Below, in pieces: positions 1 through 64,000 of a stretch of 64,000 bases of DNA. The notes beneath the pieces are model-generated. The model was not told where the DNA came from and ran no database searches. It was given only the letters and a program-made list of their open reading frames with translations. The stretch is taken from contig BCGN01000008.1 of the NCBI GenBank assembly GCA_001599295.1, positions 496,001 to 560,000 on the forward strand, written 5' to 3'. The translations under genes and the position numbers were made by a program. Each line of letters starts with the position of its first letter. Within the stretch, counting starts at the first letter, position 1. This stretch comes from Sporopachydermia quercuum (Eukaryota; Ascomycota; Sporopachydermiomycetes; Sporopachydermiales; Sporopachydermiaceae).

Positions 1-56
1 CAAATTGAAACGATATATTGATTGATAAACAACTTGATTGCATCAAATCGCCTATA

Positions 57-2282
57 TTATAAATCATCAAATGCCGCTACTTCACTTACTACCTTCCTCT
101 TTTTACTTTTCACCAATTCCTTCCAGTCAACTTGTACATTTACTTCGTCGCTCTCACTATCACTATCCTTAGCATTGGCTTTCTCAATAGCAGCCCTTTT
201 ATTGGCTCTCTTTTCTTTTCGTTCTTGTCTTAATTCCTTTCTAGAGATTCTAGAACTCCATGAATTAATATCATTCTTATACTTTTTCTCGGCAGGTGCA
301 GTAGCAACTTGTTCTTTGTACGTCTCTTGCTTCTTTAGTCTATCTTTTTCTGCTTTCGCATCAACATATGAATACGTATCCCAATCTACTGGTTCACCAA
401 CCCATCCATCCGTCAGCAGAGAGTTTTGCTTGTTGTCAAAATGTTGCTTCAGCTCTGGCATTTTTGGTAGCTTTATCACACCATACAATTTAGCAATGCT
501 AAGAAAATCTAATGACGCAACACGAAATATGGATGTTGCTGAATGTTTAGAGTAGTACCTGACATAAGATACATAACATCTTACAGCTTGATCATGATGA
601 GCACGATCAGCTAACATCCATTTCCTCAATTTCTGCTCATGTTTGGCGAGAATATCTTCAGAGACGTTATTTTTTATCTGTTGCATTCTAACCTTCTTTA
701 CCTCCATGAAATCAACATAATCTTCCTCCCTGCCTTCAGAAAGAAAAACGATGGCTGAACCAGTTTTATTTGCTCTTGCTGTTCTACCACAACGATGTAG
801 AAACACTTCAGGGATTGTAGGTGGATCTAACTGAATGACCAAATCAACATCAGCAACATCAATGCCTCTTGATGCTACGTCAGTTGTTAGTAAGACACAT
901 TTGTCTATCTGCGACGCAAAGTTATCCAATGTTTTAATTCTTGTTTTAGTTGGAAGTTTACCATACAATGACATTAGTCTATACGGTATTTCATGCCTCT
1001 TATATTGCTGTTGAAGTAAGTGGTTTATGAGTGCATAAAAAAATGCAACAGAAACTCCTGTTGGTAAATAAGCAATGCATTTGCGGAAATCCGATGCTCC
1101 TAACAACTCCATCAACTTCAATACTTTAGTCTCAGGTTTCATAACAATATATGATATATCTAAAGATGTAGGAACTGCGCTTTGTTCATTACCTGTTTTT
1201 GCACCAACTTTCACAACAATTTTCATTGGATTTGTCATACCAGTTTTAAAGATTGAATCACCAGCGCTCTGAATTGTAGCAGAAAACAATCCCAATCTTC
1301 TCTGCTTAGGTAGAAATTTCAGTATTTTACCAATATCTACTTGTAGACTGAAATCTAACAGTTTATCAGCTTCATCAAAAACAATCATTTCACATGAGTT
1401 TGTTTTAACAAAGTTTACTTTTGATAAGAATTCTAGTAATCTACCCGGTGTCGCTATAATGATCTGTGGCCTGATACGTAAGAACTTCTTCAAATCTTCA
1501 TGAGTTTGAGTCAAAGCTCCAACCAGCACTTGAGTCTTTATTTTAAAAACAGGGTCTCTTCTAGTTTTGGATTCTCTTTCCTCATCAGATTCATCATTTT
1601 CATCTCCGCTCTCACTATCAGATTCATCATCAGTATCGCTTTCGTTGTTCTCGATATCGTCTTGATGATATGCTATGAAATTCCTTATAACGTTGTCTAT
1701 TTGTATTGCTAATTCACGCGTTGGAGCAACAATAATAGAAAACATATGACCTTTCGGAAGCACAAGTTGATTTAAATTGATTTTTGATAAATCTGTTCCG
1801 GCTTCTTTTTCTTCCGCCAACTTCGTTCTGTATAACTTTGATAGTTTCTCAAGAATAGGAATAACATATGCTATTGTCTTGCCGGACCCAGTGACAGCCT
1901 ATAAATATGTTAGATCATTATGGACCATGATTCACAAAGCTTTGTGATATTAAAATTAACATCTCCTTACCTCTACCACCACATCTTTGTTTCCGCAGAA
2001 CAAAGGAATAACTGATGCTTGCACAGGAGTCATAGTTTCGTAACCAAGACTATCGATAGCATCCCGTCTAGAAATCACAGTATGTTAGATGCCCACTTGA
2101 TAGAATACCCATAATCCAATATCAACAGTTACAACTAATGGATGGTCATAAATCCATCGTACACCTAATAACAGCCATATCAGGTGTTACATATCATCAC
2201 AGTAGTCAACCTATACTCACATCCACGGCGATACTACTCCATTCAGCTTATCCCAAGATAAGGAATTCACTTTTCTCGACAT
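57..2282 (-). CDS. SPB4: DEAD-box ATP-dependent RNA helicase Spb4, three exons
   Basis: Nucleolar DEAD-box helicase needed for 60S ribosomal subunit assembly (late 27S pre-rRNA processing). I assembled three exons by eye: 2221-2282, 1971-2067 and 57-1898, joined in frame to 666 codons. The start reads [13 protein letters not shown], matching the family N-terminus with its WDxL motif. Visible motifs: Q-motif region ending ETMTPVQA, motif I AVTGSGKT (about residues 54-61), PTRELA (about 112), TPGRLL, DEAD (about 228), [14 protein letters not shown] and HRCGRTAR. Acidic D/E/S stretches interrupt the first RecA lobe, and the C-terminus is Lys-rich, as usual for Spb4. Introns are 153 nt (2068-2220, donor GTGAGT) and 72 nt (1899-1970, donor GTAAGG), each with CTAAC close to the acceptor. 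DEG1 is the divergent neighbour, as in S. cerevisiae. The family is very sure; the exon structure is inferred but preserves frame. Confidence 0.93.
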
Positions 2283-3050
2283 CCTCTCTCAGAATTCTGA
2301 ATAACAACAAAGCACAAATAAAACCTTCCAACTTGTTTAAATTCTATCACTATGTCTTCACTCTACTAATTATCAAAACAAGCATGCATATTCAGCTGAA
2401 TACCTTGTATCATAGCAGAAGGCAGTTGATATTCTGTCTTTCAGATCACAAACAAATAAATCTTTTAACTTGCAATGCCATACAAATAGACTTTTATTGC
2501 CTTTTCTCTGAGATGAGATGCAATGTTGAAACCTAAAAAGTTTTCCTTAGATCTTTGTGCAAAGTTTCCAGTGCCTGTTTGGGACTAATAATAAAACGAA
2601 TTTTCTATCATTTTTAGATTATTTAGTACTTCCATTACAAACACGATGAGCTATCGTGCTGCTGATGGTAGATAGTGGAATTTTCATTGATAAATGACAG
2701 ATGATTTTCCTTGATGGGAAGGAAGGTATTGGGACAATGAAATTTCATCTTGAGTGATTTAGTTCAAAATTTGATTGCTCTTACAGGTGGTGTATGTGGA
2801 TTGAAAACTGCAAGAACTAATTGAAGCTTATGGGAAGTTAAGATACATACAATTAACATTTCTCTTGAATGAACTCTAAAATTGCTTAATATTTTCCCTT
2901 TTATGAATGATTTGAGGAAACAGATAAAGAGCATTGAAATTATAGTGGTCTTCGCTTGGTATGTGGAGACCAATTTTGGGTGGTGTATTGAAATCATCTG
3001 TCAAGCATTTATGTATTTACAAACCATTGACACCAAGGGTAATATCAAGT
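2283..3050. other. Divergent intergenic region SPB4/DEG1
   Basis: A shared upstream region of about 770 bases between two divergent RNA-processing genes. It holds one GATGAG core (2645-2650) of the PAC element found upstream of many yeast ribosome-biogenesis genes, too short alone to be convincing. I see no RNA gene or conserved reading frame. The open frame upstream of DEG1 residue 1 has no family similarity. Confidence 0.5.
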
Positions 3051-4412
3051 ATGAGTCAACCTATGTATGAAACTTGGAGCAGAAGGAGATTGATCAAGAG
3101 GATCAGGGAGCTGGAAGGAGGATCCTTAGAAGTAGAGTCAGAAGGCAAAGCCGATGAAGCGGGAGTGAAACCGGCGGAAGAGCAATCTGCACAACTGTCT
3201 GAAACGAAGACTACTAACATAGCAGTTGATTCAGAAGAATCTACACCCAAGAGGCCGAAGCAAAAGAAAAAAAGGGTATTTGATTGGAGTAAATATAATA
3301 CAAGAAAAATTATTCTGAGATTTGCATACTTAGGGTGGAATTTTAACGGATTAGCATTTCAAGAAGAACCAACACCGTTACCAACAGTCGAAGGTGAAAT
3401 ATTCGATACATTAGCTCTATGCAGATTGATTCCTGAGTCAAAAGTTCCAGAAGAGTTCGAGTTCAGTCGTTGTGGAAGAACAGATCGCGGTGTCAGTGCT
3501 TTAGGGCAAGTAATCTGCTTGAGAGTTCGGTCAAATCTTACTCCAGAAGAGCAAGAGGATCCCAAGAATGACGATAAAGAACTCGATTATCTTAATATAC
3601 TCAATAATCAGTTGTCGACTGATATCAGGATCCTAGATGTTTGTTTACGACCTCCTAAAGATTTTGATGCAAGATTCAGTTGTAAATATCGACATTATAG
3701 GTACTTATTTTATGCTGGAAGTGAAACAGGTTTAGACGTAGAAGCAATGAATAAGGCGGCAGGTAAATTTCTGGGTGAAAATGACTTCAGAAACTTTTGT
3801 AAGCTGGACGGATCTAAACAAATTGAAAACTTCACCCGGACTATTATTTCATCCAGTATTGAACGGGTTGTCAATGGTGATGTAGATTCGAATTTTTACT
3901 ATTTCAATTTGCAAGGATCAGCATTCTTGTGGCATCAGGTAAGATGTATGGTCGCCGTTCTGTTTCTTGTAGGTAAAAAATTGGAAGAGCCAGAAGTGGT
4001 CGATTGGTTATTAGACGTAAAGAGCCATCCAAGAAAACCAATCTACAATATGGCTTATGATGTTCCTTTAGTATTATATGATGGTGTATTTGAAGGAGTT
4101 GACTGGAAATATGAAGGTAAAGGACCTAAATCCGATGACGCATCCTATAGAAATCTCAGTGAAAAGTTGTTTGAAATGTGGCATTCTTTAGAGTTGAAAG
4201 CTCAAATCTCAAATATGTTGAGAGAAGAGTTCAAGCAAAGATATAAGGGGTTAATTGATTACTCTTATTCAAAACCATGCCGGGGTTCTATATATTATGG
4301 TGAAGGTGTGAACCGGAGTATATGGAACTATAAAAAGATTGCTGATGCCAAAACACTGGATGACGTGGAGACAAGAAATCAAAGATATAGAGAAAAGAAA
4401 GCTGGTAGGTAA
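3051..4412 (+). CDS. DEG1: tRNA pseudouridine(38/39) synthase Deg1/Pus3
   Basis: TruA-family enzyme that converts uridine 38 and 39 in the tRNA anticodon arm to pseudouridine. The start is set at the ATG at 3051 (MSQPMYETWSRRRLIKRI), which gives 453 residues, close to the 442 of S. cerevisiae Deg1. An in-frame open stretch runs 30 codons further upstream but looks unrelated. The catalytic aspartate lies in CGRTDRGVSALGQV near residue 143. Also visible are the early TruA strand KIILRFAYLGWNFNGLAFQ and the later segment AFLWHQVRCMVAVLFLVGK. The N-terminal 80 residues are acidic and basic low-complexity sequence (KRPKQKKKR), plausibly nuclear targeting. The gene is divergent from SPB4 and ends 130 bases from the convergent SNF8 stop. 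Confident. Confidence 0.94.
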   Translation: MSQPMYETWSRRRLIKRIRELEGGSLEVESEGKADEAGVKPAEEQSAQLSETKTTNIAVDSEESTPKRPKQKKKRVFDWSKYNTRKIILRFAYLGWNFNGLAFQEEPTPLPTVEGEIFDTLALCRLIPESKVPEEFEFSRCGRTDRGVSALGQVICLRVRSNLTPEEQEDPKNDDKELDYLNILNNQLSTDIRILDVCLRPPKDFDARFSCKYRHYRYLFYAGSETGLDVEAMNKAAGKFLGENDFRNFCKLDGSKQIENFTRTIISSSIERVVNGDVDSNFYYFNLQGSAFLWHQVRCMVAVLFLVGKKLEEPEVVDWLLDVKSHPRKPIYNMAYDVPLVLYDGVFEGVDWKYEGKGPKSDDASYRNLSEKLFEMWHSLELKAQISNMLREEFKQRYKGLIDYSYSKPCRGSIYYGEGVNRSIWNYKKIADAKTLDDVETRNQRYREKKAGR

Positions 4413-4542
4413 CATTAATAATGTTGGCAATGCTCACGATAATATTATACTAATTAGACTATTGGATTAAACTTGAATGTGTGTTGTTGAGATGCCTAGC
4501 AGGTTTTGTAGGATTGTAATGAGGAAATTAATTGGAACGGTG

Positions 4543-5265
4543 CTACTTTTCGTTTATTATTGAAGGATCCCAATACAATATTTCTCTTGTACCACTTTGA
4601 TCATCAACCCATATCAATCCATTCGCTATAAGAGTTTCTATCGAATCAATAGCTCTATCCTTTGACCAACCAAGATTATCCCGCAATAAGTTTACACTAA
4701 CGTAACCACCAGTAAATGTAGATGTTTCTAATACAACTGTTTGATCATCGCTTAACTGTTTCGCAATACTTCGTATCAGTTTCTTTCCACCAATCTTCTC
4801 AATTGTAAGCTGTTGACCTGCAATCACTTTCAATGACTCAACAGCTCGTATAACGTCTGCTTCCTTTATCTCTATAGCATTAGGAGAGTTTGGATCTCCC
4901 AATCTATCAACTACTTCTTTGACATTCATTAATCCACCATTCTCATCTCGTGTAAGATTACACAATTCAATTACCCTTATTGCTATTGTATAATCATCAA
5001 CTGCTAAATGTTTCTCTTTAGAGATAATCAATGGATCAACTCCAACTCTAGCACACATCTCAGCAAACTCAGCTCGAAATTCTGTATTCTGCCTAATCTC
5101 TTCTCCGTGAGTTTTAGCAAAACTCGACAAAGCATCTTGAAATATTTCCAGCTGTGTGGATAGTATTTCTGATTGCTTTTTTAGTATAGAACTTCCAAGT
5201 TCTAAATACTGTTGAGTTGTTCTCTCTTTGTTATCAAAAGCGGCTAGACCTAACTTCCTATTCAT
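4543..5265 (-). CDS. SNF8: ESCRT-II subunit Snf8/Vps22
   Basis: Subunit of ESCRT-II, which links ubiquitinated cargo to ESCRT-III on endosomes. The protein has 240 residues against 233 in S. cerevisiae. The N-terminus, RKLGLAAFD followed by a helical hairpin (ILKKQSEILSTQLEIFQDAL), and the block FRAEFAEMCARVGVDPL are hallmark Snf8 sequence. Tandem winged-helix domains follow, ending with NLGWSKDRAIDSIETLIANG and LYWDPSIINEK. The start at 5265 is an ATG directly preceding the conserved N-terminus. It is divergent from HAT1, exactly as SNF8 and HAT1 are arranged in S. cerevisiae. A second ESCRT gene, VPS24, lies 11 kb away, but that is probably coincidental. No anomalies seen. Confidence 0.95.
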   Translation of the reverse strand: MNRKLGLAAFDNKERTTQQYLELGSSILKKQSEILSTQLEIFQDALSSFAKTHGEEIRQNTEFRAEFAEMCARVGVDPLIISKEKHLAVDDYTIAIRVIELCNLTRDENGGLMNVKEVVDRLGDPNSPNAIEIKEADVIRAVESLKVIAGQQLTIEKIGGKKLIRSIAKQLSDDQTVVLETSTFTGGYVSVNLLRDNLGWSKDRAIDSIETLIANGLIWVDDQSGTREILYWDPSIINEK

Positions 5266-5751
5266 TCTGTTCCAAATGATACATTTATTCTTTCAGCATA
5301 ATGAAGGCTGGATGCATACTATTCACACTACTTACAGTCTCTGATAACTACAGTTTTGTACCAAATCAATAATTAGTATAAAACTTATTATCACTATCTA
5401 ATGTAAAGTCACTTCCACTAGCTAGATTTATTGTAAGATTGAGCTATGGATAAAAAAATACCTGATAGATTGTCAATCAATCAGTCTATCTAACTGATAA
5501 AGAAATCACCTATGGTACCTTAGATTACATCTCACGTGATGAGGGGAATCTCGAGACTGAAATACCGGACAGTTCAGGAAGTACTTTACTATGATCAACG
5601 CGTTATTAGAAAAACCAAAGAGTANATCTAATAAGTAGTTGGAATAGTTATACATTGTTAAATGTATAAAAGTATTACTGATCCTTTTATACAAAAATTC
5701 CTATACAAGTACTAATTGCTAATTGACATATAAAAAGGGGTCGCATCAATT
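5266..5751. other. Divergent intergenic region SNF8/HAT1
   Basis: About 490 bases of AT-rich sequence between divergent genes. It contains a single E-box-like TCACGTGA site (listed separately) and TATA-like stretches near HAT1 (tataaaaagg at about 5730). No other structure is evident. Confidence 0.5.
5533..5538. promoter_or_regulatory. CACGTG site (Cbf1/bHLH-type E-box)
   Basis: A CACGTG core within the palindrome TCACGTGA, in the SNF8/HAT1 divergent promoter about 215 bases before the HAT1 ATG. In yeasts this core is bound by Cbf1 and Pho4-type bHLH proteins. Binding here is inference from the motif alone. Confidence 0.35.
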
Positions 5752-7203
5752 ATGTCAAGCTCAGTAATAGATCCAGAGGAATGGACAGTATCATCAAACT
5801 CATTGATCATCACCATTGGTAAGTAAGGATTATGTACCACAGTACAATTGTAATAATCCTAATTTTCATATCAATCTTCTCGAAAGGTAAAACTAACATA
5901 TTTCTAAGATGATGGTCAAGGAACCTATTCATTTAACCCATATTTCACATACCCAATATATGGAGATTCAGAACAAATATACGGATTCAAAGAACCGAAG
6001 CTACAATTAACATTTGACTCTTTCACACTTTTACCCTTAATTCAATTCAGCCACGAAGGAGCTTTGAGTCTACCAATTACAGAAGAAGGGAACCAAAACC
6101 ATCCTGTCGAAAAACTGAAGAAATTTCTTCCCGAAGATTTGTTTGTGAATGATGTGGCAGGTTGGGAACATGCTCGCAAAGAAGAATATAAGTCAATCGT
6201 AAAGCTAGTGAACGAATCATTCGATTTCGTACTGCCAGGAGAGAAGATAAAAGAATATTCTGCAGATGGAGCCAAGTTTGCTATTTATCACACTAAACTT
6301 TCTGATGATTATGCCATAAGGTTTCATTCTCGCTTACAGATTTTTGTATTATTCTTCATTGAAGCTGGTTCTTATATTGATGCAGCAGACCCACTATGGG
6401 ACCTATACTACACGGTCAAAATACCTGAAAATTCAACTCCCTCCAATGTGAAGATTCCAGAAGTGTTGTCCTTTGCTACGACCTATAGTTACTGGAAGTT
6501 CACCAATATCAAGGACTACGACGCTAACCCTGATAAGGTTCCGGAGTTCAATCGAAAGAGAATAAGTCAGTTTGTCACTTTTCCTCAGCATCATGGTAAA
6601 AGACATGGTAAGAACTTATATCAGTATTTATGTGATAAATGGGGAAACGATGAAAATGTGGTGGAAATTACTGTAGAGGATCCTTCTGAAGCTTTTGATG
6701 ATTTAAGAGATAGAAACGATTTAGAAAGATTAGATAGGTTGCAAATTTGGCAGAAAGCCTCGACTGGCTTTGACTACCAAAACTTGCCCTTGGATTACGA
6801 TTGGATTAAGAAGTATCGTAAGATCACGAAGTTAACCAAAAATCAGTTTGATAGAGTTGTGGAGATGGCACTCTTGTATTTCTTGAAGAGAGCTGACCAG
6901 CAGAAAGATGAAAAGTCAAATCTTTGGAAGTTATACAGGCTACACGTGAAAAGAAGATTGTACAATAAAAATCGTGATGTTTTAGATGAGATGCAAGAGT
7001 CCGATATGCGTCAGAAGTTGGTGGAAACCTTCGATAGAGTTGTCGAAGAATATGAGCGTATACTGAAAAATGTTGTTTTACATGATGGTACAGACCTAGA
7101 TAGCAAAGCACTCGAATCAAAACCGACTGAGGATGCTCTCCATTCAGATATTGAGATTCCCGAGGCGAAGAAGCGTAAAATTGTTATCAACGATGATGAG
7201 TGA
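5752..7203 (+). CDS. HAT1: Histone acetyltransferase type B catalytic subunit Hat1, two exons
   Basis: Type B acetyltransferase that acetylates newly made histone H4 at Lys5/Lys12 with Hat2. The long exon alone lacks the real N-terminus. A first exon at 5752-5818 (MSSSVIDPEEWTVSS...) joins to 5909-7203 across a 90-nt intron (donor GTAAGT, branch CTAAC 12 nt before the acceptor), giving 453 residues. The junction restores the family's opening strand and the segment NPYFTYPIYGDSEQIYGF. The acetyl-CoA binding core reads RISQFVTFPQHHGKRHG (about residues 280-297), close to the S. cerevisiae motif. The C-terminus carries PEAKKRKIV, a likely nuclear signal. Neighbours SNF8 and PIL1/LSP1 match the S. 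cerevisiae region left of CEN16. Confident in identity and intron. Confidence 0.94.
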
Positions 7204-7465
7204 ATCAGCTTGAAGGAATTACTCTAGGACTGCTTTCTCTGTACTAATAGTGCAAAACAACGGCGATATGTTATGTGATAAACCAAGAATAAACGTATCA
7301 GTTAATAAAGTGTTTAATAACAGATGTCTGTAATTCTGTTCTCTTCTTTTGCTTACTGATTTTTACTGCACTTGGATATGTACCAAACCTCCAGACACAT
7401 ACCTTTCCTGATTAGGTGATCTGGTATTACTTCAAACCTATTTCCACTATCTAATATGTAAAATG

Positions 7466-8257
7466 ACGTAAGGTAAAAAAACCCTATTATTTTCATTTCT
7501 CCCGTACAAATGAAACAAATCAAGTCTTTCGAATGGACCTGATGACAGTAATTTTTATGAAACAAGAAACAGTGGTAAATAATTGTCTCCAATGTCTTTT
7601 TAAAATCTGTAATCTTACGTTATATCCGAATTCTTTATTAAAGGTGGAGAGATAAGTTGTATAAGAAAATGAGACCAAAGAATGAATAATATAGTAGTTC
7701 TTATTCTACTCACCAGGCCATGTTAGGAAGAAGAAAAAGAACCAGATACAGCAAACATATTCCAATTAAATAACCTTCGATTTACCTCCAATTTAACTTC
7801 GATTTTTTCATCATTCTAGGATTTCTTTTAAAGAATGACCCAAGATACTCCTCAAGTTTGAATCATTCATTGTTCGGTTTCATTCTCAGTTCATCCAGCG
7901 AAAAGTGTTAAGACTCAATGGTCAGTATACAAATTACTTGATCTTACGTTACACGATTCTATATCCTTGTTTGAATTGTTGTCTTCCGTATATTTAGAGA
8001 CTATGATACTTTGCTGCTGGTTCATAAAAGAAACAGATTGTAGTTTTCTCGCTTAGAAAAATTAGGAATTGANGCGAAATTCTGTTATTAAATCTCTAAA
8101 TCATAGTACTTTCGTCGTTTCAATACGTGAAACATCGACAACTGACATTCTCTTAACCATTCTCCATTCAAATTGGATTAGGTGATGCATTAACCAGAAA
8201 GAGAAAGTCTTGTCTTACGTTCTCTGTATCTAGAGACGGCATCGATGTATACGTAAG
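7466..8257. promoter_or_regulatory. Cluster of five CTTACGT motifs
   Basis: The heptamer CTTACGT occurs at 7614-7620, 7943-7949 and 8214-8220 on the plus strand, and as ACGTAAG at 7466-7472 and 8251-8257. Base composition predicts well under one copy in this span. Three copies share the longer form TCTTACGTT. TTACGTAA-like half sites are typical of fungal bZIP (Yap family) factors, so this may be a distal control region for PIL1. The function is inference. Confidence 0.4.
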
Positions 8258-8915
8258 GTCATTCTTATTTCTTAATTTTAATCATCCTTACTTCAGCTTG
8301 CGAACCTGTCGCCTTCAAAGGACCCCTTACTTATAATTTCCCCAGCACGTATGCAAGAGCATATTAGTGTGCATCATTTAATCTCTAGATACTTTGACGA
8401 CTCTTAATGTTATCTAAACATTAGTAACACTATGTTCACTTCCCACATCCAGTTGAATCATTAAATACTTCATTGTTCTTATATCAATTATCATTTACTT
8501 CCCGCTTAACCCCAGTTAGAAATTATATGTGCTGGTTCGTAATAAATATTTCTCCACCTAACCAAGTGGCTTAACCACAGTTTATACCGTACAAATGTAC
8601 CTTCAAACCCCAGCCAGATTTCATCAGCGAAGTACTGACAACCAGATTCACCTTTATCTCCTTTCCAACAATTCCTCAATCAGTAATAATTATTACCAAT
8701 TCTTCTTTACTCATTCACTGGCCAAACCATTATTCATTCAATGAAACCTATAACTCAGACATCACATGCCATTATGCTTCAACTAAGTAGTCAGGCTGGA
8801 TTATAATTTGAAAATTAAAGTTGAAGTGCCTCTCCATAAATTTGCACGTATGATGAATAGGTCAATTCAAAGAGGAATGACATTTTGCTAGGAAATGTGC
8901 TTGTTAAAACATATG

Positions 8916-8946
8916 CTTGATACTTCTCTAGACTTCAAGTATCAAG
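8916..8946. repeat. Short inverted repeat (10-bp arms)
   Basis: CTTGATACTT (8916-8925) and AAGTATCAAG (8937-8946) are exact reverse complements separated by 11 bases. This gives a potential hairpin in the gap upstream of PIL1. Confidence 0.7.
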
Positions 8947-9100
8947 AAAAGAAGAAATAATACTACTGAATCACCATTGTTAGCATTTATGGAGATAAGT
9001 TGTGTTCGCACTCTCTTAATTTTTCATCTATCGGCAGTGAATTATTGTTTCTCAAAGTTCCTTTCTTTTTTAGTATTTTAGACAAACCTTATCTTTCACA

Positions 9101-9118
9101 TTACGTATATATACGTAA
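9101..9118. repeat. Perfect 18-bp palindrome
   Basis: TTACGTATATATACGTAA is identical to its reverse complement and lies about 220 bases before the PIL1 ATG. Each half carries the TTACGT core of the upstream cluster, so it may be a dimeric bZIP site or a structural element. Confidence 0.75.
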
Positions 9119-9337
9119 AATCATTATCACATTCAATTGACTTTTCCCACATTTGCATAATTGACTTCATTATATAAGTTGCAGCAGTCGCCCTCTTCTT
9201 CAATTGCTGTCTGGAAATAATTCTATTTTTGATGGCCCTTAACTATTAACTATTAAAGACTAGTAGTCCATTATTTCCTACTGTACAACTATAAATTCTC
9301 TTTTTTACTACTATCAAATATATAACAGCTCAACAGG

Positions 9338-10312
9338 ATGCATAGAACATACTCATTAAGACAAAGTAGGGCGCCTACAGCCTCCCAACTGCAAAGTCCT
9401 CCACCACCAACTTCTAGTACGAAGTCTGGAAGATTTTTTGGTAAAGGGTCTTTAAGCAGCTCATTGAGAAAGTCCACTGCGGGAGCTTTTAGTCCAGAGC
9501 TTTCTAAGAAGTTGGCTACTTTGATCAAGATGGAGAAGAATGTCATGAGGGCACAAGAAATTGTTGCTAATGAACGCAGAGATGTTGCCAAGCAACTTTC
9601 TCTTTGGGGTGAAGAGAACGATGATGACGTTTCGGATGTCACTGATAAAATTGGTGTTTTAATTTACGAGATTGGTGAGTTGGAAGATCAATTCATTGAT
9701 AAATACGACCAGTACAGAGTTACATTGAAATCCATTCGCAATATTGAAGCATCTGTTCAACCCTCTCGTGATCGTAAACAAAAGATCACCGACGAGATTG
9801 CTCATTTGAAATACAAGGATCCTTCATCTGCAAAGATTCCTGTCTTAGAGCAAGAATTGGTCAGAGCTGAAGCTGAATCTCTTGTCGCTGAAGCGCAATT
9901 GTCTAATATTACTAGAGAAAAGCTGAAGGCTGCTTTCAACTATCAATTTGACTCTATTCGTGAGCATTCTGAGAAGTTGGCATTGATTGCTGGATACGGA
10001 AAGGCTTTATTAGAATTATTAGATGATTCTGCTGTTACTCCTGGTGAGACCAGACCTGCTTATGATGGATACGAAGCATCAAAGCAGATCATTATCGATG
10101 CCGAAGCTGCTTTATCTAACTGGACCTTAGATGCTGCTGCTGTGAAGCCAACTTTATCGATCAGAGAAGGCCATGAAGGCGAATCTGAAGAAGAAGGCTA
10201 CTTCGAGGAAGAAGAAGAAGGAGAAGAACCAGAAGCAGTAGAAGGAGAAGGAGAAGTTACCAATGGTGAAGAGGTTCATGAAGAGGTCCATACCGAAGAA
10301 GCAAAGGCTTAA
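9338..10312 (+). CDS. PIL1: Eisosome core component Pil1/Lsp1
   Basis: BAR-domain protein that self-assembles into eisosome filaments under the plasma membrane and shapes furrow-like invaginations. The 324-residue protein opens with MHRTYSLRQSRAPTASQLQ, nearly identical to S. cerevisiae Pil1. Other diagnostic blocks are GRFFGKGSLSSSLRKS, WGEENDDDVSDVTDKIG, DQFIDKYDQYR, SVQPSRDRKQKI and GYGKALLELLDDS. The BAR helices span about residues 45-270. The tail after residue 275 is strongly acidic (Glu-rich), as in the family. Position beside HAT1 and SNF8 matches LSP1 (YPL004C), so this may be the single pre-duplication ancestor of Pil1 and Lsp1. CTG codons at residues 18 and 196 encode conserved leucines. 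An unusually long 2.1-kb upstream region may hold its regulation. Confidence 0.96.
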   Translation: MHRTYSLRQSRAPTASQLQSPPPPTSSTKSGRFFGKGSLSSSLRKSTAGAFSPELSKKLATLIKMEKNVMRAQEIVANERRDVAKQLSLWGEENDDDVSDVTDKIGVLIYEIGELEDQFIDKYDQYRVTLKSIRNIEASVQPSRDRKQKITDEIAHLKYKDPSSAKIPVLEQELVRAEAESLVAEAQLSNITREKLKAAFNYQFDSIREHSEKLALIAGYGKALLELLDDSAVTPGETRPAYDGYEASKQIIIDAEAALSNWTLDAAAVKPTLSIREGHEGESEEEGYFEEEEEGEEPEAVEGEGEVTNGEEVHEEVHTEEAKA

Positions 10313-10512
10313 GTATCGATGAAACAATTATAATTTTGAATCATGTAGCAAGGAAAACAAAATCAAGTTGATTGAACGAACTGATTACATAAATATTCTC
10401 TTCCGGTATGGAATTTTGATGCAATTTGTTTATTTACTATGTGTTGTAACTTATTTAGCACCTTAAATGTATTTTTAATTATCAATTGCCATTTATATTA
10501 TATTCAATCGTT

Positions 10513-12828
10513 TTAGCCAATTGTAGCACCCATGAGTATTTCCACGTTAATTCCAGAAGTAAGTATTCCATTTGAGTGGTCTCTAAGNGTTATGAGTGAT
10601 TTTGAGGCCAGCAGTAGCACAGAGAAAAATGTAGCTGCGGCAGTAGCTTTTCTTGTTAGACTAAGTTGAGCAAAATGACTCCGATCCTGACGTTGAGCAT
10701 GATCAATCACTAGCTGTAAGTTTAAACTGTCCGTTAGTGAACTCAACTCTCTCAGCACAAAGAACACGTTCTTAGCCTCTGGATATAGATTTTCAAGTAA
10801 ACGATCTGTAAGAGAATTTGGTTGTACTGATAAGCTGTTATTGCTGTTACTGGATCCTGGCGTTCTGGAATTTCTTCTTGCGTTACTAGTACCAAATGAG
10901 TATAAAGTTGAGCTGGATCTCGATCTCTGCGTAGAAGCAGAAGAACTGCTTATTCTCGGATGAAGGTGTGCTCTAGTTATGTCAATGGTCATTACGTCGT
11001 CTTCCGGTATCTCTGGTAATTTGACATACTCCGTAGGTTGTTCAATGAAAGGATCATTGTCATTCCACGGAACCACATCAAACGATAATTGATCGGAGCC
11101 GATAGAACCTTGAAAGCTGTTCTGAGAACGAGCCTCTCTGACTTGTTCGAGCTCTGATAGACTTGAGTGTAATAAAGAGAGCCGTGAAATTGGAGCTTGT
11201 CTTGGAGTGCTTGGCTTTAATTTTTCATCTGATAACTGAGGAAAAAGTAGCCTAGCTACTAAATCATTTACCAGTTTCTTTGTTCTAGTATTGGTAAGAA
11301 AATAGTCCCTTTCTCTATTCAGAGTCCTTTGCCTCTTTCTCTGGTTGGCGTACTCCATATTCAGTACGTAGTTTGATTCATTATCTTTCAATTGGTTACT
11401 CGGAATCTGGTTGATTGAATCCCATTGTAATCTCTTTGGTCTTCTAGTACTTACTTCATTCTCGTTACTACATCCTGGGCCAAGTTCCTCACTAGATTCC
11501 AATCTCAAATCAGTGTGGTCATAATTCCTACCATCATATATATCATCATCCTGTTGGGCAATACTATCGATAGGAACTTCAAGTCCCATTCCATCAAGAA
11601 CCTTTTCCGTTATTTCATTGTTAATTTTATAATCTGACGCTTGCACATTGTTGTTTATTAGAGGCTGTACGTCTGATATACCGGTATGTTTTGAAGGAGT
11701 TGATGTCAGTAGAGCTATATCATTGATATCAAACTCAAAATCAGCATTCAAAGCTTGAAGTTCTTCTTCGCTCAACCTTATGTCATCTGCGATACCAAAT
11801 AGATCCAATAAATCACTAGGCTTCGTCTGGTTACTAAGTTCTATTTCTGCTATATCACTTCTTGCCATTGAGATAGAACGAGATAAATTGATATTGCCAT
11901 TCTCATCAGAAATGTTTTCAATGCTTTCACTTGCTTCTTGATCAGAGCTACTGTTAACTAGCANTGAAGGATCCCAGGAATCTCCTACTGAAGATGTTAC
12001 ATCTAACGAAAATTGTTGTTGATCGACATTAAAAAGCTCTGGATATAAACCAAAATCAATCATAAATAATGGATCATCGGGGAGATATCCTTTTCTAGAA
12101 CATGGTGTCAATAGAGGGTTCTGAAAGCCATTTGAACTATCTCAAATCTGGACAATTTTTGCATACCTCGATTTAGGATTCGTGATAAAAGATGTTCTAC
12201 CTCTCTCATTGTTTTCTTTAGAGCAAATGTTCAATGGGCCCCAAATAGGCTGAGAGGATCTACTCAATTTTGTCTGGAGCATATCCAGGTCATCTTATGA
12301 AATTAAGGTTAGAGAATATACTAGCTTTTTCTTGTTTTTAATACTATAACGCTATTGATTCCAATACTGAATACAATGGTATTTCATACTGTGTAAATAA
12401 ATTAATTGCTGCCGATAAGCTAATGTTATACCATACAAAAGATTGGATGTCAGCCTTAAAGCCAAAGGCTCCAAAGGGTCGGCGATAAAGCTACATGTAT
12501 CTACAATCGATACCCCTAAGATATCCTATTGAAGATGACTATCAGTAACATGGCAAGTCAATCCAAGAGCGGTTTCTCATAGGTGAATCTCAAACTTACT
12601 TTCTTTGATACACTCTTGTTAACAGACCGAGTCCCAATTGTTGATAAAAGCCTTCGAATTCTTTAGTTAATAAGACAGGATACATCAGAATCAAAATCGT
12701 AAACCTATTGATGGAAACAATCCAACTGAGACTTGATTTGGTTTACCTCAAAATTAAAGAGTTCCTATTTACCAGATGGTTCCAAATCCTCCTTTTTGAT
12801 AGTATAACAGATCTTCAGAGAAAAACAT
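10513..12828 (-). CDS. REC8: Meiotic cohesin kleisin Rec8, at least five exons
   Basis: Alpha-kleisin of meiotic cohesin, which holds sister chromatids and is cut by separase. The large 3' exon (from about 12135 down to 10513) holds the middle and the C-terminal winged helix (ATAAATFFSVLLLASKSLI). I found the N-terminal domain in upstream exons: 12773-12828 (MFFSEDLLYYQKGG...), 12600-12651 (LLSTIGTRSVNKSVSKK), 12390-12525 (DILGVSIVDTCSFIADPLEP) and from 12293 (NDLDMLQTKLSRSS). The KKDI...VD...C.FI signature and LALRLTSNLLYGIT favour Rec8 over Scc1. The first three junctions are clean (donors GTAAAT, GTAAGT, GTATGA). The last junction, within 12137-12200, is ambiguous: the simplest solution needs only a 30-nt intron, and a 60-nt GTAGAA-TTTGAG intron is the alternative. 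Two N bases lie in the coding sequence. Convergent with PIL1. Confidence 0.88.
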
Positions 12829-13210
12829 TTTGTTGTTTTGGTTGTAATAATTCAATTTCTATATTATATCATGAACGGTATTACCTGTATTTCTGTCGTT
12901 GGAGCTTTGATGCTAATATTCTATTTCATTTTCTGACATTCGATGCTGTGAGATCCAGAAAAAGACAAGCAGAAACTAACAGGAAACAGGTCCTTAAAAT
13001 ATATGACAACTTGATCACCGAAAGTCTTACGCTGAAATTGTTGGGATTTTCTTAGACACGACAATTGCATTCCCAACAGAATTTCTGTGAGAAGCAAGCG
13101 CTGAATATTTTCAGTTCGTGTTTGCATTAAGTTCATTGTCAGAGAAACAAAGACAAAAAATCCGCTGTATTGAAAAAGAAACTTACTAAAATGTTATTAG
13201 TATACGGAAT
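12829..13210. other. REC8 upstream / AVT1 downstream spacer
   Basis: About 380 bases between the Rec8 ATG and the AVT1 stop, both on the minus strand. I see no additional exon or RNA gene. Any meiotic promoter element for REC8 would lie here; no textbook URS1 (TCGGCGGCT) is present. Confidence 0.45.
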
Positions 13211-14851
13211 CTAATTGATTAAGATACTAGCTAAGACACCAGTAATAGCTAGCAGACAAGAAATGATTACACCGATAGTGCAACCTATTTTCTCTAAGAC
13301 AGTTAGTTGGTCTTTATAGATACTCAAATAAAAAGATAAGGGTAAAATCAAGCAAATTAGATAACAAATGCCTGCGCCTAGAAAAGCAATCAATCTTTCA
13401 AAAGATGGAACTGTCACTGCTATAAAAAACAGCATTCCTAATACTGCGACCCTTGAAATTACACCTATTATTTTCTTACCCGTACCACTATACTCTTTAT
13501 TCTCACCCTTCTTTGAATAATAAAACAATCTTTCGGTTACTTGTACAATAGGTCTGACGACTAAAGGAACTTTAGAGGTTGCTAACATAGCCATCAAACC
13601 ACATATTGTGCCATAGACCCAGCTTGGATAGCCCTTTGTAGTCATGATTGATTTTGTTACTTCACCATCAACTTGATTCCCAAACATAAGAAACCCTAGT
13701 ATAGCCATTGCTAAGTCAAATGTAAACGTTGCGCTAAATGTAAGGTTCATAGAATGATTGAATTTTTGTGGATGTCTCATATCTCTATAGATATCAGGGA
13801 AAACAGCATGACCACCCCAGGGAGCCATGAAAATACCAAATCCCAGTGGAAAGTATTTGATGGTATCAGGAATCCACCATGTAATCATTGGTGAAATAAG
13901 GGAACCAGGGGAATCAGGTTTGATTAACCCAGAAAGAATTATAAATAGCAGTATGACAAAAATCGACAGAATTCCAATGAAAGATCCACTTGAGAGGATA
14001 TTCAAAGGTAAAAACGAAAGAGGAGTAAGAATGAGCCAAAATAGTAGTTTGAAGTTAAATACTGATACACTTGGTATTATAGCATTCAACGAATCACCAA
14101 AAAGTATAAATGAGGACACACCTGCTCCCACCAAATCAAAGCAGAACAAGAATGTAATAAATGAGTAAGATGCTGGCCCAAAGGCCTCTACTGCAATGTC
14201 AGAATACGTTGTAGCTTGTGGTCGAATCTTTAAGCACTTGCCCAGTAGTTCTGCAGCATAAGCTGTACTTATTGCAGAAAGTAATAATATGAGAGTTCCC
14301 ATAATCCACCCACAGTAGCTGAACCCCAACGGTAGCGCAAGGATACCAATGCCTACTAAAACGTTGATAGAGTTAAACACTGTTTGTGGCTCTGTTGATT
14401 TACCTACTCTCACATGGATTATCGATCCATCTGCCTTCTGAACCCGTTGAATGAGTAATGTTGATTCATCTTCAATAAAACTTATCAAGTCTCCGTCTTC
14501 CAATGCTTGATCAGATGTCACTGGACTCACTAAATCTATATTGTTCTCGCTTGAAGGTGTAAGCAAATTCAATTCAGGATCAGATTCTAAAACTACCTCT
14601 TCTGCATTTCCGACTTCAGATATATCTAGTATAGGTTCAATTAATACGCCATCATCTCCAGCAGATGCCGAAAATCTCCTCAAAACCCTTCCTTCAATGG
14701 GCTCTTGATTCCCATTTAAGTCTATTGTTAAGAACGCTTGAGCTCTCTGATATGAATTTGCGAAATTACCTAATGAGTTCAATCGTTTACCTCTAATTGG
14801 TCGAAGTTCAGACGGTGAGTTATCCGTCTCCTCTTCATTTGACCCATACAT
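13211..14851 (-). CDS. AVT1: Vacuolar amino-acid transporter, Avt1 family
   Basis: Amino-acid/auxin permease family transporter, related to Avt1, which imports neutral amino acids into the vacuole using the proton gradient. The first ATG is at 14851 (MYGSNEEETDNS), giving 546 residues. The hydrophilic N-terminus of about 150 residues precedes the diagnostic first membrane block TVFNSINVLVGIGILALPLG. About ten further membrane segments follow, including IMGTLILLLSAISTAYAAELL, MAPWGGHAVFPDIYRDMRHP and the C-terminal KIGCTIGVIISCLLAITGV. The protein ends directly after the last helix. S. cerevisiae AVT1 (YJR001W) is the first gene right of CEN10, relevant to the centromere-neighbourhood finding. 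Assignment to Avt1 rather than another Avt paralog rests on N-terminal length and core motifs. Confidence 0.88.
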   Translation of the reverse strand: MYGSNEEETDNSPSELRPIRGKRLNSLGNFANSYQRAQAFLTIDLNGNQEPIEGRVLRRFSASAGDDGVLIEPILDISEVGNAEEVVLESDPELNLLTPSSENNIDLVSPVTSDQALEDGDLISFIEDESTLLIQRVQKADGSIIHVRVGKSTEPQTVFNSINVLVGIGILALPLGFSYCGWIMGTLILLLSAISTAYAAELLGKCLKIRPQATTYSDIAVEAFGPASYSFITFLFCFDLVGAGVSSFILFGDSLNAIIPSVSVFNFKLLFWLILTPLSFLPLNILSSGSFIGILSIFVILLFIILSGLIKPDSPGSLISPMITWWIPDTIKYFPLGFGIFMAPWGGHAVFPDIYRDMRHPQKFNHSMNLTFSATFTFDLAMAILGFLMFGNQVDGEVTKSIMTTKGYPSWVYGTICGLMAMLATSKVPLVVRPIVQVTERLFYYSKKGENKEYSGTGKKIIGVISRVAVLGMLFFIAVTVPSFERLIAFLGAGICYLICLILPLSFYLSIYKDQLTVLEKIGCTIGVIISCLLAITGVLASILIN

Positions 14852-16129
14852 ATTTATTGCCAATTATATTTTATGTCAAAAATATTGATAATCGATTCCA
14901 ATTACCTCTTGTTTTCACTAACTCATCGATTTGAAGTATAATGGTCAATTCGAACTCTCAGTATCCGCCAATAATGTTTCCTTTATAACAGTTTCTTACT
15001 TTTTCCCCATCCAAAGTCAATATCACCGGAGCTTTTCTTTTCTTTTTCATGAAACACCGCATGAACAGATGCTTATATACGATAGATACTTTGACCTTTT
15101 CTTAATGTATGTTTCACCACACCACTCTTCTTGCTTGTGTTAAAAAAAAAAGGTCCTTCTGTCTGCTGTACGTATCTAAGTTCAGTCGAATTGTGCAATT
15201 ATTATGCAAAATCAGGTGTAATGGAACTTCGATTGGCAATCCCAAGGTAAGGTAAGATAAGGTAAGGAGATTGACTTGCATTAATAAACAACCGTAAATC
15301 CCTTTTTTGTTTCAATCGGTGATTCCCTTGTCTCTAGTCACAAGAAGAAGTAAATATAAATATGTGTTAATTCAGTCAGCAAATAAAAAGAAGATCAAAC
15401 TACGTTGTTGACCTTTTGGTGACAAGTTGTAATCACAATTGTGAACTTTTTTGCAAGGTTCAATTTAAAGTTGAAAGAACAAATTTCAGCACAATATAAC
15501 AAAAGATGAGACATTGATATCCTATTAAAGTTTTGAATCGTTAGTGGGGGAATTATGAAATTGCCAAGGTTGAGTTTCAGATTTTAACTTTAGGTTTAAA
15601 TCATAATATGTATAAAGATGTATTAATATGCAAGGTATAAATTTTAAAACCGAAAAGCGGAAACGATATAATTACTCCGATAAGCGCAGCAAGTGAGACA
15701 TGGAGTAACACAATATATATGCAACGTATCAGAACAACAGCGTATTCGACCTATAAACGTCTTTTGAGATTTATTCTGAGAGGACAATTTGTAAAATTTG
15801 TTGGTGATGGTTCATTTTTTCATCATCAATCAATCAAAAAAAAATCAGATTATATCTTATCCAAGTTTTTCGTACTTCTCAAACGTAGCTAATCTACATA
15901 TCAGAACAGACACCGGGCGGGTAACACAGAGAAAGAAGGTAGTGTCTGCGTTAGGAACCTAACTATCACTACGAACAGTTCATCATTGATAGGTAGCTTT
16001 TGGATTTGATGGTTAGCAGGAACAAGGGAAAAGAATTTATTTATTGTTTCGAACAATCCAAGCGGAAATGCTTGCTTTTTATTTGAGCAGGGTGCAAGCA
16101 CAAGCGGTCCAGTTAATAATAGTTGCGGA
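14852..16129. other. Divergent intergenic region AVT1/VPS24
   Basis: About 1.3 kb with no credible reading frame. It contains a short GGTAA tandem run (15246-15267) and several homopolymer A/T runs. Poly(T)/CT-rich sequence precedes both genes. Nothing else is recognised. Confidence 0.5.
15246..15267 (+). repeat. Short GGTAA pentamer tandem repeat
   Basis: Four pentamer units (GGTAA GGTAA GATAA GGTAA) plus a partial GG lie in the AVT1/VPS24 intergenic region. It is a minor microsatellite with no evident function. Confidence 0.7.
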
Positions 16130-16825
16130 ATGGATTATTTCAAGAAGGCGATCTGGGGACCAGATCCAAAGGAACAACTAAGGAAGTGCAATGCTTTAGT
16201 TAGAAAAAATAAAAGACAGATAGAAAGAGAGATAACATCCTTAAATACCTTAGAAGGTAAAACTAAGACATATATCAAACAGGCTGCCAAAAGAAATGAC
16301 ATCAAATCTGCCAAAATGTTCGCCAAGGAATTATACAATATAAGGAAAAACAAAACCAGACTATACAAGAGTAAAGCACAAATTGACTCTGTTGGTATGC
16401 AAATCAATGAAAGCTTTTCTGTACAAAAAATTCAAGGAACTATGAGAAGTAGCGCTGGAATCATGAAAGAAGTGAACTCCCTAATAAGGATGCCTGAGCT
16501 AACAGGAACTATGCGAGTATTAGAGCAAGAACTTATGAAAGCAGGAATTATCAATGAGATGGTTGGTGATGTAGTAGATGGNTTAGATGAAGGTGAAGAC
16601 TTAGAAGAAGAGGAAGAACAGCAGATTAACGAAATCTTAAGTGAATTCTTGCCCCAGGAAAAGGAAAGCGAAAAGAGTCAAGAAGAGCAGCTACCTCATG
16701 TTCCATCAGGCTTAAACTTGAAAACACAATTGGGCGATATGGAAGTTCCATCAAAAACTCCCAATGAAGAAAATACAGAGCTGTTGAGTCAGATGAGAGA
16801 GAGACTAAAAGCTTTACAAAGTTGA
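16130..16825 (+). CDS. VPS24: ESCRT-III subunit Vps24 (CHMP3)
   Basis: Snf7-family ESCRT-III protein that copolymerises with Vps2 to cap Snf7 filaments and recruit Vps4 on endosomes. The 231-residue protein (S. cerevisiae 224) begins MDYFKKAIWGPDPKEQLRKC. The basic first helices (NALVRKNKRQIEREI) and the core helix SAKMFAKELYNIRKNKTRL are followed by MKEVNSLIRMPELTGTMRVLEQEL, characteristic of Vps24. The C-terminal half is acidic (EDLEEEEEQQ) and ends in a helix (LLSQMRERLKALQS) in the position of the MIT-interacting motif. One N base lies in the acidic linker. In S. cerevisiae VPS24 neighbours NFU1; here NFU1 is 14 kb downstream with the OPI1 block between. Confidence 0.95.
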   Translation: MDYFKKAIWGPDPKEQLRKCNALVRKNKRQIEREITSLNTLEGKTKTYIKQAAKRNDIKSAKMFAKELYNIRKNKTRLYKSKAQIDSVGMQINESFSVQKIQGTMRSSAGIMKEVNSLIRMPELTGTMRVLEQELMKAGIINEMVGDVVDXLDEGEDLEEEEEQQINEILSEFLPQEKESEKSQEEQLPHVPSGLNLKTQLGDMEVPSKTPNEENTELLSQMRERLKALQS

Positions 16826-17125
16826 TAAGTTGTATCGCAATTTGTACTATAGATCACGGGGATCTATCTTTATATAGCACTCCAATTTGAATCCCGTTAG
16901 AGGGAACTATATGAGATTTGAAAAGATAACACAAGAGATACAAACTCTTTGAAGATACTCGTGTTTTAATCAAAAAATATTGTATCATCTATCTTTATCA
17001 TTTCATTGAGGTTTGGGAGCTGAAGGACCAACTGAACATATTATAATTTGTATGCGACTACAACTATTCTACAACTAGGATCAAATACTGTTATCACTTT
17101 GTGCATTGTATACAGATATTTATTA

Positions 17126-18751
17126 TTATGACATTTCCACATCGTTTTTCGAGTCTGCGTGTGTATCATTCTCAATATAATTTTTCAAATTTTCAGCCTC
17201 CTGTTGGATTTCATTTTGATCCTTATTATCATTCAACCTTGGTCTTCCAAATCTATCGCACCATGATTCAGCTTTCTCTAAAGTCTCGTCAACCACTTTC
17301 ATTATACTTGATAACATATCAAGTGAGTCTCGAGCAAGAGCCAGAACTTTGGCATCACCATTAGAAGTAGAAGGGTCTTCGCCATGTTGATTGACATCTC
17401 TGGTTTCTTCTGTCATAAATTTATAAGGTAATCGTAATAGGCTTTCTCTTACATGAGTCCTAGCTGGTTCAGGTAAAGAGTTTCCTGCATAATTTGAAAC
17501 CAAAGTCACTGCCTTTTTGATTGTTCCAATTATGTCAATTTTCAAATTAGCAATAAGCTCCTGTTTCGATTCAGAGTCCTGATTTCCATTAGCCTTGTTA
17601 GTGTCAGCGTCAGCGTCGGCAGAATTGCAATTATTAGTATTGGTGTTACTTGGTTCTTGCTCAGCTGGTCCTGGTCTATCTTCTGCTGCTTTGTTATCTG
17701 TTTGACGCTTGGGAGTACTGTTAGAAGGAGCTAGTAGTACATGCAAATAGTCTACACGAGAAGACAGGTGTGAATTTGCAATTTTCAGCAGATGAAGACA
17801 AAATCTCAGTTTTTTCCTAGAATCTTCTGATACAGCAACTAAACCTGTAGCATTTACCAATACATTGTGCATTTTTGAGTACGCATGTTCGTAGGGGGTC
17901 CTAGCTGTAGCTTGTACATGTTGTTGGTACACATGATGAGGATGATGTGGGTGTTGGCAGGAAGAGCCTGGTTGAGATGTGTATGAATTAGGGGAAGAAT
18001 GCATATTCAATGCTTCAGCTAATGGAGGTAATGAAGACGAAGAGGAAGCCGAGGAAGATCGAGATTTTGTTGTCATAGAAGGAATTGGTGGCAGTGTCAC
18101 GTCACAGTTGACGTTATTACTATTGGGCCTACCCATTCCAGTCCATGAACTGGACATTATTGAAGAATCTACCTTTCTGACAACTGGCATTGCCAGATTT
18201 TCCACCATCTCCGCACCATACTTGAACCTAGGTGAATAATTTTTCCCTGTTTCATAGGCTTTCACAGCTGACGATATTAAAGGATAATTTGTTACACGGT
18301 TCAGAATTGACCCATCTTCTGTTATCTGCTCTTCTGGTTCGGGAATTATATTGGCAGACTTTTGAGAACACAACTGTTGGTGGTCATTAAGCTTCAGTGA
18401 GGATACTGAAGGAGTTATGGGGGATGAATCTCTTTGAGAATCTATAGGGGGCTTAGCTGTAAAACCAAGAGACGTCTTATAATGATCATTACCATTCATG
18501 GAATAAATAGAATTATTGCTTATGGTTGCCGTCGATGAGATAGGTGTTAACGTTGGTGTGTTAGCGTTTGATAGGTCAGCTGAATGTAATGGATAATATA
18601 TTGAGGATGATACTGAAGAGGATCTTGACTTAGAAAATGTCGATCCTGCTTCTATTGAGTTTGCAGATCTAAGACTGTCTAGTACTTCTGCTGCCAATAG
18701 CACATCAATATTCTGATTGGATGGTTCTTGTTTCAACTCGCTCCTTGTCAT
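17126..18751 (-). CDS. OPI1: Transcriptional repressor of phospholipid genes, Opi1
   Basis: Repressor of UASINO genes (INO1 and phospholipid synthesis) that senses phosphatidic acid at the ER and represses Ino2-Ino4 with Sin3. The 541-residue protein has the N-terminal Sin3-interaction block DVLLAAEVLDSLRSANS (residues 12-29). The central conserved Opi1 block NYPLISSAVKAYETGKNYSP and the basic/aromatic stretch around RFKYGAEMVENLAMPVVRKV come next. The C-terminal activator-interaction region includes RKKLRFCLHLLKIANSHLSSRV, LKIDIIGTIKKAVTLVSNYAG and LPEPARTHVRESLLRLP. Ser- and Asn-rich linkers and a His-rich patch separate them. Neighbouring mu adaptin and pterin dehydratase genes reproduce S. 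cerevisiae YHL020C-YHL019C-YHL018W. Convergent with VPS24, 300 bases away. Confidence 0.93.
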   Translation of the reverse strand: MTRSELKQEPSNQNIDVLLAAEVLDSLRSANSIEAGSTFSKSRSSSVSSSIYYPLHSADLSNANTPTLTPISSTATISNNSIYSMNGNDHYKTSLGFTAKPPIDSQRDSSPITPSVSSLKLNDHQQLCSQKSANIIPEPEEQITEDGSILNRVTNYPLISSAVKAYETGKNYSPRFKYGAEMVENLAMPVVRKVDSSIMSSSWTGMGRPNSNNVNCDVTLPPIPSMTTKSRSSSASSSSSLPPLAEALNMHSSPNSYTSQPGSSCQHPHHPHHVYQQHVQATARTPYEHAYSKMHNVLVNATGLVAVSEDSRKKLRFCLHLLKIANSHLSSRVDYLHVLLAPSNSTPKRQTDNKAAEDRPGPAEQEPSNTNTNNCNSADADADTNKANGNQDSESKQELIANLKIDIIGTIKKAVTLVSNYAGNSLPEPARTHVRESLLRLPYKFMTEETRDVNQHGEDPSTSNGDAKVLALARDSLDMLSSIMKVVDETLEKAESWCDRFGRPRLNDNKDQNEIQQEAENLKNYIENDTHADSKNDVEMS

Positions 18752-20499
18752 TTTGGATATATATTTCGCTTAATGTATGGTTGAATGTATCGTTTAGACT
18801 TGGAATAATATAAAAAAGTGCTTTATGACGGCGTTCTCATTATTTCTCTTTTCACAATCAAACAATCAGAACATTTCACTTTCTATCAAAGTGTCAACTA
18901 TTCTAAAAAAGTAAAGCCTTTCTTGTCTTTTTCCAATTAAGCGACTCAACTTCTCTATTGAAGTCAGTAAAGTCAGTAAAAAACTGTGAAGAAACATTTC
19001 TCTTTACCAAGCTTTCAGGAAGATAGTATCCTCTTTCTTTTTTTTCGGCATTAGCTTTTTCACGTTCAGTTAGTTGTTGCGAAAGAAGGTTTGAGATTTG
19101 AAGTTTATTTCACCAACTAATTATTTCTTCTTGTTTTATGAACTACTATAAATAATAATGCATACTTGAATACTATGTATTTCTTATGGAAATTTGAGCT
19201 GCTACACTGTAGTACTAGTATTTTATATAAAACAAAAAGAAACAATGCATAAATGAATGGTTTCAAAGATAAGTAGAACAAATAGTTCTTTCCAGCAGTC
19301 TCTGAACGACTTATATCTGCATTTCTACAGCAATGAAATTTGAAAACCCAACAAACCAAGGTCGCATATTGCTGCATTAAAACTCGCTAAACTAACATGA
19401 TGCTATTACCGACCTTTCTTGATGGGATTCATTGAATTAAGTTATTTTTTGATTTGCGGTAAATAATCAAATGCCAAAGGAAAAAATCAAACAAATAGAA
19501 CATCAAAAATATCGCTGGCACTGGAATCAGGATGCAAGGAAGTGGGGCAGCCTATTTGGAAATAAAGTTCATCTAGGCGATAGAGAGATCAATTTTCATG
19601 TGANTATTGAACTTTCATTATGATAATTATGATGATGTGATCAATTAAAGTCTTCTATTTGTTTGGTAGGTAAAAACATCTGAAGTACTATTGAACATAA
19701 TGGGTTAAGCATCAAGGATAAATACTGTGGTATAGGAGGTTACTATTTCAAGTTGAAATTGTTAAACTGATTAGCCTATTTTCACTATGAACAATGGAAG
19801 AAAAGGAAACTGAGGATAATAGTTAGGGCATATCAAGAAAAAGTAATAGTAAAAAGTGAGCCATTGAAAGCTCGGCTCATTGGCCATAAAGATAAATGGG
19901 CACCAACAACTTCAGTAAAAAGTTTTGTTGGATCTTTCTAAGAACCTGAATCGTGGGCCCCTATTTGAATCATTCTTTCCCCATATCTTATTTCATTAAG
20001 TTTGACTTCTATTTCATTTATATTCATATTCATACAGTTGAGAAACGGAAATGATAACTCTATCGTTGCCATCAACATAACATCTCACTATAACAGAAAT
20101 CAGGTCAGTTGATAACTAAAGAGGACTGAAACACATTTAATACGAGAGCAAAATTAGCGAAAGGAATATTAGCGATTCGGATTGTATGATGCCAACGAAG
20201 TTTTATTGTCTCCCATATGAAGTCTATGGATCTAAATTAGGTAACCTTGTATTNATTGCTGAATAGGGTTGCATATTATCTATTGAACTAACTGTTTGGT
20301 GAAGCCGACAAAGAGAAAAGTGTGAAAGCAATTCAGTAGTTCACCACAGTATTGTCTCCTTGAGTAACATCTAGGGGATGATTGATCTTGGAAAAACTGA
20401 ATTACTATAAGTCATCTACACGGATTTCTTAAAGAGAAAGCTTGATTCAGACAACATCCACATCTTTTCAGACACATCTTTGAAACTTACTATAGTAAT
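18752..20499. other. Divergent intergenic region upstream of OPI1
   Basis: About 1.75 kb of AT-rich sequence between divergent genes. No protein family is recognised. A 50-codon ATG frame at 19471 could be extended by a 70-nt intron to a 55-residue peptide; this is discussed as a weak finding. An 86-codon minus-strand frame near 19117-19377 looks like chance. No exact UASINO (CATGTGAAAT) was found near OPI1. Confidence 0.45.
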
Positions 20500-22263
20500 A
20501 TGCCTCTTCTAGTGAATACAAGAAACCTTAACAGGTTTCATTGCAGCTCCAAAACTGTTGTGGAATTAATTCAAAACTCGGTAGGTCTCACCAGAAGATA
20601 TAATTCAACCTCAGGTAGTTCACTAACTGATTTCAATCCTCCACNAAATCCAGTTTTATCGAAAGTAGAAAAAGTATTCCCCGACTATAAATCACTTCAT
20701 GCAAGAACAAAGTTACTTCAGGAGACACTAAAGTCATCGAAGCATCCTATTCGAATTGCAGTTATACCCTTTCCCAATAAAACGCGTTTAGATACGAAAT
20801 ATGTTCTTGACGCTTTAATCAATGATCCTTTGGGGGCGGACGCAAATCACTGGTTTGAACAGTTCAGGAAACGTATTTTAAGCAAAGATGTTTTGGTGAA
20901 ATACAGCTTGAAATTTATACTGATAGAATTTCATAATTCACTCTCAGTTTTCCCCATTCCAAGTCCTTTCTTGATTCCAGCTTTACGTGATAGTGATTCA
21001 TTGGCAGCCATGGTAGAACTACAAAAAGAAAAAGAGTTCCGCCAGCCAAAAGAAAATGAAGTTACCTCCAATACCGTTGAATGGATCAACAGAGACATAG
21101 AATTTGTTGAGGTGCATTCAGAGAAGTACTCCAAGGAACATATTGATTCCTGTCATCTTCATATGTATGTTACTATTGACTTTGATAACATAACCTCCCT
21201 GAATTCTCCCATCATGACTTCCGCTTGGCCCAATATTCTTGTCATTGATCGAGAAGACTTTGAAAATTTCAATGAAACTCAAGTTCCTGGCGACTTAAGT
21301 GTTGATTCTGATTCTTCAAATGATGAGAAGATTATCAATGTCAATACATCGTATCAAATCAAAGCAGATGAATTGTTTGGAGAGTCCTCAAGCAATGTAA
21401 ATGAGTATCTACAATTGTCAAAGAAATCAAATATCAAGCATTTGAAGCATGTTATTGAAAAGAAAACTTTAGGAATCAAACCAATCCTGAATCTTCAGAG
21501 ATCCATCGTCTCTACTTTAAAAGAGTTATTATCGTCAACATCAGAAAATGATAAACGGGTCAATTCTCAAGCTGGTGAGATTGATACATTACAGAAATCA
21601 TGGGCCCATGATGCTCATACAGAACTACAAACAGTGTTAATAAAGGATCTGAATTCAATACTCCAATCAAGGTCACTCCCTTGGTATTCTCTTTACTGGA
21701 AGTCTGACGATGTGGAATCCATATTAGGTGATTTGATTTATGAAAAGTTCTTGGTAAAATCTTTATCCAGTTTTGATTTTGTTATGGGGAAAATCTCAAG
21801 TTTCCATGTATTGAATGGAGACAGTTCTTCAGAACGTTCTGTGTCTTCTTATGCATCCCCACTGATGAATACACGGAATGATATCATCTTGAATGATATT
21901 CCTAAGGTTCAAGCGCAAGCATTTAAGCTATTGAGAACAGTTATCATTACCACTCAATTACCTCTTATCACATTAGCAACAGCTGGTAATTTTCTATATG
22001 ATTATACTTTCTATTCAATGTCATCAGTTGCTCTCTTAGGTCTTGTTGTTGGGTTTAAATCATTACAAAGTGGTTGGAATAAGGTGCTAAACGCTCCCAA
22101 CGGTTTTATCAATTCTGTTATAGAAAAGTCAAGACTGTCTATCATGGAATCCCAAAAGGAAATAACCAAATCATGGGAACATCAACTGGAAAAAGAAAAG
22201 AAAGTGAAAAGTGAAAGAGAGGACGTTTTGAAGAAGTTAGAAGAAGAATTAGACGTATACTAG
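20500..22263 (+). CDS. Mitochondrial membrane protein resembling fungal Mmc1
   Basis: A 587-residue protein with a basic, Ser/Arg-rich N-terminus (LTRRYNSTSGSS) typical of a mitochondrial presequence. The block RIAVIPFPNKTRLDTKYVLD, then NDPLGADANHWFEQF, and IPSPFLIPALRDSD resemble the N-terminal domain of the fungal-specific Mmc1 family as I recall it. Near the C-terminus LPLITLATAGNFLYDYTFYS and SVALLGLVVGFKSLQSGW form two adjacent membrane segments (about residues 487-530). A charged coiled coil ending EKEKKVKSEREDVLKKLEEEL follows. This hairpin-plus-coiled-coil layout recalls membrane-anchored dynamin-related proteins, but I see no GTPase motifs. The family call is from memory; the targeting and membrane features are visible. 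The gene lies between OPI1 and the mu adaptin, a pair adjacent in S. cerevisiae. One N base is in codon 49. Confidence 0.6.
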   Translation: MPLLVNTRNLNRFHCSSKTVVELIQNSVGLTRRYNSTSGSSLTDFNPPXNPVLSKVEKVFPDYKSLHARTKLLQETLKSSKHPIRIAVIPFPNKTRLDTKYVLDALINDPLGADANHWFEQFRKRILSKDVLVKYSLKFILIEFHNSLSVFPIPSPFLIPALRDSDSLAAMVELQKEKEFRQPKENEVTSNTVEWINRDIEFVEVHSEKYSKEHIDSCHLHMYVTIDFDNITSLNSPIMTSAWPNILVIDREDFENFNETQVPGDLSVDSDSSNDEKIINVNTSYQIKADELFGESSSNVNEYLQLSKKSNIKHLKHVIEKKTLGIKPILNLQRSIVSTLKELLSSTSENDKRVNSQAGEIDTLQKSWAHDAHTELQTVLIKDLNSILQSRSLPWYSLYWKSDDVESILGDLIYEKFLVKSLSSFDFVMGKISSFHVLNGDSSSERSVSSYASPLMNTRNDIILNDIPKVQAQAFKLLRTVIITTQLPLITLATAGNFLYDYTFYSMSSVALLGLVVGFKSLQSGWNKVLNAPNGFINSVIEKSRLSIMESQKEITKSWEHQLEKEKKVKSEREDVLKKLEEELDVY

Positions 22264-22477
22264 TTAATTTAGAGCCCAAAAAATTGAAAGTAGCATATAA
22301 GGCTGTGTCTTGTTATTCAGCGTGGTGTTTGATAGTTACTTTAAACAGTCCAAAAGTATCTTGTGCTTTCTATACTACAGCATTACTAAGCCACGCTAAA
22401 TTTCTTTGTTTAGATATAGAGTAGCATTTCTATTGTTCTTCAATAGTATTCTAGCATCTCAAATTATACCTATCTAT

Positions 22478-23932
22478 TTATCTCTCCCATTTTTCTTCAT
22501 TTTCAATCATCAGCTTTGGTTTTATCCTGTAGCAGTACTCATCGCTATTCTTTGTTACATATCTAACCCATGGAAGTGAAGGATAACTTAGCTGTGGTTC
22601 ATAGACTTTGAGAAATTGCACTTGTAATCCAGACATTGTAAAATACGGTATTTCGAACTTAAGACTGATTGGTTGGTAATGTAATACCTGTGCAGAGTTC
22701 GGGTTATTTGCCCTCTTACCATCACTTGCTCCTAATCCTTCACCTTCTTCAAAATCGGTGACACTTGTCAATGCAATTTCTGCTTTCATGCTTGCTTGTT
22801 TACCACCACCAGAAAAAGAGCTAATTTTCCAGATGATTGAATTCAATTCCGGCGCATAATAAACCTGTCCTGTTTTTGTTTTGAACTTTGGACTTGTAGT
22901 ATCTAAAGGTACTGGTATCCTTATTTCAATATTGTGAGCTGCTAGTCTTTTCCTGAAAGTTGATGCCAGATCTAACTTATATGAAATGCGAGTGATATGA
23001 ATAGCAGAATTTGCAGCTTTTTGTCCATGATGAATAATTGATGCATCTAGAATAAATAAGGGTTTTGATTTGGGCTTAGCTCTGTATGACATTAGTTGAA
23101 ATGAACCATCAGGAGGTACGAATGAAATGGTCCTATCAGCCGCAAATTTAGGAAGTTCCACGCATTGGTGAAATTTTGTGTCTCGTAAATAAACTGAACG
23201 GAGTCTTGACTTTTTCACGGCCGATAAGGGTGGAGTTGTTGCTGCTGTTGTTGTTGTTGTGTTAATTCTATTCGCGGCTGTTGAGGGAGCTTTCAACTCG
23301 TCGTTCAAGCCTAGTTTTACTTCTGGTGTTCCTGATAAATGGCATATGGCTTCTATACGCCCAATGATATCGTTTCTAAGTATTTTTCCGTCGGTGTCTA
23401 CTAAAAAGTCTATTGTCTCTATTATGTCTAAAAATAATTCGTTCTTTCGATAAAAAATTCCCTTTGGTCTCCAACTGATCGCATTTGTTGATGTTCTAGC
23501 TATACTAAGAGCATTTAACTCTTGGAACTCTTGAGTAATATACTCTTTCAAGACACTTGCTTCAGTAATTTGAGGTTTGCCAAAATCCATCATTTCGTCT
23601 AATAATTCGTAGATTATAGCAAAATTGTCCCTAATTGATTCCTCTTCAACATTTTTCATGTACTCTTGAAGAACCTTTGTTAAGTGCTCTAAGTATGACA
23701 TGATCTGCATAGCATCAGCGTTTGTTCTGGAAACTGCCAAAATATAGATGTTATTATGTTGAACAAATAAATAAGATATGCCATTATGATTTAATATTGG
23801 CGGGCAATTATCCTGGTGTTGTAGTAACAGTCCAGGAAAATCATCCAGACAGCTTATTGGAACATCTCCTCGGTAGTTCCTCCACAGTAAGGGGGTTGCA
23901 TTTCTGTCCAAGAACGCTATTATAGATGTCAT
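22478..23932 (-). CDS. APM2: AP-1-type clathrin adaptor medium (mu) subunit, Apm1/Apm2 family
   Basis: Medium chain of a clathrin adaptor complex acting at the trans-Golgi network and endosomes. In the 484-residue protein the longin-like N-domain (residues 1-140) carries PPILNHNGISYLFVQHNN and EEESIRDNFAIIYELLDEMM, close to Apm1. The mu-homology domain starts near WRPKGIFYRKNELFLDIIET. It includes FHQCVELPKFAADRTISFVP and ends with IPYFTMSGLQVQFLKVYEP and YPSLPWVRYVT. Insertions (a Thr/Ala-rich loop near residue 230; EEGEGLGASDGKRANN near residue 420) and a divergent C-domain set it apart from canonical Apm1. It lies between OPI1 and a YHL018W homolog, the position of APM2 (YHL019C), so I favour APM2. 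By sequence alone Apm1 remains possible. Confidence 0.85.
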   Translation of the reverse strand: MTSIIAFLDRNATPLLWRNYRGDVPISCLDDFPGLLLQHQDNCPPILNHNGISYLFVQHNNIYILAVSRTNADAMQIMSYLEHLTKVLQEYMKNVEEESIRDNFAIIYELLDEMMDFGKPQITEASVLKEYITQEFQELNALSIARTSTNAISWRPKGIFYRKNELFLDIIETIDFLVDTDGKILRNDIIGRIEAICHLSGTPEVKLGLNDELKAPSTAANRINTTTTTAATTPPLSAVKKSRLRSVYLRDTKFHQCVELPKFAADRTISFVPPDGSFQLMSYRAKPKSKPLFILDASIIHHGQKAANSAIHITRISYKLDLASTFRKRLAAHNIEIRIPVPLDTTSPKFKTKTGQVYYAPELNSIIWKISSFSGGGKQASMKAEIALTSVTDFEEGEGLGASDGKRANNPNSAQVLHYQPISLKFEIPYFTMSGLQVQFLKVYEPQLSYPSLPWVRYVTKNSDEYCYRIKPKLMIENEEKWER

Positions 23933-24728
23933 TGAGTAATTTTATGTAATAGTTCCATTCTCAATTAATGGAGTATCAGCATATTTGGTTTTTCATGGGT
24001 TGAATCTAATTAGACCCATAGTAGATAGATTTGGATTTGCTTGGTTCTAAAATGTAACAGCCTGTGTGTTATTGTAGGAGATGAATATAAAATGGATTTC
24101 CGGTTTGAATATTTCGGAGATAATATTTTTTTGTTAAGGCAACTAAATTGACTGGTGCTTTGAATGAAAGGCTCGTTGCGAATGACTGAGTGGGGTTCAG
24201 ACTCGATGAATAAATAGGGCACTATAATTTATTTATCTTAACAATTTTATTCTTAAATGAATAAAGCATTCTTATCAATTTCTAGCAAATCAATAATGAA
24301 TGTGAAAGAAGCGAAGTAAAAGAGAAGTATGACATATGGCTATTCAGCTTAGCTCGTGAATTATTTAATGATTTTTGAGCATTCAGTTACTATTTCACTA
24401 TCAAGTTGTTAAAAAAAAAATGAGAAGAGATTCCAATAAAGTAAGGATAAAATGATATACCGGTATACTGATTGATGTATCAAAATAATAGAAGTTGAAA
24501 GAAAAAAGTACTTGCTATAAACCACTAAAATGTATACAAAATTTCGTATATCCCAATCTGAAGATGCTTGCATCAACATGCAGGAGATCCTAAACTATAG
24601 TCGCTTGCTATCTCTCACTATGAACCTGAAGACAGAAACGGTTACTACCGTTCGACTAGCTCAGGTTTATATTTATTAGAGGTATTCAATTGCATGTTCT
24701 TGGGGCGATGAAAATAAAACTATAGAAA
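23933..24728. other. Upstream region of the mu-adaptin gene
   Basis: About 800 bases between the adaptin start and the dehydratase stop, both on the minus strand. It is AT-rich with poly(A) and a TATACCGGTATA palindrome near 24463. No gene is recognised. Confidence 0.45.
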
Positions 24729-25224
24729 TTATAAATACTTCTTAGCCAATTTATCGCACATCAGAGCCGCTTGATAGTCTAATTTGGATATGTCTTGAAT
24801 ATCATGAGTTGTCCACCGTAATGATACATCGTTGTAAACCTAATAAAAGTTGTTAATAACATTCAATTCAATTGAAATTCATTCTGATTGCTAGAAGCCC
24901 AACATGTCTAATCAGGTGTGGATAGTCTCGGAAGATCATAATTAGTTCACTTACATTCGTTATGTGAGGATGATGCGCCTTCTTATGAGCATACATAGCA
25001 ACTTGACCTAGAAATCCCCAAGCATCAAGAAAAGATGGAAACCGGAAACTTTTCGTTATTTCTCTATTTCCATGCACCCATCCGTTCGATTTCAATTCTG
25101 AAAGCATTTCTTCCCCATTTTGCAGCGATGAGAGACTACTCACAGAAGATGACCAACGAACCCGATATTGAACGTTTAGCCCCTGCAATAGACATCTAAC
25201 TGGCATACGCGCTCTACTACTCAT
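24729..25224 (-). CDS. Pterin-4a-carbinolamine dehydratase family protein, two exons
   Basis: DCoH/PCD-family protein, homolog of S. cerevisiae YHL018W, a mitochondrial protein of the family whose role in yeast is unclear. Exon 1 (24955-25224) encodes 90 residues and exon 2 (24729-24839) another 36; the 115-nt intron has donor GTAAGT and an ATTAAC branch-like site near the acceptor. Splicing creates the family signature HHPHITNVYNDVSLRWTTHD, which is broken if exon 1 is read through. The Arg/Ser-rich N-terminus (RMPVRCLLQGLNVQYRVRWS) suggests mitochondrial import. WVHGNREITKSFRFPSFLDA matches the helix before the active-site histidines. Position beside the mu adaptin and OPI1 copies the S. 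cerevisiae order. Confidence 0.88.
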
Positions 25225-28172
25225 TTTTAGCTAGTCTTATTACTATTTAGCCTTATCTGAAAAAAAATCAAACGGGATTGAAATGTTTACTTTTCAATAT
25301 CTACTTAATCCGTTGTATTTCCCCATGTATAATCAACAGTTGAAAGTTTCCTTGCTATCTTCAATTGAAGTAGTGTTGAACGATTTTACTTTGAAGATTA
25401 TATAATCATAAATATTTAAGGTTTGAACTTTATCTTTTTTATTTTCCTTCTCACTTTTTTAGCTAAAGTTTATACCTTATTTTTAATAAAGTTCAAAGAA
25501 CGTTATCAAAGGCATATGTTGTTACGCTACGCTAAGAATGACAGGGATCTTTTCTAGTACTTTCAAGGAAACGTTCAGATTTTACATTTTTTATCAATTA
25601 TTGAGTTTGTATGATCTTGAGTTGTCTATGATCCATTGACATTTATGTTTATGTTTGGTTTTGAATAAAAAACGAGAGTAGATTTAGAAATAGAAAGAAA
25701 AGGAAAGAAGGTTGATGAAATAGGGGTTGAGGTTGGTCTAATCGAGAAAAGTACGGCAGTGAAGGAAGGATTCTTGAAAGTTGAATAATGACCCAGNTAA
25801 AGGGGTATAACTAAGAATTGATGACTTATTGGAGGCACTTTGCTTGTTATTTTTATGTTGAAAATAATAAAAGCTTTGTTGTTTGGTGAAATGAGAAGTG
25901 ATAATGAAGTAAAGTGAGACATATTCCTCCTTTAACGGGAATATTATTCTTGTCAGAAATAGAAGCTCTCGCATAGTAGCCTAACGCGAAAATATCCAAA
26001 TTACTGTGTTGTTTATAGCTTCTTACTCATTCGGATTATGGTTGAACTGTTGCAAGAATTAATTTCTTTNGATCTAGAAATAGAGATATTTAGACCTGCA
26101 GAACGATACACGCAAGTTCAATATGTTTGAAAGCATTATCACCTTTTAGAAGCGTTATATTCTCTTCTTCACTTTTTCCATGTTTATATGAACATGTATA
26201 TATGAGGGTTCATTTTATTCTTTCTTGTGACGGCACATCCCTCTATACTCCCCAATTTCGGAACCTAATAATCAAAACCTCAATCTCAATTCTAACTTGA
26301 CAAGGATAAACTACATTACATATTTGTTGCCTATAACCTTTCCAGTCTTTACGCTTTTCATTCCATTTCATTGAATGATCCCTTGAATATTCATGATTTC
26401 CCTTTGCTTATATATTTTCCTTACATCAAGCCTCAAATGGCCATACATGCATACCATGTTCAAATACTATATAACCGTCCTAATATCTTCAAGCTGTAGT
26501 CTTTTTATCTTTTCTTAGCTTTTCTAAGCCATAATCTTAAATACAGTTTGAACTAAAGGGCAAACTTTGTTTCTGTTCGAAGACTTGAATTGCTTATTCA
26601 TTTGCTTACCCAGAAAATAGGAGTTGTATCTCTATGTAGCAAGGAATGATTCAATAGTCAAGAACCACACTTTGTTTAATCATTTACTGGGTTTGCTTAG
26701 TTTGATCCATCGTTTAAGAACATTGTACATGATTGTCGAAGAATTTGTTATACTCTTAGATACATAGTGATCTTTGGATTTTAGACGGACCGTACTGATG
26801 GTTGTGCAACTTATAATCGATTTTGCTTTTACAATTGCAAAGAATTGTAAGTATGTATTTGGAATATCTAAGCAGGAAAAGGTAGTAGCAGTATTATTGT
26901 TGTTCTTAAGTGTGCTGATGATCTACAAGATATCTTATGATCTATATCTATATTATGATATGATGCATATGATAAATATGATGAGTTCAATCCCCCTTAG
27001 TTATTCATCTCGCAACTTTTTATTTTTTTGAATTCGTGAACGATCATTATTATATTGCGAGTCTAACTCCTGCAGTTGCTTTCAATACTATATCTGGTTA
27101 ATCTTGTTCATTTGCAGATATCACATTTCTATGGTTACTTGAATCAATTGACAAAAATAATATATTCGTATTATTGCTACTAATGGGCTAATGTATTACA
27201 ATATCTAATGTTCAATACTTGTTTATACTAACTGGATAAATCATAGAAGTTCAGTGATTGATATAGTCAGAAAAGTAAAACAGATTTTCGTTCTCTCATT
27301 GAAAAGTAAGATTACTAAGTTTCCCACTTTACAAAAAATAGACGACCAGCAGTTAGAGAAATTGACTACTAGTTGCACTACATTCACTTTCCAGCACTGT
27401 CCAAAGCTTGAAAACTGAACTTGTATTCAATTATTTCTTGTAGTGTAACAATATTATGATAGAAGAAATAAAAAGTAAAGCATAAGAAAGTGAACCAGAA
27501 AGTAAGAGAAGAGGAAAGAAGAGAGAAGAAGAAAAGAAGTTTACTTAACGCTAAAAGATTGGTTTTTAGTCATCTAATTCTTGAGCTGAAACTGGTATTC
27601 TACAAATATTATTATAAAAAATAGTAACTAGAACATCTCTTCCAAATTCAAGACTACTCAACTTATTTAGGGACAGTAAAGAAGTTCATACAGTTCTCGC
27701 TGTTCTCTCCAACTTTCTCTTTCTACTTTCAGGTTGAGTTTAGTTCTTAGACTTCTCAGTTCTTGGAACTGATTATCTTTTCATATGAAATCTTTAATCA
27801 CTTTCAAAACAGGTGGTACTCATTTAGAAGATTATGATTTGAATTTCAGTATTGATAATTATAAAAGCATTTGAGGAAACAATTACGGAATTGAAAAACA
27901 TTTATACTGGTGATCATTGAATTCAGAGTATATACACCAATAGTATCAACAAAAAAAAATAGGTTTTTTGCTTCCTTTTGTATAAGGATTGAATAATCAA
28001 TAAGCACGCACTGAAATTTTAAGCTATAAATTCACAGCAACAGCAAATAGTCTCAACACAATACTACAATCAATGATTAGACATTGTCACTACTTAAATT
28101 TTGTTGTATAATTGTGACAATTAATTAGTTTGGCTCTTGAAATCCAATTGTTAGTGCTACAAGTTGTATGTG
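25225..28172. other. 2.9-kb divergent gene-poor region
   Basis: A long AT-rich stretch between the dehydratase and an RNA-binding protein gene. The plus strand is purine-rich at about 25660-25930 and 27455-27545, and pyrimidine-rich at about 26150-26420, which creates chance open frames. The only ATG frame with distinct character is a possible 77-codon membrane peptide at 26798, listed separately. I see no tRNA or repeat element. Long 5' regions like this are typical of highly regulated yeast genes, so it may belong to the RNA-binding protein gene. Confidence 0.5.
26798..27031 (+). CDS. Possible small membrane protein, 77 aa
   Basis: An ATG-initiated frame in the middle of a gene-free region. 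The peptide has two hydrophobic segments (MVVQLIIDFAFTIA and VVAVLLLFLSVLMIYKI) with lysines between them and a Met/Tyr-rich tail. That layout would suit a two-pass small membrane protein, but AT-rich DNA readily gives hydrophobic frames and I recognise no family. An acceptor-like TTTTAG lies about 14 bases before the ATG, so an upstream exon is possible. Treat as unproven. Confidence 0.2.
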   Translation: MVVQLIIDFAFTIAKNCKYVFGISKQEKVVAVLLLFLSVLMIYKISYDLYLYYDMMHMINMMSSIPLSYSSRNFLFF

Positions 28173-29581
28173 ATGGGCGAGGAGAAGGAGGACAATCTAC
28201 CAAGGAAACCCTTGGAACAATGGTCGGGACAAGGTAAGTCTACTATTAAATGAATTATATTGAAAGCAAAATAATAGGAATGAAAGCAGAAGATAATAAA
28301 ATGTTGATAATAGTTGATATTTTCTGTTTGACTACTTTTTTATTTTGTTGGAAGGGAAAAATTTAGAAATACAGGTTGAAAAACAACTAAATGGTGTTTC
28401 TATGATTCTTTCCTTACCCATTTCCAGTTCAAGGGTATATACTAACAAAAATATTATTTGGAATAATTATAGTATCCAATCGAAGGTTTAACAACATACG
28501 AGCAAACAAATATTCTTCTTCTACCTATCCAGTTGCATTTTTACCATCAGTTACAAATCCAGGAGTACCAACTAGTTATCCTGGTCCCTTCAATAATGTA
28601 TTCAATAGTCATTCATTCCATGAAAACCTCAATTATAACGTGATATATGTTAAGAACATTCCACCATCAGTATCGAAAGATGAGGTATTAGGATATTTTC
28701 GGCAGCATGGATCAATAGTATCAATATTTATGCCTTTTGAAGAAATTTCACAGTGTGATGAAACAAGTAATGATGGAAATGACAATGAAATACCATTGGC
28801 TTCACCATCTACAGAATCAAAAATTAAACGCAATGGAAAAATGAATGACTCAGAGATAGAAAAAAATCATATTGAAGAAACAAAAGGAGAATCAACTGAA
28901 GTAATAAGTGTTTCTAAAGGATATGCATTTATTACATTTAAAAATCATAAAGAGGCCGAAAATGCAATAAATCAATTGAATGGTAAAGAACTAGAAAACG
29001 GGACAGCAATATACGTTGGATGGGCAAGAAATAGATACCTTCCAAGGTTTCATGTTGATCAATATGGATTCCCTGTTGAACCAGAGGTAATTAAATATCA
29101 GGAAAGTAATCTATATATAAGGAATTTGGCGCCAGAGGTTGATGACGAAAAGCTTTATAATGCTTTTAAGAAATATGGGAAGATTATATCTGCAAAGGTT
29201 ATGACTGATTCTGCTACCGGAGCATCACGAGAGTTTGGATTTGTTTGCTTTGAGACGCATGAAGAAACAGAAAACGCTTTATTTAAGACTAACGATACTG
29301 CATTCTACGGAAAGAGGATACAGGTTTCATTTGCGCATAGAAGAAACAGAAAACAACAAAATACAACAAATATTTCCGGCTTTCCTAATGCAGCGACTAA
29401 AACTTCTGACTCAGCACCTTACGTTTACATTGATCCACAGCGAGTTCCAACTTCTCCATTAATTTCAACACCATTCAATCAACAATTATATCCTCCAGTA
29501 CCAATGGTTTCTTATTATTATCCTTACATGNCACCTTATTATGCACCAGCTGAAGAAAAGTCTGAAGAAAAGTCNGAATAA
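28173..29581 (+). CDS. RNA-binding protein with two RRM domains, two exons
   Basis: A 389-residue protein encoded by 28173-28233 and 28473-29581 across a 239-nt intron (donor GTAAGT, branch TACTAAC 26 nt before the acceptor). The first exon gives MGEEKEDNLPRKPLEQW. RRM1 runs from about residue 76 (VIYVKNIPPSV, RNP2) to about 210 with RNP1 GYAFITF; an acidic and Ser-rich insertion separates its two halves. RRM2 (about 231-308) has LYIRNLAPEVD and REFGFVCF. The C-terminus is Pro/Tyr-rich (YYYPYM...PYYAPAEEKSEEK). The tandem RRMs resemble poly(A)-binding-protein-like and Mip6/Pes4-like yeast proteins, but I cannot place it with an ortholog. Two N bases lie near the C-terminus. The long upstream region suggests complex regulation. 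Confidence 0.8.
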
Positions 29582-30981
29582 TGAGACATTGTTGGTTATA
29601 ACTATTTGACCAATTGAGATCGACGAACTACATGTGAAACTAAAGTTTGTTTGTTATGGAAGTTTGATGTATAGTTCATGCGGTTTCTCCATATTCTTCT
29701 AGAAAAGGTAGCAAGAGATTTCAACATGAATATTTCACTTTCCTTTTTCGGTACTTNTCATACAAATTATCGCGAAGTATGAAACTAAAGTTTGAGAGCT
29801 TCCAAGCTCATCATCAAAAAATAGCACAAAAGTTGACTACTTAAGTACAATTAATATAAAAACAAGATTATAAACTTTTGTGTTCTTCTGTAGGTATATA
29901 AACTGTCGATATTTTTTTCATTCAAGATTGGTCTTGATATTGGATGGGCAATAGATGTATTGCAAAATCAATATCTCTTCTTTAAAGTTTATTTTAAAGT
30001 TTGTTGAGAGAGACAAACTCAATCTTGAATCAATGTCCACAAAACATGAAACAAATACTTCAAGGATTGTTCAATTCATTTATTTTNTTATAATAGACAN
30101 ATCAAAGAACATATATGAACGTATCTGAGAATGCGCAGTTATACCATTAGTGTATTCTATGTTATTTGGATTCTTGAGTGAAATATTATTTAAAGAGAAA
30201 GCATGATATATTGAACTTGCGACAGGTTTACGTAAAGCATATGAAGTCAAATTTTTGATACAGATAAAGAAAATTTTCAGAACTTTCATAGTTCCAAGTT
30301 ACCGATTTTTGAATAAATCGAGTCCATCAAAGCATNTAAAATGTAATCTGATTCTGAAATTTTTAGTTTTAATCCAATGAACAATATCGCCTAGATGAAT
30401 TACTGGTTCTACGAAATCATTCAAAAAAAAAAAATAGAAAAAAAAATTTGGACTCAAATCCCCGAATCCTCCATTGAAAATACATGAGAAAAAACTGTTG
30501 GAGTCTTCCTTGACAGTCTGAGACGTAGGTTTCTCCTTGTTTGCGTACATAAGAACTAATCGAACAGTAATGCAGCCTCCTTTCTATTAGTTTGCTTCAA
30601 ACACTGTTTATTTACTGACCGTATTCATCAATTCCATGACAGCTTTCACTCCCGTGAGGTTATATCTCTTTACGATTCATATTTAACTGAGAATTAAAGG
30701 ACAATAAGGATATGCTTAGTGGAAAAGTTCCGATTTTTGTTCATATGAATAGAGTCCGGTTTGCTAACCTCTACCAAACCGGCCAACAAGAAGTACTATT
30801 TAAACAAACAATCCTGCTTGTCTTATAATTTGCTTTATATATATATATATATAATGCGACATTAGATGATAACAGTTGGGTTTGAGCACTATCAGGAAAA
30901 CTATAGAGACCTAAAAATTCAACCAAAGGATGAATATTGCCCATTGATTGATGATCGCAGCTGAAAAATCTACCATTTACC
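29582..30981. other. Long convergent intergenic region (1.4 kb)
   Basis: Unusually long for a region between two converging genes. It contains poly(A) tracts around 30421-30450, a (TA)9 run and three N bases. A minus-strand frame at 30299-30550 starts with ATG but is largely poly-Phe from an A-tract. No RNA gene was recognised, though a noncoding or small gene could hide here. Confidence 0.45.
30836..30853. repeat. (TA)9 dinucleotide repeat
   Basis: An uninterrupted TA run about 130 bases beyond the NFU1 stop codon, inside the convergent spacer. It is a microsatellite likely to vary in length. Confidence 0.85.
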
Positions 30982-31833
30982 CTATAAAGCAGGTGGAGCC
31001 TCAGCAGGCGGAGTATCACCATGTTTTGCATGCAGCTTATTTTCTAATTTCTCAAATTCTTTCAAGGAAATTTCTTCTTCTGGATCTAAGACCTGCTCAA
31101 CCTTTTCAACTTCTTCAATATAATGCATAAGCATGCTTTCAATACCATTCTTCAGCGTAATTTCTGAAGAACTACAACTTCTGCAGGCACCTTGTAGTTT
31201 CAAAAAGACAGTTCCAGTTTCCTCATCAAACCCTCTGTATAAAATATCACCCCCATCCTCCTGAATAGCTGGCCGAATTCTGGTATCAATCAATTCTTTG
31301 ATCATGGAAACAATTTCTGAATCATCGTCTTGAGCAGCTGTATCTTCAGAAGGTTTTATATCGGAATCGACAATCACTTTTGCACCACTTGTAAAGTATT
31401 CATTCAAAATGGAAAAGATGTCTGGCTTAACTACTGCCCAATTATAATCTGGGTCTTTAGAAATAGTTACGAAATCATTACCAAACATCACTGCCTTCAC
31501 ACCATCCACTGCAAATAGTCGTCTTGCAAGCGGAGAAACATATGCATCTCTTCCTGATGTGAATTCCACAGTACCATATTCTGCTGGTAAAACTTCAACA
31601 GAAGGTATGAACTTGATGGCATCGTCATTGGGTGTAGGAACGGTTTGTATGAACATAGTTCTAACAGACGAAGAACTCAACAAATTCATTCTTTTATTGG
31701 AACGGATAATTGGCCTTGATAAAGCCGCTATTCTATATGATCTGGAAACATTTGTGCTGAATTGTCTTTGAATTGTTGATGAAGTGTACCGGCTCATGAA
31801 GGCACAGCACTGNCTTGAAATAGCCCCTGACAT
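30982..31833 (-). CDS. NFU1: Mitochondrial Fe-S cluster scaffold/carrier Nfu1
   Basis: Late-acting mitochondrial protein delivering [4Fe-4S] clusters to lipoyl synthase and other enzymes. The 283-residue product has a Ser/Arg-rich presequence (residues 1-60), then the NfuN domain starting RTMFIQTVPTPNDDAIKFIP and containing VDGVKAVMFGNDFVTISK. The C-terminal NifU-like domain contains RPAIQEDGGDILYRGF and the cluster-binding CxxC in LQGACRSCSSSEITLKNG (about residues 214-217). An acidic tail follows. A TACTAAC-like string occurs upstream at about 31975, but the N-terminus is complete without an extra exon. One N base is in codon 7. In S. cerevisiae NFU1 (YKL040C) is adjacent to VPS24. Confidence 0.95.
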   Translation of the reverse strand: MSGAISXQCCAFMSRYTSSTIQRQFSTNVSRSYRIAALSRPIIRSNKRMNLLSSSSVRTMFIQTVPTPNDDAIKFIPSVEVLPAEYGTVEFTSGRDAYVSPLARRLFAVDGVKAVMFGNDFVTISKDPDYNWAVVKPDIFSILNEYFTSGAKVIVDSDIKPSEDTAAQDDDSEIVSMIKELIDTRIRPAIQEDGGDILYRGFDEETGTVFLKLQGACRSCSSSEITLKNGIESMLMHYIEEVEKVEQVLDPEEEISLKEFEKLENKLHAKHGDTPPAEAPPAL

Positions 31834-32453
31834 TGTCGTTAATTATATATAAGTAATGAGTTCGGTTATATTTTGCAATCAATATAAGATAATTTCGTTA
31901 CCAAAATAATAATATCAACTTGCTTCAAATTATTCTTTTGATTCCTTCACATACTTTGTTTTTGATTTGTGTATAAGTTAGTAGGAAAAGATCTCATTAG
32001 GCTGACTAATGTTTGGTTATCTTTTATTGGCTTTGCCTCATCTGCCTGTACCTGAATTATATTGACTAGAGTCTTCTGAGTTACCCCCTAAGTTAGGATC
32101 ATCCTTCTTAGAAAATCTCTTAAGCCGATTTACGGTTATGTCATTAAGAGCATCACGTGCGGTTACAAGAGTGTCAAGTTCATATAATTTAAGGTATTAT
32201 TGCAACAACCTTATTCCAAACTAGGTTATTCAAACCCCGATGAATAAATGATTACGTAACTGTTTATTGCTTTATCCAGCCCTGTATACGTTTCATGAAT
32301 CCATGTAATAGAACATTAGAAGACTGACAGAAAGAAAAATATCTTTACTGGACCTATTGCTGTTCGATTTATTTCATTATGAAGAAAATGAGCTTCTAGG
32401 TGAGTAAGTTAAAATACATTAAAGGTTAGTAAATCTTTGTGCCAGGGTTTGGG
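31834..32453. other. Divergent intergenic region NFU1/GPI18
   Basis: About 620 bases with one CACGTG site at 32154-32159. A GTGAGTAAG donor-like string at about 32399 and a TGCCAG acceptor-like end at 32445 just before the GPI18 ATG could mark a small leader intron. No gene is seen. Confidence 0.45.
32154..32159. promoter_or_regulatory. CACGTG site (Cbf1/bHLH-type)
   Basis: ATCACGTG matches the consensus RTCACRTG bound by Cbf1. It sits roughly midway between divergent NFU1 and GPI18 and might serve either gene. It is a motif match only. Confidence 0.35.
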
Positions 32454-33869
32454 ATGGGATGCAATTGCCTTGGACTGTTCGTCCATAACCATCCATTTTT
32501 AGGCATCAGTGTGATTTTCATAATATGGAAGATCTTCCTCGCATCAATTGTTTATTTTGTTCCCGTTGAATATGACAAATCAACTACTACAGTTTTGTTA
32601 CCTGATATAACTGATTTCGTTTTGCAACAAAGGTCCATATCAAATAATGAACTGACGAAAAGCATTGCATCGATTGTCATTCATTTGACACGCAAATTGG
32701 TCATTTGGGATTCTGTATACTTCACATCCATTGCCCAACGTGGTGTTTATTATGAACATGAATTGGCATTTGGTAAAGGCTGGATAGAATTAATAAAGAT
32801 ATTTTCAAATACTTTGTTGAAGTATATTCAAGAGTTACCAGGGGCTAAAGAAATATTTGATCAATCAAATGATTGCTTAGAGTTGTACCTTTACGGAATT
32901 GTTTCAATTGCACTTTCAAATCTTTCACATTATTTGGCAACTTTTGTACTGTATTTTTTGACGAAGATTGTTTTCAGTCAGAAGACCAATGATCTTTATA
33001 CTTCAAATTTGACGGTAGCGGTCATTTACATTATATCACCCGCAGCAACGTTCCTGCTGGCTGGCTACGGAGAAAGTACTTTTGCTTTATTATCATTTAC
33101 TGCTCTCTTATTACGCGAACTAGCACTGTCAGGACTAACTACTGATAACTCATTGTTCAAAACCATCATTTCTCTACAATTATATATTGTGTCTGCATTC
33201 ATCTTCACACTCACCTTATATATTCGATCTAATGGCATATTGTGGGGAATCGTATATTTGGGAGATGTTCTATTTAGTGTACATGCTGGATCATTACGAC
33301 TATTCTTCTCGTCAATATACTGTGGACTTATGATGCTAGTTGGTACTTTTTATGGTCAGCTTGAAGCATATTTGAAGTTTTGTCCGGAGCGAGAAATTTG
33401 GTGCGCTACATCCGTACCCAGTGTTTATCTGTTCCTTCAGACTCATTACTGGGATAATGGATTATTTGTATACTGGACGGTCAACAACATACCAAATTTC
33501 ATTTTCGCTTTCCCAACCCTGTTACTTCTTATCTCATCATGCTATTACTACACCTTCAAATCAAAATTTTCTTACATCCAGATGCCTTATCTCGTTGTCC
33601 AATTGGTTTATTTTGTTTGCTGTTTGACTTCATGGAATGTCCAAATTATCACAAGAGTTGCATCATGTTTACCCGGAATCATTTGGTTCATTGCTGATAT
33701 TGTCACTAACGAATCAATTAATGAGTTAAAGCAGATGAAGAAAGCTCAGTCATTGCAACCCAAACGATCACAACTACATTTAAGACCGGGGAGCATAATT
33801 ATTGGGTATCTGTTTATCTGGTCAATAGTGCAAGGAACATTATATGGAGGATTTCTTCCTCCTGCATAG
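32454..33869 (+). CDS. GPI18: GPI mannosyltransferase 2, Gpi18 (PIG-V)
   Basis: ER enzyme adding the second mannose to the GPI anchor precursor from dolichol-phosphate-mannose. The first in-frame ATG is at 32454, giving 471 residues; six codons upstream remain open without an ATG. The first helix (LGISVIFIIWKIFLASIVYF) precedes the luminal region. RKLVIWDSVYFTSIAQRGVYYEHELAFG holds the WD(S/A)xxF and E-x-AFG family elements around residues 85-115. Further multi-pass helices include NLTVAVIYIISPAATFLLAG and YGESTFALLSFTALLLR, a PIG-V hallmark with SPAxxF and YxEs. The C-terminus LFIWSIVQGTLYGGFLPPA is typical. S. cerevisiae GPI18 (YBR004C) is close to CEN2. Confidence 0.92.
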   Translation: MGCNCLGLFVHNHPFLGISVIFIIWKIFLASIVYFVPVEYDKSTTTVLLPDITDFVLQQRSISNNELTKSIASIVIHLTRKLVIWDSVYFTSIAQRGVYYEHELAFGKGWIELIKIFSNTLLKYIQELPGAKEIFDQSNDCLELYLYGIVSIALSNLSHYLATFVLYFLTKIVFSQKTNDLYTSNLTVAVIYIISPAATFLLAGYGESTFALLSFTALLLRELALSGLTTDNSLFKTIISLQLYIVSAFIFTLTLYIRSNGILWGIVYLGDVLFSVHAGSLRLFFSSIYCGLMMLVGTFYGQLEAYLKFCPEREIWCATSVPSVYLFLQTHYWDNGLFVYWTVNNIPNFIFAFPTLLLLISSCYYYTFKSKFSYIQMPYLVVQLVYFVCCLTSWNVQIITRVASCLPGIIWFIADIVTNESINELKQMKKAQSLQPKRSQLHLRPGSIIIGYLFIWSIVQGTLYGGFLPPA

Positions 33870-35065
33870 AATAGCATAAAAAGCAAATAAAAAGTTTCCA
33901 CCTACGTTTGAAAATTACACTATGTCTTCTCTGACTTTCATTCAGTNGTATCAGGTTTTATTAGGNCTGTAGATCTTTTTATTAAGTAATTTTTCAACTG
34001 CAAAACGAGCCAGATCATTAAAGTAAGTTNAGTTACAATGAGATTTCTGAACACTTTGACGAGATAACGAAAGTTATTGATAACCTGAATGCACTGAAAA
34101 ACCAGTTGCAGAACAACAATCTGTATAACAGNAGGAATTTAATATTTTAACTCGATGTCTGTCAATATGAGAAGATAATTGAATATAAAGTAGCGAATAT
34201 CATCAGTGTTGGATGTTTAAGAGTAGAGTAACTAAGCGAGTCCATTGTCAATTAATATACAGAGTTAGGCTTCGGGATAAAGTTTGGCTTCACTACTTGA
34301 AAATAAACTCTATTTTTAACTTAATTCTTTAAACTTCGCCTTTCAACTTATTTCCTACCAATTGAAAGTCTAAACTGCTTCCAAAGAAGAACCTTAAATT
34401 AAACGTACTCTCAAACTGATATTCATTTCCCTGCTACATCTAACATACATCATATATCACTTTGCTTTTTATGAATCATTAACAGATCGGTGACAACATT
34501 AATATCACAAGATTTGTTTCAGTTATCTTCTACTACGTAGTTCTTAGAACATACAACAAATATCATCGTTCTCTTAACCTTTTGCATTTCGTTTTATCAT
34601 ATGATTTCTGAATCAATATGCAGGGTGTCAGTTAGAAAGAACGAAGTCTGTGTCTGAACTTTATATATTTGTAAATAAAGTTTAGCTAGCTTCGACAGTT
34701 TCACTTTGAAGCGACAATTAGTTAATTCATCATCTATTACTTCATCTCACAATATATAGCAGAATGTAGGGTCTAATTCTCTGTACTTTGATTTACTACA
34801 TAATCTCTAAACTGATATCACCGAACATTTGCAACTTTTCTTTTTTCTTTATCTATCCGTGTATAAGTGGAACATTGTATAATTTTATATGAAGATAACT
34901 AGCACTAATCAACTTGAATGGGCACACTACTGCTTCTGTTGTTGAGAGCACACTGAATTCTTTATTGATACTAGTTATCGTTAGATCTGACCACAAATAA
35001 TTCTCAGAAGGCCTCGAGAGCAAAGGTTGAAATTTCTTTATAATCAACTTGCTTGAAACATCAAA
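33870..35065. other. Intergenic region between GPI18 and the YeeE/YedE gene
   Basis: About 1.2 kb upstream of the sulfur-transporter gene with several N bases. It is AT-rich with CT-rich stretches toward the downstream ATG. No gene or repeat was recognised. Confidence 0.45.
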
Positions 35066-36103
35066 ATGTTTACTCCGGTTGAATCATCTTTAGGAGCTTC
35101 TCTAATTCAAATAGCAACTTCATCTTATCTTTTCACTTCTGGAAAAGTAGTTGGATGCTCCTCATTATTATATTCATGCGTTCAGTACCCTATAGCCAGC
35201 AACATTTCTATTGTTCTGGGTATTGCATCTTCTTCTTTAGTGATCAAACTTTTTGCGCCAGATTTTATTCCTCAATACAATGATGGTATCTTAATCACAG
35301 CAGTTTCGGCATTGCTAACAGGAGTTGGTACTAAGCTTGGTTCAGGGTGTACTTCAGGACATTTCTTATGTGGCTTATCTCGTGTGAGACTTAGATCTTT
35401 TGTTGCTTCTATCGTTTTTACAACTACTGGTATGATTACAAGAACTTTGACAGGATATCAATCACCAGCGCAAGATAACCTGGGCCATGTAGTTCCAGCT
35501 TATACATATGACAGCTCATTTTCCAGGGCGTTATCAAATAAGAGATTTTTATTAACTGAGTTATTTCTTTCTGTCATATTTGGATATATTCTTTCACCTT
35601 TGTTGAGCAAGTACAAACCTATAAGTGAAAAGAAGCTATTAATCATCAATAATTTCGTCTCGGGAATCATATTTGGATTAGGACTTTTAACGTCAGGTAT
35701 GGCTTACCCAGATAAGGTCAAAGGCTTTCTTTCTCTGCTGAAACCTTCTTTGTTTGATCCCAGTCTCCTTTTGATTATTCCATTTGCCATTATTCCAAAC
35801 ATTTTCATTTGGAAATGGTTTTTGAATAAGTCTTCTAAACCCCTTTTAGCTGACAAATTTTCTCTGGCTTCTGCAACAGAAATTCCACCAAAAATGATTC
35901 TCGGAAATGCACTGTTTGGTATTGGTTGGGGTTTGACCGGTATTTGTCCAGCTCCTGGTATTATATCTGGTGTGTTCAATGGAGTCAAAGGAATAACTTG
36001 GATACTACTATTCTGGGCCGGATATTTTGTTGCTGATTACACTTCTAATTCATCCACCATTATTTCCTCTTCTCAGGAAGCTGAACATACTAAAAAACAA
36101 TGA
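35066..36103 (+). CDS. YeeE/YedE-family sulfur (thiosulfate-type) transporter
   Basis: A 345-residue multi-pass membrane protein matching the YeeE/YedE (TsuA-type) family, which moves thiosulfate or related sulfur compounds in bacteria. The two internally repeated signature loops are visible: GVGTKLGSGCTSGHFLCGLSR (about residues 91-111) and GNALFGIGWGLTGICPAPG (about 283-301). Each contains the reactive cysteine expected to relay the substrate (SGCTSGH and GICPAPG). About nine hydrophobic segments surround them. The N-terminus begins directly with a helix, so no presequence is obvious, and the membrane it occupies is unknown. Fungal members exist. Origin from bacteria is plausible for the family, but base composition here looks like the neighbours. 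Function in this yeast is inference. Confidence 0.87.
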   Translation: MFTPVESSLGASLIQIATSSYLFTSGKVVGCSSLLYSCVQYPIASNISIVLGIASSSLVIKLFAPDFIPQYNDGILITAVSALLTGVGTKLGSGCTSGHFLCGLSRVRLRSFVASIVFTTTGMITRTLTGYQSPAQDNLGHVVPAYTYDSSFSRALSNKRFLLTELFLSVIFGYILSPLLSKYKPISEKKLLIINNFVSGIIFGLGLLTSGMAYPDKVKGFLSLLKPSLFDPSLLLIIPFAIIPNIFIWKWFLNKSSKPLLADKFSLASATEIPPKMILGNALFGIGWGLTGICPAPGIISGVFNGVKGITWILLFWAGYFVADYTSNSSTIISSSQEAEHTKKQ

Positions 36104-36992
36104 GTAACAAACAATATTATTACTTCAGATTTCAAGTTTGAACCATCATCCAAATAGCTTTCTCACATGCTCTTGGGTTCATACATAAGTACCCTGTAAA
36201 GTGCATCTAGGATACATGGTTTTAGATGTGTTAGCGTTTCGAACAAATATCATCATCATGATACTTATAAGCATATAAATTTATTAGTTTAACTATTGAA
36301 ACTTTTGTTACCAATTATACTATTCACGGAAATAGTCGACTTTCATAGAAATGATATATCAAACAAACTCACAGCTCATGCTCACTTACCGTTTTTCCAC
36401 ACTTGTGATACGTCCATTCTCACTCTCATTTGCAATCTTCGATCATGAAAAATTTAAACCACACATCAACAAATGGAAAGAAATTGAAATTCAATAAATT
36501 TAACTAATAAGCAGTATTTATCATTTTTGGTTTTCTTTACCATAGTATTTTTTCTCTTAAGTAATACAATACAGACTATCTGATTTATGCGATTTATACG
36601 AATTTCATAGACAAAGTCACGTGCAGAATTATCATAATGTTTTACAAAGTGAGACGTGATGTTAAGACTCTTGATTTTTGCTCCGGTTGCCTGCTTTACT
36701 AAATTTCATTTTCTTTGCAAAATCCTATACTTATAATGTTCAGAGATTGATATATTGGCAATAATGTTTTATTACGTATTGAGATTCAATAATTTCAACA
36801 CCTCCCTTGTTGATAGCTTATTGTTGTCTATGTTGGTCTATTAACAGTTGTTTTATTGGGAAAAAACTTTAAAATATCAACTTTCGTTTGTTTATTCAAG
36901 GAACAAAAGTCAATTGAAGTACCTCTTGATGCTCATCTATCGAACCATCTATCAGCTATAAAATTTGCATGTACTAAAATAGAATAATCATC
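36104..36992. other. Intergenic region upstream of SNU114
   Basis: About 890 AT-rich bases with one GTCACGTG motif at 36616-36623. No gene or repeat was recognised. Confidence 0.45.
36618..36623. promoter_or_regulatory. CACGTG site (Cbf1/bHLH-type)
   Basis: GTCACGTG, another exact RTCACRTG match, lies about 370 bases upstream of the SNU114 ATG and 510 bases after the YeeE/YedE stop. It is a motif match only. Confidence 0.35.
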
Positions 36993-39900
36993 ATGGATGA
37001 CGATGAATACGATGAGTTTGGCAATTTTATTGGCACAGCTGCTTCACCTTCTTTGAGTGTTGAAAGTCCAGTACCAAGCGGCGTTGAAAGTACGAAACCT
37101 GTTGACTACGACGATGAAACGGCAAGAACACATAATGGCAACTCCAATGAAATGGATATCGATTCAGAAAATGCTGGCACAGTTACTCTCTATGAGGATA
37201 AACAATATTATCCTACGATGGTGCAAGTATTTGGTGAAGATGTAGAGACAATGATACAGGAAACAGACGCCCAAGACATCAGTGAACCATTAGTGAAACC
37301 TGTGGAAAAGAAACAGTTCACAATCGAAGAACAAGATCTTCCACCAGTTTCCTTCTCGAGAGAATATCATCGACAAGTCATGGATCACCCTCAATTCATC
37401 AGAAATATTGCATTAGTAGGACATATTCATAGCGGTAAAACATCGTTAGTTGATTCTTTAATGATTCAAACACATCCAAATTTACACCAGTACGAAGTTG
37501 GAAAGAAAATTGATGTTAGGTTAAGATATACAGACACATCTATACTTGAAAAAGAGAGAGGCATATCACTAAAAACTCATCCTGTCAGTATTTTACTACC
37601 AGATTTAAGTGAAAAAAATTGGGTCTTCAATATCATGGATACACCAGGTCATCCCAATTTTCTAGATGAAGCAACAATGGGGATGAAGCTTGTTGATGGT
37701 ATTGTAGTTGTGGTTGATGTGGTTGAAGGATTAATGATGACTACAAAAAAGGTCATTGAACAAGCTCTTTTAGATCAATTGCCAATGATCTTGGTAGTCA
37801 ATAAAATTGATAGGTTGATATTAGAATTGAAACTACCTCCTAATGATGCTTATTTCAAAATTCGTCAATGTATTGAGGAAGTTAACGCATTCATTGAAGA
37901 TTCAAGAATTTTCACTAACCAAAAAGTACATCTCAGTCTTGCTGATTCTGGTTCTGATATTAAACTTGACAAACCTACTAGATTTTCCCCGAGTTTGGGA
38001 AATGTGTGTTTTGCTTCAACATCAGGAGAATACTTTTTTACTTTGAAGAGTTTCGCTATTATGTATGGTAATAGATTGACGAACAAACAGAGAACGTCGC
38101 AAGATACTTTTACAAAGCAAACAAAATTTGATATCGAAGAATTTCAGAAACGCTTATGGGGAGATATTTATTACACACCAAATGAAAACAAGTTCACCAC
38201 TAAACCCTTTTCATCATTAAGCAAAAGAACATTTGTATCTTTTGTTCTTGAGCCACTTTATAAAATCTATACTACAGCATTAACTCAGAGCATTCCTACT
38301 ATTGCTTCCATGTTGAAAAATGAATTCAATAATACTACATTGATCAACTCAAAGAAACTGTCAAAATATTTCTCTTCCTTGGATGCTAAACCTTTACTTC
38401 GAGAAGTTCTGAAGCTGTTGTTCAAAGACGCAAGTCCTTTTGTTGATATGGTTGTGAACAATATTCCATCACCGGTTGAAATGGCTACTAGAAAAATCGA
38501 GAAATCATTTTCTGGTTATACCGGCTCTTCGCCTTATAATTCAGCTACGGAGGCTTTAGTTAAAGTTGACAAAGACGGCCCATTAATAATTCATGTTACC
38601 AAGTTGTATAATAGTTCTGATGCTTCTGAGTTTTATGCTCTAGGTAGAGTATACAGTGGTACTGTTAAGCAAAATCAAAAAGTGAAAGTCTTAGGAGAAA
38701 ACTTTTCTCCTGACGACGATGAAGACGTTTTCATTGAAACGATAAAAAACGCTTATATTCCGGAAGCGAGGTATAAAGTCGAAACTACTAATGTTCCTGC
38801 TGGTAATTTTGTTTTATTGCGTGGTATCTCTGAATCAATAGTCAAATCAGCTACAATATATGACACGTCCTTCGCTGATCAAATGTTTCCTTTCAACAGA
38901 ATCACATTCCTCAACGAGTCTGTATATAAAGTGGCAGTAGAACCTTATAACCCTCCAGAACTACCTAAACTACTTGATGGCCTTCGCAAAGTCAATAAAG
39001 TGTATCCATTGTTAGAATTGAAGGTTGAAGAATCTGGTGAGCACATAGTGTTAGGAACAGGAGAGCTATACCTCGATTGTGTGTTGTACGATATACGAAA
39101 GCTATTTTCAGAGATCAACATAAAAGTATCGGATCCTGTGACAAGGTTCTGTGAAACTTGTATAGAAGTTTCTTCTATGAAGCATTTTGTCAAGTCAATG
39201 AACAACAAGAACAAAATCTCTATTGTATGTCAACCACTAGATGATGAAGTAGCTCACGATTTAGAAACTGGTGCTTTGTATGGATTAGATAGAATTATTC
39301 CTTCTGGTAAAGGTACTGATCTCATTAGTATAAGCAATGATAATAATAACAGATTTACGTCTAAGCAAATGGGTAAAATCTTCAATGGATTATATAACTG
39401 GGATATGTTTTCGGCGAGAAATATTTGGTGTTTTGGACCTGATAATCGTGGCACCAATATTCTTCAAGATGATACTTTACCGTCTGAAGTTGATAAGAAG
39501 CTTCTTTATTCTGTTAAGGATTCAATCAAGCAAGGGTTCCAATGGAGTGTAAGAGAAGGACCTTTGTGCGAGGAACCAATCCGTCATGCAAGATTCAAAA
39601 TAATGGATGTTCAACTATCTGATGAACCAATTTATAGGGGTGGGGGACAAATCATCCCCGCAGTTAGAAGGGCTTGTTATTCATCGTTTTTATTGGCATC
39701 ACCTAGATTAATGGAGCCAGTTTATTCAGTGAACATTACATGTCCTTCTGAAGTAATAGGTTCNTTGTCGCAGCTATTGGAGAAGAGAAGAGGCCATGTA
39801 CTTAATACTAGACCAATACCTGCTACACCGCTAACAATTATGGAAGCGGTCATACCTGTGATAGACTCCGTTGGCTTTGAAACTGAAGTGAGAGTTGGTA

Positions 39901-40136
39901 CACAAGGAGAATCAATGTGTTACATGACTTTTGACTCATGGCAGATTGTCCCTGGTGATCCTTTGGACAAGGAAGCTAAACCTATCCCTTTGAAACCATC
40001 TTTTGGTGATGGNTTAGCTAGAGATTTTGTTCTAAAAACAAGAAGAAGAAAAGGATTGAGTGATGAGCCAAGCGTTTCAAAATATTTAGATGAAGATCTA
40101 ATTGCAAGCCTCAGAGAAAATGGACTTCTAGAGTGA
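36993..40136 (+). CDS. SNU114: U5 snRNP GTPase Snu114
   Basis: EF-2-like GTPase of the U5 snRNP that, with Prp8 and Brr2, controls spliceosome activation and disassembly. The 1047-residue protein starts MDDDEYDEFGNFIG, the conserved acidic Snu114 N-terminus, and has an acidic N-domain of about 110 residues. G motifs: GHIHSGKTSLVDSL (about 142-155), RGISLKTHP (switch I), MDTPGHPNF and NKIDRL. Domain IV/V segments include EEPIRHARFKIMDVQLSDEP, RGGGQIIPAVRRACYSSFLL and RRGHVLNTRPIPATPLTIME. The C-terminus SDEPSVSKYLDEDL is the usual end. Two N bases lie near the 3' end. No intron is seen. SNU114 and EBP2 are neighbours in S. cerevisiae too, though here they converge, with 197 bases between stops. 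Confidence 0.96.
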   Translation: MDDDEYDEFGNFIGTAASPSLSVESPVPSGVESTKPVDYDDETARTHNGNSNEMDIDSENAGTVTLYEDKQYYPTMVQVFGEDVETMIQETDAQDISEPLVKPVEKKQFTIEEQDLPPVSFSREYHRQVMDHPQFIRNIALVGHIHSGKTSLVDSLMIQTHPNLHQYEVGKKIDVRLRYTDTSILEKERGISLKTHPVSILLPDLSEKNWVFNIMDTPGHPNFLDEATMGMKLVDGIVVVVDVVEGLMMTTKKVIEQALLDQLPMILVVNKIDRLILELKLPPNDAYFKIRQCIEEVNAFIEDSRIFTNQKVHLSLADSGSDIKLDKPTRFSPSLGNVCFASTSGEYFFTLKSFAIMYGNRLTNKQRTSQDTFTKQTKFDIEEFQKRLWGDIYYTPNENKFTTKPFSSLSKRTFVSFVLEPLYKIYTTALTQSIPTIASMLKNEFNNTTLINSKKLSKYFSSLDAKPLLREVLKLLFKDASPFVDMVVNNIPSPVEMATRKIEKSFSGYTGSSPYNSATEALVKVDKDGPLIIHVTKLYNSSDASEFYALGRVYSGTVKQNQKVKVLGENFSPDDDEDVFIETIKNAYIPEARYKVETTNVPAGNFVLLRGISESIVKSATIYDTSFADQMFPFNRITFLNESVYKVAVEPYNPPELPKLLDGLRKVNKVYPLLELKVEESGEHIVLGTGELYLDCVLYDIRKLFSEINIKVSDPVTRFCETCIEVSSMKHFVKSMNNKNKISIVCQPLDDEVAHDLETGALYGLDRIIPSGKGTDLISISNDNNNRFTSKQMGKIFNGLYNWDMFSARNIWCFGPDNRGTNILQDDTLPSEVDKKLLYSVKDSIKQGFQWSVREGPLCEEPIRHARFKIMDVQLSDEPIYRGGGQIIPAVRRACYSSFLLASPRLMEPVYSVNITCPSEVIGXLSQLLEKRRGHVLNTRPIPATPLTIMEAVIPVIDSVGFETEVRVGTQGESMCYMTFDSWQIVPGDPLDKEAKPIPLKPSFGDXLARDFVLKTRRRKGLSDEPSVSKYLDEDLIASLRENGLLE

Positions 40137-40333
40137 TTATAAAAGATTTAGACGATACAGCAAAAAACTCACAAAATGTTCAATTATAGTATTGTACAAT
40201 AATAAATAAAACTCCTGTATATCATTCAAATAAATCATAAACAAAATGAAATAACTTAATATTATCTAGTTAAACTTATATACAACTTCATACATATTCT
40301 ATGCTAATGTTTCATATCTAGATCACAAACATT

Positions 40334-41659
40334 TTATCTCCTATTGTTCCTTTTACTCTTACCAGGTCTTGGTGCTTTGCCTTTCATTTTTCGTACTGAA
40401 AAACCAGATATATCCATACTACTGGTAGCGTCATTTTCACGCTTATGCTTTTTCTTTCCACCATAACCAAACTTTTTATTCTTAGCTTGGCGTTTGGCGC
40501 TTGGTTTTCTGTCCCTAAACTCATCTTGAGCGGCGGCGGCTTCTTCAATAGCAACATCAAATTCATCGGTAGAAATCTCATTGCCCTTTCGTTTTTTCTT
40601 CAATGAGCTGATCAGGTCATTGGTTTCTCTCTTTTGTTTACTTCTCTCTTGTAACTTGGCAACTTGGACTTGTTTACCAAATTTCTTTAATTGTCTTTGC
40701 TTCTTAGCTTCTTCACTTGCTTTCTTTGATGCTGCTTCCTGTAATAATTTGGTCTTTAGCTTATCCATATGTTCATCCGATTTGACCATCTCAGCAAAAT
40801 AATCCATAGGTCTAGAGAATGGAATTGATTCTTTCTTACAGCATTTCTTGGCATAGTCCACAGCTGCCAACCCTTGATTCACAAATTGAAGTTCTCTTTC
40901 CAAATCGTCATAAATATCTTTGATGTTAGCTTCGGCGTTAACATCACTTGTATGAGAAAAATGTTCAATGAATCTTAGTTTAGGGATGTCTAATGAAATT
41001 GAGGCTAATGCTTGTTTTAATGCTGGTCTATTATTGATGGTTAACTTTTGATGAGGAACAACATCAGCATCGGAATCAATTTCGGCTTCTGATAATGGCA
41101 CATCTTCTTCTTCCTCTTTTACCTCCTCCTCCTCCTCCTCCTCCTCGTCTTCTTCGTCTTCTCCTTCTTCGTTTTCTGAATCACCATCGTCTTCATCTTC
41201 CGAGTCACTTCTATCTAACTCATCAAAGTTAAATGANTGATCATCTTCGCTGTCCTCATCACCTTCTTCTTCCCCATCCTCTTCACCATCTTCTTCAAAC
41301 TCAATATCATTTTCTTTCAAAGCTTCTTCTACTTCTTCTGCTTCTTCTTCAGCTCTCTCAAGCTTTTTCTTTAGCTTTCTTTTCTCTTTATGTGAAAGGA
41401 CTTCACTTTCTTCAAAGACATTCTTCTTAGGCTTCTTCACCTTCTCTTTTTTCCCTAAAAGTTTATTCAAAGCATCAGAATCTTCTTCAATTTCCTCTTC
41501 CTCATCTTCTTTATCTACAATAGTTTCCACATCTTGTGCTTTCACTACTTTTCCTTTTCCTTTTCCTCTATCATTGCTTTTCTTTCCCTTTCCATTCAAA
41601 CTACTCTCTTGATCCTTCACTTCAAGCAAGACTTTCAATGATTGCTTTAATTTACCCAT
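40334..41659 (-). CDS. EBP2: 60S assembly factor Ebp2
   Basis: Nucleolar protein required for 27S pre-rRNA processing and 60S assembly. The 441-residue protein has a long acidic/basic N-terminal half encoded partly by CTC/CTT triplet runs (about 41110-41160). The conserved Ebp2 domain begins ALASISLDIPKLRFIEHFSH. It continues with DIYDDLERELQFVNQGLAAV, FSRPMDYFAEMVKSDEHMDKL, and KKFGKQVQVAKLQERSKQK. The C-terminus is Lys/Arg-rich (KNKKFGYGGKKKHKREND...RPGKSKRNNRR), the expected nucleolar tail. One N base is in the acidic region. Length (S. cerevisiae 427) fits. It is divergent from ERG20. Confidence 0.95.
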   Translation of the reverse strand: MGKLKQSLKVLLEVKDQESSLNGKGKKSNDRGKGKGKVVKAQDVETIVDKEDEEEEIEEDSDALNKLLGKKEKVKKPKKNVFEESEVLSHKEKRKLKKKLERAEEEAEEVEEALKENDIEFEEDGEEDGEEEGDEDSEDDXSFNFDELDRSDSEDEDDGDSENEEGEDEEDEEEEEEEEVKEEEEDVPLSEAEIDSDADVVPHQKLTINNRPALKQALASISLDIPKLRFIEHFSHTSDVNAEANIKDIYDDLERELQFVNQGLAAVDYAKKCCKKESIPFSRPMDYFAEMVKSDEHMDKLKTKLLQEAASKKASEEAKKQRQLKKFGKQVQVAKLQERSKQKRETNDLISSLKKKRKGNEISTDEFDVAIEEAAAAQDEFRDRKPSAKRQAKNKKFGYGGKKKHKRENDATSSMDISGFSVRKMKGKAPRPGKSKRNNRR

Positions 41660-42206
41660 TTTCCTAGCTATTTTTCCGACCTTATGCTAATTTTTTAATA
41701 AAGGGCCTTGGCTTGATTTATTAATAAACAAATTGGTAGCACTTATCTAAATGAATGTCTGTAATAACTACTCTTTATATAAATATTATTCATTCAAGTC
41801 ACTCGGAATACTTATCAAAAGTCTTTCTTTATTACAATGGCATAGTGTTCCCATACAAAAAATATTTTTCGGTTTTGTATGTAGTATAAACTTTTACATG
41901 TGAAACCTCTGGATTAGGTAATAGAAGATTACCCTGTTAAAGAAATTGAAAAATCGACCTTGGAAAGATTAAAGTTCAGATCACTCGATTAAGCGCGCCG
42001 TTTTACAGACTAAAAAATAACACGAAAATGGTTTTGTTGCTGGATGAATCCTATAAAGGGGATTGAGATTGAGATTGTTTAGTTTTGATAGAACTCAATT
42101 GGAGAAGCGGTATTTCGTTTTGTGAATTGACTTTCCTGGAGAATAACACCGAGAGTGATTTTGCCGTAAGATATTATTTGGGATTTGAAATTAGGAATTC
42201 TTTAAA
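41660..42206. other. Divergent intergenic region EBP2/ERG20
   Basis: About 550 bases shared by a ribosome-assembly gene and an isoprenoid gene. It contains one near-match to UASINO (listed) and an AAATATTTTTC stretch loosely like an RRPE element. No gene is seen. Confidence 0.45.
41897..41906 (+). promoter_or_regulatory. Near-UASINO motif upstream of ERG20
   Basis: CATGTGAAAC differs at one base from the Ino2-Ino4 target CATGTGAAAT and lies about 300 bases before the ERG20 ATG. The presence of OPI1 in the same window is coincidental. One-off matches like this are expected by chance, so confidence is low. Confidence 0.2.
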
Positions 42207-43256
42207 ATGAGTAGTAAAGCTGAAGCAAAGGCTAAGTTTGAAGCCATCTTTCCTAAGATTACTGAAGAGTTGGAAGCCATTGTTAGAGGATATGGGTTGA
42301 ATGAAGAGGCTATTGATTGGTTCAAGACAAGTTTGAACTACAACTCTGTGGGGGGTAAGCTTAATCGTGGGTTGTCGGTTATTGATACCTACAGAATTTT
42401 GACTCAAAAGAAAGAATTGAGCGATGAGGAATATTATAAGGCTGCAGTTTTAGGATGGTGTATTGAATTGCTTCAAGCTTACTTCTTGGTCGCAGATGAT
42501 ATCATGGATGCTAGTAAAACACGTCGTGGACAGCCATGTTGGTATTTGAAGCCCAAGGTTGGCATGATTGCTATCAATGATGCATTCATGTTGGAAGCTG
42601 CAATTTATATTCTTTTGAAAAACCATTTCAGAAAGGAAAGTTACTATGTTGATTTGATTGAATTATTTCACACTGTTACTTTCCAGACTGAACTTGGTCA
42701 ATTACTAGATCTAATCACTGCTCCTGAAGATGAAGTTGATTTAAGTAAGTTTTCTTTGGAGAAACACTCATTTATTGTCATTTTTAAAACTGCATACTAC
42801 TCCTTTTACTTGCCAGTTGCTCTTGCAATGTACATGGCTGGTGTCGCTGATGACGAAGATCTCAAGCAAGCAAAGGATATTTTGATCCCATTGGGAGAAT
42901 ATTTTCAGATTCAGGACGATTATTTGGATTGTTATGGAACTCCTGAACAAATTGGTAAGATTGGAACCGATATCCAAGACAATAAGTGTAGTTGGGTCAT
43001 CAACACTGCCTTGAGGAAGTGCAACCCTGAACAAAGAAATGCTTTAGATAATAATTATGGGAGAAAAGACCAAGAAGCTGAAAAGAAATGTAAGGAAATT
43101 TTCCAATCACTTGACATCGAAAGCGATTACAAACAATACGAAGAAAAGATTGCCAATGAGCTTAGAGAAAAGATCGCCAAAGTTGACGAGAGCCGTGGTT
43201 TCAAAGGTGAAGTCTTATCAGTGTTCTTGGATAAGATTTACAAGCGACAAAAATAA
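42207..43256 (+). CDS. ERG20: Farnesyl pyrophosphate synthase Erg20
   Basis: Essential cytosolic prenyltransferase making geranyl and farnesyl diphosphate for sterols, dolichol, heme A and protein prenylation. The protein has 349 residues against 352 in S. cerevisiae. The first aspartate-rich motif is [17 protein letters not shown] (about residues 96-112), preceded by LLQAYFLVA; the second is [20 protein letters not shown] (about 236-255). [10 protein letters not shown] and the basic C-terminus DKIYKRQK are also typical. Codon use favours TTG, AAG and GGT-type codons, as in highly expressed yeast genes. QCR8 converges 380 bases away; the two genes are also adjacent in S. cerevisiae (YJL167W, YJL166W). 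Confidence 0.97.
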
Positions 43257-43637
43257 TCATTTTAACTTATCTCCCGTTTAATGTTTTAGAGATAAACATA
43301 CTGTTTATAACCTATATACAATTCACTCAATAATAACCTCGAGCAGTAAATAACTTAACTACAGAACACCCGGTATATTTTATGTGTCCAATCTAATAAA
43401 CATAATTTTCAAGATTTATTTCATGTGAGTAAGTATATGTATGCAAATGTTGATTTAATGGAGAAACGCAATACAANGTAATACATTTGAGTAATCCACA
43501 AGGACATTGGTCGATACTTGAACATACAGTTGAGATAAACAATAATAAAGCTGGTTCAACTAACTCTAAAGTCATTAACGCATCTTCTACTTTGTTTTAT
43601 CTACTTTGTTGCCTTGTTGATTTGATTTTTATTATCC
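43257..43637. other. Convergent spacer ERG20/QCR8
   Basis: About 380 AT-rich bases between stop codons with one N base. No gene is seen; both 3' UTRs and poly(A) signals must lie here. Confidence 0.45.
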
Positions 43638-44064
43638 TTAAACATTCACACGGGCCAACTCTTCTCTACCAGCCTTGGTGTATAGGTATTCGTTGTAATC
43701 TCTGGCATTAGTCCAGACATACCAGTAAATACCTGCAGGAATGGCAATATATAAAGCTTGGGCTCTAACTCTTCTGAATGTGTTGAAAATAGCTGCGTGA
43801 AGAACTCCCTTGAATGGCTTTTGAGCNAATGATGAAAGAGAGTAGGTGATGATACCTTTTTGCTTGGGACCACCTAAAGATAAGTTAGTACTCAACTATT
43901 CAGCACATAATTTCTTTTCATTTTTCCATCACACCAACAACACAGAGGTTGAGTGTAATCATAACTCTTAGAATAATACAGTCTACATAAAAAAAGACTA
44001 TCTATCACTTACCTAAAGAGCCCCACCAGCCCATATAGGCCTTAGCACCAGAATGTCCACCCAT
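43638..44064 (-). CDS. QCR8: Cytochrome bc1 complex subunit 8, Qcr8, two exons
   Basis: Small inner-membrane subunit of respiratory complex III that packs beside cytochrome b and the quinone site. Exon 1 (44013-44064) encodes MGGHSGAKAYMGWWGSL, and exon 2 (43638-43873) continues GGPKQKGIITYSLSS. Together they give 95 residues, one more than S. cerevisiae. The 139-nt intron has donor GTAAGT and a perfect TACTAAC branch point 9 nt before the acceptor TAG. The single membrane helix lies in RAQALYIAIPAGIYWYVWT, and the protein ends with the invariant KAGREELARVNV. Reading exon 2 alone gives a false short N-terminus. One N base is in exon 2. Confidence 0.96.
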
Positions 44065-45280
44065 TGTTGTTGATATTCAAACTTTTGTATTCTTAATATT
44101 AATAAGAACCTTGACCCAAATAATTTGACTATCTGAATCGATTTAAATTAATAAAGTAGTACGGTAGATCATATATCAAGTAATCTGTAGTTGGTGAATC
44201 ATAACCTGTAGTATCCTGGCAAAACAGAAGTGGTGCTACCTCAACTTAACCGAAAACTGTTCAAAAATAAAANACTATTTGACATTATGTGATCGAATAT
44301 TAGTGGTTGAAACAGATTTTGTCATTACTACATACTAAACTTACGGGAGTAAAGGTGTTAGTGTATTAAATAATTATGTAATATTAAATGGGGGTAGTTC
44401 AAAAGATGTAAATCATATTTGACCGGTGTTCATTGGTTAGTTAGATCGACGTTGAGATGACGTCTCATTCTAATATGGTCATGTGACTAGATGATGAGAA
44501 CCTTTCGAGATACCTCACAAGAGACTATTGAAATTATTTACATCTTGAATGAAATTCTGGAGGCTGAAATGAACCAATTTTTTGGAATTGAATCTTCAAT
44601 TGCTAGTTTGTTTGGAATTTGTTATGATAAAGAAAAATCACTCCCTTGAGGTGCTACTTGAATGCCTCCATGCTACGTACCAGTTATAGCATCTAGCACG
44701 TCCCATAGCATAACATAAGTGGTGCTTTACATTCACAACCTGAGTTACTCTCCAAATTTAATTCAACAAAATAGCGTATTATAATATCTTCAATCTCTAG
44801 CTGCTTCAATTTATACCAAGTTCTCAATAACAATATCTATCTTGTCACCTCTTAGCATTCCAACAGGAAGATATGAAGATATGTATTAGAGCGCACTCAT
44901 ATGCACTAGTTGCATACTTTTTTTCTGTTCAAACTTAATGTCAAACTTTACTATTCCCATCTTTCAAGAATAAAGTGATCTATATACACTTAAACACTTC
45001 TGAACTAACTGTGGCCCTTTGCAAAGAAAAATTGTATACCCCTTAGTGTTATACTTATTAACTATTAATATAAGTTATAACTTTGCTGATTGAAGTTGGC
45101 TCTTATCTGCTTTTTTTAGTTATTTCTAGTTTCGTAACCCCAGACCTGCTTGACATACTGTGTCGCTCAAGATTGTTTCGAGTGTCATTACTTCGTGCGA
45201 TATCAATTATATCACATCTGCAAATCATGAAAATACATGGTCAGGTTTAAGACAACCAGTCCTTTGAACCAGTTATAGTG
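44065..45280. other. Divergent intergenic region QCR8/kinase gene
   Basis: About 1.2 kb. An ATTGG (reverse CCAAT) at about 44432 could be a HAP-complex site for QCR8 but is a common pentamer. A seven-codon upstream frame (45227-45250) precedes the kinase ATG by 30 bases. No gene is recognised. Confidence 0.4.
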
Positions 45281-48016
45281 ATGAAAAGGAATCCTTACGA
45301 TACGTCAGAGAAATGCGTCGACAAATCAACCAGCCTAAAACCAACTATATCTCATATTTATAGATACAATAATGACCGTACCGATAAGAATATCAACTTT
45401 AGAAACCCTGAGTATTTAGATGATATTGAAGATGGACTCACTTCCTGTTTATTTCGAACATACTCTGATTCTGAGACAACAAGTTTTGATCCAAACACGG
45501 GCCATCGATTGTTCGATGATTGGAAACATAGAAATCATAATTCCTCTTATCCATTATTGACTCACCTCAATTCAACAATTGATACACCTAAAATTAGTCA
45601 TGAAACAGTATCAAGGACGATAGAGCCCAGTAAAAATGTTGATAAATCAACTGTTCTGCTTGGCAAATTGATGTGTGATAATTCAAGGAATGATAGCGAA
45701 ACAACATTAAAACCGATTCTTTCATCTGGTAGTAGCAGCTACAATTTTGTAAGTTCTAGATTGCATTCAGCTTCTCCTGAGCGCAAGGAAAGCCTGAATG
45801 TACCAAAGCTCAGGGCAAATAGGGAGATCGATATTAAACATACAACATTGAGTTCAAATGATAGTGGTAGTTCTGAATGTATTGGAAGCATACCAAGGGA
45901 AAAAGCCTTCCACGTCAGCTCCAAGCATATACCTTTGCACCTCAATACTAGGGAGTCTCATGTTAATGCTGTGCTACTTGATGGCGTAGCTGATGAATAT
46001 ATTCCCGATTTTGATTTTGCTTCACTTGTTGAGAAGAGTGAGTTAACAAACGTCGATAGTCCCACATCTATTTTACCATGTACAAGCAATTCTTTAGAGC
46101 TTGGTTTCAAAACATTGGTCTCCAAAACTGACAGTTATAAGAAGAATGAGAAAAAAATTCAAAGTAATTTCAATGTCAGTGTTCCTAAAACCATTTCAAC
46201 CAGTACACCACTTTCTTCCAATAATCAAGCTAGCTTGGAAAGTACTCCAGTCCAATTTCGCCGTCGAAAACCGCAGTCAAGGGCAAGCAGTAGCTCTCTT
46301 GTAGCAGAACTAATTCAGGAACAAATTCAGGCAGGTATACTACCTGAAAATTTCACCTCTCTACCATTTTCTGTAAGACGAAAATTATTAGCGTCAATTC
46401 AAACGAATTTTCCTGAATCACCTTCAGGAGTATCTTCACCTGTTTATTCCCCTTTCTCAAGTAATGTAAGAGTCGCAGACTCTTATGGCCAACATGTTGC
46501 CCTATCGAGAGTTAATTCCAAACTTACAGTTGGAAATGGGAGTAATGTTGGTAGATCTTCCTCAGTATCAAATGGTTCCATTCCAAATTCTTATACCAAT
46601 CTACTTTCAAGACATGGCAGCATCCAAGATAGTGGTGAATCACCAGCAAGTAGGTTTCTAACTCAGTTCGTTCGTCCTGTTTGTTCTCCTGATGATGAAG
46701 GTCAAATTATTGACGATAAATACACCATTGGGTGTACAATAGGTTATGGTGCATTTGGAACAGTAAAAGAAGCTTATTGTTATGATGATGATGGTCAAAG
46801 AGTTGTCCAAGCTGTGAAAATTATTAAAATGCCAACTCTGAGTCGGAACAATAGCTCATCTACTTCCCGTAGACAAAGTTATATTTCTGAGGGTTGTGTA
46901 TCTAATGAGATCTCAACTGATATTGATAATGGCAACTCCGAAAACCGCTATTCCGCTCATGGACTGCATAATCGACATGAAGGTTATCTAGGCAGTAATG
47001 ATGATGATAATAATAATAGTAATAATAAAAATAAAAAGATCGATGCTAATAATGATGATACTGACGATGATGAGAATGAAGAAGATGACGATATGAAGGC
47101 ACTTAGAGAATTGAAAGCCCAAGTAAGAAAAGAAGTAGAAATTTGGAAACAATTAGATCATCCAAATATATTGAAATTAATTACTTACAAGGAAACAGAC
47201 AACGCTTTATTCTGTATAAGTGAAAGGGTTTATGGGGGATCATTATACGACATAGTCAAGTCACATTGGAAAGAAGGATTAAATATTTCGTCGGTGAAGA
47301 AATATTTCTTTGAGCTTTGTGAAGCGTTGAAATATTTGCATAAAACAATGAGAATTGTTCATCGCGATATAAAATTGGAAAACTGTTTACTTCGGGAAAT
47401 CCAGAATGAGAAAGGAAANGAATGGACAGTTTTATTATGTGATTTCGGTATGGCTGAAAGAATTCCAAGAGTTTCTTCAAACTATTTGAAGATTGCCTTC
47501 CCTACAGCAAAGGATATACCCAATAACAATTCGAGCGCCACAAAGGAACTAAATAGTTCAGAGAAAAAGCGAAAATTCTGGATTGGTAATGGGAGGGGAA
47601 TAAGTGAGGTCAGAAAAAAACACAACTATGGGCCCTCTGTCACTTCAATGAATTTATTGAAGAATTATACAAATACTAATGGGATTGGATCACTACCATA
47701 TGCCTCCCCAGAACTACTTGAAGCTGCTGTTGCCATTATTCATCCTTGTATTGATATATGGGCCTTAGGTGTGTTATTATATGCAATGCTTGTCGGAGAA
47801 TTGCCATTTCAGCATGGTTTCGAACCAAGGCTTAAGGCTATGATTATAAAGGGAGTTTACGATAAAACAGCAGTGCGTGAGATCGGCGAAAAATCCTGGG
47901 GGAAGGATTTTCAGAATGTGGTAGATGTTTTAGATGGGTGTTTATGTAAGGATTTGGAGAAACGATGGGACATCGTGAGGATATTGGAAAGTCATTGGCT
48001 TAAGGATTTGCATTAA
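45281..48016 (+). CDS. NNK1: Serine/threonine protein kinase, probable Nnk1 ortholog
   Basis: A 911-residue kinase from the ATG at 45281, with a Ser-rich N-terminus of about 480 residues and a C-terminal kinase domain. Kinase motifs: GYGAFGTVKEA (glycine loop, about 488), QAVKIIKM (catalytic lysine), IVHRDIKLENC (about 691), CDFGMAERI (about 720) and SLPYASPELLE (about 808). An acidic Asn/Asp insertion of about 115 residues separates the VK lysine from the C helix (VRKEVEIWKQLDHPNIL). The DFG-SPE segment is also extended, by about 60 residues. S. cerevisiae NNK1 has 928 residues with a C-terminal kinase domain and neighbours EBP2 and SNU114, which are nearby here. HAL5, which flanks QCR8 in S. 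cerevisiae, is the alternative but differs in its activation-loop motif. The kinase call is certain, the ortholog moderate. Confidence 0.75.
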   Translation: MKRNPYDTSEKCVDKSTSLKPTISHIYRYNNDRTDKNINFRNPEYLDDIEDGLTSCLFRTYSDSETTSFDPNTGHRLFDDWKHRNHNSSYPLLTHLNSTIDTPKISHETVSRTIEPSKNVDKSTVLLGKLMCDNSRNDSETTLKPILSSGSSSYNFVSSRLHSASPERKESLNVPKLRANREIDIKHTTLSSNDSGSSECIGSIPREKAFHVSSKHIPLHLNTRESHVNAVLLDGVADEYIPDFDFASLVEKSELTNVDSPTSILPCTSNSLELGFKTLVSKTDSYKKNEKKIQSNFNVSVPKTISTSTPLSSNNQASLESTPVQFRRRKPQSRASSSSLVAELIQEQIQAGILPENFTSLPFSVRRKLLASIQTNFPESPSGVSSPVYSPFSSNVRVADSYGQHVALSRVNSKLTVGNGSNVGRSSSVSNGSIPNSYTNLLSRHGSIQDSGESPASRFLTQFVRPVCSPDDEGQIIDDKYTIGCTIGYGAFGTVKEAYCYDDDGQRVVQAVKIIKMPTLSRNNSSSTSRRQSYISEGCVSNEISTDIDNGNSENRYSAHGLHNRHEGYLGSNDDDNNNSNNKNKKIDANNDDTDDDENEEDDDMKALRELKAQVRKEVEIWKQLDHPNILKLITYKETDNALFCISERVYGGSLYDIVKSHWKEGLNISSVKKYFFELCEALKYLHKTMRIVHRDIKLENCLLREIQNEKGXEWTVLLCDFGMAERIPRVSSNYLKIAFPTAKDIPNNNSSATKELNSSEKKRKFWIGNGRGISEVRKKHNYGPSVTSMNLLKNYTNTNGIGSLPYASPELLEAAVAIIHPCIDIWALGVLLYAMLVGELPFQHGFEPRLKAMIIKGVYDKTAVREIGEKSWGKDFQNVVDVLDGCLCKDLEKRWDIVRILESHWLKDLH

Positions 48017-49052
48017 TATTGGCTATTGCAATAGGTGGTATGAACTTTGAGGGATTCTATGTGTTGATTACTTTACTTTATCTTTTCTATTTTTTCATTT
48101 ATGAATTTAATGAGTTATGTTGTTTTTATGTACATTAACGTACTTGTATAATACTTTTAATCTGATGTACTCTTGGGGTGATGATGATCTTGGTTTGCTC
48201 TTCTCAATCTATATGGCGAAAGCGATGAAATAGACTTCTATCTAAAGTTGTACTTGAAAGATCTTTATATAATTTGAATGGTGCGTATTACCTCGATGGA
48301 TCTGAATTGAGAAATTTTCAGTCATTAGAAACATCTATCTCGTTTTTTCGTTCTCTCGTTCTTTATTCTTCTATTCCATTCATCCCATCCCATTCATTCC
48401 ATCTTATCAGCAAGCAGATTCATCAAGTATTAGATTACTTTCTCATAAAATTTCCTCTAAATATTGATTATGTAATCAATATTTAATAAGGTTAAACTAT
48501 CCGTTTTATGCATCTCCTGCATTAAGGTCCTACAGAGTTTTCAACCGTACATAATCGCACATTAATTTTCACTTACCCAAAACATAAGTAATAAGCGATT
48601 GAGAAAGATTAAATTATCTACCTTATTATCTATTCAAACTACCTTTTTCTAATATAAACAGACTTTCATTGTTCCCTTTTGAATCTCCGACTCCACATGA
48701 GATTGATAAGAAACTTTACAGTAAACGTTGTTTATTCCACTAATAATCTTTTCAATTTGATATACGTTGCTGATTGTTCTATTGTTTCACCATCTTGACC
48801 CATTGGCATTCTATCCTCTTTCTCACAATACTACTACTCCTTGGAGCAATATACGTAACTATTAATACCTATTGTGATTGAGTTACCAAGCTAACGAGCT
48901 CTAAGCATTGTTATTATTAGTTTTTGGTGGTAGTAGTAATAGTTCATTAGTGAAATGAAAGCCCCTTCCTCAAGAGAGAATGTATTTCAAAATAGATTAT
49001 CTAACAAGTCTCACGAGAATACTAATACAATAAATAAGCATATTCAAACAGA
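48017..49052. other. Intergenic region upstream of the Zn2Cys6 gene
   Basis: About 1 kb holding a 28-bp inverted repeat (48458-48485) and an upstream reading frame that overlaps the regulator start (48955-49119), both listed separately. TC-rich runs occur around 48330-48410. No other gene is recognised. Confidence 0.45.
48458..48485. repeat. 13-bp inverted repeat with 2-nt spacer
   Basis: TAAATATTGATTA and TAATCAATATTTA are exact reverse complements separated only by TG. This long, almost perfect palindrome lies 570 bases upstream of the Zn2Cys6 regulator. It could be a dimeric factor site or a cruciform-prone sequence. Confidence 0.8.
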
Positions 49053-49119
49053 ATGTTTGTTACATTTGATTTCTCTCACGGAGACAAGCCTCCAACTATT
49101 AAACACAACCAAGATGTGA
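48955..49119 (+). other. Upstream ORF overlapping the regulator start
   Basis: An ATG frame of 54 codons (MKAPSSRENVFQNR...) that runs past the main ATG at 49053 in another frame and stops at 49119. If the transcript starts upstream of 48955, this frame would inhibit translation of the regulator. Alternatively a leader intron could remove it. There is no transcript evidence. Confidence 0.35.
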
Positions 49120-51776
49120 AAAGTGAACCAGGGAATACGTCAGGGATATCATTTTCAGGTCTTCGTAAAAGATCAAGACTTGGTTGTAAGAACTGCAAGC
49201 TTAGGAAAAGAAGATGTGATGAACAGAAGCCAGTTTGCTCTTCTTGTATCAGATTGAACAAATTATGTGAATATCCTGAACATCCTGCTGGACATAAAAA
49301 AATCAGAAAAGAGGATGACGACACCGAAAATGACGATAGTCAGATTCACACCAATGAGAGCCTTACAATAAAAGTTGAAAGCGCTACACATAATAGTAGT
49401 ATTCATAATAATCATGCAAATATTATTAACAAGAGCAATAATAATGAAAATCAGAACAAAAATTCATCACTAAACACTAAAGATCATACTAGTCGCTTAG
49501 CATTAGCAAATAGTCCAGTAAATACATCATCACCAAAGACCCAACTTTCATATTTGTTATCTCCTTCTCAAAACGCAACTGAACCTGATGACAAGCAAAT
49601 GTCGGACACTTTACTCCGGTCACTGTCTCCTTTCACTGAATACATTTCGACAATCATGAAATCAAATGATCCTTTCAATTCTCCAGAAGGTTTGTTTTTC
49701 CCTTCCAGACCTGAGTCTCCTTCTCTGGATAGAATTGAATCAGTGGATCAAGAGACGGCTCGAATAAGGGAAACATCGAATAATCAATCAAATGATACCA
49801 GTTTAACTGTCCTGACTCCATCCAATAATTTTCATACGAATTTGAATCCTAGTACTGGCCATATTACTGAACTTGATCTTAACTCCGAAGAACCGTACTT
49901 ACAAGAAATGGAAAATCAATTTGCTATAATGAGTGCCTCTCCCTTACCAAGTTTCTCACCATCAACATTAGTTCATTTGGACCACGATGGTATGTTTCTA
50001 TTTCAGTATTATTGTGAGAAAGTTGCTATGGATATTTCTATTGTTCCAGTAGAAAAAAATCAGTTCCTTAAGACTTTCCTCCCGTTAGCAGATCAAGGAG
50101 TTTCTGTTCTTTACGCCTTAGTTTCCTGGGGTGCCTATAACTGTGGTGGCCGTTATGACGAGAAAGGAAGAGAATATTTCCATAAAGCTTTAAAATCTGT
50201 CCGTGACGATGATAAAAAGCATGCTGAAAGATCTGAAAATATGGTTGTATCTAGAAATGAAGAGTATTCGAGAAATATCCAAAAACTGGCGACCTATTTG
50301 ATTCTCGTTGGACTTGATATCTATAGAGGAGATGTTAGAAGATGGGCAAGATCATTCCCACAGGCAGCTCGAATAGTTAAAGAACTTGGAGGAATCAAAA
50401 ACATGAAAAATGACCCAATTTCAAGGTTCCTGGCTAATAATTTCACATATCATGACGTTCTTGCTTCCAGTATATCTGAAAGAGGTCCTTATAACGAGTA
50501 CAGTCAATGGTATCAACAAGATAAGAAAAGGTCGAAACGAAAGAGAAGATTTAGAGGGAATAGTACTAGTAGCAGTAGCAGTATTCTCACATCTACTAGT
50601 AGTAACAGTAGCACTAGTACTACCAGTACTAGCAATAGTAGTGCTGAAGCTGTTGCCGATGTATTCAACTCTTCTCTTCTAAAAACTGAAAAATATCAAA
50701 CCATTGGAAAATCAGATATATCCAATTCCAACCCTTCTAAGAGAAAAAATGGAAGCGGACTTAATGGTTCGTCTATGAATGATCTTATTGTAGAGTTGCC
50801 ACTGGACGAAGAAGCTTTGACGGGATTGAAGCCCGTTGGTAAAAATAGCTGCTATGATTATGATGAAGCTGTTGAATATGACTTTGATATCGATGATATC
50901 GACAACCCAGATGATCATAATGATGATGCTGGTATTGAAGATAATGATGATCTTGAAGATGGAACTGATGTTGATGAAGGTTTAGATGCTTTGCTAGGTT
51001 TAACAAAACCTTTATTCATTTTATTATCTGAAGTCTCAAAACTAGCTTTACAGAGTAAACGTATATTAGGGCAATTGAATCATCATAAACAAGCACTCCG
51101 AACCGATGATCAGTTCTATGATGATGATTTACCTTGGGAGTTAGAGTATGAATCTGGTGATAACAAGAATAGCAATACTAGTAATAGTATCAACAACAAT
51201 TGTCATAGTACGGATTCCTCAGATAACAATTCTTTGTCAAATAGTCATCTTAATTTCAATGAGCTTGAAGTTTTACAGTTAGAGTTGGAGAAAATACTAC
51301 TGCAAGGTAAAAGTTTAGAGAAACAAATTGATCAAGCTACGCCTTCAGCAAGAGATATTATAGCGCTTGCATCGCAACGGAAAGAATTAGAACTTCAATT
51401 AACATTATTTGAATTGATGCAAATAACAGTGAAAGTTCATTTACTACAATCGATCTATCAAATGAACCCATCATCGCTGCAAATTCAATTACTAATAACT
51501 AGATTATTCAAAAGTCTAAATATGTTAATTGGATCCCCAGCAAAGAGTGCATTATGTTTTCCCTTATTTATATGTGGAATAAATTGTGTTCACAGGTCTC
51601 AGAAGAGAGAGATTCTTAGATTGTTTAGAATCATTACTGATACTTATGATGGAAGAAATGTCCAAAGAGCAAAAATAATAATGAAAGAAGTTTGGTTGAT
51701 TGATCCTTTGGGAAGTAAATATGTTGATTGGTATAATATAATCAAGAAGTTTGGCTGGGATCTGAATTTTGCATAG
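49053..51776 (+). CDS. Zn2Cys6 transcription factor (Fungal_trans_2-like)
   Basis: A 907-residue fungal binuclear-cluster regulator. The DNA-binding domain (about residues 47-74) is CKNCKLRKRRCDEQKP followed by VCSSCIRLNKLC, exact CX2CX6CX6CX2CX6C spacing. Long Asn/Ser-rich linkers follow. The middle-homology region begins near PSTLVHLDHDGMFLFQYYCE and contains LADQGVSVLYALVSWGAYNC and ATYLILVGLDIYRGDVRRW. It is interrupted by a Ser/Thr-rich tract and an Asp-rich stretch (about 510-650). The C-terminus ends YVDWYNIIKKFGWDLNFA, which resembles the ends of Lys14/Uga3-type regulators. I cannot name the target pathway. The low-complexity tracts are encoded by impure AGT/AGC and GAT repeats. Confidence 0.85.
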   Translation: MFVTFDFSHGDKPPTIKHNQDVKSEPGNTSGISFSGLRKRSRLGCKNCKLRKRRCDEQKPVCSSCIRLNKLCEYPEHPAGHKKIRKEDDDTENDDSQIHTNESLTIKVESATHNSSIHNNHANIINKSNNNENQNKNSSLNTKDHTSRLALANSPVNTSSPKTQLSYLLSPSQNATEPDDKQMSDTLLRSLSPFTEYISTIMKSNDPFNSPEGLFFPSRPESPSLDRIESVDQETARIRETSNNQSNDTSLTVLTPSNNFHTNLNPSTGHITELDLNSEEPYLQEMENQFAIMSASPLPSFSPSTLVHLDHDGMFLFQYYCEKVAMDISIVPVEKNQFLKTFLPLADQGVSVLYALVSWGAYNCGGRYDEKGREYFHKALKSVRDDDKKHAERSENMVVSRNEEYSRNIQKLATYLILVGLDIYRGDVRRWARSFPQAARIVKELGGIKNMKNDPISRFLANNFTYHDVLASSISERGPYNEYSQWYQQDKKRSKRKRRFRGNSTSSSSSILTSTSSNSSTSTTSTSNSSAEAVADVFNSSLLKTEKYQTIGKSDISNSNPSKRKNGSGLNGSSMNDLIVELPLDEEALTGLKPVGKNSCYDYDEAVEYDFDIDDIDNPDDHNDDAGIEDNDDLEDGTDVDEGLDALLGLTKPLFILLSEVSKLALQSKRILGQLNHHKQALRTDDQFYDDDLPWELEYESGDNKNSNTSNSINNNCHSTDSSDNNSLSNSHLNFNELEVLQLELEKILLQGKSLEKQIDQATPSARDIIALASQRKELELQLTLFELMQITVKVHLLQSIYQMNPSSLQIQLLITRLFKSLNMLIGSPAKSALCFPLFICGINCVHRSQKREILRLFRIITDTYDGRNVQRAKIIMKEVWLIDPLGSKYVDWYNIIKKFGWDLNFA

Positions 51777-52453
51777 AATGAGTAAAAAGGAACAATTAGG
51801 GTGAGAGGTTATAGAACTTAAAAGTATAGAGTAACTAGCTACTGATAATTATCTGGTTTATCTCCTTACTGGCTCGAGTTGTGGCTAAAAATAACAGGTT
51901 CAAACACATAATAAATAAGTGTTTGATTAAGCAAACAAAAAATGACTAAATAAATAAATAAGTAAAGCGATATTACTAATGCAAGACAACAATATATTCA
52001 CACGAATGATGTGGGAGAAGGTCATCACTTGGATGATAGATGGTTGATATAGACTGTAATAATCTAATNATTCTTTTAGTAATTGTCAATTTGGTTTTGA
52101 TGCTTCGAGTTGTTAGTTGTCCCTGTATGGCTAAGGAGTCATACAAGAAAATCAGTAGAATTAAACAGGTAGTATATCGTCCGCAGATAGTTAGCAATGT
52201 TGCTCCATACTACCAGCAGCCACTAATAGATGTTGAGAGGAAGAAATACTTAGCCATTTGAGAAATCTAATCAATTGACTTNAATTAATCCTATACTTTT
52301 CAACGCAGCAAAACTGGAAACCACATAAGTCAAAAGATGTAAACCATGTAACCGAACAGAATGTACATATCCAAATTTCTAGAATCACAACCTAATTCAT
52401 ATCATTATTTATCATCAAGTTCACATCATTATAATCTTCCAATAAGCTTCATA
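51777..52453. other. Convergent spacer after the Zn2Cys6 gene
   Basis: About 680 bases, long for a convergent spacer, with A/T-rich runs (about 51930-51965). A 73-codon ATG frame at 52040-52261 with a hydrophobic segment has no family features and is treated as chance. Two N bases are present. Confidence 0.4.
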
Positions 52454-53632
52454 TCACAGCTTCTCTCCATTCTGCAGTTGTAGATGCCTCCATTCATCAA
52501 CACCTTTATGACTTAGCTGTTTGAGAACAAATGACATTCCTTTGATAGAATTGAAAAAGTTATCATTAAATCTGTTATGTGACCAGTTTTCAATTCTATC
52601 TCTTAAATTCAAGTTCTTGTATAAATGGTTGTTCTTACCAAAGTTTGATGAAAAAATCACTTGAAATTTAGCTTTGGTTCTACCACCATTATCGACATAA
52701 CGACCGTATTCTTCAACCTGTATTATACGAGTATGTTCCATATTTCTAGTGTAAGTTAACATTTCTTTCTTTATTGGGTCGATGATCGATTTCTCTACAA
52801 CATAGCTATGAGAAATCTTTCCTAAAAAAGGTTTTGCCCATGATGGCAATTTGCCTTCTTTCCTTATTAGTCTTGTAGTATGCAAACGACCTTCATTATC
52901 GATATGGCGGCTTATAGTATCAGCTGATAAAACATGTGAGGCAAATGGGTTTGGATATCTATTTATATATCCAAGAGAGACTGTTGGAAATGAAAATCTA
53001 AAAGAAAAAGGTTAGTGATTCGAGAGCTGGAAGAGAGGCTTGTCGTCATTTGATATAGAATATGACTTGATCATTAGAGATTGAAAACAATGGATGATAC
53101 ATATGAAAATTGACCGGCTTTTCATTTTTGAACTGCAATTGGATTTGATTTCAAACTGTCTGATCTGTCCAATGAAAATGTTTCCGTTTAAACATCATCA
53201 TTCAAATAGCTTTGAACAGAGATATTGTGCCAAACTAAAAACACTGCTACATTCCCTCGTAAGAAAAATCCATTTCCATCAGAATCACGTTGATCTCTTC
53301 CCTAGCTTCATATTTATCGATGAAATATGATAACATATGCCCGTTTTCAATCTTAGTATATAGTTCATTGCCCTATTCCTCACATTATCAGCACATAGGG
53401 TAATGAACTCGGTCCAGAGGATACTTCAATGAAAATACAATGCAAATTTAGTAGCGAAGCATTACCGTAACATCCTATCATCAAAATTAACAGATGAATT
53501 TGAAACCTCACTTCAATTCATACATTGCCATTCAATAATTTCCATTCATCAACAAACTNACAACTCATTTTCATCTATGCAAGCAAAATCAACTTACTCA
53601 TAGTTATGAGATTTATTGTAATACAGAACCAT
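52454..53632 (-). CDS. UPS1: PRELI-domain phosphatidic acid transfer protein Ups1, two exons
   Basis: Intermembrane-space PRELI/MSF1 protein that, with Mdm35, carries phosphatidic acid to the inner membrane for cardiolipin synthesis. Exon 1 (53598-53632) encodes MVLYYNKSHNY and exon 2 (52454-52997) the rest, 192 residues in total. The 600-nt intron has donor GTAAGT, a CACTAAC branch and acceptor TTTTAG. The spliced start FSFPTVSLGYINRYPNPFAS, then HVLSADTISRHIDNEGRL and HTTRLIRKEGKLPSWAKPF, matches Ups1 better than Ups2/Ups3. YTRNMEHTRIIQVEEY and ENWSHNRFNDNFFNSIKGM complete the domain. UPS1 and PWP1 are near neighbours in S. cerevisiae as here. The intron is by far the longest found in this window. 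Confidence 0.9.
53363..53408 (-). repeat. Hairpin-forming inverted repeat inside the UPS1 intron
   Basis: On the minus strand GTTCATTACCCTAT and ATAGGGCAATGAAC pair over 14 positions with one mismatch and an 18-base loop. It sits centrally in the 600-nt intron. Such a stem could be part of an intron-encoded RNA or bring splice sites closer; neither is shown. Confidence 0.65.
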
Positions 53633-54807
53633 TGTGTCTACCTAACAATCTGTCCTTTCCTTTACTAGCCTTGATTTGGCACGGCTCCAGACAATTAAAT
53701 GTCAATCCTATTCCCACTATTTGTCAACAAAAGCTGAAATAGTTCAACTGTACTACTAGAGTTGTACAATTCTTTTCTTCCCACAACCGTCTATTAATTC
53801 TCTCTGTAAGTCACAAAGCTGTTCTCCTCTCTACCTTCACAATAAGATTCTTTCTCTAACTCCTGAGATCCTATTCACTTTTATATCTAACTGACACCCC
53901 AGTTAGATGTTATATAATTAATGTCCAACTACAAAATAACTGAATAATAAATGAACCAAGTATTCATAATCCCTTTCAGTCTCATCAGATGATTGCAATT
54001 ATCAAATGATATCGAAATAAATTTCATTACATAATAAAGCAATGGAGATAAATCTTGAATGGGGAAGAAATCATTACCCGGAATATCTCATCGGATATAA
54101 GCGGAGCTAAAGAAATTGGAAGAGTGGAGACGAAATGAAAGATGTGATATGGGACAGTTCAGTAAAGGCAAGGTCAACTTGGAACGAGACGTGATGATGG
54201 GCGAGAGAAAATAGAGAGATGAGAAAAAGTTGCTATAGGGGTTCATTCTATGATATTGTGTGGGTATGTTGGTGGTGTATTGGGAATGAATTGTTGAAAT
54301 TGGTCTTGAAGGAAGTAAAAAGTAAAAGTGGGTGGAAAGTGGAAAGAAGAAATTCTGACATACGAAGGGTAACCTATTTGGAAACTTGGTTGCAATTCCA
54401 CTTCTGCAAGTCATTGGTTGAGGTGACAACAAATGAATGGAACAAAGAGGAGGTGAAGAAATAATGAACAATGTAGATAGTAAAGAAAAAACCTCATTCG
54501 AAAAGAATACTGCCCAGAAGAAACTTATATTGTTCTTCAATAGCATCGGAACCATACTCTACACTCAACAGCTGATCTACTCTTCATACGGTTTGTCAGT
54601 CATTTACTTATGCATAATCTAGAGTGCTTAAATTTTTCATTAACTTCAAAGCAATCATTGTACATCAGTAAGTAATCCGTGAATTGCATATATCGTAAAA
54701 TACATATTTAGATCTGTTCAATGTTCATGTGATCCGACTAACGTATCATAATACTTACATTGCTACCAAAGCATTCTTTTGATTAGTTGGAAACATTTAA
54801 GTCCCTT
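53633..54807. other. UPS1 upstream region with strand-asymmetric tract
   Basis: About 1.2 kb with no recognised gene. From about 54050 to 54490 the plus strand is rich in G and A, which leaves an ATG-initiated 155-codon frame on the minus strand (54088-54555) with Ser/Phe/Pro-rich, unconvincing sequence. It contains both the UPS1 promoter and the 3' end of the unrecognised gene downstream. Confidence 0.4.
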
Positions 54808-55923
54808 TTATTGCAATATTGTTCCCAACGCGTTTCTATTGGCACAATTTTTACTTCGTTTCCTCCTACCTTTAAACATTTGTTCACTAACTGGTTCTAC
54901 TGTCCTTTCCGAACCAATTATTTGGTCAGGAAGATCAGAAGATATTGATTTATCTTGTCTGGCGAAGTCTGGGTGATCATCAGTTTCAATATCGCCAGCA
55001 ATCCCACTAGTAGAACTAGTACTACTTTCATGACTAGTATCATTAGGAGTATTTTGAGGGCTCTCGTTGTCATCCCTTGGTGCCTCTACGTTCAGACTTT
55101 GAACAAATTCCATCAATTGTGTTTCATAATCTTCATCATTCATCTTATTCGTATCAGGTGTTTCTCCATTATGACCGAGTTGATCAAATATGTTCAATAT
55201 TGCTGTTGATAAATCTGAATTCAGCTCACCTGATTGAGAATCTCGTTCGTATAGCGTTCGAAATCCTGTCAATATCACGTTGGGCTTGATCAAATCATAT
55301 CTCAAAGCTATAGCCACACATCGTTGGAACAATCTCAGTTCTAATTCAATTGACCAGAAAACATTCTTATGAACATACCAAACGTGATTCAAAAAACTCA
55401 GGAATCTTCTGAGAAAAGTCGATAACGTTCGTATATTAATAGATTCAGATGATAGTAATTCCATACCATAGTCCATAAGATGAAATGCGTACTCCATGGC
55501 ACTACATTGGCGAGGATGATTGTGAAAAGTGCATAGAATAGTTTCTTCTTTGATTACCTTATCATTGTTTTCCATAGTTTTACTGCCACCATATTTTCCA
55601 ATCATGTTTCTATCGGTAATCTGTGTTAATGCAGAGCATGTGCATATTGATACACTTGGGTTGTCTCCTGATATTAAAGAAACTATCATAATATTAGCAT
55701 CTATCACTAATTTCTTAATGTTCCCTATGCACCATTGTAATGGGAAATTATCAGAATTTTCGTTACTTTTCGCTATGTCACAGTTGAGAAACGGTGGGGC
55801 TGTTATTAGAAGATCTATTGGTGCTGAATATGTAACTAGGAATGATAGATATCTTTGAATTTGATACGATGAGTCTAATGAGCCTAGAAAACTCGTAGTA
55901 TCTTGAAAGGAGAAACTATCCAT
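54808..55923 (-). CDS. Unrecognised protein, 371 aa
   Basis: A single open frame with clean ATG and stop; I do not recognise the family. The first half is mostly helical and moderately hydrophobic: SSYQIQRYLSFLVTYSAPID near the N-terminus and TLSTFLRRFLSFLNHVWYVH plus VFWSIELELRLFQRCVAIAL near residues 168-210. The layout loosely recalls Pex11-type peroxisomal proteins, but I cannot support that call. The last 140 residues are acidic and Ser/Asn-rich, and the end is very basic (KGRRKRSKNCANRN), possibly nuclear targeting. Length, codon texture and the absence of N-caused breaks favour a real gene. It lies between UPS1 and a C2H2 gene in a block flanked by PWP1. Confidence 0.65.
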   Translation of the reverse strand: MDSFSFQDTTSFLGSLDSSYQIQRYLSFLVTYSAPIDLLITAPPFLNCDIAKSNENSDNFPLQWCIGNIKKLVIDANIMIVSLISGDNPSVSICTCSALTQITDRNMIGKYGGSKTMENNDKVIKEETILCTFHNHPRQCSAMEYAFHLMDYGMELLSSESINIRTLSTFLRRFLSFLNHVWYVHKNVFWSIELELRLFQRCVAIALRYDLIKPNVILTGFRTLYERDSQSGELNSDLSTAILNIFDQLGHNGETPDTNKMNDEDYETQLMEFVQSLNVEAPRDDNESPQNTPNDTSHESSTSSTSGIAGDIETDDHPDFARQDKSISSDLPDQIIGSERTVEPVSEQMFKGRRKRSKNCANRNALGTILQ

Positions 55924-57549
55924 ACTTTTATTTTAATATTGATGTGAAAATTGATTATTCGTCAAAAATATGTTGATTATTAACCATCAAGTCCACGATC
56001 TTACTGCAAACCTTGTCGTTCAGTGAATATCAAATTATCGATCTCATGAATAGACAACACAAGTAGTTGAACTGTTTGATCGATTGATTCTAATGATTAG
56101 ATGTAATACTATCATTATTGAATTGACCCGCTATATCGAAACCTCAGTCAGTTTCAATCTACTGTTTCCTATAACTACAAATGTTGATGAGGCCATATGA
56201 GGTAAAATCCACAAGTTGTTGATTATGATAATATGAGACACGAATTTCAAGCCCTGGAAAAGCATGTAAATCCATACAACTGGTTCTATTATAGATACAC
56301 GAGACGTAGAATAAGACGTAGAATACATCTCCTGTGAATNCTCTTCAGCTTGAAAATATATAAATATATTTATACAAAGCAACAACAAGTATTACTGACA
56401 ATTTATTTCTATATATAAGTTCATTCCATTTATTTACTCAATAGTTGAATAACGGTGTCAGTATGTATCCAAGCCCTAGTTGAGACTTCGGACTTGCTTA
56501 GCCATATTCGTATCACGCGTTCCAACAGAAAGTAAAAACTAAACTGAAAACGCATCCAAAAACCTTCAATCTAAGAAAAATACACCAATTCTCCCCTGTA
56601 TATATAATTCATTGCGCATATTGTCTCCTTTGCCTTCCCTCTTACGTCAATAAGTCAGTACTAATGAAATGTATGAATCTATTTGTCTCTGCGTCGTATC
56701 ATCCTATAAATCCAATGAGGTATTGTCTCATAACAGGTTATTTATCCCTTTGAGTCTATATTGCTTCTCCCGCTCAGTCTCTCCACTTAAAGTTATCAAT
56801 GCTGAAATATCACTTCAGGTCTCATTTTTACCCAGTGAACAAAAAGAATTACTAAGAGGTAAATTTAAGCTCGGGGATCACTTGAGATCTCAACGTCACT
56901 CAGTTTCATTGCTCTGCCTGTAATGTTTACTTGCCATCTCAGCACAACCACCCCAAATATAAGAAGCCTTACATCTCCTTTTCGTTGCTTCCTTCTCTTT
57001 GGCTTTTCAACAAATCAACACATCTCGTCTCTTTCTATGTGCATGGTCTAACAAGAAGAGACGAATTGTTGTGTTTTACAAGAAAGCAACGTAACGTCTC
57101 CATTTGATGAATTGTTTTCATTGGAAGATATTCACGATAAGAATTGATAAAAGAGCTAACTGACAAATAAAGTGAAATTTCATGAAAGAGAACGTTGTCA
57201 GTTTATATCGTTTTGATAGTTTTTGGTATAAGTACTGAATTTCAGAGCTGTAGATGAAGCAACTTAGAATCAGAAAGAAAATTGGATTAAAAAGAGTGTC
57301 TGTTCTGGTTTAAGCATAGTTGAAAGTCATACTATACTAGCGAGTGACCCACTTANCGTTTATTATTTTTTTGAACACTCTGTTAGTTTTATTTTGTTCA
57401 TTTATCGCCCACGATANAATATCTACAGAGGGAAATAGCTAATTATTTCATTAGCCTCCCTTGGTGATTATAAGTTGAAAGCAAGCTGATAGTTTGAGAA
57501 AGCAACTATCTGGTCTTCATACTTAACTACAGAACGTTTAAATATCACA
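55924..57549. other. Divergent intergenic region (1.6 kb)
   Basis: AT-rich sequence between two unassigned genes. It includes CT-rich runs at about 56580-56645 and 56950-57030, common in yeast promoters. An 84-codon ATG frame at 56669 has no recognisable features. Three N bases are present. Confidence 0.45.
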
Positions 57550-59013
57550 ATGACAAAATTGGAGATGGCACCATCAATTGCTCCAGAATTGGATCCTTCG
57601 GTAGCTGTAGCTGCTGCTGAAAACTCTAAAGCTGTGAACGACAACGGAGGTGAAAGCGACGTAGCTGCTGCCGCTGTTGCTGTTGCTGTTAGAGATACTA
57701 ATGATAGTAATGACAGACATGGCAATCATTCTTTATTGTCATTAGACCCCTCTATACAACCAGGTACTTCATCTGATGATGATTTACTGGTAAAGAATGC
57801 TATTGAAAATATCAAGTCCACATACAGTGAGCAAAAGGTTGCTTATTGTCCAATACCTAATTGCAAACCAGTGAAAAGATTCAAATCAATCAAAGGTTTA
57901 CTATACCATTTAACGATGAGGCATTCAGAACCATATATCAACCCCTTGAAGACTCAAATTCATATTGAGTTTTTTGGAGAAAATCCACGTCAACTAATCA
58001 ACAAAAGGTTTCGGGAAAAGAACATAGTATCTGGTGACGAGTCTGCCTATAAAGTACATAAACGGAGATGTGCATCTGCCGGTTGTAAAGCCTTAGATGA
58101 TGCTGAAGCATTAATTCCTAACCCTATGAAAGCTAAAGCGACAAAAGAATGGTTGAATTTGAGAGAAGGAAAGAATGTTTTTATTGAAGCATTTGAAAAT
58201 GGTTTTGATCTACCTGACACAAGTTTACCTTTTGATTCGAAGTTGTATTCAACTTGGATCGAGCGGTACTCTAATTCAATCAATTACCCTCCACACATCC
58301 GAAACAATAAAGCATTGGTTGATGAATGGGACAGAAAACTGTCATCTCCAGATTTCGCTGGGTTAGATAACTTTTTGATAATCAAGCCAGCACTGGATAC
58401 TCAAATTCCTCTGGGAATTCCCCAAGCTGCTACTCCAGAAGCTATCAAAATGTATGAAGAACAAATTGAAATTGTTCATAAACAAAAATGGCTTCAATCA
58501 AGAAATGAAAGAAAAGTTGTTAGACGAAAAAAAAGAGAATCCAGACAGGGATTAACGAGATCTGCTGCCCAAGCAATGGCCAACACATTAGGACTTGAGG
58601 AACCAATATTGGTAGCAACAGAGACTTTGTCATCAGGTGGATTATCCCANCCTCTAGAAGACGATGAGAATATTAGTATTGCTGATGAAGTTGACACTAT
58701 TGAAACTGGTAATATTATTGCTGATGAAGTAGTCGATGATGCTTTGAAGAATGCTTCTACGGCTACAACGGGAGCTGATGGTAAAAAGAAACGTACTGGT
58801 TTGATTCAATTAGCTGAGGCTGTTGAAGAACAAGCAAAGAAGGAAGCAGCTGACAAAAGTGATGAAAATATAGATGTAAGTTTAAAAGAGCACAGCAAGA
58901 ATAATGGTGTGAAGGTTGGATTAGATGTTCCAGATCTTCCCGAAGGAAAGCGTTATGCTGAAGATTCCGAAACTTTTGATGATGAGAGTGCATTAAAGAA
59001 ACTTAAGAAATAA
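57550..59013 (+). CDS. C2H2 zinc-finger nuclear protein of unknown role
   Basis: A 487-residue protein with an Ala/Val-rich N-terminus (AAAAVAVAV). It has one zinc-finger-like motif with C-x4-C and H-x4-H spacing, CPIPNCKPVKRFKSIKGLLY followed by HLTMRH (about residues 98-123). A second Cys pair (RRCASAGCKA) lies near residue 176. The middle has an aromatic, charged domain (WLNLREGKNVFIEAFENGFD; WIERYSNSINYPPHIRNNKA; WDRKLSSPDFAGLDNFLIIK). A helix with KKRESRQ-type basic sequence (KWLQSRNERKVVRRKKRESR) is a probable nuclear signal. The C-terminal third is acidic and ends in ESALKKLKK. I cannot match it to a named yeast protein; a chromatin or transcription complex subunit is only a guess. One N base is in codon 367. 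Confidence 0.75.
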   Translation: MTKLEMAPSIAPELDPSVAVAAAENSKAVNDNGGESDVAAAAVAVAVRDTNDSNDRHGNHSLLSLDPSIQPGTSSDDDLLVKNAIENIKSTYSEQKVAYCPIPNCKPVKRFKSIKGLLYHLTMRHSEPYINPLKTQIHIEFFGENPRQLINKRFREKNIVSGDESAYKVHKRRCASAGCKALDDAEALIPNPMKAKATKEWLNLREGKNVFIEAFENGFDLPDTSLPFDSKLYSTWIERYSNSINYPPHIRNNKALVDEWDRKLSSPDFAGLDNFLIIKPALDTQIPLGIPQAATPEAIKMYEEQIEIVHKQKWLQSRNERKVVRRKKRESRQGLTRSAAQAMANTLGLEEPILVATETLSSGGLSXPLEDDENISIADEVDTIETGNIIADEVVDDALKNASTATTGADGKKKRTGLIQLAEAVEEQAKKEAADKSDENIDVSLKEHSKNNGVKVGLDVPDLPEGKRYAEDSETFDDESALKKLKK

Positions 59014-59347
59014 TTTATTGCTCGATTATCGCTGTACGAGACTGATGAATAGTTTTCATCAGGTACCACTTCTGTATTATATGTAACTTTTAATAGTAAG
59101 ACTAATGTTATTAGCAATTCAATTGTAGAGGATGGTTGATTTGAAACGACTTTATCCTAAACTATGAAAAAGATGTGGAATAGAACTTGAATTCGATTAA
59201 CTGAAAGCCAGATAAATCAATTTTCTGATATAAACCAGTTAATTCTACTAGTGACAATAGATAAAACCAAGGATTTCTTATCCCGTATCCTAATATTAAT
59301 CTAAACGTGTTGTCAATGCAAAAAATTCTATATGTACACATATTTCA
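59014..59347. other. Convergent spacer
   Basis: About 330 AT-rich bases between stop codons of the zinc-finger gene and PWP1. Nothing further is seen. Confidence 0.45.
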
Positions 59348-60913
59348 TTAGTCATCTTCCTCTATTCCTTCCTCTTCATCATCATCTTCTTCCTCATCGT
59401 CGTCAGCTTGTTCCACAATTCTTTCCTCCCTGAAGACCTGTTTCAAGGCTCTAATTTCACTCTTGAATGCTTTCTTTACAGTTCCATTTGACAGAACATC
59501 CCAAACCTTTAATTTACCTTTACTTCCAGAAACAGTGATCAAACCTGCAACTTCAGAGTCGGGAGCAAATGCACAAGTGAATACATTACCAACATCCAAA
59601 TCACGAGATAAGATCATGCTAGGATCTTTTCTAACGTCCCATACTTTGATTGATTTTTCTCCCATTGCCGAGGTAACTAACATACCTGGAACAGTTATAC
59701 TAGATGCAATGCTAGTGAGAGAATGATCATGAGCTTGCAATCTCCATAAAGGTTTGGTTGCATTTCTAGCATCTATCACGTTTACAACACCTGACTCATC
59801 ACCAACGTAAAGAACGTTAGCATCACCTGATCTTCCCCATTCAATCACTTCAATATCACGGCCAATATTCCATGAAGTACTCATTTGATCTTCAGCAACA
59901 CGGATATCGGAAATCTTAACATATCCATCATAACCAGCAGTTGCCAACACAGATGAACCAGTATCAAAAGATGCAACAGTATCAGATGAGTTAAACCATC
60001 TAACGTTAGAAACTTTGTTGGTGTGTAATTTATTATAACTTTTAACACAGCTACCTCTTGTTAAATCCCATAGCTTCACCGTTTTATCTGCAGACCCAGA
60101 TGCAAGAATTGAAGAATGCATTTTATTATGAGAAAGAGACAGAACAGCATCGGTATGTCGAGAATCATCCTGACGGATTGCCTTCTTCTTCTTAGATTTC
60201 TTTGTGGTAGAAGCATTTTCCGATAGCTCTCCTAGAATCATATCAGGGAAAACCTTATCCACTGTGTCAAGATTGAAAATTTCAATTTGTGGGTCAAATG
60301 TTCCAACAGCGACAAAATTTCCTGGTTGGTTAGTAGCACCTGGTTGTGAATTGATCCATTCAACGCATAATGGAAATGCTGGTAACATCATATCATGATG
60401 AACATATACATTGCTGCCTCTGTTCTCATTTGCTGATCCGTCATCATAGACGTACACTTCTAGAGTTGATAATTCATCTTCAGTCTTAGCAGCAAGAATC
60501 AAGTTATCTGTAGGGTAAATTTGTAATTCTTCTTTCTCTTCTAATTGTTCTTCTTCAGTAGGTGGGGGCAGCTCAATATAATCACCATTCTCTTCTGAAT
60601 GGAATTGACCAACTTTTAAATTGGGGAAAATATTAATGGCTTCTGCATTATCATCATCGTCATCATAATGCTCCATGTCATATTCCTTTAGTTCATCATC
60701 TTCATCTATATCATCTTTAATCTTATTAGCTACAGTTGTAGGATCAGCTTCTGTTTCGGCCTCAGCTTCAGCTTCGGCAATATCCTCTTCAGCATCATCA
60801 ATTTGAAGTTTAGCCATTTCTGATATCCTGGCAACTTCTTCGTCATTCAATTCATATTTCTCAGGAAATTCGCTGGCGAACCCTCGAGGCACCCAACAAG
60901 TTGCTGTTATCAT
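59348..60913 (-). CDS. PWP1: Periodic tryptophan protein 1 (Pwp1), WD40 ribosome assembly factor
   Basis: WD40 protein of the nucleolus needed for early 60S subunit assembly. The correct start is the ATG at 60913 (MITATCWVPRGFASEFPEKY); the frame upstream is open but lacks an ATG. This gives 521 residues. MITATCWVPRG is the family's near-invariant start. A long acidic region (about residues 35-120) precedes the WD repeats. Clear repeats contain DAVLSLSHNKMHSSILASGS, ADKTVKLWDL, LATAGYDGYVKISD, GDESGVVNVIDARNATKPLW and EKSIKVWDVRKD. The C-terminus is a D/E tail. S. cerevisiae PWP1 (YLR196W) is three genes from UPS1, as here. Confidence 0.96.
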   Translation of the reverse strand: MITATCWVPRGFASEFPEKYELNDEEVARISEMAKLQIDDAEEDIAEAEAEAETEADPTTVANKIKDDIDEDDELKEYDMEHYDDDDDNAEAINIFPNLKVGQFHSEENGDYIELPPPTEEEQLEEKEELQIYPTDNLILAAKTEDELSTLEVYVYDDGSANENRGSNVYVHHDMMLPAFPLCVEWINSQPGATNQPGNFVAVGTFDPQIEIFNLDTVDKVFPDMILGELSENASTTKKSKKKKAIRQDDSRHTDAVLSLSHNKMHSSILASGSADKTVKLWDLTRGSCVKSYNKLHTNKVSNVRWFNSSDTVASFDTGSSVLATAGYDGYVKISDIRVAEDQMSTSWNIGRDIEVIEWGRSGDANVLYVGDESGVVNVIDARNATKPLWRLQAHDHSLTSIASSITVPGMLVTSAMGEKSIKVWDVRKDPSMILSRDLDVGNVFTCAFAPDSEVAGLITVSGSKGKLKVWDVLSNGTVKKAFKSEIRALKQVFREERIVEQADDDEEEDDDEEEGIEEDD

Positions 60914-61848
60914 GTTGATATAGATACAATGATTAACTGCGTTCTGCTGTTGATTCGATGGTTGCGAGACTGTCAATCTGCAGAGTATTCTAATATTAAT
61001 AATAAATTCCTGCTCAGACTCAACAATTGAATNAATACTTTACTGAAACTACCACTGAGTATAAGCTGTGATTGTCGTCAGAAGTTTTAACAAGCGATAT
61101 ATCAATCTTCATGTTTGTTGTTTGTGAAGGTAAAGAAATTTGCTTATAGTAAAGAAAATTTTTTGTATGCGAATAATGAAATGAACTTTAATATGATTTT
61201 GTTTCTGTGAGCCTTACCAATCGGGTAATTTGAAGGGGAAGCTTAGAGACTAAAGTGGTTAGAAATAATATCGGAGATTATTCTTTCAAANTGAAGAGAT
61301 TATCGGAAGATATATATATGTATGCTGCGTCTTAACAANGAACCATAGATATGTAGTTATTGAGAAGTTTCTTCTTAGAAATGTGGTTGAGAAAATCAGT
61401 CGACAGTTGTAAAATGCAAAAATGGTGTAACTGTCCTCTAAAAGAATTGAATCAAAGATAGTGTAGTGAATTCATGAAGTCAAGAAACGAAAAATCAGTT
61501 TCGAAAGGATGCTCAATTGAATATATATCTTCAGAAATTCAATCATTAATGCGGAGAATTTAGCAATGACCGTTGAGAAAAAATATTGAAGGAAGAATAA
61601 ACTGAAATTCAGCACTCGACATAGTGTTCCAGACTCAGTCCTTTGTAAAAGGCTTTGTTATTGAAAAAATCTTCACAATATGGGGACTTTGAGGCAAGGT
61701 GGAAAAAAATAATTTCAAGTTAACATTTAANGTTTCAGCCAAAATAATAGAGCATCTGATAGCCTGCGATGAAGTTGTTACTCAAATTCAGACTTTTTTA
61801 CTAAATCCTATTGATTTTAATTATATACAGATAAGAACATAAATAAAT

Positions 61849-61898
61849 AAAAGGATAGTTACATTTATTTCATTATAATTTATATTAACTATCCTTTT
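61849..61898. repeat. 13-bp inverted repeat with 24-nt loop
   Basis: AAAAGGATAGTTA (61849-61861) and TAACTATCCTTTT (61886-61898) are exact reverse complements. A stem-loop or the ends of a tiny palindromic element are possible; the 24-base interior is AT-only apart from one C in each half. Confidence 0.8.
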
Positions 61899-62275
61899 TT
61901 TCCGCTTTGACTGCCAGTTTTGTATGTCCATTGAAGTTAGGGGTGGAATTAAGCAATGATGAATATATTTAGGTTCTCTTCCGAAACCCATTGTGGAAAG
62001 TTTATTTGAATATTCGTTGTCTTCTTGGGTTAATTTGGAGAAACGAATTATGAGTTCAAGATTTATTTCTAAAACATCTTAACAAAACCATACACAATTG
62101 TAAGCTCCATCTTCAATACAAAAAATTATTTAGCATAATATGTGCCCTACTATTTATTGTTAAGAAACTGTGCTTCTAGATGTAAACGAAATGATTTGTC
62201 GAAGGAAGTTCAATTATTCNTTTAATAGAAAAGAGTTCATACTCAATTGTCAGNTTTAAAATTATTCATCAGGGA

Positions 62276-62307
62276 GATCATCACTAAAGTTCACTAAAGT
62301 GATGATC
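62276..62307. repeat. Inverted repeat with nested direct repeat
   Basis: GATCATCACT and AGTGATGATC (10-bp perfect arms) flank a centre in which CACTAAAGT is repeated directly. The whole element is 32 bases. Confidence 0.8.
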
Positions 62308-62589
62308 GCTAAACGAAGATTACCGGATTTGTAAGGTATTCCAAACCTTAATTAAACATTATTCCCAAATAGGAAGTTAAACTTGAACACAGTTCAACGT
62401 CGGAGTTCCTGTTGTCATTCATTAATGGGCAATTGAGAGATTTATTCTAGAATTATTTGGAACAGTGGTAGATTGCTAAATTGCTAATTCCAAGAGAAAT
62501 CAGAAGAAATTTGTTCCGGTATTAGACATAATTGTTGACACTATCATTAACAGAAAGGGAAATAAAAGGAACTGCCAACCATTTGACTA

Positions 62590-62615
62590 AATATAACACA
62601 TATATATGTTATATT
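62590..62615. repeat. 9-bp inverted repeat
   Basis: AATATAACA (62590-62598) and TGTTATATT (62607-62615) are perfect reverse complements around an 8-base alternating core. Weak on its own in AT-rich DNA. Confidence 0.5.
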
Positions 62616-63710
62616 GGACAAAACCATGTTACTGTGAGCAGATGAATAGTGTATAATTCACGATGGAATTGCAAGATTCAATCATTCCAAGCAATAATTG
62701 CATATCCTGTTGGCAGGGTTAAGGAGTAGGCCATTTCAGTTATATGTCACCTTGTTTGAATTTCTTGTATTAGGNCGCAGAATCTTGTTAGGTAGCTGTT
62801 GAAAGAAGATTAACTNACATTATACTNTTCAACCTCAAACTGATACAAGGCTGGTTAGAAAGACATTGATTATTATTTACAACCGATTGTTCCATTTCAA
62901 TGTTTATTTGCTCGAATTGTACAACTTTGAATTTCAAAGGTGATTTTGATGTTCCTACAGACAGATCCTTTTTTAATAAGCTTTGACTGAAATTATAAAA
63001 TTAATATTTTGAGTTAAATGAGATTTGATCCTGAAAAGCTGCAGTTCTTATAATTGAGAATCTGAGTCTTGAACGAAAACTAAGAATAATTTTTTATTTG
63101 ACAGGTGTAACCCCGTATACTCATTGCCCAAGATTCGATTCTTCCATTGAATTCTAGCATTCATTTTGTATTATTTTTTTATCATCTCTCTATTCAAAAT
63201 GGTCTTTATGGTGTCCTTTGGAAAACTATTTCTTCTCCCTTGTAAATTACCTTATAGAGTACCTGAANCCCAACTAATAGTTTCTCCAACCTGGCTTTCT
63301 CATATGGTCTTTGCATATGTAACTAAGAAAATAGTTGGTCTATAACTATTCTAGTTGAAATTTTGTCGAATGACCCTGGCATTTGATTTATTTCAACCCA
63401 AATATAACTCAATAGCAAAATATGCCTTTCTATCAAACTTATTGGAAGTGACATTTGTTGCTTGCAGATTGAAGAGCAAAGCAAGATTATCGTTTACAAG
63501 TCGTAGATTTCTAATTGTTTTCAACCTCGTAAGACCATAGGATAATCCAATATATTTAGTTGTAAGGAAAAGTACTAGTAAGTATTTTGATAGTTGTCTC
63601 TCTTCATCTTGTATTCATATTCCNATCCAACTGAAATATCATGGGTCCGATTTACCATGTATATGCATTAGAAAATTTGAACAGTCAAATTAACAAAATA
63701 CATATNAACT

Positions 63711-63731
63711 ATTATTATTATTATTATTATT
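63711..63731. repeat. (ATT)7 trinucleotide repeat
   Basis: Seven uninterrupted ATT units near the window end. A microsatellite outside any recognised gene. Confidence 0.85.
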
Positions 63732-64000
63732 CTCTTTCTATCTATCTGTCTGATCATCAANTATAATATATTTGTTGCTTGCACTNTATATTGGATACTT
63801 TCAATAGTATGCAACTTAATTTCGTAAATGAAATGTCTTTCACTTCGCGCATAATTTTCACATGCAAGTTTCACCTACAACTCAGCCGTGGATGATTGAA
63901 GAATGAAAACATTATCAAGCGAGTATTCAATCCATATGAAATATGAAATCAAGAAAATAGAAAGCAAGAAAGGCAGAGCCAATCAATCCAAGGCGAATAT

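Follow-up and report, generated by a model that had tools for sequence, protein, structure and literature searches.

A budding-yeast gene block resembling the left flank of the ancestral centromere Anc_CEN8, at a probably non-centromeric site

The window analysed here, a whole stretch of 64,000 nucleotides, carries 26 annotated genes, seven of which lie at 57-14851: SPB4, DEG1, SNF8, HAT1, PIL1/LSP1, a gene for a REC8-type kleisin and a gene for an AVT1-type transporter (Table 1). The first-pass annotation had named the same set; Pfam and PDB searches bear it out for five of the seven, and for REC8 and AVT1 to the level of the family. The PDB output gives molecule names only, and the organisms behind the matches are presumed throughout.

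Table 1. Coordinates of the genes and intergenic regions discussed
Feature	Coordinates	Strand	Basis or remark
SPB4 (ATP-dependent rRNA helicase)	57..2075	-	Pfam SPB4 C-terminal models and PDB
DEG1/PUS3 (tRNA pseudouridine 38/39 synthase)	2961..4412	+	Pfam and PDB
SNF8 (ESCRT-II)	4543..5265	-	Pfam and PDB, best match Snf8p, YPL002C
HAT1, two exons	5752..7203	+	Pfam Hat1_N; best PDB matches HAT1
Intergenic gap, HAT1 to PIL1/LSP1	7204..9337		would correspond to Anc_CEN8 left border
PIL1/LSP1 (eisosome component)	9338..10312	+	Pfam and PDB
REC8-type kleisin, several exons	10513..12660	-	Pfam; middle exon borders and start codon provisional
AVT1-type amino-acid transporter	13211..14851	-	Pfam Aa_trans only
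Intergenic region, AVT1-VPS24, divergent	14852..16129		alternative candidate centromere place

The top PDB match of the SPB4 gene is SPB4 itself (469 bits). An intron lies at 1899-1970, where joining 1971 to 1898 puts a 12-residue stretch back in frame; the gene runs past 1745, its earlier limit, and its end at 2075 is a chosen cut rather than a settled 5' exon border or start codon. DEG1 scores 229 bits against tRNA pseudouridine(38/39) synthase, its best PDB match, versus 45 bits against tRNA pseudouridine synthase 1. HAT1 contains a single intron (5819-5908; GTAAGT...CTAAC...AG), the removal of which gives an intact frame. The eisosome gene scores 499 bits against PIL1 and 492 bits against LSP1 in PDB, values which do not separate the two. 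The open reading frame originally listed for REC8 gives only a weak match to Rad21_Rec8 (E=0.031) and nothing in a PDB search up to E=10. An upstream exon at 12355-12525, spliced to one further exon, matches Rad21_Rec8_N (2.9e-10); the 5' side of this N-domain exon ends at 12525, the first intron is at 12526-12599, and the gene extends to about 12660, beyond the extent first given to it. This kleisin gene is read here as REC8, not MCD1. For the Aa_trans gene, which is presumably AVT1, a PDB search returns a single weak transporter match. SNU114-EBP2-NNK1 and ERG20-QCR8 are further gene groups in the window, presumably close together in S. cerevisiae too, mid-arm.

The host is most likely a budding yeast outside Saccharomycetales. 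CTG codons number 61 in 16 genes, and 13 in PIL1/LSP1, SPB4, SNF8 and HAT1 together. Two of the 13, both in HAT1, lie outside aligned stretches; the other 11 face Leu (seven) or Ile/Phe (four) and, judged by eye, none faces Ser or Ala in the matched chains, which are taken to be those of S. cerevisiae. The CUG-Ser and CUG-Ala clades are thereby ruled out by eye. Set against the intron norm of Saccharomycetales, the introns in SPB4, HAT1 and REC8, with CTAAC near the 3' end, speak against that order. SNU114 scores 967 and 958 bits with non-yeast chains versus 570 with yeast SNU114, a diverged protein, which argues against a close relation to S. cerevisiae. QCR8 scores 117 bits with a chain presumed to be from S. 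cerevisiae, and 105 and 99 bits with two other sequence groups, whose species are likewise presumed; in the PDB search with ERG20, no yeast chain is among the matches. A pattern scan with the PIL1/LSP1 protein hit four viral and 180 prokaryote contig stretches; as one would expect of a gene from yeast, none of these hits was confirmed.

In order and orientation, the pairs SPB4(-) DEG1(+) and SNF8(-) HAT1(+) agree with the genes left of S. cerevisiae CEN6 and CEN16, compared pair by pair and with S. cerevisiae orientations presumed from systematic names; to this extent the centromere-flank assignment of the first-pass annotation stands. In S. cerevisiae ULA1 presumably separates SNF8 from LSP1; it is not recognised in this block. 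Right of the 7204-9337 gap collinearity is absent, and REC8 alone recalls the right arm, presumably as the seventh gene right of CEN16 rather than its direct neighbour, as had been supposed. None of the 26 annotated genes is recognised as LOC1, NIC96, CIT3 or PDH1, taken to be the immediate right-flank genes of CEN6/CEN16, and LSP1 is presumably a left-arm gene and PIL1 an unlinked one, so that REC8 is what is left of the proposal that genes of both arms adjoin here. In S. cerevisiae AVT1 is taken to lie directly right of CEN10, its 5' end toward that centromere. As had been claimed, CEN6 and CEN16 represent one ancestral centromere, Anc_CEN8; CEN10 is assigned to a different one, Anc_CEN5 (PMC3141009 Table 1). 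AVT1 accordingly belongs to another ancestral centromere than the block. The 3' end of HAT1 points into the gap, which would thus be the left border of Anc_CEN8.

Eight of the 21 named genes (the 26 annotated minus five given no S. cerevisiae name) lie at most 10 genes from an S. cerevisiae centromere, according to presumed systematic names. Counted as syntenic blocks, the centromere-proximal share is 4/11 (post hoc test, P about 0.002). The centromere-proximal genes besides the main block are REC8, AVT1 and GPI18, and this enrichment beyond that block would fit a real pericentromere.

The 7204-9337 gap had been proposed as the most likely seat of a centromere, and scans of motifs, repeats and composition give no positive sign of one. 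The gap (2.1 kb) ranks third by length of the 26 intergenic intervals, and its GC content (0.332) is slightly higher than that of all intergenic DNA (0.320), so that an AT-rich trough is rejected; two gene-free stretches in the window are longer and GC-poorer. Point centromeres were sought as CDEI (RTCACRTG), an AT-rich CDEII of set length and CDEIII with a TTCCGAA core. The whole window, on both strands, holds 29 CDEI-CDEIII pairs (at most one mismatch in each element, 60-200 bp apart); none reaches 78% AT, and the best, with one mismatch in total, is equalled or beaten in 19 of 20 simulations. The TTCCGAA core is absent from the gap, in agreement with the earlier remark that no CDEIII is visible, and one exact CDEI-like word at 8761 has no partner. 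The window thus contains no convincing point centromere of the Saccharomycetales type.

A repeat search with 14-nt seeds, confined to the window, finds no direct repeats of at least 32 nt and one weak inverted repeat (32 nt, 75%), between the GAA-rich coding regions of PIL1/LSP1 and EBP2. Inverted-repeat centromeres, as in Barnettozyma, Komagataella and Pichia kudriavzevii, are marked by a near-identical inverted pair of about 0.5 kb or more, and the window holds no such pair. All repeats in the gap are short (longest direct pair 19 nt; longest inverted 22 nt, 73%) and its one tandem array, of 11-nt units at 7775-7805, is weak; a repeat array is rejected. For Ty5/LTR-cluster centromeres, marked by retroelement or LTR sequence in the gap, the analysis covered direct repeats (none of 32 nt or more in the window) and Pfam families (none in the gap). 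Neither of the two frames of at least 70 codons in the gap (88 and 71) has a Pfam match, and RNA families are absent up to E=1, so that a hidden gene is rejected; ARAGORN with bacterial settings finds no tRNA in the window. None of three short motifs of mapped yeasts is clearly over expectation, taken as the mean of six simulations: a H. uvarum-like pattern, built from a text description, occurs 34 times versus 28.7 (reversed, 20 versus 29.7), the W. anomalus motif 12 times versus 10.5 and the B. discipulorum motif 0 times versus 2. The word ACGTAAG occurs five times in the gap and once in the remaining intergenic DNA; this cluster scores 13.07, below the 95% point of the null (13.63), a score of 13.3 being reached in 15 of 300 simulations, and the interval 29582-30981 outscores it with ATATATA. 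A motif array in the gap is therefore rejected. Some mapped yeast centromeres are featureless, as in H. menglaensis and C. albicans (PMC12711049), and the lack of features is accordingly weak evidence.

Two Saccharomycodales and seven Phaffomycetales species have been mapped, with seven centromeres in each of the nine (PMC12711049). The Saccharomycodales sites match Anc_CEN1-7; Anc_CEN8 reportedly carries no centromere in that order (PMC12711049), a comparison that goes against the centromere proposed in the first-pass annotation. Saccharomycodes ludwigii has seven chromosomes (PMC8567612). Use of 7/8 ancestral sites is given for both orders (PMC12711049 Discussion); the accessible text of that paper contains no statement on the occupant of Anc_CEN8 in Phaffomycetales. 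As two outgroup orders use 7/8 sites, the eighth centromere was most likely born within Saccharomycetales. Anc_CEN8 also appears in a table of PMC5433688. In the accessible text of the literature searched, nothing joins four of the terms SPB4, DEG1, SNF8, HAT1 and centromere, and the figures of PMC12711049 may show genes of the window.

Taken together, the gene block is conserved; its site is probably no centromere in this yeast and probably turned into one only in Saccharomycetales. In the account that is favoured, and that has a fair balance of probability on its side, the block flanking Anc_CEN8 was kept and the eighth centromere was gained later within Saccharomycetales. The gap would here consist of the HAT1 3' region and a long PIL1/LSP1 promoter; the centromere would most likely have arisen at the HAT1 border after the split of this lineage, and the block would have been retained through ordinary slow decay of gene order. 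Maps of sister orders may not apply to the order of this yeast. The MGOB paper, cited in PMC8567612, deals by its title with the places of ancestral centromeres in Pichiaceae, some of which are reportedly common to Saccharomycetaceae. This counts against the favoured account, as do the enrichment of the window for centromere-proximal genes beyond the block and the movement of some Phaffomycetales centromeres (C. sargentensis CEN3 by ~60 kb, B. californica CEN2 by ~250 kb; PMC12711049).

A centromere may instead once have been here and been lost: an ancestor would have had at least eight, the outgroups would have lost Anc_CEN8 by fusion or breakage, and HAT1 would stand at the scar of joined arms. 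This is unlikely, although collinearity does end at the centromere-facing end of HAT1. Breakage at Anc_CEN5 with relocation of the arms is published for A. gossypii, rearrangement breakpoints adjoin centromeres in several species, and Gordon et al. report no de novo centromere gain within Saccharomycetaceae (PMC3141009). However, separate losses in Saccharomycodales and Phaffomycetales would be required versus one gain, and the CDEI-CDEIII, repeat and motif scans find no relic.

It is quite unlikely that the gap is an active centromere, featureless or of an unknown motif type, at a conserved Anc_CEN8 position. Left-flank synteny as far as HAT1, the ACGTAAG words and the CDEI-like word would be in keeping with it, and the gene-free 2.1 kb falls within the 1.2-2.4 kb of candidate centromere regions in Starmera quercuum, a species with a 17-bp motif (PMC12711049). 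Against it stand the position of Anc_CEN8 outside the 7/8 shared sites and its non-centromeric state in mapped Saccharomycodales (PMC12711049), the sub-threshold score of the ACGTAAG cluster and the longer, GC-poorer stretches elsewhere in the window.

A more specific history, decidedly improbable as it stands, is that the locus keeps a gene order predating the eighth Saccharomycetales centromere and later split by one exchange with the CEN5 pericentromere. HAT1, REC8 and AVT1 all lie within 8 kb here. The exchange would have placed a second copy of the centromere next to HAT1, with AVT1 ending up at CEN5; the three genes would thereby have been separated and an eighth chromosome added to seven. 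HAT1 would have become the nearest left neighbour of CEN8 and AVT1 the nearest right neighbour of CEN5, with REC8 to the right of CEN8. If true, a point centromere would have been gained with no duplication of the genome, an event that Gordon et al. did not observe within Saccharomycetaceae (PMC3141009). The accessible text of the centromere literature searched contains no discussion of the origin of the eighth Saccharomycetales centromere, or of its loss elsewhere. With outgroup gene order at the exact site, insertion of the centromere into an intact arm can be weighed against the site being a scar.

Chance and generic microsynteny unrelated to centromeres are a very improbable cause of the co-location: the mid-arm groups SNU114-EBP2-NNK1 and ERG20-QCR8, presumed to be close together in S. 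cerevisiae, speak for it, and the post hoc count of centromere-proximal blocks argues against it. A CEN5-type pericentromere, with the centromere in the AVT1-VPS24 region, is most improbable: the AVT1 5' end faces that region, as it presumably faces CEN10 in S. cerevisiae, but no further gene presumed to be Anc_CEN5-proximal is recognised among the 26 annotated, and the region (1.28 kb, 9th of 26 intergenic intervals) is featureless in the whole-window CDEI-CDEIII, repeat and motif scans, its three frames of at least 70 codons giving no Pfam match at E<0.1.

Compared with S. cerevisiae Anc_CEN8 (CEN6/CEN16), the locus shares the order and orientation of the pairs SPB4-DEG1 and SNF8-HAT1 on the left flank, but has no CDEI/CDEII/CDEIII unit and a right flank of PIL1/LSP1-REC8-AVT1. 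As at Ashbya gossypii Anc_CEN5, arms joined at the centromere of relatives lie apart, and the break falls in the centromere interval; the A. gossypii loss was inferred on a tree (PMC3141009), whereas here the change may have gone either way. Around CEN1-CEN7 of Saccharomycodales and Phaffomycetales, gene order is likewise conserved over long ranges outside Saccharomycetales; those are mapped centromeres, whereas the site described here corresponds to the eighth, which is non-centromeric in Saccharomycodales (PMC12711049).

The genes reported by the first-pass annotation are largely borne out in this budding-yeast DNA. ORF, Pfam and PDB comparisons confirm SPB4, DEG1, SNF8, HAT1 and PIL1/LSP1 at the tabulated positions; the matched SPB4 chain lacks an acidic insert of ~35 residues that the SPB4 ORF (57-1745, minus strand) carries after motif Ia. 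The eisosome gene could be either LSP1 or PIL1. The proposed AVT1 is an Aa_trans family transporter (Pfam; single weak PDB match), but its specific identity does not go beyond family level. The proposed REC8 ORF is only the 3' part of its gene, with a weak Pfam match of its own (E=0.031); nothing in the PDB matches it at E=10 or below. The gene is identified as REC8-type because an upstream exon (12355-12525), which splices in frame to the exon beyond the intron, carries Rad21_Rec8_N (Pfam, E=2.9e-10); we read this kleisin gene as REC8, not MCD1. With introns in SPB4, HAT1 and the REC8-type gene, the DNA is intron-rich by the budding-yeast norm.

Features of the centromere-associated gene block and the longest gene-free stretches
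Feature	Position	Strand	GC	Remark
SPB4	57-~2075	-		
DEG1	2961-4412	+		
SNF8	4543-5265	-		
HAT1	5752-7203	+		
PIL1/LSP1	9338-10312	+		
REC8-type	10513-~12660	-		
AVT1-type	13211-14851	-		
Intron, SPB4	1899-1970	-		5' end GTAAGG; CTAAC few bases ahead of 3' end
Intron, HAT1	5819-5908	+		5' end GTAAGT; CTAAC few bases ahead of 3' end
Intron, REC8-type	12526-12599	-		5' end GTAAGT
Gene-free stretch	25225-28172		0.308	longer and AT-richer than gap; among two longest in window
Gene-free stretch	60914-64000		0.312	longer and AT-richer than gap; runs into window end

Elsewhere, 35066-36103 (plus strand) encodes a YeeE/YedE-like sulphur transporter (DUF6691, Sulf_transp; NCBIfam TsuA match weak, 1.1e-7, under the family cut-off), of a family best known from bacteria. 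Isolated single Ns number 49 across 1-64000, and ARAGORN with bacterial settings found no tRNA genes in the 64 kb.

The proposed synteny with the pre-duplication centromere region holds for the left flank, in the order and orientation of two gene pairs. By systematic names DEG1 and SPB4 are first and second left of S. cerevisiae CEN6, and HAT1 and SNF8 (PDB match YPL002C) first and second left of CEN16. SPB4 (-), DEG1 (+), SNF8 (-) and HAT1 (+) have the orientations that systematic names give in S. cerevisiae. HAT1, transcribed towards its centromere there, is here transcribed towards the HAT1–PIL1/LSP1 gap (7204-9337), which therefore corresponds to the left-hand edge of Anc_CEN8. The match covers the two gene pairs, each compared with its own S. 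cerevisiae flank. Anc_CEN8 is the common ancestor of CEN6 and CEN16, and CEN10 and CEN12 come from Anc_CEN5 (PMC3141009, in its Table 1).

The claim that genes from both arms adjoin stands for REC8 only, but the immediate right-flank genes are not recognised: LOC1 and NIC96 (right of CEN6) and CIT3 and PDH1 (right of CEN16) are absent from those recognised among the window's 26 annotated genes. REC8 is gene 7 right and LSP1 gene 4 left of CEN16, and AVT1 adjoins CEN10, which belongs to another ancestral centromere. Collinearity therefore ends at HAT1.

A centromere in the gap, as proposed, is unsupported by scans for four of the five kinds considered (point, inverted-repeat/repeat-cluster, short-motif and retroelement); the fifth, featureless kind would carry no sequence mark. 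The reported lack of a point-centromere CDEIII is upheld: TTCCGAA is absent from the gap, which has one exact CDEI-like word (8761). Across both strands of the window, 29 CDEI-CDEIII pairs (<=1 mismatch each, 60-200 bp apart) include none with at least 78% AT between elements, and the best (1 mismatch in total) was equalled or beaten in 19/20 simulations. With 14-nt seeds, the window has no direct repeats of at least 32 nt and a single weak inverted pair of that length, in low-complexity coding DNA; the gap has short repeats only, plus one weak 11-nt tandem array. None of three published motifs clearly exceeds expectation in the window (six simulations each): H. uvarum-like, with a pattern built from a text description, 34 vs 28.7 (reversed, 20 vs 29.7); W. 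anomalus, 12 vs 10.5; B. discipulorum, 0 vs 2. Retroelements were looked for through direct repeats and through Pfam matches of the gap's two frames of 70 codons or more, and none were seen. By length the gap is third among the 26 intergenic intervals. Its GC of 0.332 slightly exceeds the intergenic mean (0.320). ACGTAAG occurs five times in it (7466, 7614, 7943, 8214, 8251) and once in the remaining intergenic DNA; this cluster is borderline (score 13.07 vs null 95% point 13.63), and one other interval outscores it with another word. These five words, upstream of PIL1/LSP1, may be transcription-factor sites.

Centromere-proximal genes are numerous. Of the 21 annotated genes given S. cerevisiae names (five, with no name assigned, left out), 8 are no more than 10 genes away from a centromere vs 1.1 expected (P about 7e-6 if genes are independent), 7 if the eisosome gene is PIL1 (P about 7e-5), and 4/11 when counted as syntenic blocks (P about 0.002); the test is post hoc, with the baseline taken as 320 of about 6000 genes. 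Beyond the tabulated block, a PIG-V/GPI18-type mannosyltransferase gene (32454-33869, plus strand) is also centromere-proximal, S. cerevisiae GPI18 being gene 4 right of CEN2.

Hession et al. (PMC12711049) used Hi-C to map centromeres in nine species, two of them from Saccharomycodales and seven from Phaffomycetales, adding ChIP-seq for H. uvarum alone. Each species has seven centromeres. The Saccharomycodales ones correspond to Anc_CEN1-7, Anc_CEN8 being no centromere location in that order, and the paper counts seven out of eight ancestral sites for both orders. In Starmera quercuum, six of seven have neighbours in common with both other orders and CEN7 looks slightly displaced, and some Phaffomycetales centromeres have relocated, two of the moves spanning about 60 and 250 kb (PMC12711049). 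Seven chromosomes are also described for Saccharomycodes ludwigii (PMC8567612). Within Saccharomycetaceae, Gordon et al. count nine centromere losses, zero gains and one breakage at a centromere (PMC3141009).

We infer that CEN8 was probably gained once, in Saccharomycetales, and that the window would preserve the outgroup state of its later site, in which PIL1/LSP1, REC8 and AVT1 come after HAT1 and no centromere is present. Repeated CEN8 losses outside Saccharomycetales would need more steps, and the single gain is preferred for that reason. Against a single gain stand the existence of featureless centromeres and the additional centromere-proximal genes in the window. That gene order can be conserved around ancestral centromere sites was already known; the useful point is that, of eight ancestral sites, this one alone is not shared by the mapped sister orders.
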